Shown one piece after another: positions 1 through 64,000 of a stretch of 64,000 nucleotides of DNA. Source of the DNA: an uncultured Opitutia bacterium (GTDB lineage Bacteria > Verrucomicrobiota > Verrucomicrobiia > Opitutales > UBA953); contig CAIOAN010000013.1 of the NCBI GenBank assembly GCA_903855995.1, positions 1-64,000 of the forward strand. Direction: 5' to 3'. The translations under genes and the position numbers were made by a program. The first letter of the stretch is position 1, and every line of letters starts with the position of its first letter. The notes beneath the pieces were generated by a model. It worked only from the letters and a program-made list of their open reading frames with translations, was not told the origin of the DNA and did no database searches.

Positions 1-1
1 C

Positions 2-256
2 GGCACGCTGAACCTGGGTTCCAACGCCAGCATCAGCGATGTCTTCAGCTTCGACGTCAGTAGCTTCGTGTACAGCGAGGGCACCGGTTCGAATGCCGGC
101 CTCTGGTCGCTGGATTATAATTCCGGTTCCGGTGCGATCACCCTCACCGCCGTACCTGAACCCTCGACCTACGGACTCGGCATCGGGGCACTCGCCTTGG
201 CCGTCGCAGCCTACCGTCGCCGTCGGCAGCTAAAGAAAACGGCGACCACGCCCTGA
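2..256 (+). CDS. PEP-CTERM sorting-domain protein (3' end only)
   Basis: Only the C-terminal ~84 residues are inside the window; the reading frame is open from base 2. The tail reads VPEPSTYGLG, then a hydrophobic Ala/Leu-rich helix, then RRRR and a short Lys/Thr-rich end. This is the tripartite PEP-CTERM signal recognised by exosortase (known of the family). The preceding Ser/Gly/Asn-rich beta-type sequence fits a secreted, surface-associated protein of unknown specific role. The next gene starts 63 bp downstream on the same strand, but no functional link is evident. Confidence 0.85.
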   Translation, partial: GTLNLGSNASISDVFSFDVSSFVYSEGTGSNAGLWSLDYNSGSGAITLTAVPEPSTYGLGIGALALAVAAYRRRRQLKKTATTP

Positions 257-319
257 GGCCCCACCCGAAGAACGGGCAATTCGGCTTGAATAAGCGAAGG
301 ACGGCCGCAAGTTGCCGCC

Positions 320-1918
320 ATGACCCTAGCGCCTTGGTTCAAGCCGGCGATCACGTGCTCCCTAAAAGCAGGCTACGGGCGTTCTGATTTCTTCGCCGAC
401 CTCGCGGCCGGCCTGCTCGTCGGCGTGGTCGCCCTGCCTCTCTCGATGGGCCTGGCCATCGCCTCCGGCGTCAGCCCCGAACAAGGCCTCTACACGGCCA
501 TCATCGGCGGCGTGATCGTCTCCCTACTCGGCGGCTCCCGCGTGCAGGTCGCCGGCCCCGCCGGCGCGTTCGTCGGCATCTGCGCCGCGGCAGTCATCAC
601 CCACGGCTACCTCGGCCTCGCCTTGGCCACCCTGATGGCCGGCGTGATGCTCCTGGCCTTCGGCGCGTTGCGCCTGGGGAAGTACATCGGCTACATCCCC
701 TACCCGGTCGTCATCGGCTTCACGACGGGCATCGCGCTGATCATCGCCAGCACGCAGATCGATTCCGCCCTCGGCATCACCGACCCCACTCCAGCGATAC
801 CCGACTTCATCGGTCGGGTCGCATACGTCTTCCGGCACGCCAGCCAGATCCATCTCGGCAGCATCGCGGTCGCCGTCGGCACGCTCGCGATCATCGTCGG
901 CCTGCGGAAGTTCTCGCTCAAGATCCCGGGGGCCCTCATCGCTGTGCTGCTCGGCACGCTCATCGTGACGCTCGTCGGCGTGCCCGAGTCCTCCATCCCG
1001 ACGATCGGCACCAAGTTCAAGGAGATCAGCGCCCAATTCCGCCTGACCGACTGGAGCAGCGCCCTGCCCGACCGCTCTGCGTGGCTGCACAAGGCCTGGG
1101 ACGTCCTGCCGCTGGCCTTCGGTATCGGCCTGCTGGTCGGCATCGAATCCCTGCTCTGCGCCGTCGTCGCCGACGGCATGACCGGAGACCGCCATGACTC
1201 CGATACCGAACTGGCCGCCCAAGGCGTCGCCAACATCGCCTCGGCCTGCTTCATGGGCCTGCCCGTGACCGGCGTCATCGCCCGCACGAGCACCAACGCC
1301 CGCGCCGGCGCGAAGTCGCCAATCTCCGGCCTGATCCATGCGGCCACGGTCCTGGCGATCCTGCTCATCCTGGCCCCGCTGGTGAAGCTCATCCCGCTGG
1401 CCTCCCTGGCCGGCGTCCTGCTCTCGGTCTGCTGGTACATGGCCGAACTCCCGCTCTGGCCCCGTCTCTTCCGCGCGGGCGGCTCCGACATGGTCCTACT
1501 GGTGCTCGCCTGCCTGATCACGGTCTTCGTCGACCTAATCTGGGCCGTCGGACTCGGCGTGATCGTGGCGTTCATCTTCCTGCTCATCCGCAAATCCTCT
1601 CATCCCGAGAAAGAGGAACCCGAGACCATCGACGTCGTGGAAGCCGACGCCGAGGTGCGCCTCGCCCTTTCCGGCCATCTGCACTTCGGCCGCGCCGCCG
1701 AACCGCGTGCCGTCGAAGCCCGCCTCAAGGCCGGCACGCTGCACCTGACCCTAGACTTCAACCACGCGCTCTTCGTCGACTGTTCCTACGCCCAGGCCCT
1801 CCGCGAACTCGCCCTCCATGCCCGCAAGCAAGGCGTGACCGTACGCGCCGTCGGCCTGCATGGCCGCTCCGCCGCCGACTTCGGCCGCTTCGGCCTGCGC
1901 GAAGTCATCGGAATTTGA
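320..1918 (+). CDS. SulP-family anion transporter with C-terminal STAS-like domain
   Basis: The 532-residue product is an inner-membrane permease of the SulP (SLC26) family, which moves sulfate, bicarbonate or other anions. The N-terminus has the family block around residues 28-60 (AGLLVGVVALPLSMGLAIAS, then GVSPEQGLYTAIIGG and GGSRVQVAGPAGAF). About ten further hydrophobic segments run to residue ~430. The last ~90 residues are hydrophilic with alternating beta/alpha character and resemble a STAS domain, although the usual conserved Asp-Ser loop is not clear. The length is normal for bacterial SulP proteins. The substrate cannot be read from sequence; no carbonic anhydrase or sulfur-assimilation gene is adjacent. 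The ATG at 320 is the first start that gives a complete N-terminal cytoplasmic segment. Confidence 0.9.
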   Translation: MTLAPWFKPAITCSLKAGYGRSDFFADLAAGLLVGVVALPLSMGLAIASGVSPEQGLYTAIIGGVIVSLLGGSRVQVAGPAGAFVGICAAAVITHGYLGLALATLMAGVMLLAFGALRLGKYIGYIPYPVVIGFTTGIALIIASTQIDSALGITDPTPAIPDFIGRVAYVFRHASQIHLGSIAVAVGTLAIIVGLRKFSLKIPGALIAVLLGTLIVTLVGVPESSIPTIGTKFKEISAQFRLTDWSSALPDRSAWLHKAWDVLPLAFGIGLLVGIESLLCAVVADGMTGDRHDSDTELAAQGVANIASACFMGLPVTGVIARTSTNARAGAKSPISGLIHAATVLAILLILAPLVKLIPLASLAGVLLSVCWYMAELPLWPRLFRAGGSDMVLLVLACLITVFVDLIWAVGLGVIVAFIFLLIRKSSHPEKEEPETIDVVEADAEVRLALSGHLHFGRAAEPRAVEARLKAGTLHLTLDFNHALFVDCSYAQALRELALHARKQGVTVRAVGLHGRSAADFGRFGLREVIGI

Positions 1919-1928
1919 ATACATAAGA

Positions 1929-1957
1929 TTGTATAAGGAGGTCCCGGGGGATAAAAA
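1929..1957 (+). promoter_or_regulatory. Predicted sigma70-like promoter, leaderless arrangement
   Basis: TTGTAT (1929-1934), a 17-nt spacer, then TAAAAA (1952-1957), exactly 6 nt before the ATG at 1964. An AAGGAGGT sequence (1935-1942) lies inside the spacer, 21 nt from the ATG, too far to act as the ribosome-binding site for that start. Confidence 0.5.
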
Positions 1958-1963
1958 CCCTTC

Positions 1964-3265
1964 ATGCGACATGCCCTGCTGGCCTTCCTCACGCTTTGGC
2001 TATCACCGCAGAGCCGGGCGCTCTACATGCAGATCGACACCGAAAAAGTGCCGATCGAACGCATCCTGGAGAATCTTCGAGCCAAGCTTAAGCTCCAACC
2101 GGACAGCTTCGATCTCCACTATCAGCTAGCCCGCGTCCATGCGATGGCCGCCTATTCCGAAGCCACGGTGCTGCCGGTCTATAAATCATACAAAGGTTTT
2201 GCCGGCCGGGTCATGTATACGGAAGGTGGTGGCGACAATGGCACCCCCATCGAGTGGGGATTCCAGAACGACCGCGGCGAGCGACCCAAGGGCAACGATA
2301 TCGGCAAGAATTTCACGCTCGCCCTGCAGCATTATGAATCCGCCCTCGTCCTGATGAGGAAATCCAGCGACCTTGATGACATCAGAGGCCATGTGCTACC
2401 GGTGCAGTTGGGCTACGCCTGGTGCTTGGAGATGTCCGGCCTCAGAACCCAGGCCCTGGATTCGTATCGGCAGACCTTCTGCGCCGCCTGGCAGCTCGAG
2501 GTCTCGCATGATTTCGACGTCCAAGGATGGAAAAGCGGGAAGACTCTCAAACTGAATGACCTCAAGCCCATCGAAGAGCCGGCGGCCGACAAAACAGGCC
2601 GTCTTTCCAGCAGATACCCCGGACACCTCGGACCCGGCATCTGCTTCAGCGAAGAATGTCTCCACTACATGCTTCGTCTCCTCGACAAGCGGAAGGATGC
2701 GACGGAAATCGGGTTACTGAACTACCGCAAGAGCCACCTGTCGACGATGGGCCGCATGATCACCCCCATCCTCATCCCGCTTGCGGACAGCCCGTTCGAA
2801 ACCTTGATCAACCCTGACGCTGGCGTGGCCTTCGACCTCGATGGTTCCGGCCTGGCTCGCCACTGGGGTTGGATCACGCCCAAGGCCGCCTGGCTGGTCT
2901 TCGATGGCAAGCAGACGGGACAGATCACCTCGGGACTCCAGATGTTTGGCAGTGTGACGTTCTGGATCTTCTGGCGTGATGGCTATCAGGCGCTGGGCTC
3001 GCTCGACGCCAATGGCGACGGGCTAATCAACGGGGCCGAGCTCAACGGACTGGCGCTGTGGCAGGACATCAACGGCAACGGCATCAGCGAGCCTGGGGAA
3101 GTGAAGCCGCTCACGGCCTACGGCATCGATCAACTATCCTGCCGCGGTGAATACGCAGGACCTGGACTGCGCCAGAGCCCTCAAGGCGTCCGCTTCAAGG
3201 ACGGCTCCGTTCGCCCTAGTTACGACTGGGATTCGCCGATGTGCGCCCCGGCGGCGGCGAAGTAA
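1964..3265 (+). CDS. Hypothetical secreted protein with paired EF-hand-like calcium loops
   Basis: This 433-residue protein begins with a short hydrophobic leader (ALLAFLTLWL) compatible with a signal peptide. Residues ~25-200 are helical with TPR-like spacing (LQPDSFDLHYQLARVHAMAA). Near residues 346-380 there are two Ca-binding loops of the Dx[N/D]GDG type, DANGDGLINGAEL and DINGNGISEPGEV, as in dockerin or EF-hand proteins. The segment before them (VAFDLDGSGLARHWGWI, then AWLVFD) resembles the D-x-D-G-S-G repeats of large secreted calcium proteins. No enzyme motif was recognised. It probably acts outside the cytoplasm in protein binding. The start is supported by a promoter ending 6 nt upstream. 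It is separated by ~45 bp from the SulP gene. Confidence 0.75.
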   Translation: MRHALLAFLTLWLSPQSRALYMQIDTEKVPIERILENLRAKLKLQPDSFDLHYQLARVHAMAAYSEATVLPVYKSYKGFAGRVMYTEGGGDNGTPIEWGFQNDRGERPKGNDIGKNFTLALQHYESALVLMRKSSDLDDIRGHVLPVQLGYAWCLEMSGLRTQALDSYRQTFCAAWQLEVSHDFDVQGWKSGKTLKLNDLKPIEEPAADKTGRLSSRYPGHLGPGICFSEECLHYMLRLLDKRKDATEIGLLNYRKSHLSTMGRMITPILIPLADSPFETLINPDAGVAFDLDGSGLARHWGWITPKAAWLVFDGKQTGQITSGLQMFGSVTFWIFWRDGYQALGSLDANGDGLINGAELNGLALWQDINGNGISEPGEVKPLTAYGIDQLSCRGEYAGPGLRQSPQGVRFKDGSVRPSYDWDSPMCAPAAAK

Positions 3266-3282
3266 CGGCAAGTTGTCTGAGA

Positions 3283-3311
3283 TTGCCCCACAAGGGTGCC
3301 ACACCTAGGTT
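3283..3311 (+). promoter_or_regulatory. Predicted sigma70-like promoter, leaderless arrangement
   Basis: TTGCCC (3283-3288), a 17-nt spacer, then TAGGTT (3306-3311), with 6 nt to the GTG start at 3318. No Shine-Dalgarno sequence could fit in that gap. Confidence 0.55.
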
Positions 3312-3317
3312 GCGGCT

Positions 3318-4073
3318 GTGAGCACGCCCTCCCTTGAAGCCCTGAAATCCGTCGCGCTGGCCACGGCCATCGCCGCCGGCGACTTGCTCGCCAAGGGCGC
3401 CCAGATGAAGGTCAACGCCTCGACCGACGACGACGTGAAGATGCAGGCTGACGTGGACTCCGAACATCTCGTCCGCGACATGCTCAAGGCCACGGGGATT
3501 CCGGTGATCGGCGAGGAACTCGGCGGCGACGCCTCCCTCTATGACGGCGACAGCCTCTACTGGGTCGTCGACCCGCTCGACGGCACCTACAACTACCTCC
3601 GCCGCCAGCCTTCGACCTGCGTGTCGCTCGGACTCATGCGTGGCAAGGAACCGGTGCTCGGCGTGATCCATGACTTCACCGGCAAGAAGACCACCCTCGG
3701 CGTCGTCGGCGACGGGAGTTATATTAACGGTGTCCGCCTCACGCCTGGCTGGGTCTCCGACATCAAGGACGCCTGTATCATGACGGGCTTCCCCGCCGCC
3801 GCCGACAAATCCGGCCCGGCAATGCAGCGCTTCGTCGATCAGGTTGGCCGATATAAAAAGATCCGCATGATCGGCTCCGCGGCCCTCGCCTTGGCGTACG
3901 TCGGCGAAGGCATCGCCGATACCTATTACGAATCAGGCACGAACCTCTGGGACGTCGCCGCTGGCCTGGCGATCATCAAGGCTTCCGGCGGTTATTTCCG
4001 ACTCGTACCCACGGGTAAGCGTCCGTTGAACTACGACCTCTGGGCCTCGGCCCGCGAGGAGTGGACGCGCTGA
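3318..4073 (+). CDS. Inositol monophosphatase family protein
   Basis: The 251-residue product is a soluble Mg-dependent phosphatase of the IMPase/FBPase/CysQ superfamily. The metal-binding motifs are in the expected order: GEELGG around residues 65-70, the signature DPLDGTYNY near 84-92, and LWDVAAGLAIIKASGG near 209-224 holding the third Asp. Length and motif spacing match SuhB- or CysQ-type enzymes, and the substrate (inositol phosphate, histidinol phosphate, PAP or fructose bisphosphate) cannot be decided from these motifs. A histidinol-phosphatase role is conceivable because hisB at 16.3 kb is the short dehydratase-only form, but that is inference. The GTG start is chosen because a promoter ends 6 nt upstream. 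Confidence 0.9.
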   Translation: MSTPSLEALKSVALATAIAAGDLLAKGAQMKVNASTDDDVKMQADVDSEHLVRDMLKATGIPVIGEELGGDASLYDGDSLYWVVDPLDGTYNYLRRQPSTCVSLGLMRGKEPVLGVIHDFTGKKTTLGVVGDGSYINGVRLTPGWVSDIKDACIMTGFPAAADKSGPAMQRFVDQVGRYKKIRMIGSAALALAYVGEGIADTYYESGTNLWDVAAGLAIIKASGGYFRLVPTGKRPLNYDLWASAREEWTR

Positions 4074-4088
4074 GCCGTGCCTTAGGCG

Positions 4089-4116
4089 TGGACAAGAGGC
4101 CTGATACGGCTAGGTT
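4089..4116 (+). promoter_or_regulatory. Predicted sigma70-like promoter, leaderless arrangement
   Basis: TGGACA (4089-4094), a 16-nt spacer, then TAGGTT (4111-4116), with 6 nt to the GTG at 4123. The -10 hexamer and its distance to GTG are identical to those of the gene just upstream. Confidence 0.55.
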
Positions 4117-4122
4117 TCCGAC

Positions 4123-4593
4123 GTGCTCCTCGCCCTGACCAATCCCATCAAAGAAGCTGTCATCAAGCATGCGGTGGAGAATTACGCAGAGAAGATTCTC
4201 GGCCAAGACTACGCCACGCCAGGCTTCTGGGTCGCCCTCGCAATGGTGGTTGTCTACATCCCGCTCCTCGGACGCATCGCCGCCGCGCACTTCTTCGGCA
4301 AGGACGGCACGACTTTCGGCATCGGCCTCACCGGGCTCGTCTCGGTCGCCCTGACCTTCGCCGCCATCTGCATGGCGGACACGAGCCTTTCGGGCTTCAT
4401 CCCTAAGTCCATTGAGATCCTGGTCATCTCCTTGTGCACCGCCACGGTCGTACTGCTCGTCACCAGTGCCTCAGCCCAGGTCCTGAGCATGGGCTTCGGC
4501 CCTTCCCTCGGCCTGCAGTTGATCTTCTGGAATATCGTCCTCCTCGCCCAGCTGGCCACGCGCTTCCTGATGGATTTCTGGAAGCACATCTGA
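4123..4593 (+). CDS. Small multi-pass membrane protein, unknown function
   Basis: The 156-residue protein has four hydrophobic segments at roughly residues 32-50, 60-85, 95-118 and 128-150, joined by short polar loops. It should therefore sit in the inner membrane with little outside it. The N-terminus (NPIKEAVIKHAVENYAEKIL) is amphipathic. No transporter signature or catalytic motif was recognised. It is a monocistronic gene with its own leaderless promoter and a strong terminator just downstream, which supports it being real. GTG is the start; no ATG exists in the correct place. Confidence 0.7.
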   Translation: MLLALTNPIKEAVIKHAVENYAEKILGQDYATPGFWVALAMVVVYIPLLGRIAAAHFFGKDGTTFGIGLTGLVSVALTFAAICMADTSLSGFIPKSIEILVISLCTATVVLLVTSASAQVLSMGFGPSLGLQLIFWNIVLLAQLATRFLMDFWKHI

Positions 4594-4614
4594 GGCCTGA
4601 CACCCCTAGATAAC

Positions 4615-4653
4615 AAGCAGGCCGGCCTCCTCGCGGAAGCCGGCCTTCTGCTT
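4615..4653. terminator. Bidirectional rho-independent terminator
   Basis: An inverted repeat of AAGCAG-GCCGGC with GCCGGC-CTT-CTGCTT sits between two convergent genes (membrane protein on plus, ppc on minus). The stem is about 12 bp with a small bulge and is flanked by short T/A runs on either side, so it could serve both genes. Confidence 0.75.
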
Positions 4654-4668
4654 TGACCGTTTACCGAA

Positions 4669-7416
4669 TCAGCCCGTGGCTTGGAGTCCGGCGGCGATGG
4701 CGTTCAGCGACAGGAGCATCTGAGGCAGGAGCGCATCCGCTTCCTTGCGGTCGCCGTCGGCTACCTTCTTGCGCCAGTCCTTGAGCAGCGCGACCTGCTG
4801 TTCGTGCAGGAGGTCGATCGCGGATTCGCGCAGGGCGATGACCTTGCGGAGACGCGGACGGCCTTCGCTGAGCTTCGAGCCGGAAAGCTCGTCGAGCATC
4901 TTACGGGTCAGGTTATGCTCGGCGAGAATGCGATTGAGGAAGAGGTCGCGGAGCTTCTTGTCGGTCACGAGCGCGCCGTAGAGCTTCATCATGCTGCGAT
5001 TGGACGCCAGCACGCTGGTGGAGGCGTTCTTGAGCATGTACCGCAAGGGCGGCCAATCATCGTAGTTCTTACGGATGACCTCGAAGCCCTTGGGGTCCTC
5101 GTCCTTGAGGCGGGCGAGCGCGGAACCGACGCCATACCAGCCGGAGAGATAGAAACGAGCCTGGCTCCAGGCGAAGACCCACGGGATGGCGCGCAAATCC
5201 TCGAGCGAGGCGGCGCCGGTGCGCCGCGAGGGGCGCGAGCCGATGCGGCTGGCTTCGATGACGTCGATGGGGGTGGCCTGACGGAAGAACTCGATGAAGC
5301 GAGGGGTAAGGATGAGCGACTGGTAGGCCTCACGGGAAAATTCGGCGAGACGATCCATGACCTTGGCCTGGCTGGCTTCACTGCGAACGGCGAAGTCATG
5401 AAGGAAGGTATTCTGAGTCACACCAGCGGTCAGCAGCTCGAGGTTGTTCACCGCGGTGATGTGATTGGCGTACTTCTGGGTGATGCTCTCACCCTGCTCG
5501 GTGACGCGCATCTCGCCTTGAATTGAACCCTGCGGAAGCGCGTCGATGAAGCGGTGGGTCGGACCGGCGCCGCGCGAGATGGTGCCGCCTCGGCCATGGA
5601 AGAAGACGATGCGGACGCCGTGCTTTTCGCCGACGGCGGCAAGGTTCTGCTGGGCGCGGTAGAGATTCCAGAGCGAGGCGAGGATGCCGCCGTCCTTATT
5701 GGAGTCGGAGTAACCGATCATCACCTGCTGGGTGAGTCCGTCGGTGATGCCGGCATCACGACGAGCCTGGAGCGTGCGCTTGGTCATCGGATGCGACAAG
5801 AACGCATCCATGATGCTAGTGCTGCGCTCGAGGTCACCGATGGTCTCAAAAAGCGGGACGACGGGCAGGAGGCAGTAAGCGTCTTCGGGGCCGCCGGCGG
5901 TGAGGCCGGCCTCGCGGGCGAGAAGGTAGACGGACAGTAGGTCGGAGACCGAACGGGTCATGCTAACGATCAACGAGCCCAGGCCGGCGGAGCCATATTG
6001 GCTGATATGGGTGACCAGGGTGCGATGGCAGGCGACCACGGCATCGGCCTCCGAGCCGATGCTGGCCTGCTCACGCAGGAACGGACGGGTCGAACGGAGC
6101 TCAGAGGCAAGGAAGCCAAGGCGCCGGGATTCGTCCCACTGGCCGTAGCTGGTGTCATCCTGGCCGGTGGCGGCGAGGAGTTGCCCGATGGCCTTGTCGT
6201 GGAACGCGCTGTTCTGACGGATATCCAGCACGGCCATATGGAAGCCGAACGTGCGCAGGAAGCGCAGGAGCGGGTCCAGTTCGGCGCGGGCGATACGCCC
6301 GGCGCCAACTTCGATGAGAGTCTCGCGCAAGAATAACAGGTCGGCGATCACGCCTTCCGGCGTACGGTGCTGCCCGTGGCCGAGTTCGCCTTCGACGTTG
6401 GGGAGGCGCAGGCGGATGAGATTGATGTACTGGCGCCAGGTTTCGCCGATGTTGCGCTTCATTGCGGCTTCACCGGCTTCGCCATGAAAGGCGGCGTGCT
6501 TGGCGACCTGACGGGTGAAGACCGCCGGAGGTTCCTGCAGGTGATCGCCGAGTGAAAGACGCTGGCCGAGGGTCTCGAGGCGCTCATTGCAAATCGCGAT
6601 GGCGGTCGAGCGGAAGAGATTAAGCGCGCGAGTGGTGACTTCCGCCGTGACGAGCGGGTGGCCGTCGCGATCCCCGCCAACCCAGGTGCCCATGGCGATC
6701 TGAGGCAATGAATCAGGGTGTTCGATACGAACCGGGTCAAGGCCGGCCTCTTCCCAGGCCTGACGCAGACGCAGGTCCATGCTGACCACGGCGTCCGGGA
6801 AGACCTTCGAGAGGAAGTAATTAATGTTTCGAAGCTCCGAGGCCACGTCGGGCTTCTGATGGTAGATTTCGCCGGTGCGCCAGAGACGTTCGAGCGCGAC
6901 CTTGATCTCTTCGCGGATCGCGCGCTGCTCGGCGACCGTCCACATGTTATTTTCGCGACGGACCAGCAGCTTATAAATCTCGCGGTGAATCTCGAGGACC
7001 GTGGCCCGCTTGGCTTCGGTCGGGTGAGCGGTCAGCACGGGCTCGACGCGCATCCGATTGAGGCGCTTGGCGATCTGCTTGTCGGTGAGGCCGGCGGCGA
7101 TGAGCGCACGGAGCGCGCGACCCCACGAGCCGGGATCCGAGGCGAGACCGTGCTTGTCCTCACGGAGTCGCTTGGACTGCGCGGAGGCATTCTCCTCGAC
7201 CATGTTCAATAGTTGGAAGGCGATCGAATACGCCTGCACGCCGCGGTAGGAAAAGATCTGCACGCCGCGCAATTTGCGCTTCCCCATCCAAGGTAAAGTG
7301 CCGGCGAGATCCTTGTGGTCGAGCTGCTCGAGCACCTCGACGAAACAGGTCATCATGAAGTCGAGGTCCTTGTCGACTTTCTTGAGCCCACGGGCGAGAT
7401 CGGTGCTGATGGCCAT
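4669..7416 (-). CDS. ppc: Phosphoenolpyruvate carboxylase
   Basis: The 915-residue enzyme carboxylates PEP with bicarbonate to oxaloacetate, replenishing the TCA cycle (citrate synthase is at 14.3 kb). Family signatures are all present: LTAHPTEAKRATV (catalytic His, about residues 129-141), GGDRDGHP, LDIRQNS, VMIGYSDSNKDGG near 567, and FHGRGGTISRGAGP near 607. The C-terminus LNAIAAGLQATG matches the family end. The open frame extends 15 codons further upstream, but MAISTDLARG gives the normal length. A Lys/Glu-variable region replaces the plant phosphorylation site, as in other bacterial enzymes. The gene is monocistronic and convergent with the membrane-protein gene. Confidence 0.97.
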   Translation of the reverse strand: MAISTDLARGLKKVDKDLDFMMTCFVEVLEQLDHKDLAGTLPWMGKRKLRGVQIFSYRGVQAYSIAFQLLNMVEENASAQSKRLREDKHGLASDPGSWGRALRALIAAGLTDKQIAKRLNRMRVEPVLTAHPTEAKRATVLEIHREIYKLLVRRENNMWTVAEQRAIREEIKVALERLWRTGEIYHQKPDVASELRNINYFLSKVFPDAVVSMDLRLRQAWEEAGLDPVRIEHPDSLPQIAMGTWVGGDRDGHPLVTAEVTTRALNLFRSTAIAICNERLETLGQRLSLGDHLQEPPAVFTRQVAKHAAFHGEAGEAAMKRNIGETWRQYINLIRLRLPNVEGELGHGQHRTPEGVIADLLFLRETLIEVGAGRIARAELDPLLRFLRTFGFHMAVLDIRQNSAFHDKAIGQLLAATGQDDTSYGQWDESRRLGFLASELRSTRPFLREQASIGSEADAVVACHRTLVTHISQYGSAGLGSLIVSMTRSVSDLLSVYLLAREAGLTAGGPEDAYCLLPVVPLFETIGDLERSTSIMDAFLSHPMTKRTLQARRDAGITDGLTQQVMIGYSDSNKDGGILASLWNLYRAQQNLAAVGEKHGVRIVFFHGRGGTISRGAGPTHRFIDALPQGSIQGEMRVTEQGESITQKYANHITAVNNLELLTAGVTQNTFLHDFAVRSEASQAKVMDRLAEFSREAYQSLILTPRFIEFFRQATPIDVIEASRIGSRPSRRTGAASLEDLRAIPWVFAWSQARFYLSGWYGVGSALARLKDEDPKGFEVIRKNYDDWPPLRYMLKNASTSVLASNRSMMKLYGALVTDKKLRDLFLNRILAEHNLTRKMLDELSGSKLSEGRPRLRKVIALRESAIDLLHEQQVALLKDWRKKVADGDRKEADALLPQMLLSLNAIAAGLQATG

Positions 7417-7511
7417 GCGACAAGGGTCGTAGCACGGGCGGCGGAAATCTCGCAACCGCAAACCCCCGCGGCTTGCATCTCAGGCCGTCCGCACTTTGAT
7501 GGAAAGTCGCC

Positions 7512-9878
7512 ATGTCGGACTCTCGGCTCATCCTCCCCGACCTCTGGCAGCAGGCCGCCCTCCGCGCCCTCCGCCAAGGCGAGGATGTGGTCATCCAAGC
7601 ACCCACCGGCGCCGGCAAGACCTACGTCTTCGAACTTCTGGTCAAAGGGGGGCATCGCGGCCAGGCGGTCTACACGGTGCCTACCCGCGCCCTAGCCAAC
7701 GACAAAAGGGCCGAATGGCTGGCGTTGGGGTGGGACGTTGGTATCGCGACCGGGGACGTAAGCGACAACCTCGGAGCCCCGATCATCGTGGCTACGCTGG
7801 AGACCCAAAGGCATCGATTCCTGGAGGGACGGCACCCCGAACTGCTGGTCGTGGATGAATACCAGATGATAGCCGACAGCCGCCGAGGCGCCGCCTACGA
7901 GACGGTCTTAGCCATCACCCCGCCGACCACCCAGCTCCTCTTGCTCAGCGGCAGCGTCTCAAACCCCAAGGCTGTGGCCGACTGGTTGCGCAGCCGGGGC
8001 CGCAAGGTCACCCTGATTGAAGAGCATACCCGGCCGATTCCGCTTGAGGAAATATCGCTCGATGCCCTCGAAAATCGCGAGCCGACGGGCATCAAGGGAC
8101 ACATCGCCCGAGCGGTCATCCGGGCGGTGCTGGGTGACCTTGGACCGATCCTGGTCTTCGCCCCTCGCCGCCGAGCCGCCGAACAAATCGCGCGGGACAT
8201 CGCCGCCGGCCTGCCCATGGGCAACGGCCCCCAGCTCTCCCCTTCCCAACGAGCCATGGCCGGCGACGACCTGAATCGGTTGCTGCGACAAGGCGTCGGC
8301 CTCCACCACAGCGGCCTGACCTTTGAGCAACGTACCGCACTCATCGAGCCCTGGGCGAAAGCCGGCAAACTGAACGTCGTGGTGGCCACCACCGGACTGG
8401 CCTCGGGCATCAATTTCTCGCTGCGCTCGGTCCTGGTCACCGACCGACGCTACGCCGCCGAACATGCCGAACGAGAAGTCCGGCCGGATGAACTCCTCCA
8501 GATGTTTGGTCGTGCCGGCCGCCGTGGCCTCGACGACCGTGGCTTCGCGCTCTGGACCGGAGACAGCCCCCGCCTCGGCGAAGCGAAGCCCCTGCAACTT
8601 AAGCGCAGCGACGCCCTAGACTGGCCGGCCTTCCTCTCGATCATGCGTCGGGCCGCTGACCCGAAAGCCGCGGCCATCCAGCTGGCGCAAGCACTCTTCA
8701 CCCGCGAACCCATCGATCTCGCGCTCGATCGGCTTGATGAATCTTCACCGGCTGACCTGCCGACCGCACCCGCCGGCGCCACCCGTCAGATTCATGAAAT
8801 CTGCGGACGCAACGGCACTTGGCAACGCGAGCGCCCAACCCATCTCGTACCGCTCACGCAAGCGCTCATCTACGTCAAGGATACCTGGCACCCCGCCCTC
8901 TCCAAGCCGGATTCCCTGCGCGCCCTGCCCTATGGAACACCCTGCAAACTTGAGACGAGCGGTGAGATCCGCTACGGGCGCACCATCACCCTGGCCCACT
9001 TCCCCAAGGAGGCCGGCGCCGCACATCTCACGCCTGCCGAATGGCTGCTCAAGGCCCTGCGAAAATTTGACGGCGGCCAGCTGCGCACTCGCACATGGAA
9101 ACTTGAATTGCTGGAGAAAGAAATCCTGCCGCTCCTACCCAAGCTCACTCAAGGCGGCGTGGCTTACGGAGGGCTTTTCCTCGGGCGCGATAGCGTCCAA
9201 CTGAAACTCGATTACGCCCAGGCCGAAGTCCGCGTCTGGCCCGATGCGGATAACCATCCGCTGATCAACCCACCCCGACGATCTATCGAGAAGCAAGATA
9301 TCAATCTGCGCGAAGTGCTCGGTGGCGGCACGCTGCACACGGCGCGCGCCGGGCGACTCTGGAAGAAACTGGCCCTGATCGACACCGCCGCCCGCCCGAC
9401 CGACCGCGGCCACATTGCCTCGCTCTTCCAGCACGGCGAAGGCCTCGCCGTCGCCGCAGCCTTGGAAGATCACGCCTACGACGCCCACGCGCTCGCCTGG
9501 GATCTCGCCGAACTCCGCGCCGGCGAACGCGTCGCCTCGGCCGGCCGCAACTCCAGCCGCCTCGGCGCCTGCTGCCGTCTGGCTTATAAATCCCTGACCG
9601 CCGAAGGCTACCTCCGCGAAGGCCTACCCGCTGGGTTCGGCGAAGGTTGTGCGGAAACACTCAAAGGCTTTGCCTTGCACGGCAAGATTCCACCCGTCGA
9701 TGCCGACGGCCACGGCCCTGGCCAGGGCGACCTCGAACGCGCCGTCCTCGAATGGCGCAGCACCCTTCAATTAATCGCACACGGCCCCGCTCATCCCTCG
9801 CACCGCTGGCAACAACTGCGCGCGGCGGCCGTGGATGTGCTCGGCCAGATCACCGGTCCGAAAACCGGGCGACGCTGA
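7512..9878 (+). CDS. Superfamily 2 Ski2-like DExH helicase
   Basis: The 788-residue protein has an N-terminal SF2 helicase core: APTGAGKT (Walker A, residues 30-37), TRALAND (motif Ia-like), DEYQ (motif II, ~113-116), LLSGSVSN (motif III), GLHHSGL and VVVATTGLASGINF (motifs IV/V), and QMFGRAGRRG (motif VI, ~330). The GLHHSG and GRAGRRG forms are typical of Ski2/Mtr4/Hel308-like helicases. Motif II is DEYQ rather than the usual DEVH. Residues ~400-788 lack any domain I recognise and are presumably substrate-binding. The target (RNA or DNA) is unknown. An SD-like GGAAAG precedes the ATG. It diverges from ppc (95 bp apart) and converges on the SGNH gene with a 3-bp gap. Confidence 0.85.
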   Translation: MSDSRLILPDLWQQAALRALRQGEDVVIQAPTGAGKTYVFELLVKGGHRGQAVYTVPTRALANDKRAEWLALGWDVGIATGDVSDNLGAPIIVATLETQRHRFLEGRHPELLVVDEYQMIADSRRGAAYETVLAITPPTTQLLLLSGSVSNPKAVADWLRSRGRKVTLIEEHTRPIPLEEISLDALENREPTGIKGHIARAVIRAVLGDLGPILVFAPRRRAAEQIARDIAAGLPMGNGPQLSPSQRAMAGDDLNRLLRQGVGLHHSGLTFEQRTALIEPWAKAGKLNVVVATTGLASGINFSLRSVLVTDRRYAAEHAEREVRPDELLQMFGRAGRRGLDDRGFALWTGDSPRLGEAKPLQLKRSDALDWPAFLSIMRRAADPKAAAIQLAQALFTREPIDLALDRLDESSPADLPTAPAGATRQIHEICGRNGTWQRERPTHLVPLTQALIYVKDTWHPALSKPDSLRALPYGTPCKLETSGEIRYGRTITLAHFPKEAGAAHLTPAEWLLKALRKFDGGQLRTRTWKLELLEKEILPLLPKLTQGGVAYGGLFLGRDSVQLKLDYAQAEVRVWPDADNHPLINPPRRSIEKQDINLREVLGGGTLHTARAGRLWKKLALIDTAARPTDRGHIASLFQHGEGLAVAAALEDHAYDAHALAWDLAELRAGERVASAGRNSSRLGACCRLAYKSLTAEGYLREGLPAGFGEGCAETLKGFALHGKIPPVDADGHGPGQGDLERAVLEWRSTLQLIAHGPAHPSHRWQQLRAAAVDVLGQITGPKTGRR

Positions 9879-9881
9879 GAA

Positions 9882-10508
9882 TTATTTCGCCGTGATGGCT
9901 TTGGCCGCGGCCTTGGCCATCTCGCCGGCTCCGGCGGTGTTCGGGTGCACGCGATCGGGCAGGAGCTCGGGCGACTTCTCCAGCGCGGCATGCATGTCGA
10001 TCACCTCGCAGCCGAGCTCTTTGGCGAGCACGTCGAGGCGCGGAATCTCCTTCTGGATGTTCTCCTCGTTGATACCGTAGTTGCCCTTGCCGGGGACGGG
10101 CACCGGACGGCAGACAAACACTTTCGGCTTGGACTTAAGCGTCTGGAAGGACTTCACGAGCTCGCGGTAATCGGCGGCGAACTCCGCCTCGAATTTCCAG
10201 TTCTGCGGCTTGGTGTCGTTGGTGCCGAGCATGATGACCACGATCGCCGGCTCCATCGCGAGGGCCTCCTGATATTTCTTTTCCTTCCAGTACGGGAAAT
10301 CGCCCTTCTTGAGGAGCGTCCGGCCGCTGACACCGAAGTTACCGACCTGGTAGCCTTCACCGAGCAAGCCCTGCAGCTGCGCGGGATAGGATTTCCCCTT
10401 CTGGGCGCCGGCGCCCTGGGTGATGCTATCGCCGACGCAGGCGACTTTGACGGGTTCGGCGGCGCGGGCGGTCATAAGAGAAATAAGGGCGAGGAGGAGG
10501 ATTCGCAT
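9882..10508 (-). CDS. Secreted SGNH/GDSL-type esterase
   Basis: The 208-residue product begins with a signal peptide (MRILLLALISLMTARA). The SGNH blocks follow: VACVGDSITQGAGA with the nucleophilic Ser (~27-36), NFGVSGRTLL, MLGTNDTK (block III Asn), and DRVHPNTAGAGEMA (block V Asp and His). It resembles acyl-CoA thioesterase I/TesA-type and carbohydrate-deacetylating SGNH hydrolases. With the signal peptide, periplasmic or extracellular deacetylation of a glycan is the most likely role. It is one of several SGNH-type hydrolases in the window. It lies immediately upstream of, and divergent from, the RNase P RNA gene. Confidence 0.88.
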   Translation of the reverse strand: MRILLLALISLMTARAAEPVKVACVGDSITQGAGAQKGKSYPAQLQGLLGEGYQVGNFGVSGRTLLKKGDFPYWKEKKYQEALAMEPAIVVIMLGTNDTKPQNWKFEAEFAADYRELVKSFQTLKSKPKVFVCRPVPVPGKGNYGINEENIQKEIPRLDVLAKELGCEVIDMHAALEKSPELLPDRVHPNTAGAGEMAKAAAKAITAK

Positions 10509-10602
10509 GGGGTCCGCTTAATCAAAGCCACCCGAAGGCCTTTCCAAGACCTAAGTATTGGCCCGCGGCGCTTTTGCCCTTCCCTGCGAGCCCGACGGGC
10601 GC

Positions 10603-10608
10603 TAACTT
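10603..10608 (+). promoter_or_regulatory. Possible -10 element for RNase P RNA
   Basis: TAACTT lies 6-8 nt before the predicted 5' end of the RNA. No convincing -35 at 16-18 nt was found; a TTGCCC occurs at 23 nt spacing, so this is weak. Confidence 0.35.
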
Positions 10609-10613
10609 GCTTG

Positions 10614-10986
10614 GACAGTCATACATGTGCGTTCGCGCGGAGCAATCCGTGAGGAAAGTCCGGACACCACAGGGCAGGATTCCCGCCGCAAGTCGGGGCA
10701 CGTCGCAAGGCGTGACGGATAGTGCCACAGAGAAGATACCGCCTCCTCCGCAAGGAACGAGGTAAGGGTGAAAAGGTGGGGTAAGAGCCCACCGCTCGAA
10801 GGGTAACCGACGAGGCAAGGTAAACCCAATCCGGTGCAAGACGAACAGGGACCGTCCGAGGTCGCCCACCAAGGTCCCGGGTTGTCGCACCGCCGCAAGG
10901 CGGGTCCGCAAGGTCAGAGAAATGAACGCGCAGGGGATCGGCGAGAGCCACCCAAGGACAGAATCCGGCTTATAGTGTATGGCTCA
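10614..10986 (+). ncRNA. rnpB: RNase P RNA (bacterial class A)
   Basis: This is the catalytic RNA that matures tRNA 5' ends. Conserved core elements are visible in order: GAGGAAAGTCCGGAC (from 10651), then CACAGGGCAGG, a CACAGAGAAGATACCGCC segment, GGTAAGGGTGAAAAGGTG followed by GGTAAGAGCCCACCGC, and the 3' signature ACAGAATCCGGCTTATA. The ends are defined by a predicted P1 helix: AGTCATACAT (10617-10626) pairs with GTGTATGGCT (10975-10984), allowing G-U pairs. GTGCG-TTCG-CGCGG follows as P3. The length (~370 nt) is normal. A strong terminator begins 7 nt after the 3' end. Exact ends are uncertain by a few bases. Confidence 0.95.
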
Positions 10987-10992
10987 AAAGAC

Positions 10993-11025
10993 GGAGGGCC
11001 GAACGGAAACGTTCGGCCCTCCCCC
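10993..11025 (+). terminator. Rho-independent terminator of rnpB
   Basis: A perfect 12-bp stem, GGAGGGCCGAAC (10993-11004) with GTTCGGCCCTCC (11011-11022), carries a GGAAAC loop and is followed by CCCTTT. The T-tract is short, but the stem is very stable. Confidence 0.85.
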
Positions 11026-11084
11026 TTTGCACTAGGGGCTTACGGCTTGATTCCAATTACATCCAAGGGCATCGATAAGGACAC

Positions 11085-11804
11085 ATGGAGGCTCCCTCGG
11101 CACCGTCGGTCCGGCTCAACGAGGTACTTCGTACTGGGGCCCGCATCGCCATTCTGGCCCCTCACCCTGACGATGAATCCTTAGGCACGGGGGGGCTCAT
11201 CCAGCGCGCCCTGGCCGCCGGAGCGGAAGTCCGCGTCATTTTCGTCACCGACGGCGATAACAACCCCTGGCCGCAACGCTTCGTCGAGCGCCGCTGGTTC
11301 ATCGAAGCCCCCGAACGCGCCCGCTGGGGCGCTCGCCGCCGAGCCGAAGGCCAGCATGCGCTTCAGCTACTCGGTGGCGGCAGAGTCCAAGCCGAGTCCC
11401 TCGGACTGCCCGACGCCGGCATCCTCGCCCTCTGGGAAGAAGACCTGCCGGGACCGCGTCCTGCTTTTGAGAAGCTCCTGCGCGAGTGGCAGCCCACCTT
11501 GGTCATCGTCCCGTCCGAGATCGACCGCCACCCGGACCACCAAGCCACCCATCTCTACGGCCTGGACGCCGTGCGCACCACCGGCCTCCACTGCTTGGTA
11601 TATTCATATCTCATCCATCGTCCCTGGTCCCAGAAGGTCATGCGACGACACCTGGCCTCCGATCAGCTCGAACTGAGCGATGCCGAAAGGTCTCTTAAAC
11701 TGGATGCCATCCGCTGCCACCACACCCAGATGGCGCTGAGCGGCGAACGTTTCGCCAAATTCGCCAGTCGCGAAGAACGCTATACCCTCGTCCAAATTTC
11801 CTGA
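11085..11804 (+). CDS. PIG-L (LmbE-like) family deacetylase
   Basis: The 239-residue protein has the Zn-binding PHPDDESLGTGG motif near residues 26-37 and the second metal/catalytic block EIDRHPDHQATH near 145-156. This family removes N-acetyl groups from GlcNAc-type sugars (known examples: MshB, PIG-L, BshB). The glycosyltransferase encoded 3 bp downstream suggests a shared role in making or modifying a cell-envelope glycan or glycolipid. No signal peptide is seen, so it is probably cytoplasmic. The ATG at 11085 is preceded by AAGGA; a GATAAG lies 5 nt before the start and could be a -10 element. Confidence 0.88.
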   Translation: MEAPSAPSVRLNEVLRTGARIAILAPHPDDESLGTGGLIQRALAAGAEVRVIFVTDGDNNPWPQRFVERRWFIEAPERARWGARRRAEGQHALQLLGGGRVQAESLGLPDAGILALWEEDLPGPRPAFEKLLREWQPTLVIVPSEIDRHPDHQATHLYGLDAVRTTGLHCLVYSYLIHRPWSQKVMRRHLASDQLELSDAERSLKLDAIRCHHTQMALSGERFAKFASREERYTLVQIS

Positions 11805-11806
11805 AC

Positions 11807-13582
11807 ATGCACGCATCATCCAGCCCCGCCCCCGCGGGTCCCGCCTTCCTGCACTCGACCCGCTTTCAAGCGATGGTGGTGACGGCCCTCGTGCTGTTTC
11901 TTTTCTGGTGGCGCCTCGGCAGCCTCGGACTCATTGATCCGGATGAACCTTTCTACGCCCTGACGAGCCGCGAGATGGTGCAGAGCGGAGATTGGATTAC
12001 GCCGCGCGTCTTCGGCGAACCGCAGTTCGAGAAACCGATTCTCTTCTACTGGGAAACCTGCCTCGCCCAGATCATCTTCGGGGATAATGAATTTGCGGCC
12101 CGCGTACCCGGCGCCCTCGCCGCCAGCTTGGTTGTGTTCCTGACCTGGGGTATCGGCCGAAAACTCTTCAACCCGCTCGCCGGATTCCTGGGCGCACTCG
12201 TCGTCGGTACGGGCGGACTCTTCGTGGTGATGTCGCGCCTGATGTTGACCGACCTTTCCCACACCCTCTTCATCTCCGCGGGCATTTATTGCCTCTGGCG
12301 GGCGTTCCATGATGAACCCCGACGTCTCCGCTGGTTGTTCGCCCTGACCGTCTGCTCGGCGCTTGCGATGCTGACCAAGGGCCCACAAGGACTGCTCTTC
12401 ATCGCGATGGCCAGCGTTACCTACGGCTGGCTCAGCGGATTGAAGTCCCCTTGGAACGGGCGCAACCTCCTACTCTGCGTGCCTCTCTGGCTCTTCCTCG
12501 TCGTCCCGTGGTATCTGACGATGTTCATTCTTCATAAGTCCGGCCCCACCTCGCCGGCGACCGGCTGGGCCTACTACTGGGACTCCTTCTTCATCCACGA
12601 GAACTGGGACCGCTTCTTCCACGCCGAACACAAGGGTAATGACCATTGGTATTATTACCTCGAAATGCTCATCGGTGGCTCGATCCCTTGGATCCCGTTG
12701 ATCGTCGCCTCGCTCTGGGAAACCGCCGCGAACTTCCGGCAGAGGTTCCGCAGCCAACCCGGCCTCACCATGGTCATCTGCTGGCTCATCCCGTCCTACC
12801 TGTTCATGACCGTCGCAGCGAGCAAGCTGCCCAGTTATATCTTCTTCCTGACCGTTCCCGTGGCTCTGCTGGCTGGCGTCACGCTGGAGCGATGGATTAC
12901 GCAAGGCTTCGGCCCCATCGAACGCTGGGCGGTCGGGGTCTTCACGCTGCTCCAAGGTGTCGCGCTCATCTGGTATATGCCGGCCTTCCATCCGAACTCG
13001 CTGCCGTTCCTCCCGCAACTCATCGCGCTCGGGTTGCCGCTGACCATCGCCGGGATCTGCGCGCTTTCTCGCCGCGCTTTCCTCTGGGCCGCAGTGTCCG
13101 CTTCATTCAATGTCGTCCTAGTCTTCACCGCCTTCTTCTGGATCGAGGCCCGACTCGAAGGCACGGCAGGCAGCCGCGAAATCTGCAAGATCGTCGCGCA
13201 GGTCCGCCAACCGGGCGAAAAACTGGTTACCTGCAGTTTCCTCGGACGCGCCGCAAAATTCTACCTCGGCGAGACCCCCGTCGCCATCTTCGTCCCCGAT
13301 CAGACACTTCTCGGCGATTACGGGAAAGGCAACTTCCGCCCCTACTACCCGTTCTACTCCTACCATCCGCTACCGCAGCTCACGATCGAGAAGCAGCTCG
13401 GTGCCTACGTGGAAGCCAATGGCGACATCCTCTGCCTCGGCGAGAAACGTGACTTCAAACTTCTCAACAGCAGCGAGACCTCCTCTGTCCGTGGGCGTTG
13501 CGAACTCCTCGGCGAAACCGGCGACACACCCGGACGCGCCGTCTTCCGCATCAAGTCCACCAAGCCGAAGCCCGCTAAATAA
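11807..13582 (+). CDS. ArnT/PMT-like glycosyltransferase, family 39
   Basis: The 591-residue integral membrane protein has a cytoplasmic start, a first helix (~20-38), then the acidic loop LIDPDEPFYALTSREM characteristic of GT39 enzymes that use polyprenyl-phosphate sugars. A second family block, FGEPQFEKPILFYW, follows. About ten further helices run to residue ~450, followed by a ~130-residue periplasmic-type C-terminal domain. It most likely transfers a sugar to lipid A or another envelope acceptor, as ArnT does. It is translationally close to the PIG-L gene (2 nt between stop and start), so the two are probably co-transcribed. It ends exactly where the convergent GT2 gene ends. Confidence 0.9.
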   Translation: MHASSSPAPAGPAFLHSTRFQAMVVTALVLFLFWWRLGSLGLIDPDEPFYALTSREMVQSGDWITPRVFGEPQFEKPILFYWETCLAQIIFGDNEFAARVPGALAASLVVFLTWGIGRKLFNPLAGFLGALVVGTGGLFVVMSRLMLTDLSHTLFISAGIYCLWRAFHDEPRRLRWLFALTVCSALAMLTKGPQGLLFIAMASVTYGWLSGLKSPWNGRNLLLCVPLWLFLVVPWYLTMFILHKSGPTSPATGWAYYWDSFFIHENWDRFFHAEHKGNDHWYYYLEMLIGGSIPWIPLIVASLWETAANFRQRFRSQPGLTMVICWLIPSYLFMTVAASKLPSYIFFLTVPVALLAGVTLERWITQGFGPIERWAVGVFTLLQGVALIWYMPAFHPNSLPFLPQLIALGLPLTIAGICALSRRAFLWAAVSASFNVVLVFTAFFWIEARLEGTAGSREICKIVAQVRQPGEKLVTCSFLGRAAKFYLGETPVAIFVPDQTLLGDYGKGNFRPYYPFYSYHPLPQLTIEKQLGAYVEANGDILCLGEKRDFKLLNSSETSSVRGRCELLGETGDTPGRAVFRIKSTKPKPAK

Positions 13583-14251
13583 TTAGATCCGGTAAAGGAG
13601 TTTGAAGAACCGAATCGTATCCCGCACCGGACGAATCTTGCTGGGCTGCCCCTGGTAGATCGTCCGGACCGGTACGTTCGTAATCCTCCCCCCGGCTCGC
13701 GCGGTCAGCAGCAGGACCTCGGTCTCGTAATCGTAATGGTCGCTCTTGGCGGCCAAGATGGCCGGATTGGCGACCGCCAAGGCCCGATACCCACATTGGG
13801 AATCAGGGATGTGGCAGCGACAGAGATTGCTGATGAGCCACGACATGGAGGCATTCACCATCCGACGAACAAAGGGCATCCCCTTGGGATTGGAAAAACG
13901 GTTGCCCGCGACGAGCGCGACGCCCGGCTCCTCAATGGCTTTAAGGAAAAGCGGCAGCTGTTCGGCGTCGTGCTGACCGTCGCCGTCCATAGTGATGCCA
14001 TGGGTGTAACCCAGCTCAGCGAGCCGAGCGAAAGCTGTCTTGAGGCCAGCCCCTTTGCCCTTGTTGACTTCATGGCGAATCACCAGCGCACCCGCAGCCA
14101 GCGCCTTGGCCGATGTCTCATCCGGCGAGCAGTCGTCGATCACCAAGACGGTGTCCACGAAGCGCTTCGCCTCACGCACCACTTCAGCGATGCGCGCTTC
14201 CTCGCGGAAGGCAGGCACCACGATGGCTACGCGCAAAGGAGATTTGGACAT
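13583..14251 (-). CDS. Glycosyltransferase family 2, dolichol-phosphate-mannose-synthase-like
   Basis: The 222-residue protein has the GT-A start VAIVVPAFREEARIAEVV, the nucleotide-binding DDCSPDET, NKGKGAGLKTAF, and the metal-binding DGDGQHDAEQLP (DxD). GYRALAV and YDYETEVLL follow near the C-terminus. These are typical of DPM1-like enzymes that charge polyprenyl phosphate with a sugar. No transmembrane segment is evident, so it is cytoplasmic or peripheral. It could supply the lipid-linked donor for the adjacent, convergent GT39 enzyme (inference from proximity). Start ATG at 14251; citrate synthase lies 42 bp upstream on the same strand. Confidence 0.9.
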   Translation of the reverse strand: MSKSPLRVAIVVPAFREEARIAEVVREAKRFVDTVLVIDDCSPDETSAKALAAGALVIRHEVNKGKGAGLKTAFARLAELGYTHGITMDGDGQHDAEQLPLFLKAIEEPGVALVAGNRFSNPKGMPFVRRMVNASMSWLISNLCRCHIPDSQCGYRALAVANPAILAAKSDHYDYETEVLLLTARAGGRITNVPVRTIYQGQPSKIRPVRDTIRFFKLLYRI

Positions 14252-14293
14252 TAAAGTCGAGAGAGGCAGCGATGAGCCGGAGCCGGCATCCGC

Positions 14294-15595
14294 TTAACCA
14301 CGCTGAGCAATCGGCGCGTAAGCACGCTCGGTGTTGCCGACGTAAATCTGGCGCGGACGATGAATCTTCTGCTTCGGCGTCTCGGCGATTTCCTTCCAGT
14401 GCGAGATCCAGCCCGGCATGCGACCGATGGCAAAGATCACCGTGAACATCTCCGTGGGGATGCCGATGGCCTTAAGAATGATACCCGAGTAGAAGTCGAC
14501 GTTCGGGTAGAGATTGCGCTGCTTGAAATAAGGATCGTTGAGTGCGGCCTCCTCCAGGCGCATCGCGATGGCGAGAAGCGGGTCATTAATGCCGAGGACT
14601 TTGAGAACCTTGTCACACTGGGCCTTGATGATCTTGGCGCGAGGGTCGTAGTTCTTGTACACGCGGTGACCGAAGCCCATCAGGCGAACGCTCTTGGTCT
14701 TGTCCTTGGCGTCAGCGATGAAGCGCGAGCCATCGTCACCCGAGGCATGAATTTCCTCAAGCATCTCGATGACAGCCTGATTGGCGCCACCATGCAGCGG
14801 GCCCCACAGGGCGCAGACGCCGGCGGAGACGGACGGGAAGAGGTTAGCGCCACCGGAGGCGACCATGCGAACGGTCGAGGTGGAGCAATTCTGCTCGTGG
14901 TCGGCGTGCAGCAGGAGGATCAAGTCGAGCGCCCGGGCGACTTCCGGGTGCACGGCGTAGTCGGCGTTAGGTTGCGAGAAAAGCAGATGCAGGAAGTTGG
15001 AGCAGTAATCCAGACCCGGCTTCGGGTAGACAGGCGGCTCGCCTTCCTTGGAGCGGTGCGCGAGGGCGGCGAGCGTGCGGACCTTAGAAATCAGGACCGC
15101 GGCGGTCTCGTCGAACTTGGCCAAGTCGTGCGTGCGCTCGTTGGTGCCGAGTTCTGGATAGTAGCAACCGAGGGTGTTCAGCGTGGCGGATAGTACGGCC
15201 ATCGGATGGGCGTTACCAGGGAAACCGCTCAGGGCGATGCGCAGGCCTTCGTGAATCTGCGAATTATCCAGGATGCGGGCCTTGAAGGCGACGAGCTGGG
15301 CGGACGTCGGGAGTTCGCCGTAAATCAGCAGGTAAGCCGTCTCAATGAAGTTGGATTTCTCCGCCAATTCCTCGATGCCGTAGCCGCGGTAGCGAAGGAT
15401 ACCCTTCTCGCCATCGATGAAGGTGACTTTGGACTCACAGGCTCCCGTATTGGCGTAGCCGTCGTCGAAGGTGATATACCCGGTGTCGTCGCGTAGCTTG
15501 CGGACATCGACCCCGCGTTCGCCTTCGGAACCGACGACGATGGGGAGGACGATTTCCTTGTCGTCCAGTTTGAGGGTAGCGTTTTTTGAGCTCAT
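14294..15595 (-). CDS. gltA: Citrate synthase
   Basis: The 433-residue enzyme condenses oxaloacetate and acetyl-CoA. The N-terminal beta domain of the type II (hexameric, Gram-negative) form is present ([18 protein letters not shown]). Catalytic blocks are visible: [13 protein letters not shown] (His), [16 protein letters not shown] (His) and [10 protein letters not shown] (Asp). The length fits GltA. It has a ~60-bp upstream gap to hisH, and no clear Shine-Dalgarno sequence. Together with ppc it covers oxaloacetate supply and entry to the TCA cycle. Confidence 0.96.
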
Positions 15596-15629
15596 GCGGG
15601 GGTGGTGCCGCCGGAGGACAAAACTCGCC

Positions 15630-16274
15630 TCAGCGGACGGCTAAAGTCAGGAAATTGCGGTAGAGTTGCAAGCCTTTGACCTGACTTTTCTCAGGATGGA
15701 ACTGGGTCGCGAAGACCCTGCCCTTCCGCACCCCGCTCACAAAGCGCCCCGCATAGTCCGTCTCGCACCAGACCAACGCTGGATCGGTCTTCACCACCCG
15801 ATAACTATGGACGAAATAAAATGGCTCCCCTTCGGCCTTCAGGCCCTCAATCAAGGGGCTCCCCGGCTTGAAGATTGCCTCGTTCCAGCCCATGTGGGGG
15901 ATGCGCAGGCAGGGCTGGGAGGGGAAGCGCTCGACGACCCCTGGAAAAATACCTAACCCAGGTCGGTCAGCCTCTTCCGATCGCTCAAAAAGGACCTGCA
16001 ACCCCATGCAGACCCCCAGGAACGGGCGGTCAGCGGCAATCCATTGCTTCAGGAAAGATTCAAAATCAGTCCGGCGAATACAATCCATGCAATCTGCCAT
16101 GGCCCCCTGCCCCGGGAAGACGACCAGTTCTGCCTTCTCAGCTTCTTTCGGCGTAGCGGCGAGGAAAGCATCCGCCCCGGCCGCGACCATCGCCCGGCTA
16201 ACGCTACGGAGATTCCCCATGCCGTAATCAATCACGGCCACGCGAGGACGACGGGCTGACCCGGAAGCTTCCAC
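15630..16274 (-). CDS. hisH: Imidazole glycerol phosphate synthase, glutamine amidotransferase subunit
   Basis: The 214-residue class I glutaminase supplies ammonia to HisF for imidazole-glycerol-phosphate synthesis. The oxyanion/N-terminal block [16 protein letters not shown], the nucleophile [11 protein letters not shown] and the His/Glu block [10 protein letters not shown] are all present. The start is GTG, 2 nt after the hisB stop, consistent with translational coupling. It is the last gene of ptsI-hisC-hisB-hisH. hisF is not in the window. Confidence 0.95.
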
Positions 16275-16276
16275 GA

Positions 16277-16879
16277 TCAGGCCAGCGAACCCTTGGTGCT
16301 CGGCACGCGACCACCCTGACGGGAATCGATTTCGACGGCCTCGCGCAACGCACGGGCGAACGCCTTGAAGAGCGCTTCCGCAATATGGTGCGGCTCATCG
16401 CCATACTCGAGGCGAAGGTGAAGATTGCAGCCGAGTGAATTGGCGACGCCTTGGAAAAACTCGCGCACGAGGGCGATATTGAAGTCCTTCACCATGTAAT
16501 TGGTGATCTCGACCTGATAGACCATCATCGGGCGATTACTGAGGTCGATGACACAACGGGCCAGCGTCTCATCCATCGGAAGAATAAAGAAACCATAGCG
16601 GCGGATGCCTGCCTTATCGCCCAAGGCTTCCTTGATGGCCTGCCCGAGGACAATACCGACATCCTCTACGGTATGGTGATAGTCGACATCGGTGTCGCCC
16701 GTGGCCTTGACCTTGAGGTCGACCATGGAGTGACGGGAAAGCAACGTGAGCATGTGGTCGAAAAACGCGACCCCGGTGGAAACTTCCGACGCACCGGTTC
16801 CGTCCAGATTCACCTCAAGGGCGATCTTGGTCTCGGCGGTATCCCGGCGAATGCTAGCTTTGCGAACTCCTGCGCTCAT
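16277..16879 (-). CDS. hisB: Imidazoleglycerol-phosphate dehydratase
   Basis: The 200-residue enzyme is the monofunctional form without the N-terminal phosphatase domain. Diagnostic metal-binding motifs are [12 protein letters not shown] and [13 protein letters not shown] in the first half, and [27 protein letters not shown] in the second (in two pieces). An open frame extends 26 codons further upstream, but that part overlaps the hisC-hisB spacer. [19 protein letters not shown] gives the usual length. It begins 37 bp after the hisC stop. Confidence 0.95.
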
Positions 16880-16916
16880 CCTCGAAAAATCCCCGCGGAA
16901 GGCGGGATTGTCAACC

Positions 16917-18011
16917 TCACCCTTCCATCCAAGCCGCCACCGCCGCCAAGAAGGCATCCGTTTCCTGCTCGGTGCCTACGGAGATACGCAAAGATTTCTC
17001 GGTGAGGCGATGGCCGGGGAAACGCCGGACGAGGATCTTGCGGGCACGGAGGAACTCGAAGCAATCTGCGGAAGTCTCGACCGAAGCCGCGTGCGTCGAA
17101 GACACCGGAGCCGCGAGGACGAAGTTTCCGGAGGCGGGGTTCACCTGCCAGCCCATCTTCCGCAACGCGGCCACCAGACGGTCGCGCGTGGCCCGCACCT
17201 GGTCGATTGTCACGGTCAGCCACTCGCGGTCATCCAAGGCGGCGGCCGCAGCCACCTGGGCTAGTCGGTCGACATTATAACTATCGCGGACGCGGTGCAA
17301 CAAATCCGCCACGGGGCCGGGACACAAAGCATAGCCGACGCGCAGGCCGGCCAAGGCATGCGCCTTGGACATCGTCCGCGTGACGACGACATTCGAAAGC
17401 TCGCGCGCCAATGCGACGCAATCATCGGACGCAAAAGAGGCATACGCCTCATCCACCACCAGCAATCCCGAGAACTGCCGAGCAATCTCCCGGACGACGC
17501 GGGGCGAGAAAGCCACACCTAACGGCGCGTTGGGATTGGTCAGGAAGAACACGCTGGCGCCGCAACCCGCGACGGCGGCGGGATCAACACTTAGATCATC
17601 GGCGACCGGAACCCGGATGACCTCTGCCGCCTGGGCCGCGGCGAGCACAGGATAGAGCGAGTAGCTGGGGTCCATCATTCCGATGGGCCGACCAGGACCG
17701 GCGTAAGCCCTGATGAGCAAGTTAAGGATATCATCGGAACCATTGCCCGCCACGATGCGGGCAGGGTCGAACGAGTGGAAACGTCCGGCCGCTTCGCGCA
17801 AGGGCGCCGAGTCTGGCGAAGGATAAAGACGCAGGCCGGCTCCTTCATTCGCCAACGCAAGCCTGATTGCCTCCAAGGCCCGGGAGCTGGGCGGATAAGG
17901 ATTCTCGTTGGTGTTGAGTTTGACCCACCCCCCGCCCTGCGGCTGCTCCCCGGGAACATAGGCACGCATAGCCGCCACATGCGGATTCGGAAGCGGTGAG
18001 GACGATGACAT
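16917..18011 (-). CDS. hisC: Histidinol-phosphate aminotransferase
   Basis: The 364-residue PLP-dependent class I/II aminotransferase shows NENPYPPS near the N-terminus, [32 protein letters not shown] and the PLP lysine block [16 protein letters not shown]. These place it in the HisC family, catalysing imidazole-acetol phosphate transamination. Its ATG overlaps the ptsI stop by one base (TGATG), so translation should be coupled to ptsI. The context with hisB and hisH makes the assignment firm. Confidence 0.95.
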
Positions 18012-19759
18012 CAGCGAAGTTTTAATTTGGTGGCGGCGAATTCCTGCAACAGCTGCCGCGTCTTCCCCGCATCCGCCGAAGCAATCACCCTGGCGGCGAG
18101 CTCCTGCAGTTCATGGCTGACGGAATGACGGAGCACGAAGCGGACTTCCGCCAAGGCGGCGGGCGTCATGCTCAGCTCATGCACGCCGAGGCCGATGAGC
18201 AGCGGAGCCCAGACGGGGTCGCCGCCCAGTTCGCCGCAGACGGCCACAGGGATGCCGCCCTTCTTGGCAGCTTGGAAAATCTGCAGCAGCGTACGCACCA
18301 CGGCCGGATGACAAGGGTCGTAGAGCGAAGCGACGCGCTGGTTGCCACGATCGACCGCGAGCAAATACTGGACGAGGTCGTTGGTGCCGACGCTGAAGAA
18401 ATCCGTCTCCGCAGCCAGCTCTTCCGCGACCGCGGCCGCGGACGGAATCTCAATCATCGCGCCGAGGCGAATCGAGGCGGACGGCCGAATACCTTCGGCG
18501 CTCAGTTCGCGTTCAACCATGCGGAAGAACTCCTGGGCCCGCCGAAGTTCTTCGATGCCTGAAATCATCGGGAACATGACCTGCACGGGGCCGAGGACAG
18601 CGGCACGGATGATCGCCCGGAGTTGCGGGCGGAATACGTCCGGCCGCTCTAGGCAAAGCCTTACCGCGCGATAGCCCATGAACGGATTGGCCTCATCCGC
18701 GAGATCTCCCAATCGTTTATCTCCGCCCAAATCGAGCGTCCGGAAGGTGACCGGTCGACCCTTGGCCTGCCGGACCACTTCGGCATATTCCGCATATTGC
18801 ACCTCCTCGCTGGGCCAGGAATCAAGTCGCAGATAAAGATTTTCCGTGCGGTAAAGGCCCACACCGCGGGCGCAATAGCCCAACGCGTCTTCCATCTCCG
18901 CCGGGTCGCCGATGTTCGCGAGGAGGATGAAAGCCGCGCCATCCGAAGTCAGATCCGGCAGCGCTACTTCGCGCAAAACGCGGTCGCGGCGATTACGAAT
19001 GGCTTGCTCCTTGTCGCGATAACCATCGATGGTCTCCGGCGTCGGGTTGAGGACGATCAAACCGGACTCCCCGTCGACCAAGATAACATCGCCCTCCTGG
19101 ACGGCCTCCATCAGCCCCTTCACCCCCACCACGGCCGGCACGTCAAGCGAGCGGGCCATGATCGCCGAATGGCTCGTGCGCCCGCCCTCTTCCGTGACAA
19201 AGGCGAGCACGCCGCCGTCATGCAGTCCCGCCGTGTCGGAAGGCGTTAGATCACGCGCGGCCACGACATGCGCCTGGGCGGCACGCCCGACGCGCTCCGG
19301 CTGGGTGCCGAGCAGCTGATCAAGCACGCGCCCGGTGACGTCCCGGATGTCCGCCGCCCGCTCGCGGAGGAAGTCGTCGTCCATCTTTTCAAAAATCTCA
19401 ATGTAACGCTGCGCGACCTCCTGGAAACAGAACTCGACGTTAAAGCCACTCCGTCGCACCTCCTTGCTCACGTCATCAATCAGGGCGACATCCTCCAACA
19501 CGAGCAGATGGGCGTCAAAGATGGAGGCTTCGGATTCGTTCAACTTCCGGGCGATATCATCCCGCAGTTGAGCTATTTCCAGACGGGTGGCGGCCAAGGC
19601 TGCCTCTAGGCGACGGATCTCGACCTCGGCGTCGGCGACTTTCTCACAGGCGACGATGGTCATACCCCTCATCAATGGATACGCCGGACCACGGGCCACG
19701 CCAGGAGCAGCGGCGATACCACGGAGGCGAACCTCTGGCCTATGATTTCCGGCCTTCAT
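18011..19759 (-). CDS. ptsI: Phosphoenolpyruvate-protein phosphotransferase (PTS enzyme I)
   Basis: The ~582-residue protein carries the enzyme I layout. An N-terminal HPr-binding/phospho-His domain has GGRTSHSAIMARSLDVPAVVG (read in two parts; His ~ residue 190). A C-terminal PEP-binding TIM barrel has GVGLYRTENLYL, MIEIPSAAAVAEELA, FSVGTNDLVQYLLAVDRGN and the Cys block AVCGELGGDP. The open frame begins at a TTG four codons earlier, but the ATG at 19759 is more likely. No HPr or EII gene is in view. Being the first gene of an operon with three histidine genes is unusual. It draws on PEP, like ppc, but no direct link is shown. Confidence 0.93.
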   Translation of the reverse strand: MKAGNHRPEVRLRGIAAAPGVARGPAYPLMRGMTIVACEKVADAEVEIRRLEAALAATRLEIAQLRDDIARKLNESEASIFDAHLLVLEDVALIDDVSKEVRRSGFNVEFCFQEVAQRYIEIFEKMDDDFLRERAADIRDVTGRVLDQLLGTQPERVGRAAQAHVVAARDLTPSDTAGLHDGGVLAFVTEEGGRTSHSAIMARSLDVPAVVGVKGLMEAVQEGDVILVDGESGLIVLNPTPETIDGYRDKEQAIRNRRDRVLREVALPDLTSDGAAFILLANIGDPAEMEDALGYCARGVGLYRTENLYLRLDSWPSEEVQYAEYAEVVRQAKGRPVTFRTLDLGGDKRLGDLADEANPFMGYRAVRLCLERPDVFRPQLRAIIRAAVLGPVQVMFPMISGIEELRRAQEFFRMVERELSAEGIRPSASIRLGAMIEIPSAAAVAEELAAETDFFSVGTNDLVQYLLAVDRGNQRVASLYDPCHPAVVRTLLQIFQAAKKGGIPVAVCGELGGDPVWAPLLIGLGVHELSMTPAALAEVRFVLRHSVSHELQELAARVIASADAGKTRQLLQEFAATKLKLR

Positions 19760-19809
19760 TCGTTGCGTCAAATGACTCCGCCCGCCCAGAGAGGCAAGCA
19801 GGATTAGCC

Positions 19810-20313
19810 TTAGGTCTCGACGGTCGTCGGCTCGTCCGTGGGCGAGACGATATCCGGCATGATCGGGGGCAGCACCAAATCAGGCATGTCCGCCCCCTGG
19901 CTCAAATCGAAGTCTTGGCTGATGTCCGTCAACAGCCGCTGAGGCATGTCGACCGAACCGAGGATGGTTTCTTCCGCCGCCGGAGCATCGATATAAGAAA
20001 GCAGACCGGAATACTCGGCGGGGATGGTCACGCGCAATTCCACGAAGACCAGTGCGAGCAGGCAGAGGTGCGCAAAAGAACGGCCCATCCGCTGGGAGAA
20101 GGCGTGTAGCCACTGCATGACGCCGGCAAAAGAACGTTCCTCCCGACCGCTGAGGAAACTCAGCTGGGCGCGATGCAGGCGCACCTTAGACTGGAAGCGA
20201 TTACGCAATTCAGGCGAAGCCTTGAGGGCATCGCGTAGGCGTGCCATCTGGGACTCGGAAGCATTACCCTCAAGGAAACTGGCGACTAAAGATTCGAATT
20301 CGGAAGTACTCAT
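19810..20313 (-). CDS. Putative anti-sigma factor, membrane-anchored
   Basis: The 167-residue protein begins with a zinc-free, helical N-terminal region (MSTSEFESLVASFLEGNA) like the cytoplasmic domain of anti-sigma regulators. One hydrophobic segment lies around residues 78-97 (FAHLCLLALVFVEL). A ~65-residue Pro/Glu/Asp-rich tail follows that would face the periplasm. Its start overlaps the stop of the sigma gene by 4 bp, the usual arrangement for an ECF sigma factor and its antagonist. The anti-sigma role rests on this context and topology; no characterised domain was recognised. Confidence 0.7.
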   Translation of the reverse strand: MSTSEFESLVASFLEGNASESQMARLRDALKASPELRNRFQSKVRLHRAQLSFLSGREERSFAGVMQWLHAFSQRMGRSFAHLCLLALVFVELRVTIPAEYSGLLSYIDAPAAEETILGSVDMPQRLLTDISQDFDLSQGADMPDLVLPPIMPDIVSPTDEPTTVET

Positions 20314-20900
20314 CCGCGAAACTCCTCACCCATGAGATCACGCAGGGCTTCGCGTGCCCGGTTGATACGACTCTTCACCGTCCCAATGGAGAGACCGAGG
20401 TCTTCGGCGATCTCCTCGTAGGACATGTTGCGGACGTTGCGCATGGTAAGAATACGAGCGTGCTCCGGCTTCAATTGTTCCATGCACTCGGCCACTTTTT
20501 TGACAAATTCGTTGTGCTGGGCCTCATGATTAGGCCCCTGAGCACCGTCAGAAAGGATATCATGCAGGGTGGCACCAGGATCATCCCCGAGATCAGCGTC
20601 TAGGGACATGGATTGATCGCGCTTACGGCGGCGCCAGTACCAGTAACGGTTCCGAGCCAGATTCGTGCCGATCTGATGGATCCAAGTCGAAAAAGTGGCA
20701 GTCCCGCGAAAGGAGGTAAGCACCCGGTGGGCGCGAATGAAGGTATCCTGCGTGATTTCCTCTGCGTCCTGACGGTTTCGTAAAAGGGAGAAGACCTTGG
20801 CGAAAATACGCCCCTGATACTTAACCACGAGTTCGTTGTACGCGGAAATATCCCCTTGTCGGGCTCGGTCCAATGCGGACTGGTCAGCTTCGGTCTCCAT
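20310..20900 (-). CDS. RNA polymerase sigma factor, ECF (sigma70 region 2/4)
   Basis: The 196-residue protein has sigma region 2 (YQGRIFAKVFSLLRNRQDAE then EITQDTFIRAHRVL, and the region 2.4-type FSTWIHQIGTNLARNRYWYW). Sigma region 4 follows (LKPEHARILTMRNVRNMSYE, EIAEDLGLSIGTVKSRINRA). Regions 1.1 and 3 are absent, so it is ECF class, similar to RpoE/SigW-like factors. Region 2 and region 4 are joined by a ~45-residue acidic linker. It is divergently transcribed from the GTPase operon across 103 bp, so it may regulate itself and that operon (inference). Confidence 0.93.
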   Translation of the reverse strand: METEADQSALDRARQGDISAYNELVVKYQGRIFAKVFSLLRNRQDAEEITQDTFIRAHRVLTSFRGTATFSTWIHQIGTNLARNRYWYWRRRKRDQSMSLDADLGDDPGATLHDILSDGAQGPNHEAQHNEFVKKVAECMEQLKPEHARILTMRNVRNMSYEEIAEDLGLSIGTVKSRINRAREALRDLMGEEFRG

Positions 20901-21003
20901 GGTGGGGTTTAAGGCTGGGCGGGGGACCCTGCTCTCGTAAGGACATATCTTTACAAAGACCCCTGCTTAATCAACCTCTTTTCCTACCCCTCTCCCGGAG
21001 CCG
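20901..21003. promoter_or_regulatory. Divergent intergenic region between ECF sigma gene and GTPase operon
   Basis: The 103-bp region must hold both promoters. It contains the only AT-rich stretch nearby (CATATCTTTACAAAG, ~20942-20956) and TTGATT on the minus strand at ~20967-20972. No clear ECF-type -35 (GGAAC) was seen in either direction. A TTAAAC on the minus strand lies 6 nt before the sigma ATG. Assignments remain open. Confidence 0.3.
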
Positions 21004-22752
21004 ATGTTCAACCTTTCCAAGAATTCCCCCGCACTGGCGTGGGTCAATTGTCTCAATGGCTCCAAGGGTAAGCTGGAAGGCCTGCCCGCCTCCCTGCCCA
21101 CCGACAGCCCTACCCCCACTTTGACGGTCAGTTCTGGGGATACCGGCCTTGCCATCGAACCCAACGGAGCCGGCAGCATCTTGGTCAACGGCACACACCT
21201 CCGCCGCAGCTTCCCCGTCACGGAAGCCACCGCCGTCCAACTGGATGACGCCCTGCTCATTGTCGCCCCAGCCAACCTGGGCGATTTCTCTCAAGTGCGC
21301 CACGACAACTGGGTGCTATTCGATGCCGACACCGGAACTCAGCTCGGCGAATTCCCGCCTAGCCGCTTGCTCGATGTCGCCGCCGAACTGGGACGCGCTA
21401 CCGACACGCTAGCCTGCACGCCGCAGGGACTAGAAATTGGTTTCACGCTTTCACAGATCGCCCCTTTGCTCTCCCCGCGGGCGATGGTGCCCCCAGAGTC
21501 CCACGCGAAACCCCTCCTCGCTGCCGAGCAGAATCGCGGCGCCCATATCTGCCCCGTCTGCTGGACTCGCTTTGATTCGGGCGATGCTCTCAGCATTGCG
21601 GTGCATGAAGATCTCCGCGGCGACCCAATCCTCGGCTCCGACGCACGCCTGCGCTTTCACCCCACGCGCTTCAATGACCAAGGCCTCGCCCTCGACCCGA
21701 TGGGCCTCGCCTGCACCGACATTGCCTGCCCACATTGCCGTCGCCAACTCCCGCCCGGCTATCTGGACATGCCGCACCGCATCGTGTCGCTCATCGGTGC
21801 CCCGAGCTCAGGTAAATCCTACTATCTGGCCGTCCTGACGCGCGTTCTGCAGGACAAACTGCCCGACGACTTCAATCTGGCCTTCAAAGACGGCGACCCC
21901 AGCGGGAACATGCTGTTGAATCAGATGCGCAACGCGCTCTTCTCCGCCTCCACCCCGGAAGACGCCCTGCTCGGCAAGACCGCCCTCGAAGGCGCTACCT
22001 ACGAAAAGCTGCCCCGACTGGGCCGGATGGTCTCCCTGCCCCGGCCGTTCATCTACTCGATTAGTCGCCCCGGCAAACAGCGCCAAGAAACTTCGGTCAT
22101 CCTTTACGATAACGCTGGCGAACATTTCGAACCCGGCATCGATATCCACGACTCGCCCGGTGCGATGCACGTCGCGACATCGGCCGGACTGATCTTCCTA
22201 TTCGACCCGACGGCCAACGCCCGCTTCAAAGCCAAACTGGTCGGTGTCGAAGACCCGCAGTTCGCACTGAAAGGACGCATCGACCAACAGGACAGCATCC
22301 TCGCAGAGATGGAAACCCGCATCAAACGCGTGCTAGGCCTCGCCCAAGGCGAACGCATCCGCACCCCACTCGCCTTCGTCGTCGGCAAATGCGACACTTG
22401 GGAAAAGCTCCTGAGCTCACCCCTCGAACAGGTCATTCAATCCGGCACCCTCGATCTCGACGCGATACAGCGCAACTCCGACCGCGTCCGTGCCGTACTG
22501 GTCTCACTCTGCCCAGGCCTCGTCGCTTCCGCCGAATCTTTAGCGCAGGAGATTCGCTACTTCGCTGCGTCCTCCTTCGGCCACATGCCAGTCATGATCC
22601 AATCCGGACTGAACAAAGGCCGTATCGCCCCCGACCCCCAGCGCCTCGCTCCCGCACACGTGGAAGAGCCCGTCTACTGGCTTATGCACCTGGCTTCTCC
22701 GGAAATGTTCCCGGCTGCTCTGACCAACGCCTCCGCCCCCCAGGCCCGCTAA
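21004..22752 (+). CDS. Zinc-ribbon P-loop GTPase (double-GTPase-2-like), first gene of putative GAP1 system
   Basis: The 582-residue protein has three parts. Residues 1-~100 are beta-rich and FHA-like in pattern (TVSSGDTGLAIEPNG, SILVNGTHL). Residues ~100-155 (DNWVLFDADTGTQLGEFPPS) resemble a GYF_2-type fold. A split zinc ribbon follows: CPVC at ~181 and CPHC at ~241. The G domain carries GAPSSGKS (G1, ~265-272), YDNAGEHF (G3-like, ~368-375) and VVGKCD (G4-like, ~458-463). I recognise it as related to the DO-GTPase2 family found with GAP1 proteins in bacterial conflict systems; the family name is from memory. It should be a cytoplasmic nucleotide switch. It is the first gene of a four-gene operon; 1 nt separates it from the next gene. 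Confidence 0.75.
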   Translation: MFNLSKNSPALAWVNCLNGSKGKLEGLPASLPTDSPTPTLTVSSGDTGLAIEPNGAGSILVNGTHLRRSFPVTEATAVQLDDALLIVAPANLGDFSQVRHDNWVLFDADTGTQLGEFPPSRLLDVAAELGRATDTLACTPQGLEIGFTLSQIAPLLSPRAMVPPESHAKPLLAAEQNRGAHICPVCWTRFDSGDALSIAVHEDLRGDPILGSDARLRFHPTRFNDQGLALDPMGLACTDIACPHCRRQLPPGYLDMPHRIVSLIGAPSSGKSYYLAVLTRVLQDKLPDDFNLAFKDGDPSGNMLLNQMRNALFSASTPEDALLGKTALEGATYEKLPRLGRMVSLPRPFIYSISRPGKQRQETSVILYDNAGEHFEPGIDIHDSPGAMHVATSAGLIFLFDPTANARFKAKLVGVEDPQFALKGRIDQQDSILAEMETRIKRVLGLAQGERIRTPLAFVVGKCDTWEKLLSSPLEQVIQSGTLDLDAIQRNSDRVRAVLVSLCPGLVASAESLAQEIRYFAASSFGHMPVMIQSGLNKGRIAPDPQRLAPAHVEEPVYWLMHLASPEMFPAALTNASAPQAR

Positions 22753-22753
22753 A

Positions 22754-24895
22754 ATGCCCTCTCAACTTATCTTTACCTCCGCGTCGCAAGGTCTCGCCGC
22801 CGGGCGTTCCGGCTTCTGCACCGTCGCTCGCCATCGGGCCATTCCGGACCGTCTCACCCAACTGCTTGAAAACATCGGCACGCCCCACGAAAGCACCGAA
22901 GGAGAGACCTTCACGTTCCGCGAACTCGAAGCCGGTGGTAAGAATTGGTACGTGCTCTCTCGCTTCGTCGCGCACGGTCTGGACTATACGCAGCGCGATA
23001 ATCGTCTGGCGCATCACCTGATTTTCTCCGGTGAAGAAGCTGCCTTCCTACCTCCGCCCGCTTCAATCGCCGGCCGCTGGAAAGGCTGGCGCAACGAATG
23101 GTCGGGCACCCCGACCTGGCTCGAAGGCGAAGACAAGCCGCTCGCACTCGAAAACCAAGTCCCCCTCATCCCAGCGACGACGTGGCGAGAGAGCACCGGC
23201 ACGGGAGCCAAAGCTGCCTGGTTGATCAACGCCTCCGGTCCCGCTTCACTGAGCTTACTGAATCCGCCGGAAACAATCCGTCTGTTGCGCCTGCTGGCCG
23301 AATCCTCGGCTCTCATCGGCAAAGCGGCCTGGGCCGCCACCTTTACCACCGACACCAGCCTCACGGGCAGCGACGGCTTCATCTGGGCCGTCGGCCCCGC
23401 CCATGGCCGTGCCACGATTGATTTCGCGACCGCCGCAACCCTGCCCGCCCCGACGGGAGACTTTGCCCGCCAAGCCGCGGTCGGCGTCAGCAAACCCGGC
23501 ATATTGCCGTCAGGAAATCAAAACCGATCCCGACCTGCCGCCCCCGACAAGTCAGGCGCGAACAGTTCGCTAGGCCTCTGGATCGGCCTCGCCGTCATCC
23601 TCACGTTCGGCGCCGTCGCCGCTGTCCTGCTCTCCGGCCGCAACAAGGAAACCCCTCCAGTCGCCGCAACGCCGACGCCTGCCCGACCCGCCCCCTCTCC
23701 CGCCGATACGGCGAAGACCGATGACATTCTGCGCGCCAACCGGGCCTTGACGGACGTGCAAAGCCTGATGGAAAGCGACGACTATCTCGCCGCTGCCAAA
23801 CTCTGGCTGGAGACCGCAAAACTCTCGCCGACCTTCGCTCGTAACTACCGCGAACAAATCCTCCCGCGCATCCTCAGCCATTTCGCCGCGTCCACGAGCA
23901 AGCAACTACTGGCCAGCTTAGAGCGCCCCGGCATCCTCAACGACCCCAAGACCTGCCAAGTCGTCGCGGCTGACGCCGAGGAAGCCCTGCGCATCATCGA
24001 GGAACTCAAAGCCCCACATGACGAAGACTGGAAACGACTCGCCGCCATCGCCCCCCGCGCCCGCGACCTGCTGACCATCGACGTCCGACCGGTGATCATC
24101 ATCTCCGGCCAATGGGGAAGTTCCGACACGGGCGCAAAGGGCGCGTCGCAGGCCGATTTCCGCCTCTCTCTGCGGGCCGCCGATCAAATCACCAAATTCA
24201 TCGAAGCATCAGGAGCGACGACGCGAGAAGCCGTCACCGCCAGCATCCGTCTTCTCCCGCTGACGTCATTCCACCTGCGCGATGATAAGACCAAATTCAT
24301 CCCGGCGGAAATCCGGCGCGACCGCCAGAGTAGCGCCATCGAATCCACCCCGCAGCCCGGACGCGACCCGGCGATCGCCATCAGCGTCGGCACGCGCAAG
24401 AATTCCGTAGAATTAAATCTGCTCGACGGTGAAGGCGCCCGGACTGACGCCAATCGCCTCATCGAAGTCAAATTGGCCAATGGAACGCGCCAGTGCTTTG
24501 CGCTCGTGGCCGACCAGACTTCCCTCAAACCCCTTAACCTCGGGGCCAGCGGGTTGCGCCTCGACACCGATACGGGAGTCGTCCGCCCTTCCAACTGGAC
24601 GGAAAGCGCCGTCAATAGCTTCGTGTGGATCAATGGCGCCATCGGCCTCTTCCCGGCCGGACACGAGTTCCCTGACCGCGATCTGCCTTCCGTGCGCGCC
24701 ACCCGCTCGGTACTCGAGACCGACATTATCCGCCTCGAAAGCAAACAGGGCCCCGACGCGCCGTTATACGAGGCGATTGCCGCTCGCCGTAAACTCTTCA
24801 AAGGGGGTGACTATCTCCAGGCTGGTGCGCCCTGGGTCATCCAAGCCATCAACGCCCAAGGCACGGCCGGCCCGCGCCTCCTCGAATTCCGCTGA
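22754..24895 (+). CDS. GAP1-N2-like GTPase-associated membrane protein
   Basis: The 713-residue protein begins with a ~130-residue domain whose hallmarks are FTSASQGLAAGRSGFCTVAR, then WYVLSRFVAHGLDYTQRDNR followed by LAHHLIFSGEE. I recall these as the GAP1-N2 domain of GTPase-associated protein 1. Residues ~130-240 continue a globular, partly GAP1-M-like region. A Pro/Ser linker leads to one transmembrane helix (~274-296, LWIGLAVILTFGAVAAVLLS). The remaining ~415 residues are mixed alpha/beta with no recognised fold. Usual GAP1 proteins are soluble, so the membrane anchor and the extra domain are notable. Gaps of 1 and 3 nt to its neighbours imply co-translation with the GTPase. Confidence 0.7.
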   Translation: MPSQLIFTSASQGLAAGRSGFCTVARHRAIPDRLTQLLENIGTPHESTEGETFTFRELEAGGKNWYVLSRFVAHGLDYTQRDNRLAHHLIFSGEEAAFLPPPASIAGRWKGWRNEWSGTPTWLEGEDKPLALENQVPLIPATTWRESTGTGAKAAWLINASGPASLSLLNPPETIRLLRLLAESSALIGKAAWAATFTTDTSLTGSDGFIWAVGPAHGRATIDFATAATLPAPTGDFARQAAVGVSKPGILPSGNQNRSRPAAPDKSGANSSLGLWIGLAVILTFGAVAAVLLSGRNKETPPVAATPTPARPAPSPADTAKTDDILRANRALTDVQSLMESDDYLAAAKLWLETAKLSPTFARNYREQILPRILSHFAASTSKQLLASLERPGILNDPKTCQVVAADAEEALRIIEELKAPHDEDWKRLAAIAPRARDLLTIDVRPVIIISGQWGSSDTGAKGASQADFRLSLRAADQITKFIEASGATTREAVTASIRLLPLTSFHLRDDKTKFIPAEIRRDRQSSAIESTPQPGRDPAIAISVGTRKNSVELNLLDGEGARTDANRLIEVKLANGTRQCFALVADQTSLKPLNLGASGLRLDTDTGVVRPSNWTESAVNSFVWINGAIGLFPAGHEFPDRDLPSVRATRSVLETDIIRLESKQGPDAPLYEAIAARRKLFKGGDYLQAGAPWVIQAINAQGTAGPRLLEFR

Positions 24896-24898
24896 CCG

Positions 24899-27847
24899 AT
24901 GCTGGCCGAACGTCTCATCGCCCGCATCCGGGGCCAGCTGGAACTGAACACCCCCGACCTCGAAGCACGCTCGCTGGCCGGCGAATACTCCGCGCTCTGC
25001 CTGCGCGCCCGCGAACGTCTGGAACAATGCGCGACACTCCTCCGCAGCGGTAACGAGCACGCCGCCTTCCAGGTCGCCGAATCCGACCCCGACCTGCTCA
25101 GCCTCTGTGCGCTGCTAAGCTTCGCCGAATCCGATCGCTGGCAGCAGCTGTGCCGCGAACGCGGTCTTCCGCCAGGCTTCCCGCTCGACGGCCAGCACAT
25201 CCTCGCCGTCGAAAGCCTCTACGGGAAAGAAATCGGCGAGAACCACCCTCTCTACCGCGACTATCGAGATGCCATCCGCAAGCGCGACGAGGATCGCGCC
25301 CTATCCGTCCTGCGCTCCATCGCCCGCATCAATCCGAACGACCCGAACGCACGCTCGGAGCTCAGCCGTCTTTCCGCGAAGTTCCTCCGCGAGTCCCTCG
25401 GCAAAGTCACCGCACTCTTCGCCGATCATCGCGATGAGGAAGCCATCGAGCTGATGAACCGGATGGAGCGCTTCGGCGCCAACGATCTTTCCGACGAGAA
25501 CCCCTGGGACGACGCCATGAAGCGCCGGGTAGCCTGGCTGCGCTCTAAAGCCCTCCAACAAGTCACCGAACTCGCCGCCGAAGCGGCGGAAGCACGTCAG
25601 GGCGGCCACTGGGAAGCCTGCGCCTCCAGCCTCGGCCGCGCCCGCTCACTCGAACGCGATCATCAACTCAACCTCTCGGCCAACCTGCTCGCGCAGGTCA
25701 CCGAGCTCGAAGCCTGGGCCGGCGAACTCGCCGCCGCCGCCGAAGCCGAAGCCGGACTCCGGTCCGGCGTCGAAACGCTGACCGACGAATGGAATGTGCT
25801 CTGCCAGGAATCCGCCCGCGGCTCCTCCCCGGCCATTCTCATCGTTCGCCTCAACAGCTGGCTCGAACGCGCCGCGCCGCTTTCGGAAAGACTCCCCGAA
25901 GGCCTCGTCCGCGAGGCCCGCGCCCTGCGCCAGAACACCCGCAGCCAACTGAGCCGTCGCTACACCCTGCTCACGACCGCCGCGGTGACGGGCCTGGTCG
26001 CCATCATCGTCGTGGGCGTCTGGTTTAAATATAACGAGAACCAACGGGAGGCAGCCCGCGATCAGCTCTCGGAAGCCCGCCGGCTCGTCGAACTCTACGA
26101 CCACCCCGCGGCGCTCAAGGCGCTGAAAAAATATGAGAGCGAACCCAACGCCGCCGTTGAGGAGGCCACCCGCCGCGGGCAAACGAAGGAACTGAACGAG
26201 CGGATCGCCGCCCAGACCGCGGCCGAACAGCGCCTGAGCACCGAGGCGCATCAACTGAACGACATCGGCCAGAAGGGCCCTACGGTCGCCAACCTCGCCG
26301 AAACAACCAAGCGGGTCGAACGGTACCAGGAATCGTTCAATCGTACTCCAGGTCTGCAAGCCCGCCTGAAAGCCATCTTCCCTGACCCGGAAGCGCTGCT
26401 CGCCGCCTGCCGCCTCATGCAGGATCAGGTGCGCACCGACCTCACCCAACAACGTGTCGCCCTGCATAAGGCGATGGGCGACGGCGAAACCATCACCGAC
26501 ATCACCACGGCCGCCGATGCTCTCGACAAACTCCGCGTCGTCCTCCGCACCCTCTCCGACGGAGGCGTGAAGGAACTCGATGAGGCCTTCGCCGAAGCCG
26601 ACCGGGCCGGCGTCCGCCTCGACGGCGAACGCAAGACCGTCAACGCCCTGCGCGCGCTCCGCTCCGCCGCCGACATCAAGAGTTACCTCGAAGCACTGGC
26701 CGATACGGTCAAGAACACCGTCGACGAGAAATCGGACCTGAGCAAACGCGCGGCCTTCATCGCCGAAAAGGCCGACACGCTCCGCAATCTCCCGCGCACC
26801 GCTCTGGCTCCCCGCGTCGGTGCGATGTGGGATGCCGCCGCTACCGCCGATCCTCAGGGCGTGTTCCATCCCGCCGTTCTCCTCGAACCGGAGACCCGCG
26901 CGCTCAGCACGCTCTCCGATGACGCAGTCACCGCCTCCCTTCATCGCTACACCATCCGCCAATACACCGCCCGCGGACCGCAAATCCTGCGCATCGCCCT
27001 CATCGCAGGGGAGATTGCCGAGAAACGCGTGACGATCACCGACGGCTTTGAAATCATCCAACGTGGCAAGGAACTTAACCGCGACGGCACCGTCATCGAG
27101 TCGACATGGAGTCGCCGCGAGTTCAACAACGGCGTCCGCGCCGGCGAGGAAGCCGCGGAACAAAGCACGATCAAGGAGCTCGAATTCATCCGGCAAATCG
27201 CCCGTTTCCAGGACCCGAAGACCGGCAAACTCCTCGAGCCCCTGATCCGCACGATGGACCGCATCCGCCGCAACGACTCGCCTTACCCGGAACTCCGCGC
27301 GTATCAGCTCCAGGAACTCTACAAACTCTCGATGGGCCGACCGGAAGTCTGGGGCGTACTCTTCTCCCCGTCCGCCCAGCGCGACGCCGAACAGCTTCGT
27401 CGCCTGACCCAGAATTCCATGCGCCCGCTGGACTTCCTTTTCAAAGATAAATGGGCCGACATCCAGGCCGACCTGCGCGGCTTCCTAATCCGCCAAGGCG
27501 GCGCCACCTATTCCGAGGAAGCACGCTTCTGGCGGGCGACGTTCTCCACACTGCGCAACAAGCGGCTCATCCTCGCCGGCATGGTCGGCCGCGACGGTCA
27601 GCCGGTCTTACGGGAACAAGTCAAAGGAAGCGCGCTTTACGGCTTAGACAATGAAGGCAAAGCTACGGTGCTTTTCCGGGTCGGCGACGACGGCACCCCG
27701 CAACGGGTCGCTGACGCCGCCCCGCTCTCCCCTCTGCTCCGCTACCCCGGCACCGTCGCCGACGCGGCCAACGCCGCCACCATCCCCAAGGGCCTGCTAC
27801 CGCCCGACGGAGGCTGGGAAACCCTCCTTCAAGGTCGCGACCTCTAA
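24899..27847 (+). CDS. Large helical single-pass membrane protein, unknown; third gene of GTPase operon
   Basis: This 982-residue protein is not assignable to a family. Residues 1-~350 are almost wholly alpha-helical, Glu/Ala/Arg-rich and solenoid-like. One transmembrane helix lies around 355-377 (TLLTTAAVTGLVAIIVVGVW). Residues ~378-650 are again long amphipathic helices and probable coiled coil. Residues ~680-982 look globular (IRQYTARGPQILRIALIAGE, and LYGLDNEGKATVLFRVGDDG). The half-and-half layout around one TM suggests a scaffold or effector coupling the cytoplasmic GTPase to the other side of the membrane (inference). It starts 3 nt after the GAP1-like gene and ends 3 nt before the next. 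Confidence 0.65.
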   Translation: MLAERLIARIRGQLELNTPDLEARSLAGEYSALCLRARERLEQCATLLRSGNEHAAFQVAESDPDLLSLCALLSFAESDRWQQLCRERGLPPGFPLDGQHILAVESLYGKEIGENHPLYRDYRDAIRKRDEDRALSVLRSIARINPNDPNARSELSRLSAKFLRESLGKVTALFADHRDEEAIELMNRMERFGANDLSDENPWDDAMKRRVAWLRSKALQQVTELAAEAAEARQGGHWEACASSLGRARSLERDHQLNLSANLLAQVTELEAWAGELAAAAEAEAGLRSGVETLTDEWNVLCQESARGSSPAILIVRLNSWLERAAPLSERLPEGLVREARALRQNTRSQLSRRYTLLTTAAVTGLVAIIVVGVWFKYNENQREAARDQLSEARRLVELYDHPAALKALKKYESEPNAAVEEATRRGQTKELNERIAAQTAAEQRLSTEAHQLNDIGQKGPTVANLAETTKRVERYQESFNRTPGLQARLKAIFPDPEALLAACRLMQDQVRTDLTQQRVALHKAMGDGETITDITTAADALDKLRVVLRTLSDGGVKELDEAFAEADRAGVRLDGERKTVNALRALRSAADIKSYLEALADTVKNTVDEKSDLSKRAAFIAEKADTLRNLPRTALAPRVGAMWDAAATADPQGVFHPAVLLEPETRALSTLSDDAVTASLHRYTIRQYTARGPQILRIALIAGEIAEKRVTITDGFEIIQRGKELNRDGTVIESTWSRREFNNGVRAGEEAAEQSTIKELEFIRQIARFQDPKTGKLLEPLIRTMDRIRRNDSPYPELRAYQLQELYKLSMGRPEVWGVLFSPSAQRDAEQLRRLTQNSMRPLDFLFKDKWADIQADLRGFLIRQGGATYSEEARFWRATFSTLRNKRLILAGMVGRDGQPVLREQVKGSALYGLDNEGKATVLFRVGDDGTPQRVADAAPLSPLLRYPGTVADAANAATIPKGLLPPDGGWETLLQGRDL

Positions 27848-27850
27848 GCA

Positions 27851-28483
27851 ATGTCTCGCCCCACCCAATTCCGTCTTCGCTGGAAAGGTGCCATCTCCGG
27901 CCCCTTCCCCTTACCGCGCATCAGCGAGATGCTGCGCTCAGGTGAGATCAGCCTGATTCATAATATCGAAGTCGATGAGGGTTGGATGACCGTCCGCGAT
28001 TACTTCCGCACCATCGGCCTCAATCGCTCCCCCGCCCAGATGGGCATCAGCGAAAGCAACGCCCGCCGAGACGACGACTCGGCGGCGCCGCCCACCGGCG
28101 CCAATCTTCACACGTCTGAGACGATGTCTGTCGAAACGGGCCGCAACGCCGCCGGCGAATCTCTCGAGCGCACCGTGCGCGAAGGCTATCTCTGGTGTGG
28201 CTCCACTTTCCTCTTTCCGCCGATCTTCGGTCTCTCGGTATACGCCTGGCACCTGCTTTTCGCGGAGACTCCGCCCATCTCGCTCTTCATCGTACTGTGC
28301 CTCACGACGGCCGTCGGTTGCTTCCTGCCTGTTTCGTTCGTGCAAAAAATCGGGCGCACACTGGACCAGGAAGGCCTTGGTGAAATTCGTCAGGCGCAAT
28401 CCAACCTGGCCGTCCTGCTCTCAATTCTGAGCCTAGCCATCTGGCTAGGCGCCTGCTGGTTGCTGGTTCACACCCGCTCCTGA
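27851..28483 (+). CDS. GYF_2-like domain membrane protein, last gene of GTPase operon
   Basis: The 210-residue protein opens with a GYF_2-like domain (residues ~6-55: FRLRWKGAISGPFPLPRISE, then VDEGWMTVRDYF). This small fold is often found in bacterial signalling and membrane proteins where it is thought to bind peptides. A polar Ser/Thr/Asp-rich linker (~65-105) follows. Two or three hydrophobic helices (~117-140, 145-165, 185-207) then anchor it in the inner membrane. Being last in the operon suggests a membrane-docking or sensing partner for the GTPase complex. A short hydrophilic end follows the last helix. Confidence 0.65.
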   Translation: MSRPTQFRLRWKGAISGPFPLPRISEMLRSGEISLIHNIEVDEGWMTVRDYFRTIGLNRSPAQMGISESNARRDDDSAAPPTGANLHTSETMSVETGRNAAGESLERTVREGYLWCGSTFLFPPIFGLSVYAWHLLFAETPPISLFIVLCLTTAVGCFLPVSFVQKIGRTLDQEGLGEIRQAQSNLAVLLSILSLAIWLGACWLLVHTRS

Positions 28484-28494
28484 CCTCAATCGGC

Positions 28495-28523
28495 TTGACG
28501 AGCCCGAAGGGCTGGGCTGGACT
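28495..28523 (+). promoter_or_regulatory. Possible tRNA promoter
   Basis: TTGACG (28495-28500), a 17-nt spacer, then TGGACT (28518-28523), 17 nt before the tRNA 5' end. The -35 is good and the -10 is poor (3 of 6). Confidence 0.35.
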
Positions 28524-28540
28524 GACCGGACTCGGTTTTC

Positions 28541-28617
28541 GGTAGTGTAGCTCAGTTGGTTAGAGCGAGGGACTCATAAGCCCTAGGTCGGCAGTTCGAT
28601 CCTGCCCACTACCACCA
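28541..28617 (+). tRNA. tRNA with CAT anticodon (Met elongator, or Ile2)
   Basis: A full cloverleaf is readable. Acceptor stem GGTAGTG (28541-28547) pairs with CACTACC (28607-28613); the D arm is AGCTCAGTTGGTTAGAGC. The anticodon loop is CTCATAA with CAT at 28575-28577, the T arm is GGCAG-TTCGATC-CTGCC, and CCA is encoded at 28615-28617. The anticodon stem AGGGA/GCCCT has an A-G mismatch next to the loop (position 31-39). CAT can be elongator Met, initiator Met or lysidine-modified Ile2. The paired first acceptor base argues against the initiator. I cannot separate Met from Ile2. Confidence 0.95.
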
Positions 28618-28646
28618 CCGGGTGAGTCTTTGACCCCCCGCGGCCT

Positions 28647-29168
28647 TCAGGCCTTCAGAATGGCCGAAGCCGGGATATCCAAGCCGTCCTTCCAGAGGGA
28701 TTCGAGGGCGTAGCTCTTGCGGATGTCTTCGCGGAAGAGGTGGAAAAGGATATCGAAAGCGTCGACGACGGTCCAGCCGCTGTCCTTCTGGGATTCGGAG
28801 CGGGAACTGACGCCGCATTCATCCAAGGCTTGCTCGAGCGCAATTCGCAGGGCGCGCAGGTGCGGCTCAGAAGTACCCGTGGCAATCACGAGGAAATCAG
28901 CCACGGAAGAAATCTGCCCGAGTTCCAGAACGCGGACTTCAGCCGCCTTCTTGTCATCAAGCGCCTTGATGGCGGCGATGAGGTGTGCGGGCAGCTTAGG
29001 CATCACGACCATCGGCTTCGGGGCCGTCTTCTCGCCGCGGGCCTTGGCCTTGAGCGCGGGAATCTTAGCCACAACGCGACGTGCCACCGGCTTACGCGCG
29101 GGCTTGGCTGGCCCACGGGATTTGGCCGCAGGCTTACCGGAGGTTTTCTTCTTCTTGAGGGCAGACAT
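28647..29168 (-). CDS. rsfS: Ribosomal silencing factor RsfS with basic N-terminal extension
   Basis: Residues ~62-173 are the RsfS/Iojap domain: ALDDKKAAEVRVLELGQISS, then VADFLVIATGTSEPHLRAL, SRSESQKDSGWTVVDAFDIL and YALESLWKDG. RsfS binds ribosomal protein L14 and blocks subunit joining in starvation. The first ~60 residues are an added Lys/Ala/Pro/Arg-rich tail (KKKKTSGKPAAKSRG) resembling histone-H1-like basic tails, which the usual ~110-residue RsfS lacks. It lies 2 nt downstream of nadD, the common nadD-rsfS pairing. It converges on the tRNA. Confidence 0.92.
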   Translation of the reverse strand: MSALKKKKTSGKPAAKSRGPAKPARKPVARRVVAKIPALKAKARGEKTAPKPMVVMPKLPAHLIAAIKALDDKKAAEVRVLELGQISSVADFLVIATGTSEPHLRALRIALEQALDECGVSSRSESQKDSGWTVVDAFDILFHLFREDIRKSYALESLWKDGLDIPASAILKA

Positions 29169-29170
29169 GG

Positions 29171-29761
29171 TCAGGCTTGGTAAAGGGTTCGCTCTTCGAT
29201 GTGGCGGGCAACCTCGCTCGGCAAGCCGTTTCGGGCCGATTCGCCCCTACGCAGTGTTTCTCGCAGTGCGGTGGACGAAACCTGGACGGCTGGGGCGGTC
29301 AGCACGGTGAGCTTGATATGAGGCGCCAGCACCGCAGGCGGAACGGTCGAGATACCGTCACGGGAAAGCACCGCGAAATCCACGAGTCCGCAAAGTTCAA
29401 TGACGTCCTTCCATCGATCGAGCCGGGCCAGCTGATCTGCCCCTAATATCCAGACGCGCCAGGCACCGGAAAATTCTTGGGCCAACTCGCGGGCGGTATC
29501 GATGGACCAACTGGTGCCGCTTCGGTTGAGCTCACGCTCATCAATGCACACCCAAGGGCTTCCGGCGAAGGCGAGCTGACACATGGTCACTCGCTCTCGG
29601 GCCGAGGCCACCGGCGCACCCGATCGCATTGGCGCCTGACCAGCGGGTATCACCCGCACTTGATCCAGCCCAAGCTGCTTCCACGCCGCCGTCGCCGCCG
29701 CCACATGCCCGTTGTGCGGAGGGTCGAAGGTCCCACCTAAAATGCCAATCGCGGAGGGCAT
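29171..29761 (-). CDS. nadD: Nicotinate-nucleotide adenylyltransferase
   Basis: The 196-residue enzyme adenylates nicotinate mononucleotide in NAD synthesis. The nucleotidyltransferase start GILGGTFDPPHNGHVAAA holds the (T/H)xGH signature (NGHV), and RVIPAGQAPMR and WILGADQLARLDRWKDV follow as in NadD. The C-terminal VSSTALRETLRRGE matches the ISSTxIR block. A leaderless-type promoter ends 6 nt before the ATG. It is co-transcribed with rsfS and divergent from lpxI. Confidence 0.95.
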   Translation of the reverse strand: MPSAIGILGGTFDPPHNGHVAAATAAWKQLGLDQVRVIPAGQAPMRSGAPVASARERVTMCQLAFAGSPWVCIDERELNRSGTSWSIDTARELAQEFSGAWRVWILGADQLARLDRWKDVIELCGLVDFAVLSRDGISTVPPAVLAPHIKLTVLTAPAVQVSSTALRETLRRGESARNGLPSEVARHIEERTLYQA

Positions 29762-29767
29762 GCCGCT

Positions 29768-29796
29768 ATTACGCTCGGCACCCCGGCCACTGGCAA
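29768..29796 (-). promoter_or_regulatory. Predicted nadD promoter, leaderless arrangement
   Basis: On the minus strand TTGCCA (29796-29791), a 17-nt spacer and CGTAAT (29773-29768) stand 6 nt from the nadD ATG. Confidence 0.5.
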
Positions 29797-29808
29797 CCCA
29801 AAGCAGGC

Positions 29809-29837
29809 TTGAGCCCGAGTCATTACCTCGAAACTAT
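29809..29837 (+). promoter_or_regulatory. Predicted lpxI promoter, leaderless arrangement
   Basis: TTGAGC (29809-29814), a 17-nt spacer and AACTAT (29832-29837) stand 6 nt from the ATG at 29844. The hexamers are weak, but the geometry is the same as at the other sites. Confidence 0.4.
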
Positions 29838-29843
29838 CCCGAC

Positions 29844-30695
29844 ATGGCATCTGCCTCGCGATTCCTGCCCCCGGGCTTCGACCCATCCCAGCCTGTCGTC
29901 GTCATCGCAGGCAAAGGCCGCTACCCCGCCCTGCTCATTGAATGTGCCCGTGCCCGAGGGGCGGCCGTTAAACTGATTTCTTTCGAGGATGAGACCGACC
30001 CGACCCTCATTGCTTCGTTCGCTCCGGCGGATCACCGCTCGGTGCCGGTAGGCAAACTCGGCACCCTGCTCGACTCCCTGAGCGAGCTCCGCGCGGCCGG
30101 CGCCGTGATGGCGGGTCAAGTGACCCCACGCAAACTCTTCAGCGGCATGGTGCCCGACCTGAAACTGGTCGCGCTGATGGCCTCCCTCAAAGCACGCAAC
30201 GCCGAGACGATCTTCGGTGCGATCTCGGCCGAGATTGAAAAAATCGGAGTGCGCATGCTCGATGCCCGCGCCTTCCTGGACGACCACCTGGCCACCATAG
30301 GCTGCATGACCGGCTGGAGCTGCGGCATCGCCGATGAACAACTCGCCTTCGGCACCCGTATGGCCCGCGAAATGGCCCGTCTCGACGTCGGTCAGGCCGT
30401 CGTGACAGCCAAAGGCACGGTCATCGCTGTCGAAGCATTTGAAGGCACCGATAACATGCTCCGCCGCTGCTCCCAGACGGGAGGCAAGGAGATGTTGCTG
30501 ACGAAATCCTCCAAGCACGCCCAGGATTGGCGCTTCGACGTACCCTGCTTCGGGCTGAAGACACTCGAGAGCATGGCCGAAGGCGGCGTCACGAAGGCAG
30601 CCCTGGAAACGGACGGGGTCATTCTCATCGATAAGCCCGCCGTCATTGCCCGCGCGAAAACTCTGGGCATCGACCTCTGCGGCTTCTCCGCCTGA
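29844..30695 (+). CDS. lpxI: UDP-2,3-diacylglucosamine pyrophosphatase LpxI
   Basis: The 283-residue enzyme releases lipid X in lipid A synthesis and is the non-homologous replacement for LpxH. Family features: VVVIAGKGRYPALLIECARA at the N-terminus; RLDVGQAVVTAKGTVIAVEA followed by FEGTDNMLRRC in the C-terminal DUF1009 domain; then RFDVPCFGLKTLESMAEGG. The open frame reaches 44 codons further upstream, but that part overlaps nadD's 5' end and promoter. MASASRF at 29844 is preferred. The metallophosphoesterase gene follows 10 bp later. Confidence 0.93.
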   Translation: MASASRFLPPGFDPSQPVVVIAGKGRYPALLIECARARGAAVKLISFEDETDPTLIASFAPADHRSVPVGKLGTLLDSLSELRAAGAVMAGQVTPRKLFSGMVPDLKLVALMASLKARNAETIFGAISAEIEKIGVRMLDARAFLDDHLATIGCMTGWSCGIADEQLAFGTRMAREMARLDVGQAVVTAKGTVIAVEAFEGTDNMLRRCSQTGGKEMLLTKSSKHAQDWRFDVPCFGLKTLESMAEGGVTKAALETDGVILIDKPAVIARAKTLGIDLCGFSA

Positions 30696-30705
30696 CCGTC
30701 GTCCG

Positions 30706-31617
30706 ATGAATCGCCGACACTTCCTGAGTTCCGCGATGCTCGCCAGCCTGGCTCCGCACGCCGTCGCGGCCGAGAGCGCCGCCGACTCGTTTGACTTCGC
30801 CTACCTGACCGACATCCACGTGCAGCCGGAACTCGGTGCCGCTGAGGGCTTCCGTCAGTGCCTCGATCAGGTGAACCTGCTGAAGACACCCGCCGACTTT
30901 GTGCTGACGGGCGGCGACCTGATCATGGATGCGCTCGATGTGGGCATGGATCGAGTGCACCAGCAGTTCGAAATTTTCGATGAATGCATGAAACGGCTCT
31001 CACTTCCGGTGCATCATACGATCGGCAATCACGACGTCGTCGGCTGGTCCGCGAAATCGGTGGTCCAACCCGATGACCACGATTACGGCAAGAAACTCTT
31101 CGCCGACCGTTATGGTCGCGGCCGCACCTACCGCAGCTTCGACCACAAGGGCTGGCACTTCATCATCCTGGACTCCATCGGCCAGCACCAGGAGACCCGC
31201 GACTACCAAGGCTGGATCGATGACGCCCAATTGGATTGGTTGAAAAAAGACCTGGCCGCCACGGGCCGCTCAAAGCCGATTATCATGGTCTCCCATATTC
31301 CCTTCTACACCACCTGGCATCAGGTGCTCGGAGGGCCGACCGCCAAGCTCGACGGCAAAGCCATCGTGGGCAACCTCCACACCTTCCGGAAACTCTTCGA
31401 CGACTATAATATTCAGCTCGTCCTCAGCGGCCACGGACACGTCGTCGAACGCATCGAGATCGGTAAAGTGACCTACCTGCAGGGCGGGGCCGTCTGCGGC
31501 ATGTGGTGGAAAGGCCCGGTCTTCGGCAAACCCGAAGGCTTCGGCACCATCACCTGCCGGCGCGATGGCACCTGGCATTGGCAATACCGAGATTACGGCT
31601 GGAAGGCGCGTAAGTAA
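30706..31617 (+). CDS. Secreted calcineurin-like metallophosphoesterase (Tat-type signal)
   Basis: The 303-residue protein starts MNRRHFLSSAML, a Tat-like twin-arginine signal with cleavage probably after AVAAE. Metallophosphoesterase motifs follow: DFAYLTDIHVQ (DxH), LTGGDLIMD (GDxxxD-type), IGNHDVVG (GNHD), MVSHIPFYT and LSGHGHVVER (GHxH). This is a dimetal phosphohydrolase acting outside the cytoplasm; the substrate is unknown. The frame is open upstream, but the signal peptide fixes the start. It is 10 bp downstream of lpxI, so it may share its transcript. Confidence 0.9.
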   Translation: MNRRHFLSSAMLASLAPHAVAAESAADSFDFAYLTDIHVQPELGAAEGFRQCLDQVNLLKTPADFVLTGGDLIMDALDVGMDRVHQQFEIFDECMKRLSLPVHHTIGNHDVVGWSAKSVVQPDDHDYGKKLFADRYGRGRTYRSFDHKGWHFIILDSIGQHQETRDYQGWIDDAQLDWLKKDLAATGRSKPIIMVSHIPFYTTWHQVLGGPTAKLDGKAIVGNLHTFRKLFDDYNIQLVLSGHGHVVERIEIGKVTYLQGGAVCGMWWKGPVFGKPEGFGTITCRRDGTWHWQYRDYGWKARK

Positions 31618-31624
31618 AACCGGC

Positions 31625-31888
31625 TCAGCCTTCGAAGAAATTCCAGGCGACCGCGCTCTCCGCCAGCACCCAGGCGACCACCAGGGCGAAGACGATCAGT
31701 AGCCAGCGACGATGCCGCACCCAGAGGTTCGGCGTCTCGTCCGCATGATCCAGTCCATGCCGTGCACTGAGCATCAACCGCATCTTGGTTCGCCAAGGAA
31801 GTTTCGTCTGCCCCGAGAGATCCGGGTGCGCATACGTGCTCTCCCGGTAGACGGGCTTGCGAAACAGGCCGGCAATGCGACGCAGCAT
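31625..31888 (-). CDS. Small single-pass membrane protein, unknown
   Basis: The 87-residue protein has a basic, polar N-terminal region (MLRRIAGLFRKPVYRES, WRTKMRLML) and one transmembrane helix at ~63-80 (WLLIVFALVVAWVLAESAV), ending WNFFEG. It should be inserted with its N-terminus in the cytoplasm. A leaderless-type promoter fits the ATG exactly, which supports the gene being real. It is convergent with the metallophosphoesterase gene (7-bp gap) and divergent from panB. No homologous family was recognised. Confidence 0.65.
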   Translation of the reverse strand: MLRRIAGLFRKPVYRESTYAHPDLSGQTKLPWRTKMRLMLSARHGLDHADETPNLWVRHRRWLLIVFALVVAWVLAESAVAWNFFEG

Positions 31889-31894
31889 CCCTCT

Positions 31895-31923
31895 TCCTTA
31901 CACCCTTTACCCACGCTTTACAA
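31895..31923 (-). promoter_or_regulatory. Predicted promoter of the small membrane protein gene, overlapping the panB promoter
   Basis: On the minus strand TTGTAA (31923-31918), a 17-nt spacer and TAAGGA (31900-31895) stand 6 nt from the ATG. Its -35 occupies the same bases as the plus-strand -35 of panB. Confidence 0.5.
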
Positions 31924-31945
31924 GCGGAGGGTCTCGGGGTAATCC
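31917..31945 (+). promoter_or_regulatory. Predicted panB promoter
   Basis: TTTACA (31917-31922), a 17-nt spacer and TAATCC (31940-31945) stand 7 nt from the GTG at 31953. The -35 overlaps the divergent minus-strand -35 almost completely. Confidence 0.4.
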
Positions 31946-31952
31946 CTTGGAC

Positions 31953-32720
31953 GTGAAGTCTAACACCCGGTCCCTCCGCGCCCTCAAAGGCGTCCGGCCT
32001 ATCGTCTGCCTCACGGCTTACGACGCGATCACGGCCCGCATCGCCGAAGCCGGCGGGGCCGACCTCATCCTCGTCGGGGACTCGGTGGGCAACACGGTCT
32101 TGGGCATGCCCGATACGGTCAGCGTCACCCTCGACATGATGATTCATCATTCTGCCGCCGTGGCCCGGGCGAAACCGGAAACCATCATCGTCGGCGACCT
32201 GCCCTTCGGCCTCGCCCATGACAGTTTCCCCAAACTTCTCGGCTACTGCCGCCGCTTCCTCCAAGAAGGTGGCGTCAAGGCCGTCAAGATCGAAGGCGGC
32301 GTCGCCCTCGCTCCCGCGGTGGCCCGCCTAATCGATGCCGGCATCCCGGTCATGGGCCACGTCGGCATGCTACCCCAACGCGTCCATTCAGCCGGCTATC
32401 GCCGCCGCGGACTGACTCCGGCAGACCAGCGTCAGCTGCTTATCGACGCCCAATCCATCGACGCGGCAGGCGCCTTTGCGATGGTGGTGGAATGCGTCGA
32501 CGAAACTTTCGTGCCGCAGATTACGGCCGCGGTCAAATGCCCAACAATCGGCATCGGCTCAGGTCGCGGTTGCGACGGCCAGATTCTGGTGATACACGAT
32601 CTGCTCGGCTTCACGATTGAACCACCACCTTTCGCGCGTCCGGAAGCCAACCTCCACCGCGACGCCGTCGCCGCGGTCAAACGCTGGGCCGCCAAGGTCC
32701 GCAGCAAGAAATCTCGATGA
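31953..32720 (+). CDS. panB: 3-methyl-2-oxobutanoate hydroxymethyltransferase
   Basis: The 255-residue enzyme adds a hydroxymethyl group to ketoisovalerate in pantothenate synthesis. It shows the family blocks ALKGVRPIVCLTAYDAITAR, LVGDSVGNTVLGM with the metal Asp, VGDLPFG, VKIEGG, VMGHVGMLPQ and CPTIGIGSG. The GTG start (VKSNTRSL) gives the normal length. A TTG two codons earlier is also possible, while the longer open frame would overlap the divergent membrane-protein gene. Its stop overlaps the gpsA start by 4 bp (ATGA). Confidence 0.95.
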   Translation: MKSNTRSLRALKGVRPIVCLTAYDAITARIAEAGGADLILVGDSVGNTVLGMPDTVSVTLDMMIHHSAAVARAKPETIIVGDLPFGLAHDSFPKLLGYCRRFLQEGGVKAVKIEGGVALAPAVARLIDAGIPVMGHVGMLPQRVHSAGYRRRGLTPADQRQLLIDAQSIDAAGAFAMVVECVDETFVPQITAAVKCPTIGIGSGRGCDGQILVIHDLLGFTIEPPPFARPEANLHRDAVAAVKRWAAKVRSKKSR

Positions 32721-33718
32721 ACTGCGTCATCTTCGGAGCAGGCGGCTGGGGCACGGCGATGGCCATCCATCTCGCGCGCCAAGGCCACACGGTCACACTG
32801 GTACCTCGCCGCGTCGAACAAGCGGTCCTCCTCGCGACGACGCGCGAAAATAAAGACTACCTGCCCGGCCATCGTCTCGATGATTCCATCCAGATCGGGC
32901 TAGAGCCGCTACCGGCGCTGATGGATGTCGAGCTAATCTTCCTCGCCTGCCCCTCCAAAGGACTCCCCGAACTGCTCCGTCAAATCGGCCCCTCCGTCAG
33001 CACCTCGACCGCCCGACTCGCCATCTCCCTCTGCAAGGGTCTGGATTTGTCGACCCTCCGCCGGCCCACTGAATTAATGGCCGCAGCCTTCGGCCCCATT
33101 CCAGTCGCGACGCTCAGCGGCCCCAGCAACGCCGATGAAGTCGCCCGCGCTCAACCGACCGCCCTTGTGCTCGCGGCCGAAAAGAACGACGAGAATCTCA
33201 AGGAGGTCCAAGCCGCCATCAGCGGCCCCACGCTCCGCGCCTACACTTCGTCCGATCTGGCTGGCGTCGAAATCGGCGGCACCTTGAAAAACGTCTACGC
33301 CCTCGGTGCCGGTCTCTGCGATGGCCTGGGCCTCGGCTCCAACGCGAAAGCCGCCCTACTTACGCGCTCCCTCCAGGAAATGTCGCGCCTCGGCGAAGCG
33401 GTCGGCGGACGTGCCGAAACCTTCCTCGGCCTCGGCGGCGTCGGCGACCTGATGGCCACCGCCCACGGCGCCTGGAGTCGCAATCGTGCACTCGGCGAAC
33501 AAATCGCCAAAGATCCAAAGGGCGCCCTCGCCGCCCTCGCCACGCGCCGCGAAGCCGTGGAAGGCCACCGTGCCGCCGAAGCCCTTTCCAAACTCGCCCG
33601 TCAGCGCGGGATCGACGCTCCGATTCTTTTCTGCCTTCACGCGATTCTCTACGAAGGGCTCGATCCGCGCGCAGGGGTGGCGGCACTGATGACCCGCGAC
33701 CTCCGCACGGAGGCATGA
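32717..33718 (+). CDS. gpsA: Glycerol-3-phosphate dehydrogenase [NAD(P)+]
   Basis: The 333-residue enzyme reduces dihydroxyacetone phosphate to glycerol-3-phosphate for phospholipid synthesis. The N-terminal Rossmann motif is FGAGGWGTAMAIHLARQGH. SLCKGLDL, TLSGPSNADEVA, and the catalytic lysine block GVEIGGTLKNVYALGAG are present, and GLGGVGDLMAT and RNRALG follow. Length and order are those of GpsA. Overlaps of 4 bp with panB upstream and with the SET-domain gene downstream indicate a tight operon. Confidence 0.95.
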   Translation: MNCVIFGAGGWGTAMAIHLARQGHTVTLVPRRVEQAVLLATTRENKDYLPGHRLDDSIQIGLEPLPALMDVELIFLACPSKGLPELLRQIGPSVSTSTARLAISLCKGLDLSTLRRPTELMAAAFGPIPVATLSGPSNADEVARAQPTALVLAAEKNDENLKEVQAAISGPTLRAYTSSDLAGVEIGGTLKNVYALGAGLCDGLGLGSNAKAALLTRSLQEMSRLGEAVGGRAETFLGLGGVGDLMATAHGAWSRNRALGEQIAKDPKGALAALATRREAVEGHRAAEALSKLARQRGIDAPILFCLHAILYEGLDPRAGVAALMTRDLRTEA

Positions 33719-34179
33719 GCGACCCTGGCTTCGAAGCCCGCGATTCCGCGATTGCCGGACTCGGTCTCTTCGCCACCCGGTCGTTCACCCGGGGTGAACG
33801 TATCGCCCCCTATCAAGGTCGCACCACGACGACCCTGCCCTCGCACCACGACGCCACCCATCAGGTCTATGCGCTCGAGATTATCCCGGGCGTCTGGCTC
33901 GACGGCTCGCCGACTACGAACCCGGGACGCTATGCCAATCACTCCTGCGCCCCGAATGCCGAGTTAATCTGGGAAAGCCAATCGGCCGAGGCCTGGATCG
34001 TCGCCGCTGACCCGATTCAGGCCGGCCAGGAAGTGACGTTTGATTACGGGTTTTCGCTGGCTGAAAGCCTCTTTCACCCCTGTCGATGCGGGGCCGCTGA
34101 GTGCGTCGGCCGCATCATCGCCGCCCCCCTGCGACCCCAACTTCGCCGGCACCTGCGTTTTTCACGTCCAAGGGATTGA
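33715..34179 (+). CDS. SET-domain protein (putative lysine methyltransferase)
   Basis: The 154-residue protein is a minimal SET domain: GLGLFATRSFTRGERIAPYQ at the N-terminus, then RYANHSCAPNAELIW (NHS-C motif, SAM binding), GQEVTFDYGF (catalytic Tyr region), and a post-SET CRCGAAECVGRI cysteine cluster (C-x-C-x4-C) that would bind zinc with a Cys of the SET core. Known SET proteins methylate lysines; the substrate here is unknown. The ATG overlaps the gpsA stop by 4 bp. Bacterial SET proteins are relatively rare and often acquired by transfer, but codon use here looks like that of the neighbours. Confidence 0.88.
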   Translation: MSDPGFEARDSAIAGLGLFATRSFTRGERIAPYQGRTTTTLPSHHDATHQVYALEIIPGVWLDGSPTTNPGRYANHSCAPNAELIWESQSAEAWIVAADPIQAGQEVTFDYGFSLAESLFHPCRCGAAECVGRIIAAPLRPQLRRHLRFSRPRD

Positions 34180-34230
34180 CCACCCTCGCCCAGAAGGTCA
34201 GTTTTCGCAGGTCAAACACCCCATTTCTCC

Positions 34231-35634
34231 ATGAAAAAAGTCGCCCTTACCGAGCTCGATCCCCGGCTCCAGAAACAAATCGCCGCCGCGGACCAGCAAC
34301 TGAAGACAAACCCCCAGTATGCCATTGAGATTCTCTCGGGCATCCTGGTGCGTAATCCCGGCTGCATCGAAGTGCGCCGCACCCTGCGCAAGGCCCAGAA
34401 AGCCGTCCTTGGCACTAAAAAAGGCCTCTTTGACGGACTCACCAGTGCGCTGACTTCCGGCAAGATTGCCAAAGCCGTCGAAGCTGACCCGGTCGCCGCC
34501 ATCATCGCCGCCGAGGAAGCCCTCGCCAAGAAACCGACCGACGCCAATGCCAACAAGACCATCGCGCTGGCCGGCATCAAACTTGAGTTCTTTGAACTCG
34601 CCGCCTTCGGCTACGAAGAACTCTGCGCCAACGCCCCCACCGAAGTCCAACACTTCATCGACCTCGCCAACACCTGGATTGCCGGTGGCGAAAACGACGC
34701 GGCCCTCGACGCCGCCGACAAGGGTCTCAAACTTTTCCCCGGCAATGGCGACCTGCAGGAATCCGTCCGCCGCGCCTCCGTCAATAAGACGATGAAAAAA
34801 GGTAACTGGGAGGACAAGGGCGACTTCCAGTCCAAACTCAAGGACAAGGACGAGGCCCTCCGCATCGAACAGGCCTCCCGCACGGTCACCGACTCCGCCA
34901 CGGCCCTCACCCAGGCCGCCGATGTCGCCATCAAGATTCAAGCCTCGCCCGACAGTCTCGATCTCTATCGCGATATCGTTCGCCTGTTCGTCGCTGCCGA
35001 AGACCTCGACAGCGCCATCGCCTGGTTACAACGCGGCCGCCTGACCACCCTCGGCAAGGCCGACACCTCCCTGGAACGCCAGGAAAGCGACCTGATCACG
35101 CGCCGCTACGAGCGCACCTCGAAGCAGCTCCGCGAAGTCATCGCCGCCAACCCAGCTGACACGGCCAGCAAGGAAGCCCTCGCTAAGAACGAAACCGACC
35201 TCGCCGAATTCCGCCTCGCGACGGCCACGAGCATCGTCGAGCGCTACCCGAATGATTACTCCTTCCGCTACGAACTCGGCATGCTCCTGCTCGCGGCCAA
35301 TCGCCTCGACGAATCCGTCCAGCAGCTCCAGTACTCACAGCGCAATCCGAAGTTCCGCCAACCCTCGCTCCTCGCCATCGGCCGCGCCTTCACCCTCGCC
35401 GGAAAGTTCGACCTCGCGATCGAGCAGCTGACCGTCGCTAAGAGCGAAGTGCAGCTGATGAACGACCTGAAGAAGGAAATCATCTACTCTCTCGGTGACA
35501 CATTCGAGAAGATGGGCAAATCCAAGGAAGCTGTGGATGAATACAAGATCATCTACATGGCTGAATCCGGCTACCGCGATGTCGCCAAGAAGATTAACGA
35601 CTTCTACGAACGCCAGAAGGGCGCTTCAGCCTAA
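34231..35634 (+). CDS. TPR-repeat protein, unknown role
   Basis: The 467-residue protein is all helical. Repeated A-x3-G-x3-A-like pairs match tetratricopeptide repeats, for example around residues 20-50 ([18 protein letters not shown]), 85-125, 130-170 ([20 protein letters not shown]), 245-275 and 330-460 ([39 protein letters not shown]). No signal peptide or membrane segment is seen, so it is probably a cytoplasmic scaffold. Residues 55-75 ([16 protein letters not shown]) form a non-repeat insert. It follows the SET gene by 51 bp and precedes the purA-like gene by 65 bp. Confidence 0.8.
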
Positions 35635-35699
35635 ACCTCTCGCCAGCTCGATGCTTCCGCGCGGCCGGCCTAGCCCGACCGCCCACCTCTTTCTGCCCA

Positions 35700-37247
35700 A
35701 TGGCCCTCACACCCTTTAAAAGCAAACTCATCGCCGACGTCGGCGTCAGCATGGGAGATGAAGGCAAAGGCCGGCTGATCCCGGAAATCGTCCGCGAACT
35801 GCAGGCCCTCACGGGCCGCCGTGACGCGGTCGGCACGGTGCTCAAAGTCAACGGCGGCGCCAACTCGGGCCACACGGTCGCGGGCCTCAAACTCAATCTA
35901 CTCCCGGGCGGCGTCGCCGAACGCGATGTCTCCTGCCTCGCCCTGGGCTCCGGCGTCGTCGCCGATCCACGCAAGGCGCTCTGGGAAGCCCTGCCGCTCG
36001 AGAAAATCGGCTACCCGGTCCTCTCCCGCCTGCTCATCGATGAACGCTGCATGGTCAGCGATGTCGCCCATCGCATCCTCGACCTGGCCTGGGAGGACTA
36101 CCGCATCCACGTGCTCGGCCATGAAGCCCGCGGCTCCACGGGTCGCGGCATCACGCCGGCCTACGCCGACGAGGTCGGTCAGTTCCAAATCCATTACTCG
36201 GAATTCCTCGGCGGCCAAGCCGACTACGCCGCTCGCCTTTCAGCCCGCCTCAACCGCGCCGCGGCAATCGTCTGCGATGTCTGCAAACTCTCCCCGGAGA
36301 AGTGGGCCGGTCTCTTCGCCAAACTGACCGAAGCTGAACTCCGAGCCAACAAGGGCGCCATCGAATCCGGCGTGTTCTCTCCGGCGGAATTCGACTTCAC
36401 CCGCTTCGCCGGCAAAGAGCCCTTCACCTTCGACCACGCGGCGGTCCTGGCCTGCTACTGGAAAGCGGGCTCCTCCCTCGCCCATGCAATCGGCGACGTC
36501 CGTGAACACATCCTCGGCGACCTCGCCGCAGACCGCAGCGTCATTGGCGAATTCGGCCAAGCCTACTGGCTCGATAAACGTGCGGGCTTCGCCCCGAACG
36601 TCACGGCTTCCCACACCTACACGCCAGAGTTCTTCCAGTCGGCCGGCATCCCGGTGCAGGCCATCCACACGGTGGGCTGCTGCAAGGCTTACGACACGAA
36701 GGTGGGTACCCACGTCTTCCTGACCAAGATGGAGGACTCCCACCCGCTCCAGCGCGCCTTGGCTAAACTGGAATTCGGTACGAGCACCGGGCGTCAACGC
36801 ATGGTCGGCTGGTCCGACCTGGTGGAGAAAGCCGACGCCCTCCGCTACGGCGGCTACGACGACCTGGTCTTAAACAAGCTGGACGCACTTTCGCCTCATG
36901 GCGAATGGCTCGGCGGCGACCTCCAGGTCTGCACGGGCTACCGTGATGCTTCTGGTAAGATCCTCTCCGGGGTTCCCCGCAACGATGCCGTGCGGCGCGG
37001 CCTGCAACCGGTCTACGCCACCCTCCCCGGCTGGAAAGCCGACATCACCAAGGTGCGCTCGTTCGCCGACCTGCCTGCCGAAGCCCGTCGCTACGTGGCC
37101 TTCACGATGGCTGAGATCGTGCGCCTGGCTTCTCGCGGCGGCTCCCTCCCCTCGCTGCCGAATCTCCGCTACATCGGCGTAGGTCCAGACCCCGACCAGA
37201 TTGTGTCGGATGTCCCAGAGACAGCCGCCCTCATCAAACTGGCCTAA
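35700..37247 (+). CDS. purA: Divergent adenylosuccinate synthetase
   Basis: The 515-residue protein carries the hallmarks of PurA, which joins IMP and aspartate with [18 protein letters not shown] (WGDEGKGK-like, catalytic Asp kept), [13 protein letters not shown] (GGHNAGHT-like, catalytic His kept), [15 protein letters not shown] (GTTGRGIGPAY-like), and [17 protein letters not shown] with the following G-T-S-T-G-R-Q-R block. It is about 80 residues longer than typical PurA, and several motif positions differ (Trp lost before GDEGKG, A-N-S for H-N-A). It may be the housekeeping enzyme of this lineage or a paralogue. No SD or leaderless promoter is clear upstream. Confidence 0.85.
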
Positions 37248-37264
37248 GCCCGGCGGCGCCTCCG

Positions 37265-37603
37265 ATGGCCGAACTTCAACATAACTTCGCGATCCCGCTC
37301 TGGGCCCTCGTAGACCAAGCAAAAGTCGAATCCGGCAAGTCCGACATGCGCGGTCTGGCCAAGGAACTCGGAAAGTGGCTGGCTCATAATTTTGACGTCG
37401 ATCACAAGGGCGTGGCCATCGAAGAGCCCTCCGGCACCGAACCTGGCGCCGTCCCGATGTTCGTCGTGGCCAGTGTTCCGGAATCCCAGTGGCCGGTGAT
37501 GATCGCCCTCGCCCAGAGCCGCTCCTGCTCGCTCTTCCTGGTGCTGCCGATGGAATCCGGAGTGTTCACGCTCAAGGAGCTGAATATTCCGCCGGCGGAA
37601 TAA
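37265..37603 (+). CDS. Small conserved-looking protein, unknown
   Basis: The 112-residue protein is soluble with mixed alpha/beta character (FAIPLWALVDQAKVESGKSD, then FVVASVPESQWPVMIALAQS). No motif was recognised. It follows the purA-like gene by 17 bp, so it may be co-transcribed. It is convergent with the HDAC-family gene, 3 bp from its stop. The start ATG gives the only full frame in the gap. The call as a real gene rests on codon use and position. Confidence 0.6.
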   Translation: MAELQHNFAIPLWALVDQAKVESGKSDMRGLAKELGKWLAHNFDVDHKGVAIEEPSGTEPGAVPMFVVASVPESQWPVMIALAQSRSCSLFLVLPMESGVFTLKELNIPPAE

Positions 37604-37606
37604 TTC

Positions 37607-38476
37607 TCAACGGGCGAAGGCTTTCACGGTCTCGAGATGCAGCTCGGCGACCTGCTCAAGCGTGAGGCCACCCCACGTGTAACCGCCGGCCAGCGCGAAG
37701 ATGTAAGGCACCTTGCGCTGGCGCGCCCATTGCACAACGCGTTGCTCGCGCTTCCGGATGATCTCCTTGGTGATACCCTTCATGCCGCCCGCCTTCTCAA
37801 ACGTGTCCATGCCGGCGTTATAAATCAGGAATTCCACGGGCTCGAGATGCCGTAACGCCCGCTCAACTTCATCGAGGTAGGTTCGCGGATCGCCAACATC
37901 GACATAGAAATGACGCGCCGGGACGGTCGGCTCCCAGGAATCAAAGCCGTTGACGGTGACATCCGCGAGGGACACGCGCTCGTCGTCGCCGAGGATATCG
38001 AACGTCCCGCCGCCGGCATGCGCATCCAAGTCAAGGATGCCCACCCGCCCGACCTCCTTCAACGCCTCGAGCGCCGCCAAGGCGAGTCCATTGAATTGAC
38101 AGAAGCCGTTACCGGCCGCCCGGCGTGCATGATGCAACCCACTCGAAAGGCTGCCCGAGCGACCATGGAGCAACGCCTCGTTCACCGCGTCGCGCATACC
38201 TCCGGTCGAGGCGAGGATGCTGCCTAGCAGCTCCTGCGACCACGGGCCAACCTCCAGGAAACTTTCCTTCTCCTCAAAGGTGCTGCGGACATAGGCCGGG
38301 GCATGGATGGCCTCCAGTTCCTTCCGCGTCACGGGCTTCGGTGCCCGCAGTTGCACGGCCCCCGCCTGGCCGGCCGCGATGAGTTCGGCGACAACGCCGG
38401 ACTTGGTCACCGTCTCGGACTTTCCTTTGACGACGTAGGCGGAACTATAGAAGACAACGAGCGGTGCGGACGGCAT
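37607..38476 (-). CDS. Histone deacetylase family (acetylpolyamine/acetoin-type) protein
   Basis: The 289-residue enzyme belongs to the arginase/HDAC superfamily, Zn-dependent amidohydrolases acting on acetyl-lysine, acetylpolyamines or acetoin-utilisation proteins. Visible are GLHHARRAAGNGFCQFNGLA (paired catalytic His, GFC), GILDLDAHAGGGTFDI (Zn ligands Asp and His) and IYNAGMDTFEKAG (third ligand Asp). The usual DAHHG is DAHAG here, but the three metal ligands remain. The C-terminal ALAGGYTWGGLTLEQVAELH matches the family end (GGY). The promoter with a perfect TTGACG/TATAAC pair stands 6 nt from the ATG. It neighbours no obvious substrate gene. Confidence 0.85.
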   Translation of the reverse strand: MPSAPLVVFYSSAYVVKGKSETVTKSGVVAELIAAGQAGAVQLRAPKPVTRKELEAIHAPAYVRSTFEEKESFLEVGPWSQELLGSILASTGGMRDAVNEALLHGRSGSLSSGLHHARRAAGNGFCQFNGLALAALEALKEVGRVGILDLDAHAGGGTFDILGDDERVSLADVTVNGFDSWEPTVPARHFYVDVGDPRTYLDEVERALRHLEPVEFLIYNAGMDTFEKAGGMKGITKEIIRKREQRVVQWARQRKVPYIFALAGGYTWGGLTLEQVAELHLETVKAFAR

Positions 38477-38482
38477 CCCAAG

Positions 38483-38511
38483 GTTATACTAATAACCTAG
38501 TGCTCCGTCAA
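38483..38511 (-). promoter_or_regulatory. Predicted promoter of the HDAC-family gene, leaderless arrangement
   Basis: On the minus strand TTGACG (38511-38506), a 17-nt spacer and TATAAC (38488-38483) stand exactly 6 nt from the ATG. It is close to the sigma70 consensus and is the strongest example of the pattern. Confidence 0.65.
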
Positions 38512-38545
38512 ATCACCTCCCCGTCCTACGATATCACCCGCCAGA

Positions 38546-39817
38546 TTAGCTTTTCGCCTGCCGCATCATCCGGCGCAGGATGACCGCGGCCTCTAACTGC
38601 CCCGAAGGGAAAAGGTAGATATTATCCCCGCCGGTGTCGCGGGCGATGACGATGGCGTCACTAAAGGCGCTGACGTCGAGGATCTTGGAGTACTTGAAAT
38701 TGAAATTCTTGAGCTCCCCCTTGAAGATCACTCGCTGCGAAGTGAAGGCGAGCGTGCCGGTGTCGATCTGCACGGTCTGCTCCTCAGTCTCGCGCTGGAC
38801 ATCATAATTTCCCATGCGATAGCGGATGGGGCCGAAGATCTTGATGCTACTGGAGAAGCCGCTGTAGGTCCGCCCGATGGTGACCTTCTTCTTCTGGTAG
38901 AATTCGACCTTCTGCGACCAGAAGCAGGTCTCGGAGCCGAGTTCTAATTCGGTCTCTACCGGAGTCAGCGGTGCCTTGTAGAGCGACCAAAAGCCCGCCG
39001 AGCGCTGGATGCGCCCGGTCAGCTCCGGCAACGCCTCATGGAGACGGATTCCCATCGCCAAGGCCTGGGCGGTAATCTCAGCGAGTTTCGCCGGATCGAT
39101 GATCTCCACCCCGTCAATCGTTTCGCTCACGGCCTGCACGGATGTGAGGATATATTCCTCGATGGCCTTCTGCCGAACCTCCGCGATGTCCGCGGCGGGC
39201 AGCATCACCTCATGGGTGAGGAGTGCGAGCTGTCGCGCCTTCTCCTCGGGCGGTGCCTCGCGCAGCAGACAGGTTCGCAAACCGGTGCCGAGGTAATCCT
39301 TAAAAGCCTGTTTATGCACCTCGCCGGCCCGCTCCGGCGTCAGGCCGAAGGTGATGGCGAGATTGCCGAGATCAGCCCGCTCCTCGTTGGCAAATAAACG
39401 GTCCGCCAGATAACTGGACGCAGCCTGCGCATACCATGCCTCCAATTCCTCGCGGCAACGGCGGCGGACTTTGTAACCGACCGCCTCATCGATCTTGGCG
39501 ATGGCCGCCTCGGACACCAGACACTCCACCGGGGCCTTGGCGAGCTGATCCCAGAGCAGGACCAATCCGGCGGTGCGATTCTCGCGCCCCATGATGCCAT
39601 CGAAAAAGTTGGGGTCCTTGACCTCGGGACGCGCGAACGGCAGCACGCGGGCCGGAACAAATAATGTCGCCAGTGGCTTCCAGTCCGCCATGCCGGGGCG
39701 CCAATAAAAGTCCCCCGAGAGCAACTCGCCGGCGGCCAGTTTCGACCTCACGTCATCGAGTGCATACGCACCGATCTCCGCGCCATTACGGGCGATATGC
39801 AGGGGGTCGCTGGCCAT
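38546..39817 (-). CDS. GYF_2 domain protein with C-terminal PH-like domain
   Basis: The 423-residue protein starts with a GYF_2 domain (residues ~5-55: IARNGAEIGAYALDDVRSKL, then WRPGMADWKPLATL). Residues ~80-270 are helical with no recognised fold. The last ~130 residues (LELGSETCFWSQKVEFYQKK; TGTLAFTSQRVIFKGELKNF) have the strand pattern of a bacterial PH/YdbT-like domain, which often binds membranes or peptides. No transmembrane segment is evident. It may be a cytoplasmic adaptor or a stress protein (inference). It ends 69 bp from the HDAC gene start, on the same strand. Confidence 0.7.
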   Translation of the reverse strand: MASDPLHIARNGAEIGAYALDDVRSKLAAGELLSGDFYWRPGMADWKPLATLFVPARVLPFARPEVKDPNFFDGIMGRENRTAGLVLLWDQLAKAPVECLVSEAAIAKIDEAVGYKVRRRCREELEAWYAQAASSYLADRLFANEERADLGNLAITFGLTPERAGEVHKQAFKDYLGTGLRTCLLREAPPEEKARQLALLTHEVMLPAADIAEVRQKAIEEYILTSVQAVSETIDGVEIIDPAKLAEITAQALAMGIRLHEALPELTGRIQRSAGFWSLYKAPLTPVETELELGSETCFWSQKVEFYQKKKVTIGRTYSGFSSSIKIFGPIRYRMGNYDVQRETEEQTVQIDTGTLAFTSQRVIFKGELKNFNFKYSKILDVSAFSDAIVIARDTGGDNIYLFPSGQLEAAVILRRMMRQAKS

Positions 39818-39822
39818 GCTTG

Positions 39823-39851
39823 GTAGTATGGAATTACCCTCAGCCCGCCAA
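39823..39851 (-). promoter_or_regulatory. Predicted promoter of the GYF_2/PH-like gene, leaderless arrangement
   Basis: On the minus strand TTGGCG (39851-39846), a 17-nt spacer and TACTAC (39828-39823) stand 5 nt from the ATG. Confidence 0.5.
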
Positions 39852-39865
39852 GCCCTAACCCCGCC

Positions 39866-40699
39866 TTACTTCTTCAAGGCGCCTTCGATGCTTTCCGCGA
39901 CGCGCGCACCTAGGAAATCATACCCTTCACCGGTGAAGTGCACATCGTTGGGATTCTGCAGCTTGGCCAGATGCGGCGTCATCGCGGTGAACAGGTCGTC
40001 CTTGGGAATATTATACCTATCCATGACTTCGGCGGCGAAGTGATTCTTCTGGATGATGGATTCGGCGGTCTGCTTCTGCGCCGGATTGTCGGGGATGGGC
40101 GTGGTCGTGGCCCAGATGAGTTTGGCGCCGGTCTTCTGCAGACGCTGCACGATCTGATCCAACCGCTGGACGTAGTCCGCCGCCGGCGTGGCACGGTCAT
40201 GGATACCGAAATTGAAATGAATAAGGTCCCACTTCCCCTCGCCCAGCCAGGCGTCCATGTTCTTGAGGCCGGAAGCAGTGGGCCCGCAGTTGGCCGGAGC
40301 CCGATGCACGTTGGCCTTGCCGGCAAGCGCTTTGCGGGTGGCCTGGGTGTAACCGCGCGAAACGGAGTCGCCGATCAACAACACACGCGGCAGCTTGGGG
40401 TCGTCCTGAACGAAATCCCAGGCGGTCGAACGGCCGGCGAGCTTATCGCGCTTATGGATGGGCAGGTAGAAACCGTTGCCAAGATTGGCCTGCAAGACCT
40501 TCTCCCAGGCTTGCTGGTCGGCTGGCAACTGGGCCACCAAGGCCTGATATTTTTCTTCCACGACCGCATCCTGCGCGGCCTTCTTGGCGGCGGCCTGAGC
40601 CGCAGCTTCCTTGGAATTAGTGGGCTCGCCCTTGGGCGGTTCGGGCGCGGCCACCAACACACCAACGAACCAAAGTGACAGGAGAGCACGGAACTTCAT
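39866..40699 (-). CDS. Secreted SGNH/GDSL hydrolase
   Basis: The 277-residue protein begins with a signal peptide (MKFRALLSLWFVGVLVAAPE), followed by a Lys/Ala-rich segment (KEAAAQAAAKKAAQDAV). The SGNH core follows: VLLIGDSVSRGYTQATRKAL (Ser), HRAPANCGPTASG, IHFNFGIHDRAT (Asn in FNFGIHD), and NDVHFTGEGYDFLG (Asp/His block). The open frame is longer upstream, but the added part is antisense-like and lacks a signal peptide. Probably a periplasmic or secreted glycan deacetylase. It lies in the esterase-rich island starting here. Confidence 0.88.
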   Translation of the reverse strand: MKFRALLSLWFVGVLVAAPEPPKGEPTNSKEAAAQAAAKKAAQDAVVEEKYQALVAQLPADQQAWEKVLQANLGNGFYLPIHKRDKLAGRSTAWDFVQDDPKLPRVLLIGDSVSRGYTQATRKALAGKANVHRAPANCGPTASGLKNMDAWLGEGKWDLIHFNFGIHDRATPAADYVQRLDQIVQRLQKTGAKLIWATTTPIPDNPAQKQTAESIIQKNHFAAEVMDRYNIPKDDLFTAMTPHLAKLQNPNDVHFTGEGYDFLGARVAESIEGALKK

Positions 40700-40746
40700 G
40701 GGGATGACCCATCTTCCAACCTCACGCCGAGCCTGCAAGCCGTCAG

Positions 40747-41472
40747 TCAGGCGGCGGTGACCGCCCGCACGACCTGGGCCAACATCCGTCGCCGCAGTGC
40801 CTCGGTGCGTGCCGCCACCCCAGGCGAAGCCATCTGCAGACGTTCGACCCCCCCGGGGCCATTGGCCGCCCGCACGAATTCGGCATCTTCGGACGCCCAG
40901 ATGCACGCGGTGGCTCCGTCGATTTCGGGATGAAACTGGAGCCCTACGATGCGGCCGAGCCGGAACATCTGAACTGCGCATACCGTCGTCGAAGCGAGCA
41001 ATTGCGCCCCCGCCGGCAGAGCACAGGCATCGCCATGCCAATGCAGCACTTCCATCTCAGCCGGCAATCCAGCGGTGATGACGTCCGTACCGACCATTCG
41101 CAACGCCCCCCAGCCGACCTCCCGCATGGGCTGACCGTTCGCATCCCGCATGGGCGCGACGGTCGCGCCCGCGGCATGGGCGATCAGCTGCATGCCAAGA
41201 CAAATCCCGATGCAAGGCCAGCCGCGCTCCCAGCGCTGGCGCAATAATTCAACGACGGGCGCGAGCCACGGAAACTCCGGCTTGCCGATATCCGCCACCC
41301 CCATCGGGCCACCCATGACGATTAAAATATCACGTTCCCCTAATTCCGCCGGCCATGGCTCGCCGCGAAATGCCTCAATGATCTCGACCTCGTAGCCGGC
41401 GTTGCGCAACAGAACCCCGAGCAACCCCGGACCCTCATGGGCGATATTTGTGATACAAACGGCGCGCGGCAT
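40747..41472 (-). CDS. Class I glutamine amidotransferase-like protein
   Basis: The 241-residue protein resembles GMP-synthase-type amidotransferases of the GATase1 family: ILIVMGGPMGVAD near 60, GICLGMQLIAHAAGA with the catalytic Cys (~95), and VGLQFHPEID with the catalytic His (~178). The Glu two residues after the His is replaced by an IleAsp pair, a variation seen in some unannotated GATase members. It could act on glutamine conjugates or be a peptidase-like protein; no partner synthetase is adjacent. Start MPRAVCIT is chosen over an upstream in-frame start. A TTGTCA/TTGGAT pair lies 8 nt away. Confidence 0.85.
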   Translation of the reverse strand: MPRAVCITNIAHEGPGLLGVLLRNAGYEVEIIEAFRGEPWPAELGERDILIVMGGPMGVADIGKPEFPWLAPVVELLRQRWERGWPCIGICLGMQLIAHAAGATVAPMRDANGQPMREVGWGALRMVGTDVITAGLPAEMEVLHWHGDACALPAGAQLLASTTVCAVQMFRLGRIVGLQFHPEIDGATACIWASEDAEFVRAANGPGGVERLQMASPGVAARTEALRRRMLAQVVRAVTAA

Positions 41473-41480
41473 GAGACAGC

Positions 41481-41508
41481 ATCCAATCCGCCGTTCACGT
41501 TCTGACAA
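41481..41508 (-). promoter_or_regulatory. Possible promoter of the GATase-like gene
   Basis: On the minus strand TTGTCA (41508-41503), a 16-nt spacer and TTGGAT (41486-41481) stand 8 nt from the ATG. The -10 is weak. Confidence 0.35.
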
Positions 41509-41537
41509 TCATAGGCTGTCGGCGGAACGAGTTTGCC

Positions 41538-41543
41538 TATAAT
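41538..41543 (+). promoter_or_regulatory. -10 element of the alpha/beta hydrolase gene
   Basis: A perfect TATAAT, preceded by TTTGCC, lies 18 nt before the ATG at 41562. The expected start leaves a ~11-nt leader with a GAAAG that could act weakly. The -35 region is poor. Confidence 0.45.
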
Positions 41544-41561
41544 CTGTCAGAAAGATCCCTG

Positions 41562-42497
41562 ATGAAAAATCTCCTGCGCTCCGCCCTCCTCTGCCTGCTC
41601 GCGCTTTCGCCCCTCGTCGCGGCCACCCCGACCCCGGCGCCCGCCCCCAAGCCGCCGGCCCGCCCGCCGGCCACGTTCGCTGACCTCCCCTTCGGCCCGC
41701 ACGTGAATCAACGACTGGACGTCTATGTGCCCCCGAAAGGCTCCGGCCCCTTCCCGGTGCTAATCTGGTATGGCGGCATCTGGAAACCAGCCCGCAACGT
41801 CCCCGACCCCCATCGTTTCCTGCCCGCAGGTATCGCCCTAGTGGCCGTCGGCACCCGCACCCTGAGCGACGGCATGACCGACCACCAGAAAGAGCCCGTG
41901 GCCTACCTGATGGATGACGCCTGCCGGGCAGTCCAATTCGTCCGAGCCCACGCCAAGGAATGGAACCTCAACCCGGACCGCATCGCGGTCGGTGGCGGCT
42001 CACAAGGCGCCCTGCCCGCCCTCTACGTGGGCTGCTCCGTTGACCGTGCCAACCCTACCGCAGCCGACCCAGTCGAACGCGCCTCCTCCAAGGTCACCTG
42101 CGTTGCAGCCTACCGCAGCCAGCCCAGCATTGATCCGCTGCAGATGCAGACCTGGGTGCCAGGCGTCCAGTGGGGAACCCCGGCCCTCGGCTACGCCTCT
42201 TTCCCCGAGACGCTCAAGCGCCGCGAGGAACTTCTCCCCATCATCAATCGATGGTCACCCGACAAACTTCTCCGCGCGGAGTCAGCGCCCATCTATTTCG
42301 AAAATAACTGGGGTCTGACCCAGCCTGATAAAGTCAGCGAAGCCGACTACAAGGTGCACTCCCCAGCCTGGTCACTCGGCTTTCAAAAACTCGCCGAAGC
42401 CGCCGGCACGACTTGCTTCGTAAAATACCCCGACCATCCGACCGAGGGCTACGACGACATCTGGGATTTTATCAAGAAACGCCTGACGACCCGCTGA
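41562..42497 (+). CDS. Secreted alpha/beta hydrolase (esterase-like)
   Basis: The 311-residue protein starts with a signal peptide (LLRSALLCLLALSPLVAA) and a Pro/Ala-rich stretch (TPTPAPAPKPPARPP). An esterase fold follows: PFPVLIWYGGIWKPA (oxyanion GG region), then the nucleophile elbow IAVGGGSQGALPALYVG, a catalytic Asp probably in the C-terminal third, and DHPTEGYDD with the likely catalytic His. It resembles the BD-FAE/acetyl-esterase group of carbohydrate esterases. Its likely role is removing acyl groups from polysaccharides in the periplasm or outside the cell, as suggested by the neighbours. Confidence 0.8.
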   Translation: MKNLLRSALLCLLALSPLVAATPTPAPAPKPPARPPATFADLPFGPHVNQRLDVYVPPKGSGPFPVLIWYGGIWKPARNVPDPHRFLPAGIALVAVGTRTLSDGMTDHQKEPVAYLMDDACRAVQFVRAHAKEWNLNPDRIAVGGGSQGALPALYVGCSVDRANPTAADPVERASSKVTCVAAYRSQPSIDPLQMQTWVPGVQWGTPALGYASFPETLKRREELLPIINRWSPDKLLRAESAPIYFENNWGLTQPDKVSEADYKVHSPAWSLGFQKLAEAAGTTCFVKYPDHPTEGYDDIWDFIKKRLTTR

Positions 42498-42514
42498 GGA
42501 GCAGCCCACCGACG

Positions 42515-43372
42515 TCACTTGCTGACGCCGCTCATGGGATAGTCGGTGACGACCTTCCACGCGATTTCCTGGAGGAGACGATTGAGCTTTTCCGCCTCGG
42601 GCAGCTTGGCGAGCTGGCTGTTTACAGGTAAGCCCACGGGGCTTCGCTTATAAATAACCGCGAAATGACAGTAGGCGGCCAGCACCCGGATATGGGCCGC
42701 GGGATGTCCAAGCGCGTCGGTGAAAAGCTCGTTCTGCTTGGTCACGCCGGGCGCTTCGCCGCGAATGACCTTATCACGCAGAGCGATCACGGCTTCACCA
42801 CACGGCACGATGACAATCTTGGCCGCAGGGATCTGCCTATTAAATCCAACCACGAAATCTTCCACCATCTTGAAGTAAGGCTCATGCTTGGACCGCAACT
42901 GCGCGACAGTCAGACCATCACGGTCGATGACCTTGGGCCGCCCTGCGGCCGAACGCCACAGCTCGACATCCTCATAGGGAACCCAGTTCTGCTGAAGGGT
43001 GAAGCGCAGCTTGGGGTTATGCTCCAGACCAAGCTTCACGAAGTTCTCGATCCCAGGATCAGGCAGTACGGTGATCGCCATGGTAAACAGATCCGCCGTC
43101 CCCGCGGTCAGCACGGGCTTGGCCTTGTTCTTTTCCACCGGCAGATTCCAGTGCTGAATAACCTGCGAACCACCGATCGAGGAAATTGCGAGTTGCTCGT
43201 GCCCCTGGATCTTAGCGGCCTTGGCCATCTCCGCGACCAGCGGCGGCATCCAGACGTGAAAACTATGTCCGGCGCTCAGGATCTTCAGTCCGGCAGGCGG
43301 TGCCGCCTCCTCGGCCGCAAAGCTGGAAGTAAGCAAGGAAAGGGAGGCCAGCAGGATTGGGGCGAATCGCAT
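42515..43372 (-). CDS. Secreted SGNH-like (DUF4886-type) protein, MRFAP start
   Basis: The 285-residue protein has a signal peptide beginning MRFAPILLASLSLLTSSFAA. The first block is KILSAGHSFHVWM, where GHSFH replaces GxSxT/N. SSIGGSQVIQHWNLP and the C-terminal region follow with DALGHPAAHIRVLAAYCHFA (Asp/His-like block). This fits a divergent SGNH/DUF4886-like fold with the putative catalytic Ser in GHSF. The substrate is unknown. A promoter of leaderless geometry stands 6 nt before the ATG. It is tail-to-tail with the alpha/beta hydrolase gene (17-bp gap). Confidence 0.7.
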   Translation of the reverse strand: MRFAPILLASLSLLTSSFAAEEAAPPAGLKILSAGHSFHVWMPPLVAEMAKAAKIQGHEQLAISSIGGSQVIQHWNLPVEKNKAKPVLTAGTADLFTMAITVLPDPGIENFVKLGLEHNPKLRFTLQQNWVPYEDVELWRSAAGRPKVIDRDGLTVAQLRSKHEPYFKMVEDFVVGFNRQIPAAKIVIVPCGEAVIALRDKVIRGEAPGVTKQNELFTDALGHPAAHIRVLAAYCHFAVIYKRSPVGLPVNSQLAKLPEAEKLNRLLQEIAWKVVTDYPMSGVSK

Positions 43373-43378
43373 GCCGTC

Positions 43379-43406
43379 ATCCTTTTGGCCGACCGATCGG
43401 CGTCAA
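43379..43406 (-). promoter_or_regulatory. Predicted promoter, leaderless arrangement
   Basis: On the minus strand TTGACG (43406-43401), a 16-nt spacer and AAGGAT (43384-43379) stand 6 nt from the ATG. The -35 is strong and the -10 moderate. Confidence 0.45.
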
Positions 43407-43471
43407 TCCCGACCCTTCCGCATGCACGGAAGAGCCAGGACTGCGTCAGGTCGTATGGTCCTTACGCCAAC

Positions 43472-44917
43472 TTACTTGCTGGAGCGATAGGGGGCGGCCG
43501 GGAGTCCGTCCTTACCCGCGGAGAAGACGCTGACTTCGGGGAAATTGGCCCAAGCGTAACGGACCTCCTTGGGCTCCTTCACACCCTCGGCCGCAACGGT
43601 GACATGGACGCCGTCCGCCGAAGCCTTGGCGAAAGCCCACTTACCATCCGCCGCGAGCAGGCCGAAGCCCTTGCCGTCATTCTTCAGAGTCACGGCGCGA
43701 TCGTAGGTGAGCACCCAGGCGTCGCCCTTGCGCTCAGATTTCACGACGCGCGGCGCTTCGCCGTCGGTCCGGGTCTTATAAACACGCTGCAAAGCGACGG
43801 CGGCGAGGCGCTCGCCGACCGGAAGTTTGTCCTTGGGGTGGATGTTCTTCTCATCGCCGAGATCGATGTTCACCGACATCATGGCGCCGGGGACATTATC
43901 GGCGATCCACTCCATGGATTCGCGAATCTTCGGCCAACCGTCGTCTTCGACCGCCAACTCAGGCTTGCGGGCCTTGAAGCGCGGCAACTGGACGATAATG
44001 AAAGGGAACTGCTGACCCCAGGCCTTGTGCCAGGATTTGATCACCGAGCCGAGCACCCACTTGTAGGCCTCGGGCTGGCCGGCATTGGATTCACCCTGAT
44101 ACCAGAGGGCCCCGCGCACGGAGTAACCAACCATCGGGGCGATCATGCCGTTCCAGTTCATATGCGGCCCATTGGACCAGACGGGATTCACTCGGTTATC
44201 TTTCTTGCCACTCTTCTCGAAAGCGACCGCACGGGCCTTCACGCCTGCGGCTTCCTTCTCTTCCCATCCCTTGCCTTCTGGAATGTCGTCATACATTCCC
44301 GCCGGACCCCAGGCCTCGGCCCGCGTACCCCCAATCGAGGAATGAATCAGTCCGACCGGCTGCTTAATGCTGGCGCGCACATCGCGCCCGAAGAAAAACG
44401 CAGCCGCCGAAAAAGAGGCGACCGTATCGGGCGCCGCGATCTTCCAGACACCCGGCATGTCCTCCATGGCCTCCGCCTTGGGCGTATGCGGCACGTAGAA
44501 CACGCGGAGACCGTTGTCACGCGCATGCGATTTGGCTTCGTTCACGACATCCGCCAGGCATCCGCCGACCGACATATCCATATTGGACTGGCCGGAACCG
44601 ATCCAGACTTCGCCGACGATGACGTCGTGCGCGGTGAAGACTTCCTCGCCGGAGCTCACAATCAGATCCATGCCCTGCTCGCTCGGCTTGAGGCCTGCGA
44701 GCGCGGTGCGCCACTTGCCGTCATTACCAGCGGTGGCGGACGCCTCGGAGGAACCGAGTTTCACGCTGACCTTCGAGCCGGGGTGGGCCTTGCCGAAGAC
44801 GGCGGCATCACCGGCCTGCAGGACAGCATGGTCAGAGAAAACAGAGATGAGCTTGAGTTCGCCGGCCGAAGCCAAGGCGGAACAAAACAACAGGATGGGG
44901 GTAATGCGGGGTAGCAT
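43472..44917 (-). CDS. Secreted sialate O-acetylesterase family protein
   Basis: The ~481-residue enzyme starts with a signal peptide (MLPRITPILLFCSALASA). A beta-sandwich N-terminal region (VFSDHAVLQAGDAAVFGKAH) is followed by the SASA core: WIGSGQSNMDMSVGG holds the Ser, IGGTRAEAW follows, WYQGESNAGQPEAY is next, and a C-terminal domain completes it. The order matches sialate 9-O-acetylesterases, and homologues in Verrucomicrobia and Bacteroidota often act on acetylated glycans. The frame is open for another ~230 codons upstream, but that stretch is antisense to the next plus-strand gene. The gene is monocistronic. Confidence 0.92.
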   Translation of the reverse strand: MLPRITPILLFCSALASAGELKLISVFSDHAVLQAGDAAVFGKAHPGSKVSVKLGSSEASATAGNDGKWRTALAGLKPSEQGMDLIVSSGEEVFTAHDVIVGEVWIGSGQSNMDMSVGGCLADVVNEAKSHARDNGLRVFYVPHTPKAEAMEDMPGVWKIAAPDTVASFSAAAFFFGRDVRASIKQPVGLIHSSIGGTRAEAWGPAGMYDDIPEGKGWEEKEAAGVKARAVAFEKSGKKDNRVNPVWSNGPHMNWNGMIAPMVGYSVRGALWYQGESNAGQPEAYKWVLGSVIKSWHKAWGQQFPFIIVQLPRFKARKPELAVEDDGWPKIRESMEWIADNVPGAMMSVNIDLGDEKNIHPKDKLPVGERLAAVALQRVYKTRTDGEAPRVVKSERKGDAWVLTYDRAVTLKNDGKGFGLLAADGKWAFAKASADGVHVTVAAEGVKEPKEVRYAWANFPEVSVFSAGKDGLPAAPYRSSK

Positions 44918-45010
44918 GCCGATAAGACACCCCTTTTGCCCGCAGGTTGCCAGCCCTTTTCCCTTTCTATTAGACTCCTCATCCGCCGGGCGGCGCTTAT
45001 GAGTTATATC

Positions 45011-45754
45011 ATGAAGCCCCTTCCCCTGCTCATCCTGACCCTGTCCGCCGCCGTCTTTGCCGTCGAGGAAAGCCCCCGGCCCACTTTCAACCCCGACCAG
45101 GCGCGTCCGTCCGCCGAAGGCCCCCGCGCCCCGGCCAACGACGTCCAGCGCGGTAATCGCAACAACGCGCCGTTTGCCCAGTTGTCGCCCGAGGAACAAC
45201 TGCGACTCCATGAAGCGATGCAGAAAGCCCAGCAGGATCCAGTTGTGAAGGAAGCGCACGAACAAGCCGCGAAGGCCCAGCAGGCGGCGATGGAGGCTCA
45301 GAAGAAAGCCCGCGAAATCACCGACGACGCGGCGCGCAAGGCCGACCCGTCCGTCGCACCCATTCTCGAGAAAGTGCGTAAAGCCATGGAAGCGCGCCAA
45401 ACCCGCCCACCGAACGCCGAACCCAGCACCCCCCGCAACACCGATGGCGGTAATCGCGCCAACATGAATATCGGCAATGCGCAACGCTTCGACCCGATGG
45501 CCCAACTCACCCCCGATGAACAACGCCGCGTCCGCGAGGCGATGGGCAAGGCCAACGCCGAACCTGCGGTGAAAGAAGCCCGCGAAGCCGCTGCCGCTGC
45601 CCAGAAGAAGGTGATGCAACTCACCGAAGAATTCGCCCGCAAAACGGACCCCGAAATCGGACCGCTCTTGGAGAAACTCCGAAAGTCGATGGAATCAGGC
45701 CGCGCTCGGCCCTCCGAGGAAAGCCCACGTCAGCGCAACAACCGGGGCGAATAA
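45011..45754 (+). CDS. Secreted protein with two copies of an ~80-residue helical module
   Basis: The ~247-residue protein starts with a signal peptide (MKPLPLLILTLSAAVFA); an ATG four codons earlier at 44999 is the alternative. Two similar modules follow. The first runs from QLSPEEQLRLHEAMQKAQ to LEKVRKAMEARQ. The second runs from QLTPDEQRRVREAMGKAN to LEKLRKSMESGR. They are joined by an Asn/Pro-rich spacer, and the ends are Pro/Arg-rich. Each module is amphipathic and Ala/Lys/Glu-rich. No catalytic residues are obvious. It is probably periplasmic. A hairpin terminator follows 20 bp after the stop. Confidence 0.75.
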   Translation: MKPLPLLILTLSAAVFAVEESPRPTFNPDQARPSAEGPRAPANDVQRGNRNNAPFAQLSPEEQLRLHEAMQKAQQDPVVKEAHEQAAKAQQAAMEAQKKAREITDDAARKADPSVAPILEKVRKAMEARQTRPPNAEPSTPRNTDGGNRANMNIGNAQRFDPMAQLTPDEQRRVREAMGKANAEPAVKEAREAAAAAQKKVMQLTEEFARKTDPEIGPLLEKLRKSMESGRARPSEESPRQRNNRGE

Positions 45755-45773
45755 TCCCCCGCAACCTTCTTTC

Positions 45774-45803
45774 AGGCCGGCCCGCTGGGTCGGCCTTTTT
45801 ATT
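45774..45803 (+). terminator. Rho-independent terminator
   Basis: AGGCCG (45774-45779) pairs with CGGCCT (45791-45796) around an 11-nt loop, then TTTTATTT. The stem is short, but the T-tract is typical. Confidence 0.7.
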
Positions 45804-45842
45804 TCCCATCCTCCGCCCTGTCTTCATATTACCCCTAACCCC

Positions 45843-47975
45843 ATGACCCTTCCTGCCCCCGTTTCTCACACCCGCCTCCTGCCGGCGCTCCTGCTCGCAC
45901 TGAGCAGTAGCCTACTGGTCTCGCCAGCGCTGGCAGAAGACACCCGCCTCGGCCCCCTCAAAGATCTCAACGGCACCTTCCCCTTCCCCGCCCCGAAGTC
46001 GATCCAGGATTGGGAACCGCGCCGCGATTTCGTCCGCCGCCAGCTACTGGTCTCCCAAGGGCTCTGGCCGATGCCGACAAAGTCGCCGCTCAATGCGGTG
46101 ATCCACGGCAAGATCGATCAAGGGGACTACACGGTCGAGAAGGTCTACTTTGAGAGCGCTCCGGGCTTCTTCGTGACGGGCAACCTTTACCGTCCCAAGA
46201 ACGTCACGGGCAAGGTGCCCGCGGTCGTCTTTCCGCACGGCCACTGGACCGACGCACGTTTCCTCAACCAAGCCGACAAGTTCGTCCGCGAAGAGATCGC
46301 CACCGGACAGGAACGCTTCGAACAAGGCGGCCGCTCGCGCTTCCAGTCGATGTGCGTGCAGCTGGCGCGCATGGGTTGTATCGCTTGGCAGATCGACGCC
46401 CTTAGCGATTCCGATTCAATTCAGTTCTCGCCCGCCATCATCCATAAGTTCGCAAAGCAACGTCCCGAGATGAACCGCACCGAAGGCTGGGGACTCTACA
46501 GCCCCCAGGCCGAAGCCAACCTGCAAAGCGTGATGGGACTACAGACCCTGAATTCGATCCGAAGCATCGACTTCCTGCTCACCCTGCCCGAAGTCGACCC
46601 CACCCGACTCGCGGTCACGGGCTCCAGCGGCGGCGGCACGCAGACGATGCTGTTAGCGGCCACCGACCCACGGCTGGCGCTCTCCTACCCTGTGGTAATG
46701 GTCAGCACGGCAATGCAGGGCGGCTGTTCCTGCGAGAACGCCACGCTCCTCCGCGTGAACTCCGGTAACGTCGAGATTGCCGCCCTCTTCGCCCCGAAAC
46801 CCCAAGGCATGAACACCGCCAACGACTGGACGAAAGAAATGGCTACCAAGGGCTTCCCCGACCTACAGAAACTCTACGGGCTCTACGGCAAGAAGGACTA
46901 CGTGACGTTGCAACGCGGCGAACACTTCCCTCATAACTACAACGCGGTCACGCGCATGGGCTTCTACGAAGTGCTAAACCGCCACTTCAAGCTGGGGCAG
47001 CAGTCGCCCATCGTCGAAAAGGATTACGCCCCCCTGCCCAAGGAGAAGCTGACGGTCTGGGACGACGCCCATCCGGCTCCAAAATCCGGCGACCCGGAAT
47101 TCGAACGCGGCCTGTTGAAATGGCTGAAGTCCGACGCCGAGCAACAGCTCCTCGCCGCCGCCAAGACGCCCGAAGGTCGCGAACACACCCTCCGCCCGGC
47201 TATCGAGGCCATCATCGGACGTCCCTACGCCCACGCCGGCCAAGTCTCATTCCCTGACGCCAGCACGCAGTGGCGCGACTCGCACTTCCGCACGCAAGGC
47301 AAACTCCTCAACACCACTTACGGTGAAGAAATCACCATCGACTGGCTCCAGCCGATCAAGCCGACCGGCGAAGTGGTGATCTGGCTCGATGATGCCGGCA
47401 AAGGTGCTGCCCGCCTCGCCGACGGCACCATCCGTCCTGAACTACAGGAACTCATCGACCGCGGCGTGGGCGTGCTCACGGCCGACCTGTTCCTCCAAGA
47501 CGATAAGAAGCTGAAACAGACCCGCGTCGTGACCGGCCCCCGGGAAGTCCCGGCCTACACCTTCGGGTATAACCACGCGGTCTTCGCCCAGCGTGTGCAC
47601 GACGTCATGACCATCACAAGCTACCTGCTCACCCCCCGCGACAGTTCCCAGCCGGCGGTGAAGAAGGTCTCGCTCGCCGGCTTCGGCAAGATGGGAGCCA
47701 TCGCCGCCGCCGCCCGCGCCGCGACCGGCAAAGCCATCACCAAGGCCGCTGTCGACACGGGCACCTTCCGCTTCGGGCAGCTCCTGGATTACCGCGACCC
47801 GATGTTCCTGCCTGGCGGCTCCAAGTATCTGGACGTGCCCGGCCTGCTCTGCGTCGCCTCCGCCCAGCCGCTCTGGGTCGCCGGCGAGAAAGACGCCGCA
47901 CTCTTTCCTTCGGCCTCGCTACACACGGACGGCACCGATGCCAAGACTGCCGCCGCGGAGTGGCTCCTCAAATAA
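45843..47975 (+). CDS. Secreted acetyl-xylan-esterase-like alpha/beta hydrolase
   Basis: The 710-residue protein has a long signal peptide ending SPALAED. The catalytic domain has VPAVVFPHGHWTDARF (oxyanion/nucleophile-proximal), LAVTGSSGGGTQTMLLAA (GxSxG nucleophile) and HFPHNYNAVTR in the second half. It is much longer than single-domain acetylxylan esterases; residues ~470-710 (from LNTTYGEEITIDWLQPIKPT) appear to form a second, beta-rich domain with an alpha/beta-hydrolase-like tail. It belongs to a group of large carbohydrate esterases common in these bacteria. Its stop overlaps the next gene's ATG by one base (TAATG), so the two are coupled. Confidence 0.82.
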   Translation: MTLPAPVSHTRLLPALLLALSSSLLVSPALAEDTRLGPLKDLNGTFPFPAPKSIQDWEPRRDFVRRQLLVSQGLWPMPTKSPLNAVIHGKIDQGDYTVEKVYFESAPGFFVTGNLYRPKNVTGKVPAVVFPHGHWTDARFLNQADKFVREEIATGQERFEQGGRSRFQSMCVQLARMGCIAWQIDALSDSDSIQFSPAIIHKFAKQRPEMNRTEGWGLYSPQAEANLQSVMGLQTLNSIRSIDFLLTLPEVDPTRLAVTGSSGGGTQTMLLAATDPRLALSYPVVMVSTAMQGGCSCENATLLRVNSGNVEIAALFAPKPQGMNTANDWTKEMATKGFPDLQKLYGLYGKKDYVTLQRGEHFPHNYNAVTRMGFYEVLNRHFKLGQQSPIVEKDYAPLPKEKLTVWDDAHPAPKSGDPEFERGLLKWLKSDAEQQLLAAAKTPEGREHTLRPAIEAIIGRPYAHAGQVSFPDASTQWRDSHFRTQGKLLNTTYGEEITIDWLQPIKPTGEVVIWLDDAGKGAARLADGTIRPELQELIDRGVGVLTADLFLQDDKKLKQTRVVTGPREVPAYTFGYNHAVFAQRVHDVMTITSYLLTPRDSSQPAVKKVSLAGFGKMGAIAAAARAATGKAITKAAVDTGTFRFGQLLDYRDPMFLPGGSKYLDVPGLLCVASAQPLWVAGEKDAALFPSASLHTDGTDAKTAAAEWLLK

Positions 47976-49081
47976 TGCACCGTCGGACCTTGCTGACTGG
48001 GCTCGCCCTCGCCCCCTTCGCACAACTGCTGGGAGCAAATACCACGGAACGCATCCGCATCGCCCAGATCGGCACGTCACACGCCCATGCCTCAGGCAAG
48101 ATGGATGCGCTCCGCTCCCTCACCGACCTCTACGACGTCGTCGGCTTCGCCGAACCGATCGCCGCCCGCCAAGCCGCCGCGCAGAAAGCCAAGTCTTTCG
48201 CAGGACTTAAGTATCAGACGGAAGAGGAAATCCTTGCGGATCGCACCATCCAAGCCGTCGTCATCGAGACGACGCTCGAAGACTCCGCCCGCGCCGCGCT
48301 CGCCGCGCTGAAGGCCGGCAAGCACATCCACCTCGACAAGCCTGGAGCGGAAAAGCACACCGACTTCGTGGCCCTCCGTCGTTACGCGGCCGAGCAGAAA
48401 CTCACCGTGCAGATGGGCTACATGCTGCGCTACAACCCGGGAATCCAACTCCTCGTCCGCGCCGTGAAAGAAGGCTGGCTCGGCGAAGTGATGGAAATCG
48501 ACGCATCGATGGGCAAGCTGCTCGACGAAGGCACGCGAAAGCGCTTCGCCCAACTCCCCGGCGGCGGCATGTATGAGCTCGCCTGCCATCTAGTGGACAC
48601 GATCGTCACGCTCATGGGCCCTCCAATGTCGGTCCAATCCTTCGGCAACGCGACCCGCGCGCCGCAGGACCCGTTCGTCGACAACCAGCTGGCCGTACTC
48701 TCCTACCCCAAGGCCACGGTCACGATCCGCTGCAACCATGCCGACCCCTTTGGCGGACCAAACCGTTATATCACCGTCCGTGGCACTCACGGAGACATGG
48801 AGATTCGCCCGCTCGAATCCGGCAAAGGCACCCTACGCCTCGACCAGCCTCGTGATACCGTCAAGGTCTGCCGCGAGGAGAACGGGGCGATGGTCATGCG
48901 CGCCGAGACTCGTTTCAAGAAAGGCGAGAACGCCTTCGAATTACAGGTGCCCAAGGGTCGCTATGACGAAGAGTTCCGCGACCTGGCCCGCGTCATTCGC
49001 GGACAGGCTTTCGCTTGGTCGGCCGAACACGACATTGCCGTGCACGCGACCGCGCTCCGCGCCGCCGGCCTGACGCCCTGA
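47975..49081 (+). CDS. Gfo/Idh/MocA-family oxidoreductase with Tat-like signal
   Basis: The 368-residue protein starts MHRRTLLTGLALAPFAQLLG, a twin-arginine-like signal. An NAD(P)-binding domain follows, beginning RIAQIGTSHAHASGKMDALR. The conserved lysine motif is LDKPGAEKHTDF (E-K-P-like), and PGGGMYELACHLVDTIVTL holds the expected GGGxxxDxxxH-like residues. This family oxidises or reduces sugars or epimerises them. The Tat signal suggests export with bound cofactor. It is translationally coupled (TAATG) to the esterase, which supports a shared role in glycan breakdown. Confidence 0.88.
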   Translation: MHRRTLLTGLALAPFAQLLGANTTERIRIAQIGTSHAHASGKMDALRSLTDLYDVVGFAEPIAARQAAAQKAKSFAGLKYQTEEEILADRTIQAVVIETTLEDSARAALAALKAGKHIHLDKPGAEKHTDFVALRRYAAEQKLTVQMGYMLRYNPGIQLLVRAVKEGWLGEVMEIDASMGKLLDEGTRKRFAQLPGGGMYELACHLVDTIVTLMGPPMSVQSFGNATRAPQDPFVDNQLAVLSYPKATVTIRCNHADPFGGPNRYITVRGTHGDMEIRPLESGKGTLRLDQPRDTVKVCREENGAMVMRAETRFKKGENAFELQVPKGRYDEEFRDLARVIRGQAFAWSAEHDIAVHATALRAAGLTP

Positions 49082-49088
49082 CGCTCGG

Positions 49089-49850
49089 TTACTTCAGGAC
49101 TTGGGCGGCGAAGCCCTGCATGAGCTTAGCCTGGGCTTCGTCCACCTTGCCGGTCCATTTGGGTGCCGGCTCTTTTACGCCGTAGATCTTACCGAAGAAG
49201 ACCAAAGCGTTGAGATAGGTACCCACGACCTCGGGATGCGAATTATCCTTCTGATGCAGCCGAATGGGCTTAGGCGAAGCGTAGTTGAGTTCCCAAGCAT
49301 CGCCGCACGGAACAAAGGTCGCGCCGTTATCCTTTGCGACCACGCCATACCACTTCCGGAGGCGGGACTGCATCTCCTTAGGGTCGGCACCGACGTCGGG
49401 CCCCTGCTTAGCTGACTTCCAATAGTCGGCATGGCGTGCCCACGTCTCATAGAAGTAGACCGTAGCCTTAGGGCTCTTGGCCCGCACGCGTTTGCAAAGC
49501 TCAGCGGCGCTCTCGAGGAACTCCCTTCGCGTCGCCTCATCCGTCTCGGCAATGGCCGGCTCCTGGCTCTGCCCCTGAAGAACGACGACATCCCAACCGC
49601 CCTCCTCGATTAACTTCATACTCCCTGCGATGCCCAGCTGCTGCTTGAGCGTACGGCCACCGGGCGTAGAGGATTTCACCACCGGCTCCCTGCGGCCGGC
49701 GCTCTTCACGACGTCCAAGAAGACGTCGGGGAGTTTATTGACTCCAGTGTAGCTGTTGCCGATGAAAAGAACGCGTTGTGGATCCTCGGCGAAAGCGGCC
49801 GTGGCAAGCATCAGTAAGGCGACCAACCATGACATCGGGGCGAATCTCAT
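49089..49850 (-). CDS. Secreted SGNH-like hydrolase, MRFAP start
   Basis: The 253-residue protein begins with a signal peptide (MRFAPMSWLVALLMLATAAFA). The catalytic blocks are RVLFIGNSYTGVNKLPDVF (GNSYT, Ser nucleophile), VVLQGQSQEPA (Gln/Ser block) and KDNSHPEVVGTYLNAL (block V with His). This fits the DUF4886/SGNH family acting as acetylesterase. The frame starts 4 codons earlier, but the signal peptide supports the MRFAP start, which matches two other genes in the island. It is convergent with the oxidoreductase gene (7-bp gap). Confidence 0.85.
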   Translation of the reverse strand: MRFAPMSWLVALLMLATAAFAEDPQRVLFIGNSYTGVNKLPDVFLDVVKSAGRREPVVKSSTPGGRTLKQQLGIAGSMKLIEEGGWDVVVLQGQSQEPAIAETDEATRREFLESAAELCKRVRAKSPKATVYFYETWARHADYWKSAKQGPDVGADPKEMQSRLRKWYGVVAKDNGATFVPCGDAWELNYASPKPIRLHQKDNSHPEVVGTYLNALVFFGKIYGVKEPAPKWTGKVDEAQAKLMQGFAAQVLK

Positions 49851-49857
49851 GGCGGTC

Positions 49858-49885
49858 AGCATTCCGTCGAATCCAACGATGACAA
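49858..49885 (-). promoter_or_regulatory. Possible promoter of SGNH gene
   Basis: On the minus strand TTGTCA (49885-49880), a 16-nt spacer and AATGCT (49863-49858) stand 7 nt from the ATG. The -10 is weak. Confidence 0.3.
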
Positions 49886-49892
49886 CCCCGTC

Positions 49893-52800
49893 TTACCAGA
49901 GAACCGGCTGCGTGACGCCGATATTACGCTGTACCTCAGGGTCGGTCGGGTCTGATGGCAGCTTCTTCCACAAATCGAGATAGGCCGTCTCCCCGAATTG
50001 GCGCCCGGCGAAAAGGAGGCTCGGCTGACGGGCCGGCCAACCCTCCCAAGCTTGGACATCGGGCTTGAGCGTCCACTTGGATTTGTCGGCGAGGAACGGA
50101 TAGAGAAACGCCACGGCCTTACGGATGCCACGACCGTCGGGCAGCGTGAACTCCCAGAGATTATCCTCCTTGGTCGAGAGCACCTGGCAAAGGAGCACCA
50201 TGTTATCCAGCTGGAAGATCGAGTAGCCGTAAGGCTTGGTGCGACCCAGCTCCAACGGGAAGCCGCCATCGACGGCCATCTGCTTGCCGACGAACACTTC
50301 CTTATACTGCTTACGACAGGCGGCGAGTTTCGCCTGATCTCCGATGAAATCCGCGTAGACGGAGAGCTGCAGGTAGAAAGCGACGGCGTGGTTATTCTTC
50401 GCCGCAGCCTCCTCCTTGCCGTTCTTGCTGGAAACCATCCATTCAGCAAGTTCGCGGAACCAACCGCGCAGGTCTTTCGCCATTCCGGACGGGAACGCCG
50501 GCGACCGCTCGAGGGTCCTCACGGCAGCGGGCACTTCGATCAGGTGCAGGGCGTCGATGACGCCGATACCACGCCCTGGCGAGACGCCGGGGACGGCCTG
50601 CGCGAAGTTGAGGTTCGGGTTCATGCGCAGCTTGGCATCGAGGAAGAAAACCCTGAGCAGCTCGGCGGCCTTGACGGCATATTTATCGTCACCGGTGATC
50701 TTATAGGCGGCAGCCAGCGCCGACACGGAGTCGCGCAGGGTCTTCACGACGAGACGATGCTGGCTAAAGTTTTCCGGATTGGTCTCCCCATCCCGGCGAA
50801 TGTAAGGGAGGCCGTTGGGTTTGCTGGCATCCGGCCACCAGTAATCGCCATTCGAGTAGAAATCATTGGGCCCACCCTCACTGAGCTTAGCCGGAAACGC
50901 GGTGAGGCTGACTGGAGCCTGCGTCAGGGCCTTCGCGGCGGCCTTCAGGATACGCTCCCGGTCAATAGAGGCCACATCCACGACGACCTGGGGTGCGACA
51001 GGTGTCCCGGCGATCGCCAGCGCCACGATAGCAGAGGCGTCAGCCTCGGGCTTAGCCTTTGCCTTGCTCTTGCTCTTCGACTTGGCCGCGGGCTTTTCGG
51101 CCTTCGGCTTGGTCCCATCCGACTTCGGAGCGGCTTCGGCCACAGACTTGTTCTCGACGTTCAGGAACTGCGTGCGACGGCCCTCGGAGGAAGCGCTGAA
51201 GACGGCCTTATGGCCGACGACCTTGGCGCTGATCTGCGCTCGGCCGTTGTACATCTGCACGACGCGGGAACCAGTCGAGGTGCCGAGATTGTCCAGCAGC
51301 TGCCCTTCCCCGATCATGCCGAAACGCACGATATTCGAGCAGTCGAGGCACGGCACACCCTCGGCGTCGGCCATGCGCGCTTCGATCGTGACCACGCCAT
51401 CCTTCTGGGCGAGTTCGGTCAGGGTGAGCTTGGCCGGCTTGCCCCAGGACTTGGACTGGTAACCGACGGTAAGCTCGTCGACGAGCTCGCCTGCGGCGCT
51501 CTTGGCGACGGCACGCAGCTTATTGGGGCCATCCTTGAGCACGACATTCCAGCGCAGACCGGCGGCCGGGAAATCCTGGCTGTCGCGCTTCCTGACGCCG
51601 AGACTCTTCCCATCGGCGAAGAGCTCGACTTCGGCGCAGTTGGAATAGACGCGGAACTCTTTGGCTTCGCCGGGCTTGCCCCAGCGCACAGGCCACTCAT
51701 GACCAAGCAGACGCACCATCGGCTTCTCCGACCAATAGCTCTGGAAGACGTAATAGCCTTCCTTCGGGGTGCCGTCGCGTTCGACGACGCCCTTCTGGTT
51801 CACGCGCGGCACGGGATTCTCCGGGCGCAGCGGCGTGGCGAAGTCCTTAAAAATCCACTGGGCGCTGCCAGTGAGCCACGGCATCTTCTCCTGCTCCTTG
51901 AGGTGCCAGTCGAAGAGGTTGACCATGTAGCTTTCAGACCAATCGCCGTCTTTGGACATGCGAACCTTGCCGCCGGTCTTCTTGTAGGCCTTGCCCTTCT
52001 CGGCGGTCCCTTCGCCCACGGCCACCTTTTCGATCATCTTCTCAGGCTCTTCCGAGAAACGGCGGGCATGGCTGTCACCGCCCCACTCGGCATGGAAGAA
52101 ATGCGTAGTGTCTTTGAGGGCCTTCTCAGCAGAGGCGGCGTACTCGGTATAGCGACCGGAATACCAGCCAGCCCAGATGCTCGGGGAATAGACGTCGACG
52201 ATGTCCTTGCAGAAATCGCAGCGGCGAATGGTCGTCGGACGCGACGCGTCCAGCTTGTGCGCAAGGTCGTTCAATTCCTTCATGAAGGCGCGGATACCTT
52301 CCTTGTCCTGCGTCTCGAAGTCGCCCGGCCAGTCGTTTTCGTTGCCGAGGCCCCACATGATGACAGACGGATGGTTGCCATGCTGCTCAATGAGGGCCTT
52401 GAGCATGTCGCGGCACTGCTGCTTGTAACGGTCACCGCCGATACCACCGCGGCACCACGGAATCTCCTCCCAAACCAGAAGTCCAAGCTCGTCGCAAAGC
52501 TTCAGCACCAACGGCGCCTGCTGGTAGTGGCCCAGCCGCACGAAATTGGCCCCCATGTCCTTGATGGCGACGAGCGTCTGGCGGACGACCTCATCCGGTA
52601 CGGCCGCAGCCACGCCAGCATGGTCCTCGTGGTAGTGCGTACCACGCAACAACAGGCGCTCACCGTTGAGCTTGAACGGACCGTGCTCGACCCACTCGAA
52701 ACTCCGGAAACCGAATGCCTCGCTGAGCACCTGCTCACCCTGCTTGGATTTAAGCGTGACGACACACTGATAAAGATTCGGGGACTTCGGTGACCATAGC

Positions 52801-53576
52801 GCCGGCGAGTCGACCTCCAACACCCAGCCTGCAGACGGGGCCGCTTCGGAACTCTTCACGACGTTGCCCTTGGCATCCTTGATCGCCACCACCACCTGCA
52901 CCGTGTCGGCAAGGGCGCCTGGGTTACTGAGCTTCAATTCAACCTCAACCCGACCGTGACCGGCCTGAATGGACGGATGGATCGCCACGCGTTCGATCGC
53001 AATGGCTGGGAGATAAACCAGGCTGACATGTCGATAAAGACCCCCGTAGCGATTGAAGTCGCTGAGATCCGAAGGGATACTCTCGGCGTCGCGCGAGTTA
53101 TCACACAGCACGGCGACCGGCACCTCGCCCTTGAACTCCGGACGGGCGGCGGCCTTGGCCGCCGCCTCGGTGATGTCCACGGTCCATTCGTCGTAACCGC
53201 CGACATGCTCACCGACTTTCTGGGTGTAGACAAAGACCTGCGACTTCTGACCGGCGCCGTCGAATTTCAGGAGCGTGCGGCCGTTCGGATAGGGGTTGGC
53301 AATCTTAAGTTTGGTGCGATACCAGCCCTGACCCTGATAGTAGCGGATGTCCGGATCGACGGAGTCACGACCGTTGAAGCAGTGCGGCAAGACGACGGGC
53401 GACCACGTGACGTTATCGCTGGCGGCGTCGCCACGCCAGACCTCCCAGGTACTGCCGAGCGTACCCTGATAATATTCCCAGCCAGCGGACAGGCGCTGGA
53501 CGGTCTCGGCCGCGGACGAAGAGACGGCAAGCAGGACGAGGAGAAGACGGACGAACGTGTTCATAGCAAATTTCAT
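49893..53576 (-). CDS. Secreted GH2 glycoside hydrolase fused to a C-terminal alginate-lyase-type domain
   Basis: The ~1227-residue protein has two catalytic units. Residues ~25-800 are a GH2 enzyme: sugar-binding jelly roll (RYYQGQGWYRTKLKI), Ig-like domain, TIM barrel with IMWGLGNENDW (acid/base Glu, ~410) and FHAEWGGDSHA (nucleophile Glu, ~495), then accessory beta domains. A Lys/Ala/Pro-rich linker (~825-850) leads to residues ~880-1227. These contain DYWWPDASKPNGLPYIRRDG and the helical barrel of alginate-lyase (PL5/PL38-like) proteins. The pair suggests cleavage of a uronic-acid polysaccharide and its oligomers. The ATG is at 53576, but MNTFVRLLL at 53564 also gives a good signal peptide. 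A TTGAAA-17-GCTAAT promoter favours the latter. Confidence 0.88.
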   Translation of the reverse strand: MKFAMNTFVRLLLVLLAVSSSAAETVQRLSAGWEYYQGTLGSTWEVWRGDAASDNVTWSPVVLPHCFNGRDSVDPDIRYYQGQGWYRTKLKIANPYPNGRTLLKFDGAGQKSQVFVYTQKVGEHVGGYDEWTVDITEAAAKAAARPEFKGEVPVAVLCDNSRDAESIPSDLSDFNRYGGLYRHVSLVYLPAIAIERVAIHPSIQAGHGRVEVELKLSNPGALADTVQVVVAIKDAKGNVVKSSEAAPSAGWVLEVDSPALWSPKSPNLYQCVVTLKSKQGEQVLSEAFGFRSFEWVEHGPFKLNGERLLLRGTHYHEDHAGVAAAVPDEVVRQTLVAIKDMGANFVRLGHYQQAPLVLKLCDELGLLVWEEIPWCRGGIGGDRYKQQCRDMLKALIEQHGNHPSVIMWGLGNENDWPGDFETQDKEGIRAFMKELNDLAHKLDASRPTTIRRCDFCKDIVDVYSPSIWAGWYSGRYTEYAASAEKALKDTTHFFHAEWGGDSHARRFSEEPEKMIEKVAVGEGTAEKGKAYKKTGGKVRMSKDGDWSESYMVNLFDWHLKEQEKMPWLTGSAQWIFKDFATPLRPENPVPRVNQKGVVERDGTPKEGYYVFQSYWSEKPMVRLLGHEWPVRWGKPGEAKEFRVYSNCAEVELFADGKSLGVRKRDSQDFPAAGLRWNVVLKDGPNKLRAVAKSAAGELVDELTVGYQSKSWGKPAKLTLTELAQKDGVVTIEARMADAEGVPCLDCSNIVRFGMIGEGQLLDNLGTSTGSRVVQMYNGRAQISAKVVGHKAVFSASSEGRRTQFLNVENKSVAEAAPKSDGTKPKAEKPAAKSKSKSKAKAKPEADASAIVALAIAGTPVAPQVVVDVASIDRERILKAAAKALTQAPVSLTAFPAKLSEGGPNDFYSNGDYWWPDASKPNGLPYIRRDGETNPENFSQHRLVVKTLRDSVSALAAAYKITGDDKYAVKAAELLRVFFLDAKLRMNPNLNFAQAVPGVSPGRGIGVIDALHLIEVPAAVRTLERSPAFPSGMAKDLRGWFRELAEWMVSSKNGKEEAAAKNNHAVAFYLQLSVYADFIGDQAKLAACRKQYKEVFVGKQMAVDGGFPLELGRTKPYGYSIFQLDNMVLLCQVLSTKEDNLWEFTLPDGRGIRKAVAFLYPFLADKSKWTLKPDVQAWEGWPARQPSLLFAGRQFGETAYLDLWKKLPSDPTDPEVQRNIGVTQPVLW

Positions 53577-53650
53577 CAATTAGCCAGCATCAGCCCGCGG
53601 CTTTCAATGCCAGAGAACTTAATCCTGGCTTAAGAATCGGCCAAAGTGCC

Positions 53651-55240
53651 TTATTTTTCGGCAATTCCCCAGACCTTTTCGACCACCTTGAGCATGCCCG
53701 GGTCCTTGGCCTGTAATTCTGCCCGATCAAACGGCTCAAAGTCGTTGCGATCAAAATAGGACTCGGTGCTCTCGGCGAAGTATTCCATCTGATTGTTCAT
53801 CGCGTAAGCCTTCGAAGGCTTGTCGGCGAACTTCTCGCCGGTCCAACGTTTCACGGCGTCATACTTCCCCGACGCTTTCGCCTGCTGATAGGCGCCGAGG
53901 ATATCTGGATTCTGATAACCGCCGGGAACGATTTTGTCGTGATAGGAATGGGCAAGCTCGTGCAGGACAAAGACTGGCATGCGCTTCGTCTCAGGCTCGA
54001 ACCGTTCGACATTCGTGAACTCCACGGATTTCGCCAATGCGATCTCGCGACCTGATTGCTTGATCCAGTCCAACCCCCCGTGGTATTCGGCGGTGGTGCG
54101 GATGCCCGGATACGGCAGGGTGAAGTTCAGCGGGGTCTTCTTAAGTTCAGCGACGGCCCTCGCCGGCACGAGTCGGATGATTTTCTCGAGATGCTGATCA
54201 AGCATGCCGACGGCCTTCTCGACGGCGGCGGCGTTTCTGGCGATCAGACGTTCGTCGATGCGCAACGTCCAGCCGCGCAGCTCACGCACCTGGCGATCGC
54301 GCCCGGCCATCTGCACGGCGGCCTTCCCCAAAGCCTCCCCGACGAGGAAATAGGTCTCGGCATTCCCAAATTCGTGGTGTCCATGGCTCGGATTGGGCGA
54401 ATCCTCCGCCTGGCGGACAAACTCGCGGGTGGGCACGAAAACGACGTTATCCTTGAATTCAGGATGATTCGCGACAGCCGCCTGCGCCTTGCGCAGCGCG
54501 GTCCATTCCTTCGGCGCCTCGACCCATGCGCCGGTGAGTTCACCGATGATCACAGGCAGCCTGGGGGCGTCGAACTCCTTGCGGATATCATGAATCAGGC
54601 AGGTAAGATTGTGCTCATACTCCGGGAGCGCGATCTTCGCGTTCACGCCGTCGTTCCATCCCTGATACCAGACGAACCCCGCGAGCTCCACGGGCGCACC
54701 ATCATAACCCGGGAAATCCTTTCGCAGATTCGCCAGCGCTTCGCGAATTTCTGCGACCATTTTAAGATAATAAGAACCGGTCTCGCCGCCGGCACTCGGC
54801 GGGCGGAAATCACGATAGAGACTCTTGCCCCCCCAGGCGGTCTTGATGAGCAGCACCTGATCTCGGTAGGCCTCGCCGACAATATGGCCGAAGGCGAACT
54901 CCGGGCCGAAATGATGGACGTCGCCATACACGGCGTACCCCAACCCGAGATCACCAGCGAGCAGCGGCTGCTTCTCGCGCTGATACCGCACCCAGACATC
55001 CTTCCGCACCACCCATTGGCCATCCTTATCCTTCAGCCGGGCATAACGTTCACCGGCATCCGGACGGGCCATGACTTCAACGAGCGTGCCTTTGCCGCCA
55101 TTGTAATCCTTGCCCTTCAAGTCCACGACGGCCTGCCCTTCCATGTTCGACTGGCCGGCCAGGATGAAGACCTTGAGTTTCTTGACGGGCTCGGCGGCCG
55201 ATAAGGCACACCAGCAAAGGAAGATCGGGGCAAATCTCAT
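53651..55240 (-). CDS. Sialate-acetylesterase-like (SASA) protein fused to HExxH metallopeptidase-like domain, MRFAP start
   Basis: The 529-residue protein has a signal peptide (MRFAPIFLCWCALSAA). Residues ~20-310 are a SASA/DUF303 acetylesterase: FILAGQSNMEGQA (Ser, ~30), FVWYQGWNDGVNAK, and GHHEFGNAETYF (block V). Residues ~330-529 are a second domain with FVLHELAHSYHDKIVPGG (HExxH at ~427) and MEYFAESTESYFDRNDFEPF (~483; probable third metal ligand Glu). The second domain resembles ATLF-type (anthrax-toxin-lethal-factor-like) metallopeptidases. The linkage is unusual. A leaderless promoter ends 6 nt before the ATG. Confidence 0.82.
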   Translation of the reverse strand: MRFAPIFLCWCALSAAEPVKKLKVFILAGQSNMEGQAVVDLKGKDYNGGKGTLVEVMARPDAGERYARLKDKDGQWVVRKDVWVRYQREKQPLLAGDLGLGYAVYGDVHHFGPEFAFGHIVGEAYRDQVLLIKTAWGGKSLYRDFRPPSAGGETGSYYLKMVAEIREALANLRKDFPGYDGAPVELAGFVWYQGWNDGVNAKIALPEYEHNLTCLIHDIRKEFDAPRLPVIIGELTGAWVEAPKEWTALRKAQAAVANHPEFKDNVVFVPTREFVRQAEDSPNPSHGHHEFGNAETYFLVGEALGKAAVQMAGRDRQVRELRGWTLRIDERLIARNAAAVEKAVGMLDQHLEKIIRLVPARAVAELKKTPLNFTLPYPGIRTTAEYHGGLDWIKQSGREIALAKSVEFTNVERFEPETKRMPVFVLHELAHSYHDKIVPGGYQNPDILGAYQQAKASGKYDAVKRWTGEKFADKPSKAYAMNNQMEYFAESTESYFDRNDFEPFDRAELQAKDPGMLKVVEKVWGIAEK

Positions 55241-55246
55241 AACAAA

Positions 55247-55275
55247 CTTATCCGCTCATTACCCAGCACCCGCAA
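55247..55275 (-). promoter_or_regulatory. Predicted promoter, leaderless arrangement
   Basis: On the minus strand TTGCGG (55275-55270), a 17-nt spacer and GATAAG (55252-55247) stand 6 nt from the ATG. Confidence 0.5.
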
Positions 55276-55351
55276 GCCGAACCCCGCCGATATCGATTCA
55301 TTCTGCCCTCGATTCAGCCTACGATTCAGACATCAATTCAACCCCCCCTCC

Positions 55352-56239
55352 ATGCTCCCCCACCCCTTCCCTCTCTCGGGTCTCGCGGACGAAGCGGCCG
55401 ACGACATCGACGGCCAGATTTCCGCGCACAAGGCCCTCCATTGGTCCTGCCTCGAACTCCGCCTGCTCCACGGCCGCCAGTTTTCCAGCGCCGCGGTATC
55501 TGACGACGATTTCCGCTGCGCGGTCGATAAAATCGAATCTGCCGGAATGCACGTCAGTAGCTACGCGTCGGCAATCGGCAACTGGAGCCGTCCCATCGCC
55601 GGCGACTTCCAAATCGATTTATCCGATCTCCGCGTGCTCATCCCCCGCATGCAGCGCACCCGGACACGCTTCGTCCGTACGATGGGCTGGGTCCGCGGCG
55701 AGGCTTCTGATGAATCTTGGCGCGATGAATGCGTCCGACGCTACAAGGAGATGGCCAAGATGGCGGCCGACGGCGGCATCCTGTTGCTGCACGAAAACTG
55801 CGAAGGCTGGGGCGGCCTGTCCGGCGACCACGCCCGTCAGTTCATTGAACGCGTGAATCACCCGAACGTCCGCTACCTGTTCGACATCGGTAACACCGCG
55901 TCCTACGGTCAGCCAACGATGCCTTTCTATAAGGAGGTGCTTCCGTTCGTCGAATACGTCCACATCAAGGATTGCCGGCGTAATCCCGCAGGCGGCAAGA
56001 GCAGCGCCTTCACTTACGCTGGCGAGGGCGACGCCCACGTCCGCGAAATCCTAATCGACCTCATCCGCCGCGGCTACAAAGCAGGCGTCTCAATCGAACC
56101 TCACGTCGCCAGTATCGTCCACCTGGGCGAAGGCACGAAGGCCTCCCCGCAGGAACGTTTCGACTCCTATATCCGTTACGGCCAAGGCCTCGAGAAGCTG
56201 CTCGCCGAAATTCAGGCCGAGCCACTCCGCTCGCCCTGA
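55352..56239 (+). CDS. Xylose-isomerase-like TIM-barrel sugar isomerase/epimerase
   Basis: The 295-residue protein has the AP-endonuclease-2/xylose-isomerase barrel pattern: LELRLLHGRQF, GGILLLHENCEGWGG (metal Glu), RYLFDIGNTASY (metal Asp), YVHIKDCRR (His/Asp) and AGVSIEPHVA (Glu). It probably isomerises or epimerises a sugar or uronate. It precedes the glycosidase gene by 12 bp, so the pair is likely an operon. No signal peptide is seen, so it works in the cytoplasm on sugars released by the secreted enzymes (inference). Confidence 0.85.
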   Translation: MLPHPFPLSGLADEAADDIDGQISAHKALHWSCLELRLLHGRQFSSAAVSDDDFRCAVDKIESAGMHVSSYASAIGNWSRPIAGDFQIDLSDLRVLIPRMQRTRTRFVRTMGWVRGEASDESWRDECVRRYKEMAKMAADGGILLLHENCEGWGGLSGDHARQFIERVNHPNVRYLFDIGNTASYGQPTMPFYKEVLPFVEYVHIKDCRRNPAGGKSSAFTYAGEGDAHVREILIDLIRRGYKAGVSIEPHVASIVHLGEGTKASPQERFDSYIRYGQGLEKLLAEIQAEPLRSP

Positions 56240-56251
56240 TTGACCCATTCC

Positions 56252-58630
56252 ATGCGCCTTCTGCTCATCCTCCTGGCCGCCTGTCTCTCGGCCGCCCCCT
56301 TCGAGAGCTGCGACTACCGGGATGATGTCGCTGCTGCCGCCGCCTGGCGCCCAATCGAAGGCTCCCCGCAGGCCCGTTCCCTCACCGAAGCCGGCCGCTC
56401 CGCCCTCCGTCTCGATTGCCCGTTTGCCACCTTCAAAGGGAGTCGCGTTTACTGGGATCATCCGCTCGCCGTCGACCTGACCCGGGCCGAAGGCCTGCGG
56501 TTCGACATCCGTTGCCGCGACCTCGGCCCCATCTCAGCTTTCCACCTCTACCTCGAAACGAAGTCCGGCTGGTATAACGCTAGCTTCATCCCGCAGCGTC
56601 CAGGCCAGTGGCAGACAATCGAACTTCGGAAAGCAGACTTTCATATCGAAGGAAAACCCACCGGCTGGTCCGAACTCCGCACACTGCGCCTCGCCGCCTA
56701 TCGCGCAGGCGAATCCGACACCTCTTTCGAAGTCCGCGACATTCGTCCGCTCGGCGTGCTCGGCGAAGACACCCATATCTTACTTATCAACGCAAGCGAA
56801 GCCGGGGAGCGCTTCGACACCGTGACGTCCCGGTTCCTCTCCGCCCAAGGGATCCGCCACGCCCAGGCGACCGAAGCTGAAATCACGCCCGACCTGCTGG
56901 CCCGCGCGGGCCTGGTCATCCTCCCCAACAACGGCAAACTGCCGCCGACCACCGTCGATACACTCGTGGCTTACCTCGAAAACGGCGGACGGCTCCTCGC
57001 CTTCTATTCCTTGCCGGCTAAATTACAGGCCGCGGCGGGCTTCGCTCCGGGCAAGCACCTGAAGCCGGCGGAGAAAGGCGTGTTCGCCGCCATCCGCCCG
57101 GTCGGCCCCGACCTGATCGGCGCACCTTCCAACACGCAGCAGAGTTCGTGGAATATTATCTCCTCCCAGCCTGTCGCCGGCCGGAGCCACGCGGTCGCCG
57201 AATGGCTGAATGCCGCCGGCCAGCCTTCCGGCTACCCCGCGGTGCTCGCTTCCTCCAACGCGGTGCTGATGACCCACGTTCTACTCGACGAAGACCGCGC
57301 CCATAAATCGCAGTTACTGCTGGCAATGGTCGGACACCTCCTACCGAGCATCTGGCACGAGACCATCGCCGCCCGCCTCAGCCGCCTCGACACGATGGGT
57401 CAACATGCCGACTTCGCCGCCGCCTGTGCCTATGTCCGTTCCCGCGCTCCCGCCGACTCCGAAGCCATCCGCCGCCTCGATGACGCGATTCGACTCCACA
57501 CCGCCACCCGTGCCCAAGAGAAGGCCCAGGCCTACACCGACGCCCTGAAATCAGCCGACGAAGCCTACGCGCGCTTCGAGGAAGCCTACTGCCTCGCCCA
57601 TCCGGCCAAACCGGGCGAATTCCGGGCGGTCTGGTGCCACAACGCCTACGGCGTCAAAGGCCGCACCTGGGATGACGCCATTGCAAACCTCAAGGCCAAC
57701 GGCTTCACGGCCATCATGCCCAATATGCTCTGGGGGGGCGTAGCCTTCTACCCGAGCGAAGTGCTCCCGGTCGCCGCCGGGGTGGCGGACAAAGGCGACC
57801 AGATCGCCGAGTGCCTCGCCGCCTGCCGCAAATACGGACTGCAGATTCACGTCTGGAAAGTGGACTGGAATCTGGGACACGAAGTGCCCGCAGCGTTCGT
57901 CGCCCGCCTCCGTGCCGAACATCGCCTCCAGCAGAGCGACACCGGCGAAGAGGAGCCCTGGCTCTGCCCTTCCCATCCGCTCAACGGCCAGCTCGAACAT
58001 GACGCGCTCGTCGAGGTCGCCCGAAAATACCCGGTCGACGGCATTCATTTCGATTACATCCGCTACCCAGACGGTCATCACTGCTTCTGCCCCGGCTGCC
58101 GGACCCGCTTCGAGACCTCCCTCGGGAGCACCCTCGCTCAATGGCCCGCCGATGTGCGGCCGAAAGGCGTCCACCACGAAGAGTGGATCAAGTTCTGCCA
58201 GGAAAATATCAACCAGGTGGTGCGCACGACCAGCGAAGATGTCCGTAAGGTCCGGCCGGGCATCAAGGTCAGCGCCGCGGTCTTCCGCCAATGGGACCAG
58301 GACAGTCGCGTGGTGATGCAGGACTGGAAACTCTGGTGCGCCCGCGGCTGGCTCGATTTCGTCTGCCCGATGGATTACACCGAAAGCGAGACGGGCTACG
58401 CGGGCTGGCTGCGCCTGCAGAAGACCTGGGCCGGCCCCGCGGGCCTCGTCCCGGGCATCGGCATCTCTTCTTCGCATTCGTCGCTGAGTCCCGACGCGAC
58501 AATCCGGCAAATCGAACTCACGCGTGCGCATGGCACCGGCGGCTTCATCCTCTTCAACTACGGCGAACGCGAAGCCCGCGAGATGATCCCCCTGCTCGGA
58601 CTCGGCCCCACCAAGTCGACGACGAAATAA
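56252..58630 (+). CDS. Secreted GHL10-like glycoside hydrolase
   Basis: The ~792-residue protein has a signal peptide (MRLLLILLAACLSAAPF), then a jelly-roll-like N-terminal domain (residues ~20-180, carbohydrate-binding-like; GLRFDIRCRDLGPISAFHLY). A ThuA/glutamine-amidotransferase-like stretch (~180-360) follows. The catalytic domain starts near 455: GEFRAVWCHNAYGVKGRTWD, GFTAIMPNMLWGGVAFYPSE, LQIHVWKVDWNLGHE and VDGIHFDYIRYPDGHHCFCP. These match the glycosyl-hydrolase-like 10 (DUF187) family. The TTG start 4 codons earlier is rejected in favour of the signal peptide ATG. It follows the sugar isomerase gene by 12 bp. Confidence 0.85.
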   Translation: MRLLLILLAACLSAAPFESCDYRDDVAAAAAWRPIEGSPQARSLTEAGRSALRLDCPFATFKGSRVYWDHPLAVDLTRAEGLRFDIRCRDLGPISAFHLYLETKSGWYNASFIPQRPGQWQTIELRKADFHIEGKPTGWSELRTLRLAAYRAGESDTSFEVRDIRPLGVLGEDTHILLINASEAGERFDTVTSRFLSAQGIRHAQATEAEITPDLLARAGLVILPNNGKLPPTTVDTLVAYLENGGRLLAFYSLPAKLQAAAGFAPGKHLKPAEKGVFAAIRPVGPDLIGAPSNTQQSSWNIISSQPVAGRSHAVAEWLNAAGQPSGYPAVLASSNAVLMTHVLLDEDRAHKSQLLLAMVGHLLPSIWHETIAARLSRLDTMGQHADFAAACAYVRSRAPADSEAIRRLDDAIRLHTATRAQEKAQAYTDALKSADEAYARFEEAYCLAHPAKPGEFRAVWCHNAYGVKGRTWDDAIANLKANGFTAIMPNMLWGGVAFYPSEVLPVAAGVADKGDQIAECLAACRKYGLQIHVWKVDWNLGHEVPAAFVARLRAEHRLQQSDTGEEEPWLCPSHPLNGQLEHDALVEVARKYPVDGIHFDYIRYPDGHHCFCPGCRTRFETSLGSTLAQWPADVRPKGVHHEEWIKFCQENINQVVRTTSEDVRKVRPGIKVSAAVFRQWDQDSRVVMQDWKLWCARGWLDFVCPMDYTESETGYAGWLRLQKTWAGPAGLVPGIGISSSHSSLSPDATIRQIELTRAHGTGGFILFNYGEREAREMIPLLGLGPTKSTTK

Positions 58631-58657
58631 TTCCGGCGCGAAACCCCGCGCGCGGTT

Positions 58658-58912
58658 TCATTCCGAGTTGAGATGTAGCTTCGAAGAATAACCGTGCTCG
58701 CCGAAAAAGCGGGTCGGCACATAGGCGACGACAATCCGGGGAGCGCGCCCGACGCGCACAATTTCATGGTCGTGCTCACGCGGCAACTCCTTGGGCTCCA
58801 TGGCTTCTTGTCTCACCGGCTGATCGCCGGTCCGGGCGGGCGCACACTCAATCAGGGCCAGCACCGTGATGCCCACTATCTGCAACACCGGCAACAGTGA
58901 TGAGTAGTTCAT
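58658..58912 (-). CDS. Small membrane-anchored protein, unknown
   Basis: The 84-residue protein has an N-terminal hydrophobic helix (LLPVLQIVGITVLALIEC) ending in a Cys that could be a lipoprotein or membrane anchor. A polar tail follows (RVGRAPRIVVAYVPTRFFG near the end). The frame extends 19 codons upstream, but the start MNYSSLLPV gives a proper anchor. It converges with the GHL10 gene. No homologue was recognised and no SD sequence is visible. Confidence 0.55.
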   Translation of the reverse strand: MNYSSLLPVLQIVGITVLALIECAPARTGDQPVRQEAMEPKELPREHDHEIVRVGRAPRIVVAYVPTRFFGEHGYSSKLHLNSE

Positions 58913-59366
58913 GCGGGGTAATGTATCGTTAAGACCATTCCCCGCACCCCTAAGTTCACGACTAGGCAAAACAGCCTATCATACGGACTCCTAATGCGCG
59001 GCCCACTCGTCATAAGATTAATATACTCAGCTAAGTTGGATGGTTGATTCGAGCGGTCCACGCCTCGGTTCAGGACCCGCACTCGCACCAGCACCCGATA
59101 ACCAAGACCTGAGATCCGACCGCCGAGACCTGAGACCCGAAGATGCCCTCCCGCCACCTGAGACCTGGGGCCGCCACCCGCCACCTGAAATTAACTGTGG
59201 TCTTGGGTAGGGTTGAGCGCCCTCGCTCAACCGCGGCTGACCAAGGGTGGTCAGCCCTACCTTAATTATATCCCCTGCCAACTGGCCAACAGCTCAACCG
59301 GTCAACTAATCGTGTCCCCGTGTCCCCATGCCCACGTGCCCCCCTCGCGGCTATGCCGCGCGGCAC
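58913..59366. other. Gene-free region with low-complexity repeats and a palindromic element
   Basis: About 450 bp without a credible gene. From ~58975 to 59045 the sequence is AT-rich and featureless. From ~59090 to 59190 short related phrases recur (AGACCTGAGA, GAGACCTGAGACC, CACCTGAGACCTG, GCCACCCGCCACCTG). The palindromic three-way element lies at 59206-59261. From ~59310 to 59345 a CGTGTCCC/GTGCCC run of simple sequence is seen. Confidence 0.6.
59206..59261. repeat. Palindromic element with perfect three-way-junction fold
   Basis: Two 9-bp hairpins, GGTTGAGCG/CGCTCAACC (59211-59219 with 59224-59232) and GGCTGACCA/TGGTCAGCC (59235-59243 with 59248-59256), have 4-nt loops CCCT and AGGG. 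They are enclosed by an outer 5-bp stem GGTAG/CTACC (59206-59210 with 59257-59261), leaving only a 2-nt gap. All 23 base pairs are perfect. It resembles REP/MITE-like intergenic elements. Confidence 0.75.
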
Positions 59367-59394
59367 AAAAAAACCCGCCACTCTCGTGACGGGT
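59367..59394 (-). terminator. Rho-independent terminator of the small secreted protein gene
   Basis: On the minus strand the stem ACCCGTCAC/GTGGCGGGT with a GAGA loop (one G-T pair) is followed by seven Ts. It lies 40 bp after the stop of the 59435-59764 gene. Confidence 0.85.
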
Positions 59395-59434
59395 CGTTGG
59401 GTTCCGGTTACCCGGTACCTGAAGGGAAAGCCGA

Positions 59435-59764
59435 TTAGGCCTTAACCTTCTTGTCCTTCTTCTTCTTTTCGTCGCCAGCAGGAGCGGCGGCACCAGCGTC
59501 AACGGACAGGGCCTTGGCCTTGTCATGGACGGAGGCTTCGACCTTCACGGCCTTGCCCACGAGGTCCTTGAGGCCGTCAGCACCCTTGGTTTCCGGGGTG
59601 ATGGCGATGGTGGTGTCCTTGCCGCCTTTGACGGAGACAACGATCTCCTTCTTTTCGGCGTTGAAGGACTTGAGGGTGCCTTCAGAGGTGGCGGTCTTGC
59701 CGCAACCAGCCTGAGCGGCGGCAGCGAGAGCGAGGACTGACAGGATGCTGAGGATGTTCTTCAT
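59435..59764 (-). CDS. Small secreted protein, unknown
   Basis: The 109-residue protein has a clear signal peptide (MKNILSILSVLALAAAAQA) followed by GCG. A short beta-rich core (TLKSFNAEKKEIVVSVKGGK, then LVGKAVKVEASVHD) is followed by an acidic-to-basic tail ending EKKKKDKKVKA. The core resembles small OB-like or DUF5666-like periplasmic domains, though I cannot name one. A TAAGAA lies 6 nt before the ATG without a clear -35. The strong terminator downstream supports a real, well-expressed gene. Confidence 0.75.
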   Translation of the reverse strand: MKNILSILSVLALAAAAQAGCGKTATSEGTLKSFNAEKKEIVVSVKGGKDTTIAITPETKGADGLKDLVGKAVKVEASVHDKAKALSVDAGAAAPAGDEKKKKDKKVKA

Positions 59765-59830
59765 AGTATGTTCTTAGGGGAGAAGCACTTTTCTGGAGGA
59801 TTCCTTAGGAAAAGCAAACAACAATCTGGG

Positions 59831-59858
59831 TTGAATCCCCTAATGCGGGTCGCATCTT
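59831..59858 (+). promoter_or_regulatory. Predicted promoter, leaderless arrangement
   Basis: TTGAAT (59831-59836), a 16-nt spacer and CATCTT (59853-59858) stand 6 nt from the ATG at 59865. Confidence 0.4.
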
Positions 59859-59864
59859 GCGGGG

Positions 59865-61076
59865 ATGAAAAGGCCGCCCTACCTCTTGCTTGCCCTGTTA
59901 GTGGCCTTTTTGGGGGCTTTTTCCAGCCCGCTGAAAGCCCACTCGATCCCGGAGATTCCCGTAAAGGCAAGTTTCACTTCCAACGGCCAGGCCGAAATCT
60001 CCCTGGAAATCAACCCCCGCAATTGGGAAATCAGCCCCGCCGAAGCCCCTTCTCTCGAGAATAAGGCCTTCCTCCTCTACTCCCGCGATCAGCGCGAAGC
60101 CCTCATCAAACGGACCAAGCAGTTCATCGCGGAGTCCATCGAATTCACCCTGGAACCAGTCGGGCGCATCAATCCGGATTTTGACTTCGATTTCGTCGCC
60201 GAGACCGGCAAACCCCTCAAGGCGATGGATGACGCGGTGGTCACCCGCGGTAAATGCAAGCTCACCATCCCCGCCGGAGCGACGGGCTGGAAAATTAAAT
60301 CCCTGAAAGGCCACAAGGTCTCCGTGGTCTTCATCAATGTGATCAACGGGGTCGAGCACCCCCGTGTAGCCGTCCTCTTTCCGGGCGAATCGAGTTTCAC
60401 CCTCGACCTGACAAACCTCACCGCCGGCAAGCCCACCCAGGCGACGGCCGGTGCCGTCTCGGCCCAAGGCGACAACCACGGCGGCTGGGAAACCTTCAAA
60501 GACTTTCTGACCCACGGCTATGAGCATGTCCTGCCCGTGTCCGCGATGCGGACGGACTGGACCAAGATCGTCGACGGCCTCGATCACATTCTTTTCGTAC
60601 TTGGCCTCTTCCTGCTCAGCCGCTCTTGGAAGCCGGTGGTGACCCAAGTCACAGCCTTCACCCTCGCCCACTCCCTCACCCTCGGCCTGGCCGCCGCCGG
60701 CCTGATCCACGTGCCGTCCAAGGTGGTCGAGCCGATCATCGCAGCCAGCATCGCCGCAGTGGCCCTCGAGAACATCTTCCGGCCACGCTACTCGAACTGG
60801 CGCATCGTCATCGTGCTCATCTTCGGCGCCTTCCACGGCTTGGGCTTCGCGAGCGGCCTGAGCGAGCGCCCCATCCCGAAGGATTCGTTCCTCCTCGCCC
60901 TCACGGGCTTCAATCTCGGCGTCGAAGGCGCCCAGCTCACGGTCATCGGCCTAGCGTTCCTGCTGACCTTCTGGATCAGCAACGAAGAAAAATATCGCCG
61001 CTGGATCGTCATCCCGGCCTCCGCCGCGATCGCCCTCACCGGGATCGTTTGGGCGGTGCAGCGCCTCTGGGCCTAA
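59865..61076 (+). CDS. HupE/UreJ-like membrane protein
   Basis: The 403-residue protein has a signal peptide (LLLALLVAFLGAFSSPLKA) and a ~190-residue extracytoplasmic domain (ISLEINPRNWEISP). A membrane domain follows with the family block DGLDHILFVLGLFLLSRSWK, then FTLAHSLTLGLAAAGLI, GAFHGLGFASGL and three more helices. The conserved DxxxH, HS and HG residues suggest metal binding, as in HupE/UreJ nickel/cobalt-related proteins. No urease or hydrogenase gene is near, so a metal-transport role is inference only. The gene is followed by an 11-bp-stem terminator. Confidence 0.85.
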   Translation: MKRPPYLLLALLVAFLGAFSSPLKAHSIPEIPVKASFTSNGQAEISLEINPRNWEISPAEAPSLENKAFLLYSRDQREALIKRTKQFIAESIEFTLEPVGRINPDFDFDFVAETGKPLKAMDDAVVTRGKCKLTIPAGATGWKIKSLKGHKVSVVFINVINGVEHPRVAVLFPGESSFTLDLTNLTAGKPTQATAGAVSAQGDNHGGWETFKDFLTHGYEHVLPVSAMRTDWTKIVDGLDHILFVLGLFLLSRSWKPVVTQVTAFTLAHSLTLGLAAAGLIHVPSKVVEPIIAASIAAVALENIFRPRYSNWRIVIVLIFGAFHGLGFASGLSERPIPKDSFLLALTGFNLGVEGAQLTVIGLAFLLTFWISNEEKYRRWIVIPASAAIALTGIVWAVQRLWA

Positions 61077-61083
61077 ACACGAA

Positions 61084-61108
61084 AGAGCCGCTGCTCGGCA
61101 GCGGCTCT
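61084..61108. terminator. Strong hairpin terminator between convergent genes
   Basis: A perfect 11-bp stem, AGAGCCGCTGC (61084-61094) with GCAGCGGCTCT (61098-61108), has a TCG loop. It lies 8 bp after the HupE-like stop and 30 bp before the metzincin stop. Confidence 0.75.
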
Positions 61109-61137
61109 GTTCAGAATCCACGGACGCCGGCGGGCGT

Positions 61138-63222
61138 CTACCTGTTAACGGTGACGCTGCTGACCGCGTTCTTGCTGGCATTGTAAGCCTTACCGGTGAA
61201 CTGCACATGGGTGACGGCGAACGTCACACTTCCAGTGGTCGTCGCGAGCATACGCTCCGAGACGACTTCCACTTGACCGTTGCGATCTGTCCGCACCTGG
61301 ACCTTCCCGTTGAGGATGCCAGAGGCGGTCAGCGAGACGGTCGCTCCGGACACGGGTTTACCGGCATTATCAGAGATGGTCACGGTGCAGGCGAAGTAAC
61401 CCATGGCGTTGCGATTCGTCGGGCGTGGACGGACCCCGCTATCGTCATCGTCGTTATCCGCGTCGCGGCGCACAGCCCTCCCATTGGTGATGTCAAACCA
61501 AGCGGCGGTCATACCAGAGACATCCACGTAAGCCGTCGTCGGCGGCGGGGGTGGAGGCGGCGGCGCCGCGGTGACGTTGATGACGGTGGTCGTGGTGTTG
61601 GTGAGATTGATTCCATCAATCACGGTGAGCGTGGCGGTGAAATTACCGACCGCGGTGTAGACGTGCACCGGATTGGCGAGGCTCGAAGTCACCGTGCCGT
61701 CACCGAAATTCCACAGATAACGCAGCGCCCCGGCGTTGGTCGTCGTGGAATGAGCCGAAGAGAAACTCACCGACAACGGGGCGGCACCGTTGGTCGGAGT
61801 CGTGCCCACGGTCGAAGCCACGGGAGGATATACGGGTGGAGGCGGCGGCGTGCTCGTCCCGACCCAGCTACCCGTCAGCGAGAAACGGCCGACCGACGCA
61901 TAGTTGCTGTAATTGGTCGCCCCGGTGCCATCGGCTGCTCCGCGGAGAACGATATAATAGATACCCGGGACGGTCAGAGTCGCGGAAAGCGATGCGTTCA
62001 TCCCATTGGTCCCCGTCGCGACGCCGGAGGCCACGGTCAGCCCGGCGGTGTTCACCAAACTAAGTGCAATCTTGAGATCCGGATCCCGGTTGGCCGCCAA
62101 CGCCGAGAGATTAAGTGCGCCGACCCCCGCCTGGATGGCATACCAAGCACTGTCATTGGCATTACGAATAATCCCGCCGGCGGTGACCGAGGTACCGGTG
62201 ACCGGGGTGGCATTGGTCGGGCCGGTGCCATGATCTGCCACGATGAGCGGCACACGCGAGGTAATGATGGCAAGTTGATCCTGCGGATTATTCGCGAGCG
62301 GGTATTCGCCCTTACTCCATTGGGTGACGGCTTTGTAATAACTCACGCCCATGATCGGCGCCCAATCACCCTGCCCTCCAAAATATTCCACCCCGGCGGC
62401 CGTTCCCGATGCGACCGTGCCGTCATGATAAAGACCCAAGGTGTGCCCGCATTCATGGGCCGCAGCTTCTGCGATCGCTTTGTTAGAATTGCCCAACTGC
62501 GCCGGGAAGACGAACGCCGGGATGTCATTCGAGGCCGCCGAAGCGGCGACGACTCCGCCGAAGGTGCCGACATACGCCACGCCGCCGGCCGCCGAACCAA
62601 GCCAGTCGAGACTCGAACCACCGATCACGCAACGTACGCCATACTGCGCATCGGTGCTGGAGGTCCGCCGAATGGCCTCTTCCCCCGGATCCTGCGTGGT
62701 GACGTCGATGTCCCACGGTGCGTAATCCTCCGAGACACGACGCCAGATATCCTGGATGACCGCGAGCTCGGTGTCAGAGAATGCCGTCGGGTTGCCATCC
62801 AAATCAAACGGCGGGGTGGTGATGGTCGCGCTCGTGCTGTTCCACGGCGTGCCGGTGGTGGCGTGTCCTTTGAAGTCGAGATAGATCACCTTCTGGGCAC
62901 CCGGACGCGAATGCAGGAAAAAAGTCTGCGCGAGCGGCTGAATCGCCGTGCCGGTGAACGGCGAATTATCCGTGCCGACGACATCCTTGTTTGGCAGCGC
63001 CTGGCAGATGACGAGCGCTCGATTCGCCGCATCCAGATGCACGTGCGGACTGTTCCGCGCAAAGCGTCGGAACGCGACAGGCTCAGCCCCAGCCTGAGAC
63101 GCCGCTTGGTTCAGTTCGTTGTCGCTGGCCTTATTGGCTGGGCGATGTTGCGGACCTTCGGCCGCGTGGAGAGAAAACGCCGCCAATAAACCGACGATCA
63201 GAGCACGGGGTAGCTTGAACAT
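61138..63222 (-). CDS. Secreted metzincin-type zinc metallopeptidase with PKD and Ig-like domains
   Basis: The 694-residue protein has a signal peptide (MFKLPRALIVGLLAAFSLHA). A metzincin catalytic domain has AAAHECGHTLGLYHDG (HExxHxxGxxHD, ~248-263) and a Met-turn-like APIMGVSYY. A ~130-residue beta-rich region follows. A Pro-rich linker (~452) leads to a PKD domain with RYLWNFGDGTVTSS (~500). A second Pro-rich linker (~555) leads to a C-terminal Ig-like domain (GKPVSGATVSLTASG). It is presumably exported to degrade proteins or glycoproteins. A promoter of leaderless geometry with GATAAT stands 6 nt from the ATG. Confidence 0.9.
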   Translation of the reverse strand: MFKLPRALIVGLLAAFSLHAAEGPQHRPANKASDNELNQAASQAGAEPVAFRRFARNSPHVHLDAANRALVICQALPNKDVVGTDNSPFTGTAIQPLAQTFFLHSRPGAQKVIYLDFKGHATTGTPWNSTSATITTPPFDLDGNPTAFSDTELAVIQDIWRRVSEDYAPWDIDVTTQDPGEEAIRRTSSTDAQYGVRCVIGGSSLDWLGSAAGGVAYVGTFGGVVAASAASNDIPAFVFPAQLGNSNKAIAEAAAHECGHTLGLYHDGTVASGTAAGVEYFGGQGDWAPIMGVSYYKAVTQWSKGEYPLANNPQDQLAIITSRVPLIVADHGTGPTNATPVTGTSVTAGGIIRNANDSAWYAIQAGVGALNLSALAANRDPDLKIALSLVNTAGLTVASGVATGTNGMNASLSATLTVPGIYYIVLRGAADGTGATNYSNYASVGRFSLTGSWVGTSTPPPPPVYPPVASTVGTTPTNGAAPLSVSFSSAHSTTTNAGALRYLWNFGDGTVTSSLANPVHVYTAVGNFTATLTVIDGINLTNTTTTVINVTAAPPPPPPPPTTAYVDVSGMTAAWFDITNGRAVRRDADNDDDDSGVRPRPTNRNAMGYFACTVTISDNAGKPVSGATVSLTASGILNGKVQVRTDRNGQVEVVSERMLATTTGSVTFAVTHVQFTGKAYNASKNAVSSVTVNR

Positions 63223-63228
63223 GTCATG

Positions 63229-63256
63229 ATTATCGCAACCGCGCCCTCCTCGGCAA
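63229..63256 (-). promoter_or_regulatory. Predicted metzincin promoter, leaderless arrangement
   Basis: On the minus strand TTGCCG (63256-63251), a 16-nt spacer and GATAAT (63234-63229) stand 6 nt from the ATG at 63222. The -10 matches 5 of 6 consensus bases. Confidence 0.6.
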
Positions 63257-63324
63257 CCTTTTCTGTCTTCATCTTCAACTCCTCACTGTCATCTCATCTT
63301 TACTTCCTCACCGTGGATGACGCC

Positions 63325-63355
63325 AAACAAACGAGGCGACCCAAAGGCCGCCTCG
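63325..63355 (-). terminator. Rho-independent terminator of the repeat-protein gene
   Basis: On the minus strand the 7-bp stem CGAGGCG/CGCCTCG has a 10-nt loop and is followed by GTTTGTTT. It lies 27 bp after the stop at 63382. Confidence 0.7.
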
Positions 63356-63381
63356 CAACCCCGCCCTGTGGCTGGGCCGCC

Positions 63382-63972
63382 TTACTTCTTAGCTTCCTCG
63401 AGCTTTTCTTTGGCCTCGGGGTGTTTCTTGAAAAACTCTTCCTTCTGCTCGGGGGTCATCTTCTCGAGGCGTTCCTTGATCTTGCCCTTGAGCTTCTCCT
63501 TCTGCTCAGGGGTGGCGTCTTCAGCCTTCTCCTTGAGCTTGGCTTTGGCCTTCTCGAGTTTTTCGGCGACCTCGGGGTGGTCCTTCAGCCAGGCCTTGCG
63601 CTCGTCAGGCGACATGGCCTTCAGTTTTTCGAGGTGTTCCTTGAGTTCGGGATGATCCTTAAGGAACTCGGCGCGCTTATCGCCAGAAGGAGCCTCCTTG
63701 CCGGCCGCCTCCTTTACGCGCTCCTTAAGTCGCTCGACGGCTTCGGGATGATTCTTCAAAAACTCCTTCCGCTCATCAGGGGTCATGGCCTTGATTCTTT
63801 CGCGGAGCTTATCGAGACTCTCTTCGCCGGGACGGTCTTCCGCTCCCTTGGCTCCAGCCTCGCGGCGGGCCCCGCCTTTTTCGCCGACATTTGGCGCCGC
63901 CTGCACGAGGGTGGTGAACATCATCAAGACGGCGATGATGGTGGGGATGAGTGAAGCGATGTTCATATTCAT
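63382..63972 (-). CDS. Secreted charged-helix protein with ~21-residue repeats
   Basis: The 196-residue protein starts with a signal-like hydrophobic segment (LIPTIIAVLMMFTTLVQA). About five copies of a degenerate unit follow: MTPDERKEFLKNHPEAVERL; then GDKRAEFLKDHPELKEHLEK; MSPDERKAWLKDHPEVAEKL; ATPEQKEKLKGKIKERLEK; MTPEQKEEFFKKHPEAKEKL. They are Lys/Glu-rich, predicted helical, with an HPE turn. There are no cysteines or catalytic motifs. The start is MNMNIAS at 63972 or MNIAS at 63966; the promoter would lie near the window end. The role is unknown; it could be a periplasmic scaffold or binding protein. Confidence 0.75.
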   Translation of the reverse strand: MNMNIASLIPTIIAVLMMFTTLVQAAPNVGEKGGARREAGAKGAEDRPGEESLDKLRERIKAMTPDERKEFLKNHPEAVERLKERVKEAAGKEAPSGDKRAEFLKDHPELKEHLEKLKAMSPDERKAWLKDHPEVAEKLEKAKAKLKEKAEDATPEQKEKLKGKIKERLEKMTPEQKEEFFKKHPEAKEKLEEAKK

Positions 63973-64000
63973 AGGAGTGTGTGAGATTCTTGGATGAAAC

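What the first reader, a model, noticed from the sequence alone, without database searches (positions are those of the whole stretch)
49893..53576. Natural fusion of a GH2 glycoside hydrolase with an alginate-lyase-type polysaccharide lyase
Seen: one continuous frame with a complete GH2 active site (GNEN acid/base, FHAEWGG nucleophile), a Lys/Ala/Pro-rich linker, and a C-terminal lyase-type domain (DYWWPDASKPNGLPYIRR). A hydrolase plus lyase in one chain suggests coupled breakdown of a uronic-acid polysaccharide. I do not recall this pairing as common.
Basis: partly seen in the sequence, partly recalled or inferred. Interest (0 to 1): 0.65.

Follow-up and report, generated by a model that had tools for sequence, protein, structure and literature searches.

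The report
Glucuronidase fused to a polysaccharide lyase
One secreted bacterial protein carries two sugar-cutting enzymes, a glucuronidase and a PL38-type lyase, and relatives in at least two bacterial phyla keep the same two enzymes as one gene or as neighbouring genes, so they very probably attack the same glucuronic-acid-rich polysaccharide together.

Summary
Confirmed, on the minus strand: 49893-53579 encodes one 1227-aa secreted protein. It has a complete GH2 beta-glucuronidase (52% identical to the P. merdae GUS and B. uniformis GUS-3 structures), a disordered linker, and a PL38-type lyase with every catalytic residue known from BoPL38. It is not an assembly join: three congeneric genomes carry the same fused ORF, both halves show dN/dS below 0.1, and all catalytic residues are invariant in relatives. 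The pairing is not rare. Among 80 related loci from Verrucomicrobiota, Planctomycetota-labelled MAGs and Bacteroidota, 40 are fused and 35 have GH2 directly followed by the lyase. Inside the window's genus the GH2 half was later lost, at least twice on the tree, leaving signal peptide plus lyase. Neighbours (GH88, UxuA, UxaC, KduI) point to breakdown of a beta-glucuronic-acid polymer; in the window's own operon, esterases suggest an acetylated one. I found no paper describing the fusion, but both families are known and the architecture is visible in RefSeq isolates. Unresolved: this genome lacks known enzymes (GH88/105, KduI) for the lyase's unsaturated products, and enzymatic activity and substrate are untested.

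The parts
49893..53579 (-). fused gene GH2 beta-glucuronidase - linker - PL38-type lyase, 1227 aa (ATG at 53576, stop 49893-49895)
53505..53576 (-). signal peptide (residues 1-24, judged by eye); its DNA is homologous to the 5' end of the stand-alone lyase genes of sister species
51141..53504 (-). GH2 half (residues 25-812): sugar-binding, Ig-like, TIM barrel, DUF4982, C5-like domains
   Evidence: nearest structures 6d7j/6dxu and 6d1p
52335..52346 (-). GH2 acid/base motif GNEN, E413
   Evidence: E413 invariant in 84 relatives
52077..52094 (-). GH2 nucleophile motif HAEWGG, E497
   Evidence: E497 invariant in 84 relatives
51792..51800 (-). N593-Q-K595, the NxK carboxylate-reading motif of beta-glucuronidases
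   Evidence: N593 and K595 invariant in 84 relatives; meaning of NxK from general knowledge
50961..51140 (-). linker (residues 813-872), Lys/Ala/Pro-rich, predicted disordered
   Evidence: model residues 787-835 pLDDT below 50
49896..50960 (-). PL38-type lyase half (residues 873-1227), PF05426
50388..50396 (-). lyase NNH motif, H1063 = BoPL38 H243
50223..50225 (-). lyase Y1118 = BoPL38 Y298
53651..55240 (-). SASA-type acetylesterase, 71 bp upstream, same strand (putative operon)
   Evidence: synteny in G016, G030, G003
49089..49862 (-). SGNH/GDSL-type hydrolase, 30 bp downstream, same strand (putative operon)
   Evidence: synteny in G016, G022, G030, G003 and G027/L041
43472..45619 (-). second SASA-type acetylesterase (715 aa) in the neighbourhood
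   Evidence: cluster shared by four genus genomes
45843..47975 (+). AXE1-like esterase, conserved neighbour

Best explanation
The gene makes a secreted two-headed enzyme. The PL38 half cuts inside a beta-linked polyuronide by beta-elimination, using H1063 and Y1118 with N1062, R1112 and D929. The GH2 half removes beta-linked glucuronic acid one residue at a time from saturated non-reducing ends by the usual retaining two-glutamate mechanism (E413, E497; N593/K595 reading the carboxylate). A flexible linker holds both on one chain. The most likely substrate is a beta-1,4-glucuronan-type polymer; in the window's lineage it is probably O-acetylated and first de-esterified by the SASA and SGNH enzymes of the same putative operon. 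Shown: architecture, conserved catalytic residues, purifying selection, recurrent pairing and fusion, genomic context. Inferred: both activities, their cooperation, the polymer and its acetylation.
For: GH2: 52% identical to P. merdae GUS and B. uniformis GUS-3; E413, E497, N593, K595 invariant in 84 relatives. Lyase: best solved relatives are 3nfv and BoPL38/8bdq, E 2e-68 and 3.5e-51; H243 and Y298 of BoPL38 (PMC13169297) map exactly to H1063 and Y1118, invariant except one undetermined X. Pairing: 75 of 80 loci have GH2 then this lyase on one strand, 40 fused and 35 separate. Context: GH88-family genes in 24 of 31 Bacteroidota loci, UxuA in 10; Bacteroides sp. GM023 has a lean locus of GH88-like, GH2, PL38, PL38, SusC, SusD; Catenovulum adriaticum flanks the pair with uxaC (fate of GlcA), kduI and GH88 (fate of the unsaturated uronate) and no other annotated sugar-specific glycosidase. 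Known PL38 enzymes cut glucuronan, alginate, HA or CS. Esterases around the window gene. The own genome has UxaC.
Against: The own genome (97% complete) has no GH88/105, KduI or UxuA match, so the fate of the lyase product is unexplained there. Stand-alone lyases inside the genus show the GH2 half is dispensable. In a phylum sample only 3 of 23 lyase-bearing genomes had this fusion and 2 an adjacent GH2. 31 of 44 Verrucomicrobiota loci have sulfatases nearby, hinting at a sulfated polymer in that phylum. An endo-lyase leaves unsaturated ends that block an exo-glucuronidase, so synergy on a plain homopolymer is limited.
Confidence: 0.62

Rival explanations
1. The substrate is a sulfated glucuronic-acid-containing polysaccharide (glycosaminoglycan-like or algal): the lyase cuts hexosamine- or deoxysugar-(1,4)-GlcA bonds and the GH2 removes terminal GlcA.
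For: Sulfatases in 31 of 44 Verrucomicrobiota loci; 32 sulfatase matches in the own genome; RiPL38 and the Akkermansia muciniphila PL38 degrade HA and chondroitin sulfate.
Against: No sulfatase family among the tested genes of the window locus, esterases instead; no sulfatase cluster in the 31 Bacteroidota loci; the lean Bacteroides and Catenovulum loci carry no annotated HexNAc, rhamnose or galactose enzymes.
Confidence: 0.2
2. The lyase half is an alginate (polymannuronate) lyase and the GH2 serves a side chain or a mixed polymer.
For: PF05426 is named Alginate_lyase; BoPL38 and Aly38A act on alginate.
Against: The own genome has only two PF05426 genes; partner loci carry glucuronate-pathway genes (uxaC, UxuA); BoPL38's H297 next to the catalytic Tyr is Gly or Ala in nearly all partner lyases.
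Confidence: 0.1
3. The GH2 half removes the 4,5-unsaturated residue made by its own lyase partner, so the protein is a self-contained lyase plus unsaturated-uronyl hydrolase replacing GH88/GH105.
For: No GH88/105 or KduI match in the own genome; only 1 of 44 Verrucomicrobiota loci has a GH88-family gene nearby.
Against: In Bacteroidota and Catenovulum the same GH2 sits beside a GH88-family gene, so the roles look separate; complete GUS motif set.
Confidence: 0.06
4. The fused ORF is an assembly or prediction artefact, or one half is inactive.
For: None found; one species (G021) has a broken stand-alone lyase.
Against: Same fused frame in independent genomes and phyla, dN/dS below 0.1 in both halves, invariant catalytic residues.
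Confidence: 0.02

Closest known systems
Parabacteroides merdae GUS (6d7j, 6dxu) and Bacteroides uniformis GUS-3 (6d1p)
   Same: 52% identical over the whole GH2 half, same GNEN, nucleophile and NxK motifs; the Bacteroides sp. GM023 ortholog lies next to a PL38 gene
   Different: free-standing proteins without a lyase domain
Bacteroides ovatus PL38 lyases: BoPL38 (8bdq) and the alginate-lyase entry 3nfv
   Same: same PF05426 domain; NNH/Tyr/Arg/Asp catalytic set conserved; 3nfv is a close homolog of the second lyase gene in the Bacteroides sp. GM023 GH2-PL38 locus
   Different: single-domain; the window lyase belongs to a separate clade with about 15 clade-specific invariant residues; BoPL38 H297 is Gly here
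Glucuronan lyases of PL38 (CUL-I of Brevundimonas, TpPL38A of Trichoderma)
   Same: family and probable substrate type
Bifunctional GH2 glucuronidase/arabinofuranosidase (NCBIfam NF049877)
   Same: a GH2 beta-glucuronidase fused to a second carbohydrate-active domain
   Different: partner is not a lyase; the window protein scores 166 bits against a cut-off of 1800

Membership tests
GH2 beta-glucuronidase | GH2 domain set with acid/base Glu and nucleophile Glu | tested here: met
GH2 beta-glucuronidase | NxK motif reading the glucuronate carboxylate | tested here: met
   N593, K595, invariant in 84 relatives
GH2 beta-glucuronidase | Passes a curated beta-glucuronidase equivalog cut-off | tested here: not met
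   best NF041462 (beta-galactosidase GalA) 274 bits vs 900 and NF050095 (beta-glucuronidase LacZ4) 273 vs 950; the GH2 half lies outside those curated equivalogs although nearest to solved GUS enzymes, so it is filed as GUS-like, not as one of those equivalogs
GH2 beta-glucuronidase | Hydrolysis of beta-glucuronides | not testable with these tools
   needs enzyme assay
PL38 | PF05426 domain with sequence homology to characterised PL38 members | tested here: met
PL38 | catalytic His243/Tyr298 (BoPL38 numbering) plus N242, R292, D108 | tested here: met
   H1063, Y1118, N1062, R1112, D929
PL38 | (alpha/alpha) toroid fold | tested here: inconclusive
   model all-helical in this half at moderate confidence; homologs solved; Foldseek rows shown match only the GH2 half
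PL38 | formal CAZy assignment and lyase activity | not testable with these tools
   no dbCAN/CAZy library; needs assay
PL5 (A1-III type alginate lyase) | nearest solved relatives are PL5 structures | tested here: not met
   the only lyases found at E up to 10 are 3nfv and the BoPL38 entries

The most novel reading that the evidence does not exclude
In Verrucomicrobia that lack GH88/GH105 the fused protein is a self-contained degrader: the GH2 half accepts the 4,5-unsaturated glucuronyl end made by the lyase half, an activity I do not know to have been reported for GH2.
Probability: 0.07. Interest if true: 0.72.

Novelty: new variant of a known kind. Interest (0 to 1): 0.43.

Why it matters
The fusion works as guilt by association. 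It ties a gut beta-glucuronidase subfamily (B. uniformis GUS-3 / P. merdae GUS), of an enzyme family studied mainly for drug glucuronides, to a PL38 lyase and thereby to polyuronide breakdown as its likely native role, and it marks out a PL38 clade by its conserved partner. Sister species that lost only the GH2 half are a natural experiment on what the tether adds.

Tried and rejected
Assembly artefact (rejected: independent genomes, selection). PL5 membership (no PL5 structure hit). Plus-strand gene (long antisense frames; the minus-strand frame carries all domains and the selection signal). First gene choice at 42665-44911(+) replaced by the SASA gene 43472-45619(-) after comparison with sister genomes. 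The G022 row of alignment A1 was on the wrong strand; not used later. Claim that this lyase clade always goes with GH2: rejected by the phylum sample (5 of 23). Papers: PL38 with GH2, fusion, glucuronidase or GH105 gave no description of the pair; several key papers are not in the library. NCBIfam names for the neighbours gave little.

Full report
WHAT IS THERE. The feature lies on the minus strand, 49893-53579. It is one uninterrupted frame of 1227 aa from ATG (53576) to the stop at 49893-49895, starting with a signal-peptide-like stretch. Pfam finds the GH2 set (Glyco_hydro_2_N, _2, _2_C, DUF4982, weak C5) at about 69-781 and Alginate_lyase PF05426 at 898-1168 with 247.7 bits. The nearest solved structures are, for the GH2 half, P. 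merdae beta-glucuronidase and B. uniformis beta-glucuronidase 3 (about 980 bits, 52% identity) and, for the lyase half, 3nfv and BoPL38/8bdq. No PL5 structure appears. A predicted model has the two folded halves and a disordered linker (model residues 787-835, pLDDT under 50; mean pLDDT 73).

CATALYTIC RESIDUES. GH2: acid/base E413 (GNEN), nucleophile E497 (HAEWGG), and N593-Q-K595, the NxK motif of glucuronidases (meaning from general knowledge). All are invariant in 84 related GH2 halves. Lyase: a paper on PL42 (PMC13169297) reports that in BoPL38 Y298 is the base for syn-elimination on mannuronate and H243 for anti-elimination on guluronate. In the alignment to 8bdq the NNH histidine is residue 243 and the LHYS tyrosine 298. 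They correspond to H1063 and Y1118, with D929, N1062 and R1112 also conserved. All are invariant in 82 partner lyases, apart from one undetermined X at Y1118. BoPL38's H297 is not conserved; it is Gly here.

NOT AN ARTEFACT. Three other congeneric genomes carry the same fused gene at 89-90% identity in the same syntenic place, between a SASA esterase and an SGNH hydrolase. dN/dS is 0.05-0.09 in the GH2 half, 0.03-0.05 in the lyase and 0.19-0.30 in the linker. Linkers of other fused proteins vary from about 17 to 75 residues in the segment compared, which suits a loose tether rather than a rigid interface (inference).

HOW COMMON. A scan of 84,980 genomes kept the best 80 of at least 590 loci. 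In 40 the two halves are one ORF, in 35 the GH2 gene is directly followed by the lyase gene on the same strand, and in 5 the GH2 stands alone. Fused forms occur in Verrucomicrobiota, in Planctomycetota-labelled MAGs, and in Bacteroidota isolates (Parapedobacter, Sphingobacterium) plus a rumen MAG. Separate neighbours occur in Pedobacter, Chitinophaga, Bacteroides, Dysgonomonas and, on a plasmid, the gammaproteobacterium Catenovulum. On the GH2 tree the fused/separate state changes at least six times across well-supported branches. These loci were chosen by similarity to both halves, so the share is biased. In an even sample of 387 genomes of the phylum, 23 have the lyase at E below 1e-70: three are fused to this GH2 (the window genome among them), two have it adjacent, one is fused to a different GH2, and others are alone or fused to a chondroitinase-B-like domain, to PF14099 or to a second PL38.

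HISTORY IN THE GENUS. Four sister species have a stand-alone lyase 85-92% identical to the fused one, in G030 on a 40-kb contig at the same SASA-lyase-SGNH site. On protein and DNA trees these stand-alone lyases fall inside the fused clade (AU p 0.03 against the fused ones forming one group; three changes of state). Their 5' untranslated DNA (69-87% identical) and signal-peptide DNA (62-75%) match those of the fused gene well above shuffled sequence. The simplest reading is that the GH2 cassette was deleted in frame between signal peptide and lyase at least twice, since the junctions differ between G030/G003 and G020/G023. Direction is by parsimony, not proof.

CONTEXT AND SUBSTRATE. In Bacteroidota 24 of 31 loci have a GH88-family gene and 10 a UxuA gene; in Verrucomicrobiota 31 of 44 have sulfatases. 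The leanest loci are most informative. Bacteroides sp. GM023 has a GH88-like gene, GH2, two PL38 genes and SusC/SusD; its GH2 matches the P. merdae GUS at 1339 bits and its second lyase is a close homolog of 3nfv (722 bits). Catenovulum has uxaC and a TRAP transporter on one side and kduI, a dehydrogenase, GH88 and a TonB receptor on the other, that is, routes for free glucuronate and for the unsaturated product, with no other annotated sugar-specific glycosidase nearby. This favours a glucuronic-acid homopolymer. Around the window gene the neighbours are two SASA esterases, an AXE1-like esterase, a BD-FAE-like esterase and the SGNH hydrolase, so an O-acetylated polymer is likely there (inference). 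Characterised PL38 enzymes cut glucuronan, alginate, HA or CS, so sequence alone does not fix the substrate.

OPEN POINT. The window's genome (97% complete) has UxaC but no match for GH88/105, KduI or UxuA. How it uses the lyase's unsaturated product is unexplained. Possibilities are an unrecognised enzyme, export as public goods, or, least likely, the GH2 half itself.

VERDICT. A real, functional-looking bifunctional enzyme of two known families; a widespread, recurrently fused pair that I could not find described in the literature held here. The biochemistry is untested.

Noticed in passing
L024, L011, L035, L036 (sister species G030, G003, G023, G020): Stand-alone lyases with the promoter and signal peptide DNA of the fused gene: apparent in-frame loss of the 2.4-kb GH2 cassette, at least twice.
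   Followed up: yes
L038:8341-9528 (G021): Stand-alone lyase broken into two frames: pseudogene or sequencing error.
   Followed up: no
L095, L100, L102-L105, L155: GH2 gene followed by a 768-783 aa tandem PL38-PL38 protein.
   Followed up: partly
L064:5806-10572: Planctomycetota-labelled MAG protein of 1588 aa with order PL38 - GH2 - PL38.
   Followed up: no
L156:2591-5035; L161:3849-5906; L165:3178-5475; L167:913-5043: Other fusions of the same lyase clade: chondroitinase-B-like (PF14592)-PL38, PL38-PF14099 (two), and a different GH2 fused to PL38.
   Followed up: partly
L058:5233-9537: Tyrosine-phosphatase-like domain in front of GH2-PL38 (1434 aa).
   Followed up: no
window 21004-28483: Four-gene run with weak double-GTPase (PF19993) and GAP1-N2 (PF20013) matches, then a 982-aa protein without a family and a 210-aa ORF; no PADLOC hit. 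Possibly a conflict or signalling module.
   Followed up: partly
window 61138-63222: Reprolysin-like metallopeptidase with PKD domain, minus strand.
   Followed up: no
G000:C1:8263-9465 (L031): Second PL38-type lyase of the genome (37% identical), next to a sulfatase, in the other PL38 clade.
   Followed up: partly
L042, L046, L051, L062, L064, L067, L068 record titles: MAG names such as Akkermansia muciniphila, Candidatus Kuenenia stuttgartiensis or Chthoniobacter flavus for these contigs look unreliable; phylum counts based on them are approximate.
   Followed up: no

Follow-up and report, generated by a model that had tools for sequence, protein, structure and literature searches.

A multicopy REPIN of clover-leaf design in an uncultured Opitutae bacterium, probably spread by a small transposase encoded elsewhere in the genome

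REPINs and the RAYT transposases linked to them have been studied mostly in Gammaproteobacteria. In the accessible part of the work on Pseudomonas fluorescens SBW25 (PMC3116915), GI REPINs are built with a long spacer (71 bp from the first residue of one 16-mer to that of the other) and pair over their full length into a single hairpin, and the legend to figure S11 suggests the clover, not the hairpin, as the substrate recognized by RAYT. The REPs of E. coli, according to the available text of PMC8266576, are longer and carry an essential bulge. The nearest system in print belongs to the Opitutae (Verrucomicrobia) and is formed by the GTAG-17 head-head dimers of Opitutus terrae, whose partners lie 1-2 bp apart; the accessible text of this source (PMC3733652) finds no obvious reason for the preference for heterodimers and suggests that it may protect against SbcCD-type clearance. 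Among openly available works on REP/RAYT systems of Verrucomicrobia and Opitutus and on REPIN/RAYT heterodimers (subscription journals were outside the scope), none on this lineage was recognized beyond PMC3733652.

Here, we describe an element of this kind from a stretch of 64 kb, hereinafter the window, which belongs to a genome (G000) of 2.66 Mb assembled in 13 contigs and estimated as 97.4% complete. Its features are the following.

59206-59261, plus strand: REPIN, a head-to-head GTAG-REP heterodimer folding as a three-way junction (direct reading, DNA folding, copies, covariation).
59206-59232, plus strand: REP arm 1, LE type, with the GGTAG tag, the 9-bp stem GGTTGAGCG and the loop CCCT (direct reading, pattern scan).
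59206-59210, plus strand: GGTAG tag of arm 1, which makes up half of the apparent outer stem and is the presumed guide or recognition motif of RAYT (alignment; role of GTAG after the accessible text of PMC8266576).
59233-59234, plus strand: spacer GC of 2 nt between the REPs, a length shared by most copies (direct reading).
59235-59261, minus strand: REP arm 2, RE type, inverted, with the GGTAG tag, the 9-bp stem GGCTGACCA and the loop CCCT (direct reading, pattern scan).
59257-59261, minus strand: GGTAG tag of arm 2, the other half of the apparent outer stem (alignment).
59199-59205, plus strand: GGTCTTG, partially matching the 5′ flank motif TGYMTYR and a candidate cleavage or target site (flank counts).

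Read directly, the element has the order GGTAG-GGTTGAGCG-CCCT-CGCTCAACC-GC-GGCTGACCA-AGGG-TGGTCAGCC-CTACC, with all 23 of 23 pairs being Watson-Crick. The first-pass annotation had described two perfect 9-bp hairpins separated by 2 nt within a 5-bp outer stem, and this geometry is exact, the hairpin loops being of 4 nt. Each half, taken on its own strand, consists of GGTAG and, directly after it, a 9-bp hairpin with GG at its start and the loop CCCT. The element is a pair of GTAG-REPs standing 2 nt apart with their tags outward, i.e., a REPIN, and the apparent 5-bp outer stem consists of these two GGTAG tags set opposite one another. Folding as DNA returns exactly the three-way junction (z = -5.26), which none of 200 dinucleotide shuffles equals in stability. 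The combination of GGTAG with a perfect 9-bp hairpin occurs in the 64 kb only at the two REPs of the element and in none of 50 Markov shuffles of the window; with up to one mismatch, four occurrences (these two included) are found against a shuffle mean of 0.58 and maximum of 3. Fold z-score, shuffles and the doublet control pattern given below rule out a chance hairpin.

The element lies between two open reading frames of the minus strand, 58658-58969 and 59435-59764, in agreement with its initial placement in gene-free DNA; intergenic location refers to the window copy only, the one for which it was examined. The segment 59090-59190 ahead of the element contains degenerate short repeats ACCTGAGACC / CCGCCACC, and similar text is found in the matching gap of three relatives (G004, G024, and G030). 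The adjoining segment 59271-59361 (query positions 1-92) shows similarity to dozens of contigs of the genus, for example at G000:C7:103866, and seems to be a further dispersed repeat, with abundant GTGTCCCC/CACGTGCCCC. Further along, an open reading frame of 694 aa (61138-63222, minus strand) was seen by eye to carry HECGHTLGLYHD, which we take to be a zinc-protease-like motif, along with presumed PKD-like repeats.

The supposition of the first-pass annotation that this repeat might be multicopy turned out to be right. Similarity search of the own genome (E up to 1) gave 42 matches, reduced to 38 distinct places by removal of four reverse-strand duplicates of the same place, and several of these are half copies; this excludes a single-copy curiosity. 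A tag pattern fixing only the outer GGTAGGG/CCCTACC detected 49 doublets of all REP types, and the reversed control pattern detected none. Of the 36 other genus genomes, 28 also carry the element (29 of 37 with its own); it was found in none of 20 genomes from other families and has no match in phage records, by which a phage element was rejected; a single copy devoid of conservation in relatives, named in advance as a reason to abandon the mobile-repeat reading, is the opposite of what was found. Short palindromes standing straight after GTAG, many copies, and intergenic position of the window copy are features of GTAG-REPs, while inversion of two REPs with GTAG outside, possible folding of a single strand, and a linked RAYT gene with matching REPs (see below) are those of REPINs. 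Thus the original assignment to REP/MITE-like repeats was correct, with REPIN, or head-to-head GTAG-REP heterodimer, as the exact name. Many further GGTAG-REP types are scattered over the same genome (e.g., L035, L036, L041, and L102), often adjoining or nested in one another and preserving one layout (GGTAG, a 9-bp stem mostly with GG at the start, and a loop of 3-4 nt) with differing stems; 118 matches at up to one mismatch were counted in 193 kb of fetched DNA, a biased sample.

Covariation was assessed in an alignment of 40 doublets, 39 of them distinct, chosen by hand for distinct sequences. Two-sided (compensatory) changes, the search for which had been proposed at the outset, were found in 10 of the 23 pairs, five of nine in each hairpin, and 97.5% of cells are paired, a percentage biased upward both by this choice and by the presence of hairpin-filtered copies beside those found by similarity only. 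The covariation score reaches 0.212 against 0.103 in shuffled alignments, and none of 500 shuffles scored as high. No two-sided change was seen at the outer tags (columns 1-5/55-59) in any of the 39 distinct copies. Both hairpins covary, whereas the nested outer stem of the first-pass annotation holds as 5 bp of complementarity and is not supported by covariation as a selected stem.

The presence of a REP-type transposase in the genome had been the second proposed check, and such a gene was found between REPs of the type of the element. Four matches to Y1_Tnp are encoded in the own genome, the best being P0001 (154 aa, G000:C10:43021-43482), whose locus has the order doublet, REP, gene, REP, doublet, with all REPs of one type, the same as in the window. 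Its product scores 28.1 bits with Pfam Y1_Tnp (PF01797), above the cut-off of 23, and 74.7 bits (E 6.8e-21) with NCBIfam NF047646, REP-associated tyrosine transposase, which is below the curated cut-off of 80. Two orthologues of the same clade are counted here as passing this cut-off, G029:C73 with 84.1 bits and G004:C33 with 79.4 bits, or 81.8 bits if neighbors in frame are included. P0001 aligns to the E. coli TnpA-REP structure 4er8 (E 2.4e-7) and contains both PDHIH (HUH) and YLRANP with the catalytic Tyr. Among 28 RAYTs that were read, PDHxH is present in 27 and replaced by PDHLR in one, and Y..NP is found in all 28. A GGTAG-REP lies within 250 nt of 27 of these 28 genes; for L096, from another family of the order, none was found within this distance. 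The RAYTs at least 70% identical (P0001 included) have the TGA stop codon inside the downstream REP in six of six cases, and the six close RAYTs possess common flanking DNA upstream of the unit. Other RAYTs of the same genome and of the length of P0001 adjoin other stems, GGATGCGAT on contig C7 and GGATGACCG/GGGCGTGCG on contig C13. The REP type follows the RAYT tree: 27 labelled RAYTs require 12 changes, the minimum, against a mean of 20.0 after shuffling, with none of 200 shuffles as low, although the letters were assigned by eye after viewing the flanks and the agreement is partly descriptive. A longer frame of 323 aa (G000:C13:102364-102774) has a Y1_Tnp/RAYT-like domain (52.6 bits) and a divergent doublet 4 kb away (C13:98442); it probably represents a different RAYT group. 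In genomes from other families of the order (G056, G044, G049, G043, and G038) there are many RAYT-like genes of about 330 aa, with 34 matches in G056, and GGTAGGG doublets number none or at most two.

With a match to NF047646 at E 1e-5 taken as RAYT-positive, 24 of the 36 other genomes of the genus are positive, and all 24 have at least 10 doublets; 12 are negative, four of them free of doublets and eight with 7-42 doublets. All four doublet-free relatives lack RAYT (one-sided Fisher test, by hand, 495/58905 = 0.0084). A close orthologue of P0001 (at least 70% identity) is present in only 6 of 37 genomes, own included, versus the element in 29 of 37, which disfavors a strict one-to-one link between this RAYT and the element. 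All genomes are draft assemblies, in which a gene standing between repeats is easily lost. Loss in assembly, real loss of RAYT, and mobilization by another RAYT are equally possible reasons for the missing close orthologue.

Traces of movement are seen both at the RAYT locus and at individual doublets. Single-strand chemistry of the IS200/IS605 type predicts insertion without target duplication. At C8:481306-481454, a doublet is interrupted by 91 nt exactly between G and C of its spacer, and no base is missing or duplicated. The insert is another REP pair and has TCGATGCA, complementary to the flank motif TGCATCGA, at its right end. A second split copy (C10:52903-53041) holds a GGACGGCTC/GGCGGGCTC pair, its ends being ambiguous because of CCGC on both sides. 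Insertion without duplication is given as expected of single-strand IS200/IS605-type chemistry in the available text of PMC2817692. Comparison of the RAYT locus in six species revealed an intact downstream doublet in the genome studied and in G008 and its absence in the other four (in G025, a half copy remains), while the upstream doublet is absent in one of six (G004), where the neighboring DNA is conserved. The intergenic gap of the window is occupied in relatives by a related but different doublet (G030), a GGATGACCG/GGGCGTGCG-type doublet (G007), other REPs (G024 and G070), or none (G027 and G004). A base-exact empty site for the window copy was not found in the relatives, where the gap is too rebuilt for its flanks to serve as one. 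Taken together, these signs, all of them comparative, indicate that the element is most likely a mobile repeat, spread by a small transposase gene located elsewhere in the genome.

The point of cutting may be marked by the sequence preceding the tag. In 56 non-redundant doublets of A type, information upstream of GGTAG is concentrated in the last seven positions (T at -7, G at -6, and T at -3, among others), with almost none beyond -9. Of 298 non-redundant REPs of many types, 83 have TGYMTY with 0-2 purines after it ending directly at the GGTAG tag; each of 13 shifted positions gave 0-2 such cases, and none was found among 302 occurrences of GGTAG without a hairpin. The motif was derived from A-type copies, which also entered the counts (45 of 132 for A type and 38 of 166 for other stems), so that only the second fraction can be regarded as half independent. 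In the accessible text of PMC8266576, TnpA-REP of group 3 cuts at CT (one member also at CA) chosen by GTAG; CT or CA is present in many variants of the motif, though not in TGTATCG. We take TGYMTYR as the likely cleavage site.

One might suppose instead that the element is now a structure used by the host, i.e., a terminator, a stabilizer of mRNA 3′ ends, or a protein-binding site, its spread being old and finished. Such roles are described for REPs of other bacteria (accessible texts of PMC3733652 and PMC8266576), and the intergenic element does lie about 170 bp past the 3′ end of the 59435-59764 gene of the minus strand. This gene, however, is already ended by a T-tailed hairpin at 59395-59372 (minus strand) ahead of the element, by which the role of its terminator was rejected, and no T run follows the element itself. 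A known Rfam RNA was likewise rejected, nothing being above the gathering score (17.9 bits versus 88). Because the matching gap elsewhere has different REP pairs or none, there is no sign of host function at this site, and we consider host use quite improbable.

A REPIN with a short spacer could adopt either the clover or one long hairpin. For the window element, DNA energies are -22.4 kcal/mol for the clover and -14.3 kcal/mol for the in-register long hairpin; with identical arms, the computed 26-bp hairpin (-34.6 to -35.5 kcal/mol) would beat the clover. A spacer of at most 4 nt is characteristic of 27 of the 49 own doublets, and in 25 of these 27, to which the energy comparison is confined because 6 of 22 fixed clover energies for long spacers were invalid (near 99990), the clover is more stable. 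All 39 distinct aligned copies have a G-C pair at stem position 7 of arm 1 and a C-G pair at the corresponding place of arm 2, so that this position pairs across the arms in none of them. A single long hairpin as the family structure was rejected on this ground and by its overall pairing, 82.1% versus 97.5%. Opposite pairs at position 7 block the 26-bp palindrome and leave the three-way junction as the most stable fold. Among 50 doublets of relatives, picked by hand so that many genomes are unrepresented (rows with N, repeats, arms not resembling REPs, G041, and G043 were left out), G and C are opposite at this position in 21 of 29 with short spacers versus 2 of 21 with long ones. The position-7 rule does not amount to many independent events, since the short-spacer families may be of common origin.

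According to another alternative, any two inverted REPs would give a three-way junction as a chance by-product, the clover fold being under no selection. In line with this, the outer stem is merely two tags devoid of covariation, and doublets with longer spacers often share the base at position 7, several of which would fold as one long hairpin. Nevertheless, arms alike at more than seven of nine stem positions, which in the identical extreme would yield the hairpin of about -35 kcal/mol, occur in 0 of 27 own short-spacer doublets and in 1 of 29 sampled from relatives (that one has identical 5′ arms), and position 7 stays unpaired across the arms in 39 of 39 copies. A by-product therefore seems unlikely to us. 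Rather, the arms appear to be kept different, above all at position 7, so as not to anneal into one long palindrome.

The reason for such divergence may lie outside transposition, since long perfect palindromes are destroyed or stall replication and SbcCD-type avoidance, not the need of RAYT for a clover, could have separated the arms. On either side of the P0001 gene, the flanking REPs, widely separated from each other, belong to the C7 type; this is in favor of avoidance and agrees more readily with a rule against palindromes than with a left/right label. Avoidance alone gives no reason for the same position 7 to be used in several short-spacer families. We regard it as plausible, if a little short of an even chance; this account and the clover model appear inseparable in sequence alone.

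Returning to mobility of the REPIN, the anatomy, copy number, covariation, a RAYT gene flanked by the same REPs, presence or absence at corresponding sites, and a REP pair inserted into a REP doublet make it very probable that we deal with a miniature non-autonomous mobile element of two inverted GTAG-REPs moved in single-stranded form by RAYT. During replication the element would become single-stranded and fold as a clover of two REP hairpins, which would be bound by RAYT, a HUH/Tyr single-strand transposase encoded elsewhere in the genome. The enzyme would take the GTAG tags as guides, cut beside the flank motif, and re-insert the excised piece into single-stranded DNA without target duplication. 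Combining this with the fold, we tentatively propose, giving it distinctly less than an even chance, that short-spacer REPINs of the lineage may be obligate clovers, in which the opposite position-7 pair bars the long hairpin and keeps the RAYT-competent junction as the ground state, while TGYMTYR-GGTAG, common to REPs with stems that correspond to different RAYTs and located inside the mobile unit, would be a cleavage site set by the GTAG guide; recognition would then be modular, the stem following the protein and the cut site following the guide.

Compared with the described systems, the element belongs to an established kind, found here in a bacterial group that has received little study, and is distinguished by an unusually rigid clover-leaf design. 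The RAYT system resembles IS200/IS605 (as presented in the available sources) by a HUH/Tyr transposase between subterminal hairpins and by insertion free of duplication, as in the split C8 doublet; unlike in IS200/IS605, the REPs flanking the RAYT unit are inverted and the doublets are gene-free. With the BIME/TnpA-REP REPtron of E. coli (accessible text of PMC8266576; PDB 4er8), the element shares the GTAG tag, inverted REP pairs, and a HUH/Tyr TnpA-REP adjoining REPs, but its short and perfect stems are nearer to group 3 REPs of Stenotrophomonas described in the same text. SBW25 REPINs, in the available part of PMC3116915, are similar in the inverted-REP unit, linked RAYT, compensatory changes, and the clover proposed as substrate, whereas here the spacer is 2 nt, the arms are mismatched, and the clover is the ground state. 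The dimers of O. terrae, likened by description only, agree in the taxonomic group, the GTAG tag, and the close spacing; unlike what the accessible text of PMC3733652 gives for them, the present genus has many families at once, each with its own RAYT type. About a dozen RAYT/REP pairings coexist in this genus of uncultured Opitutae with a common GGTAG tag and hairpin layout and differing stems, which makes it a natural experiment on substrate choice by RAYT, and the position-7 rule together with fold energies offers a testable reason for the heterodimer preference that the same source calls unexplained.
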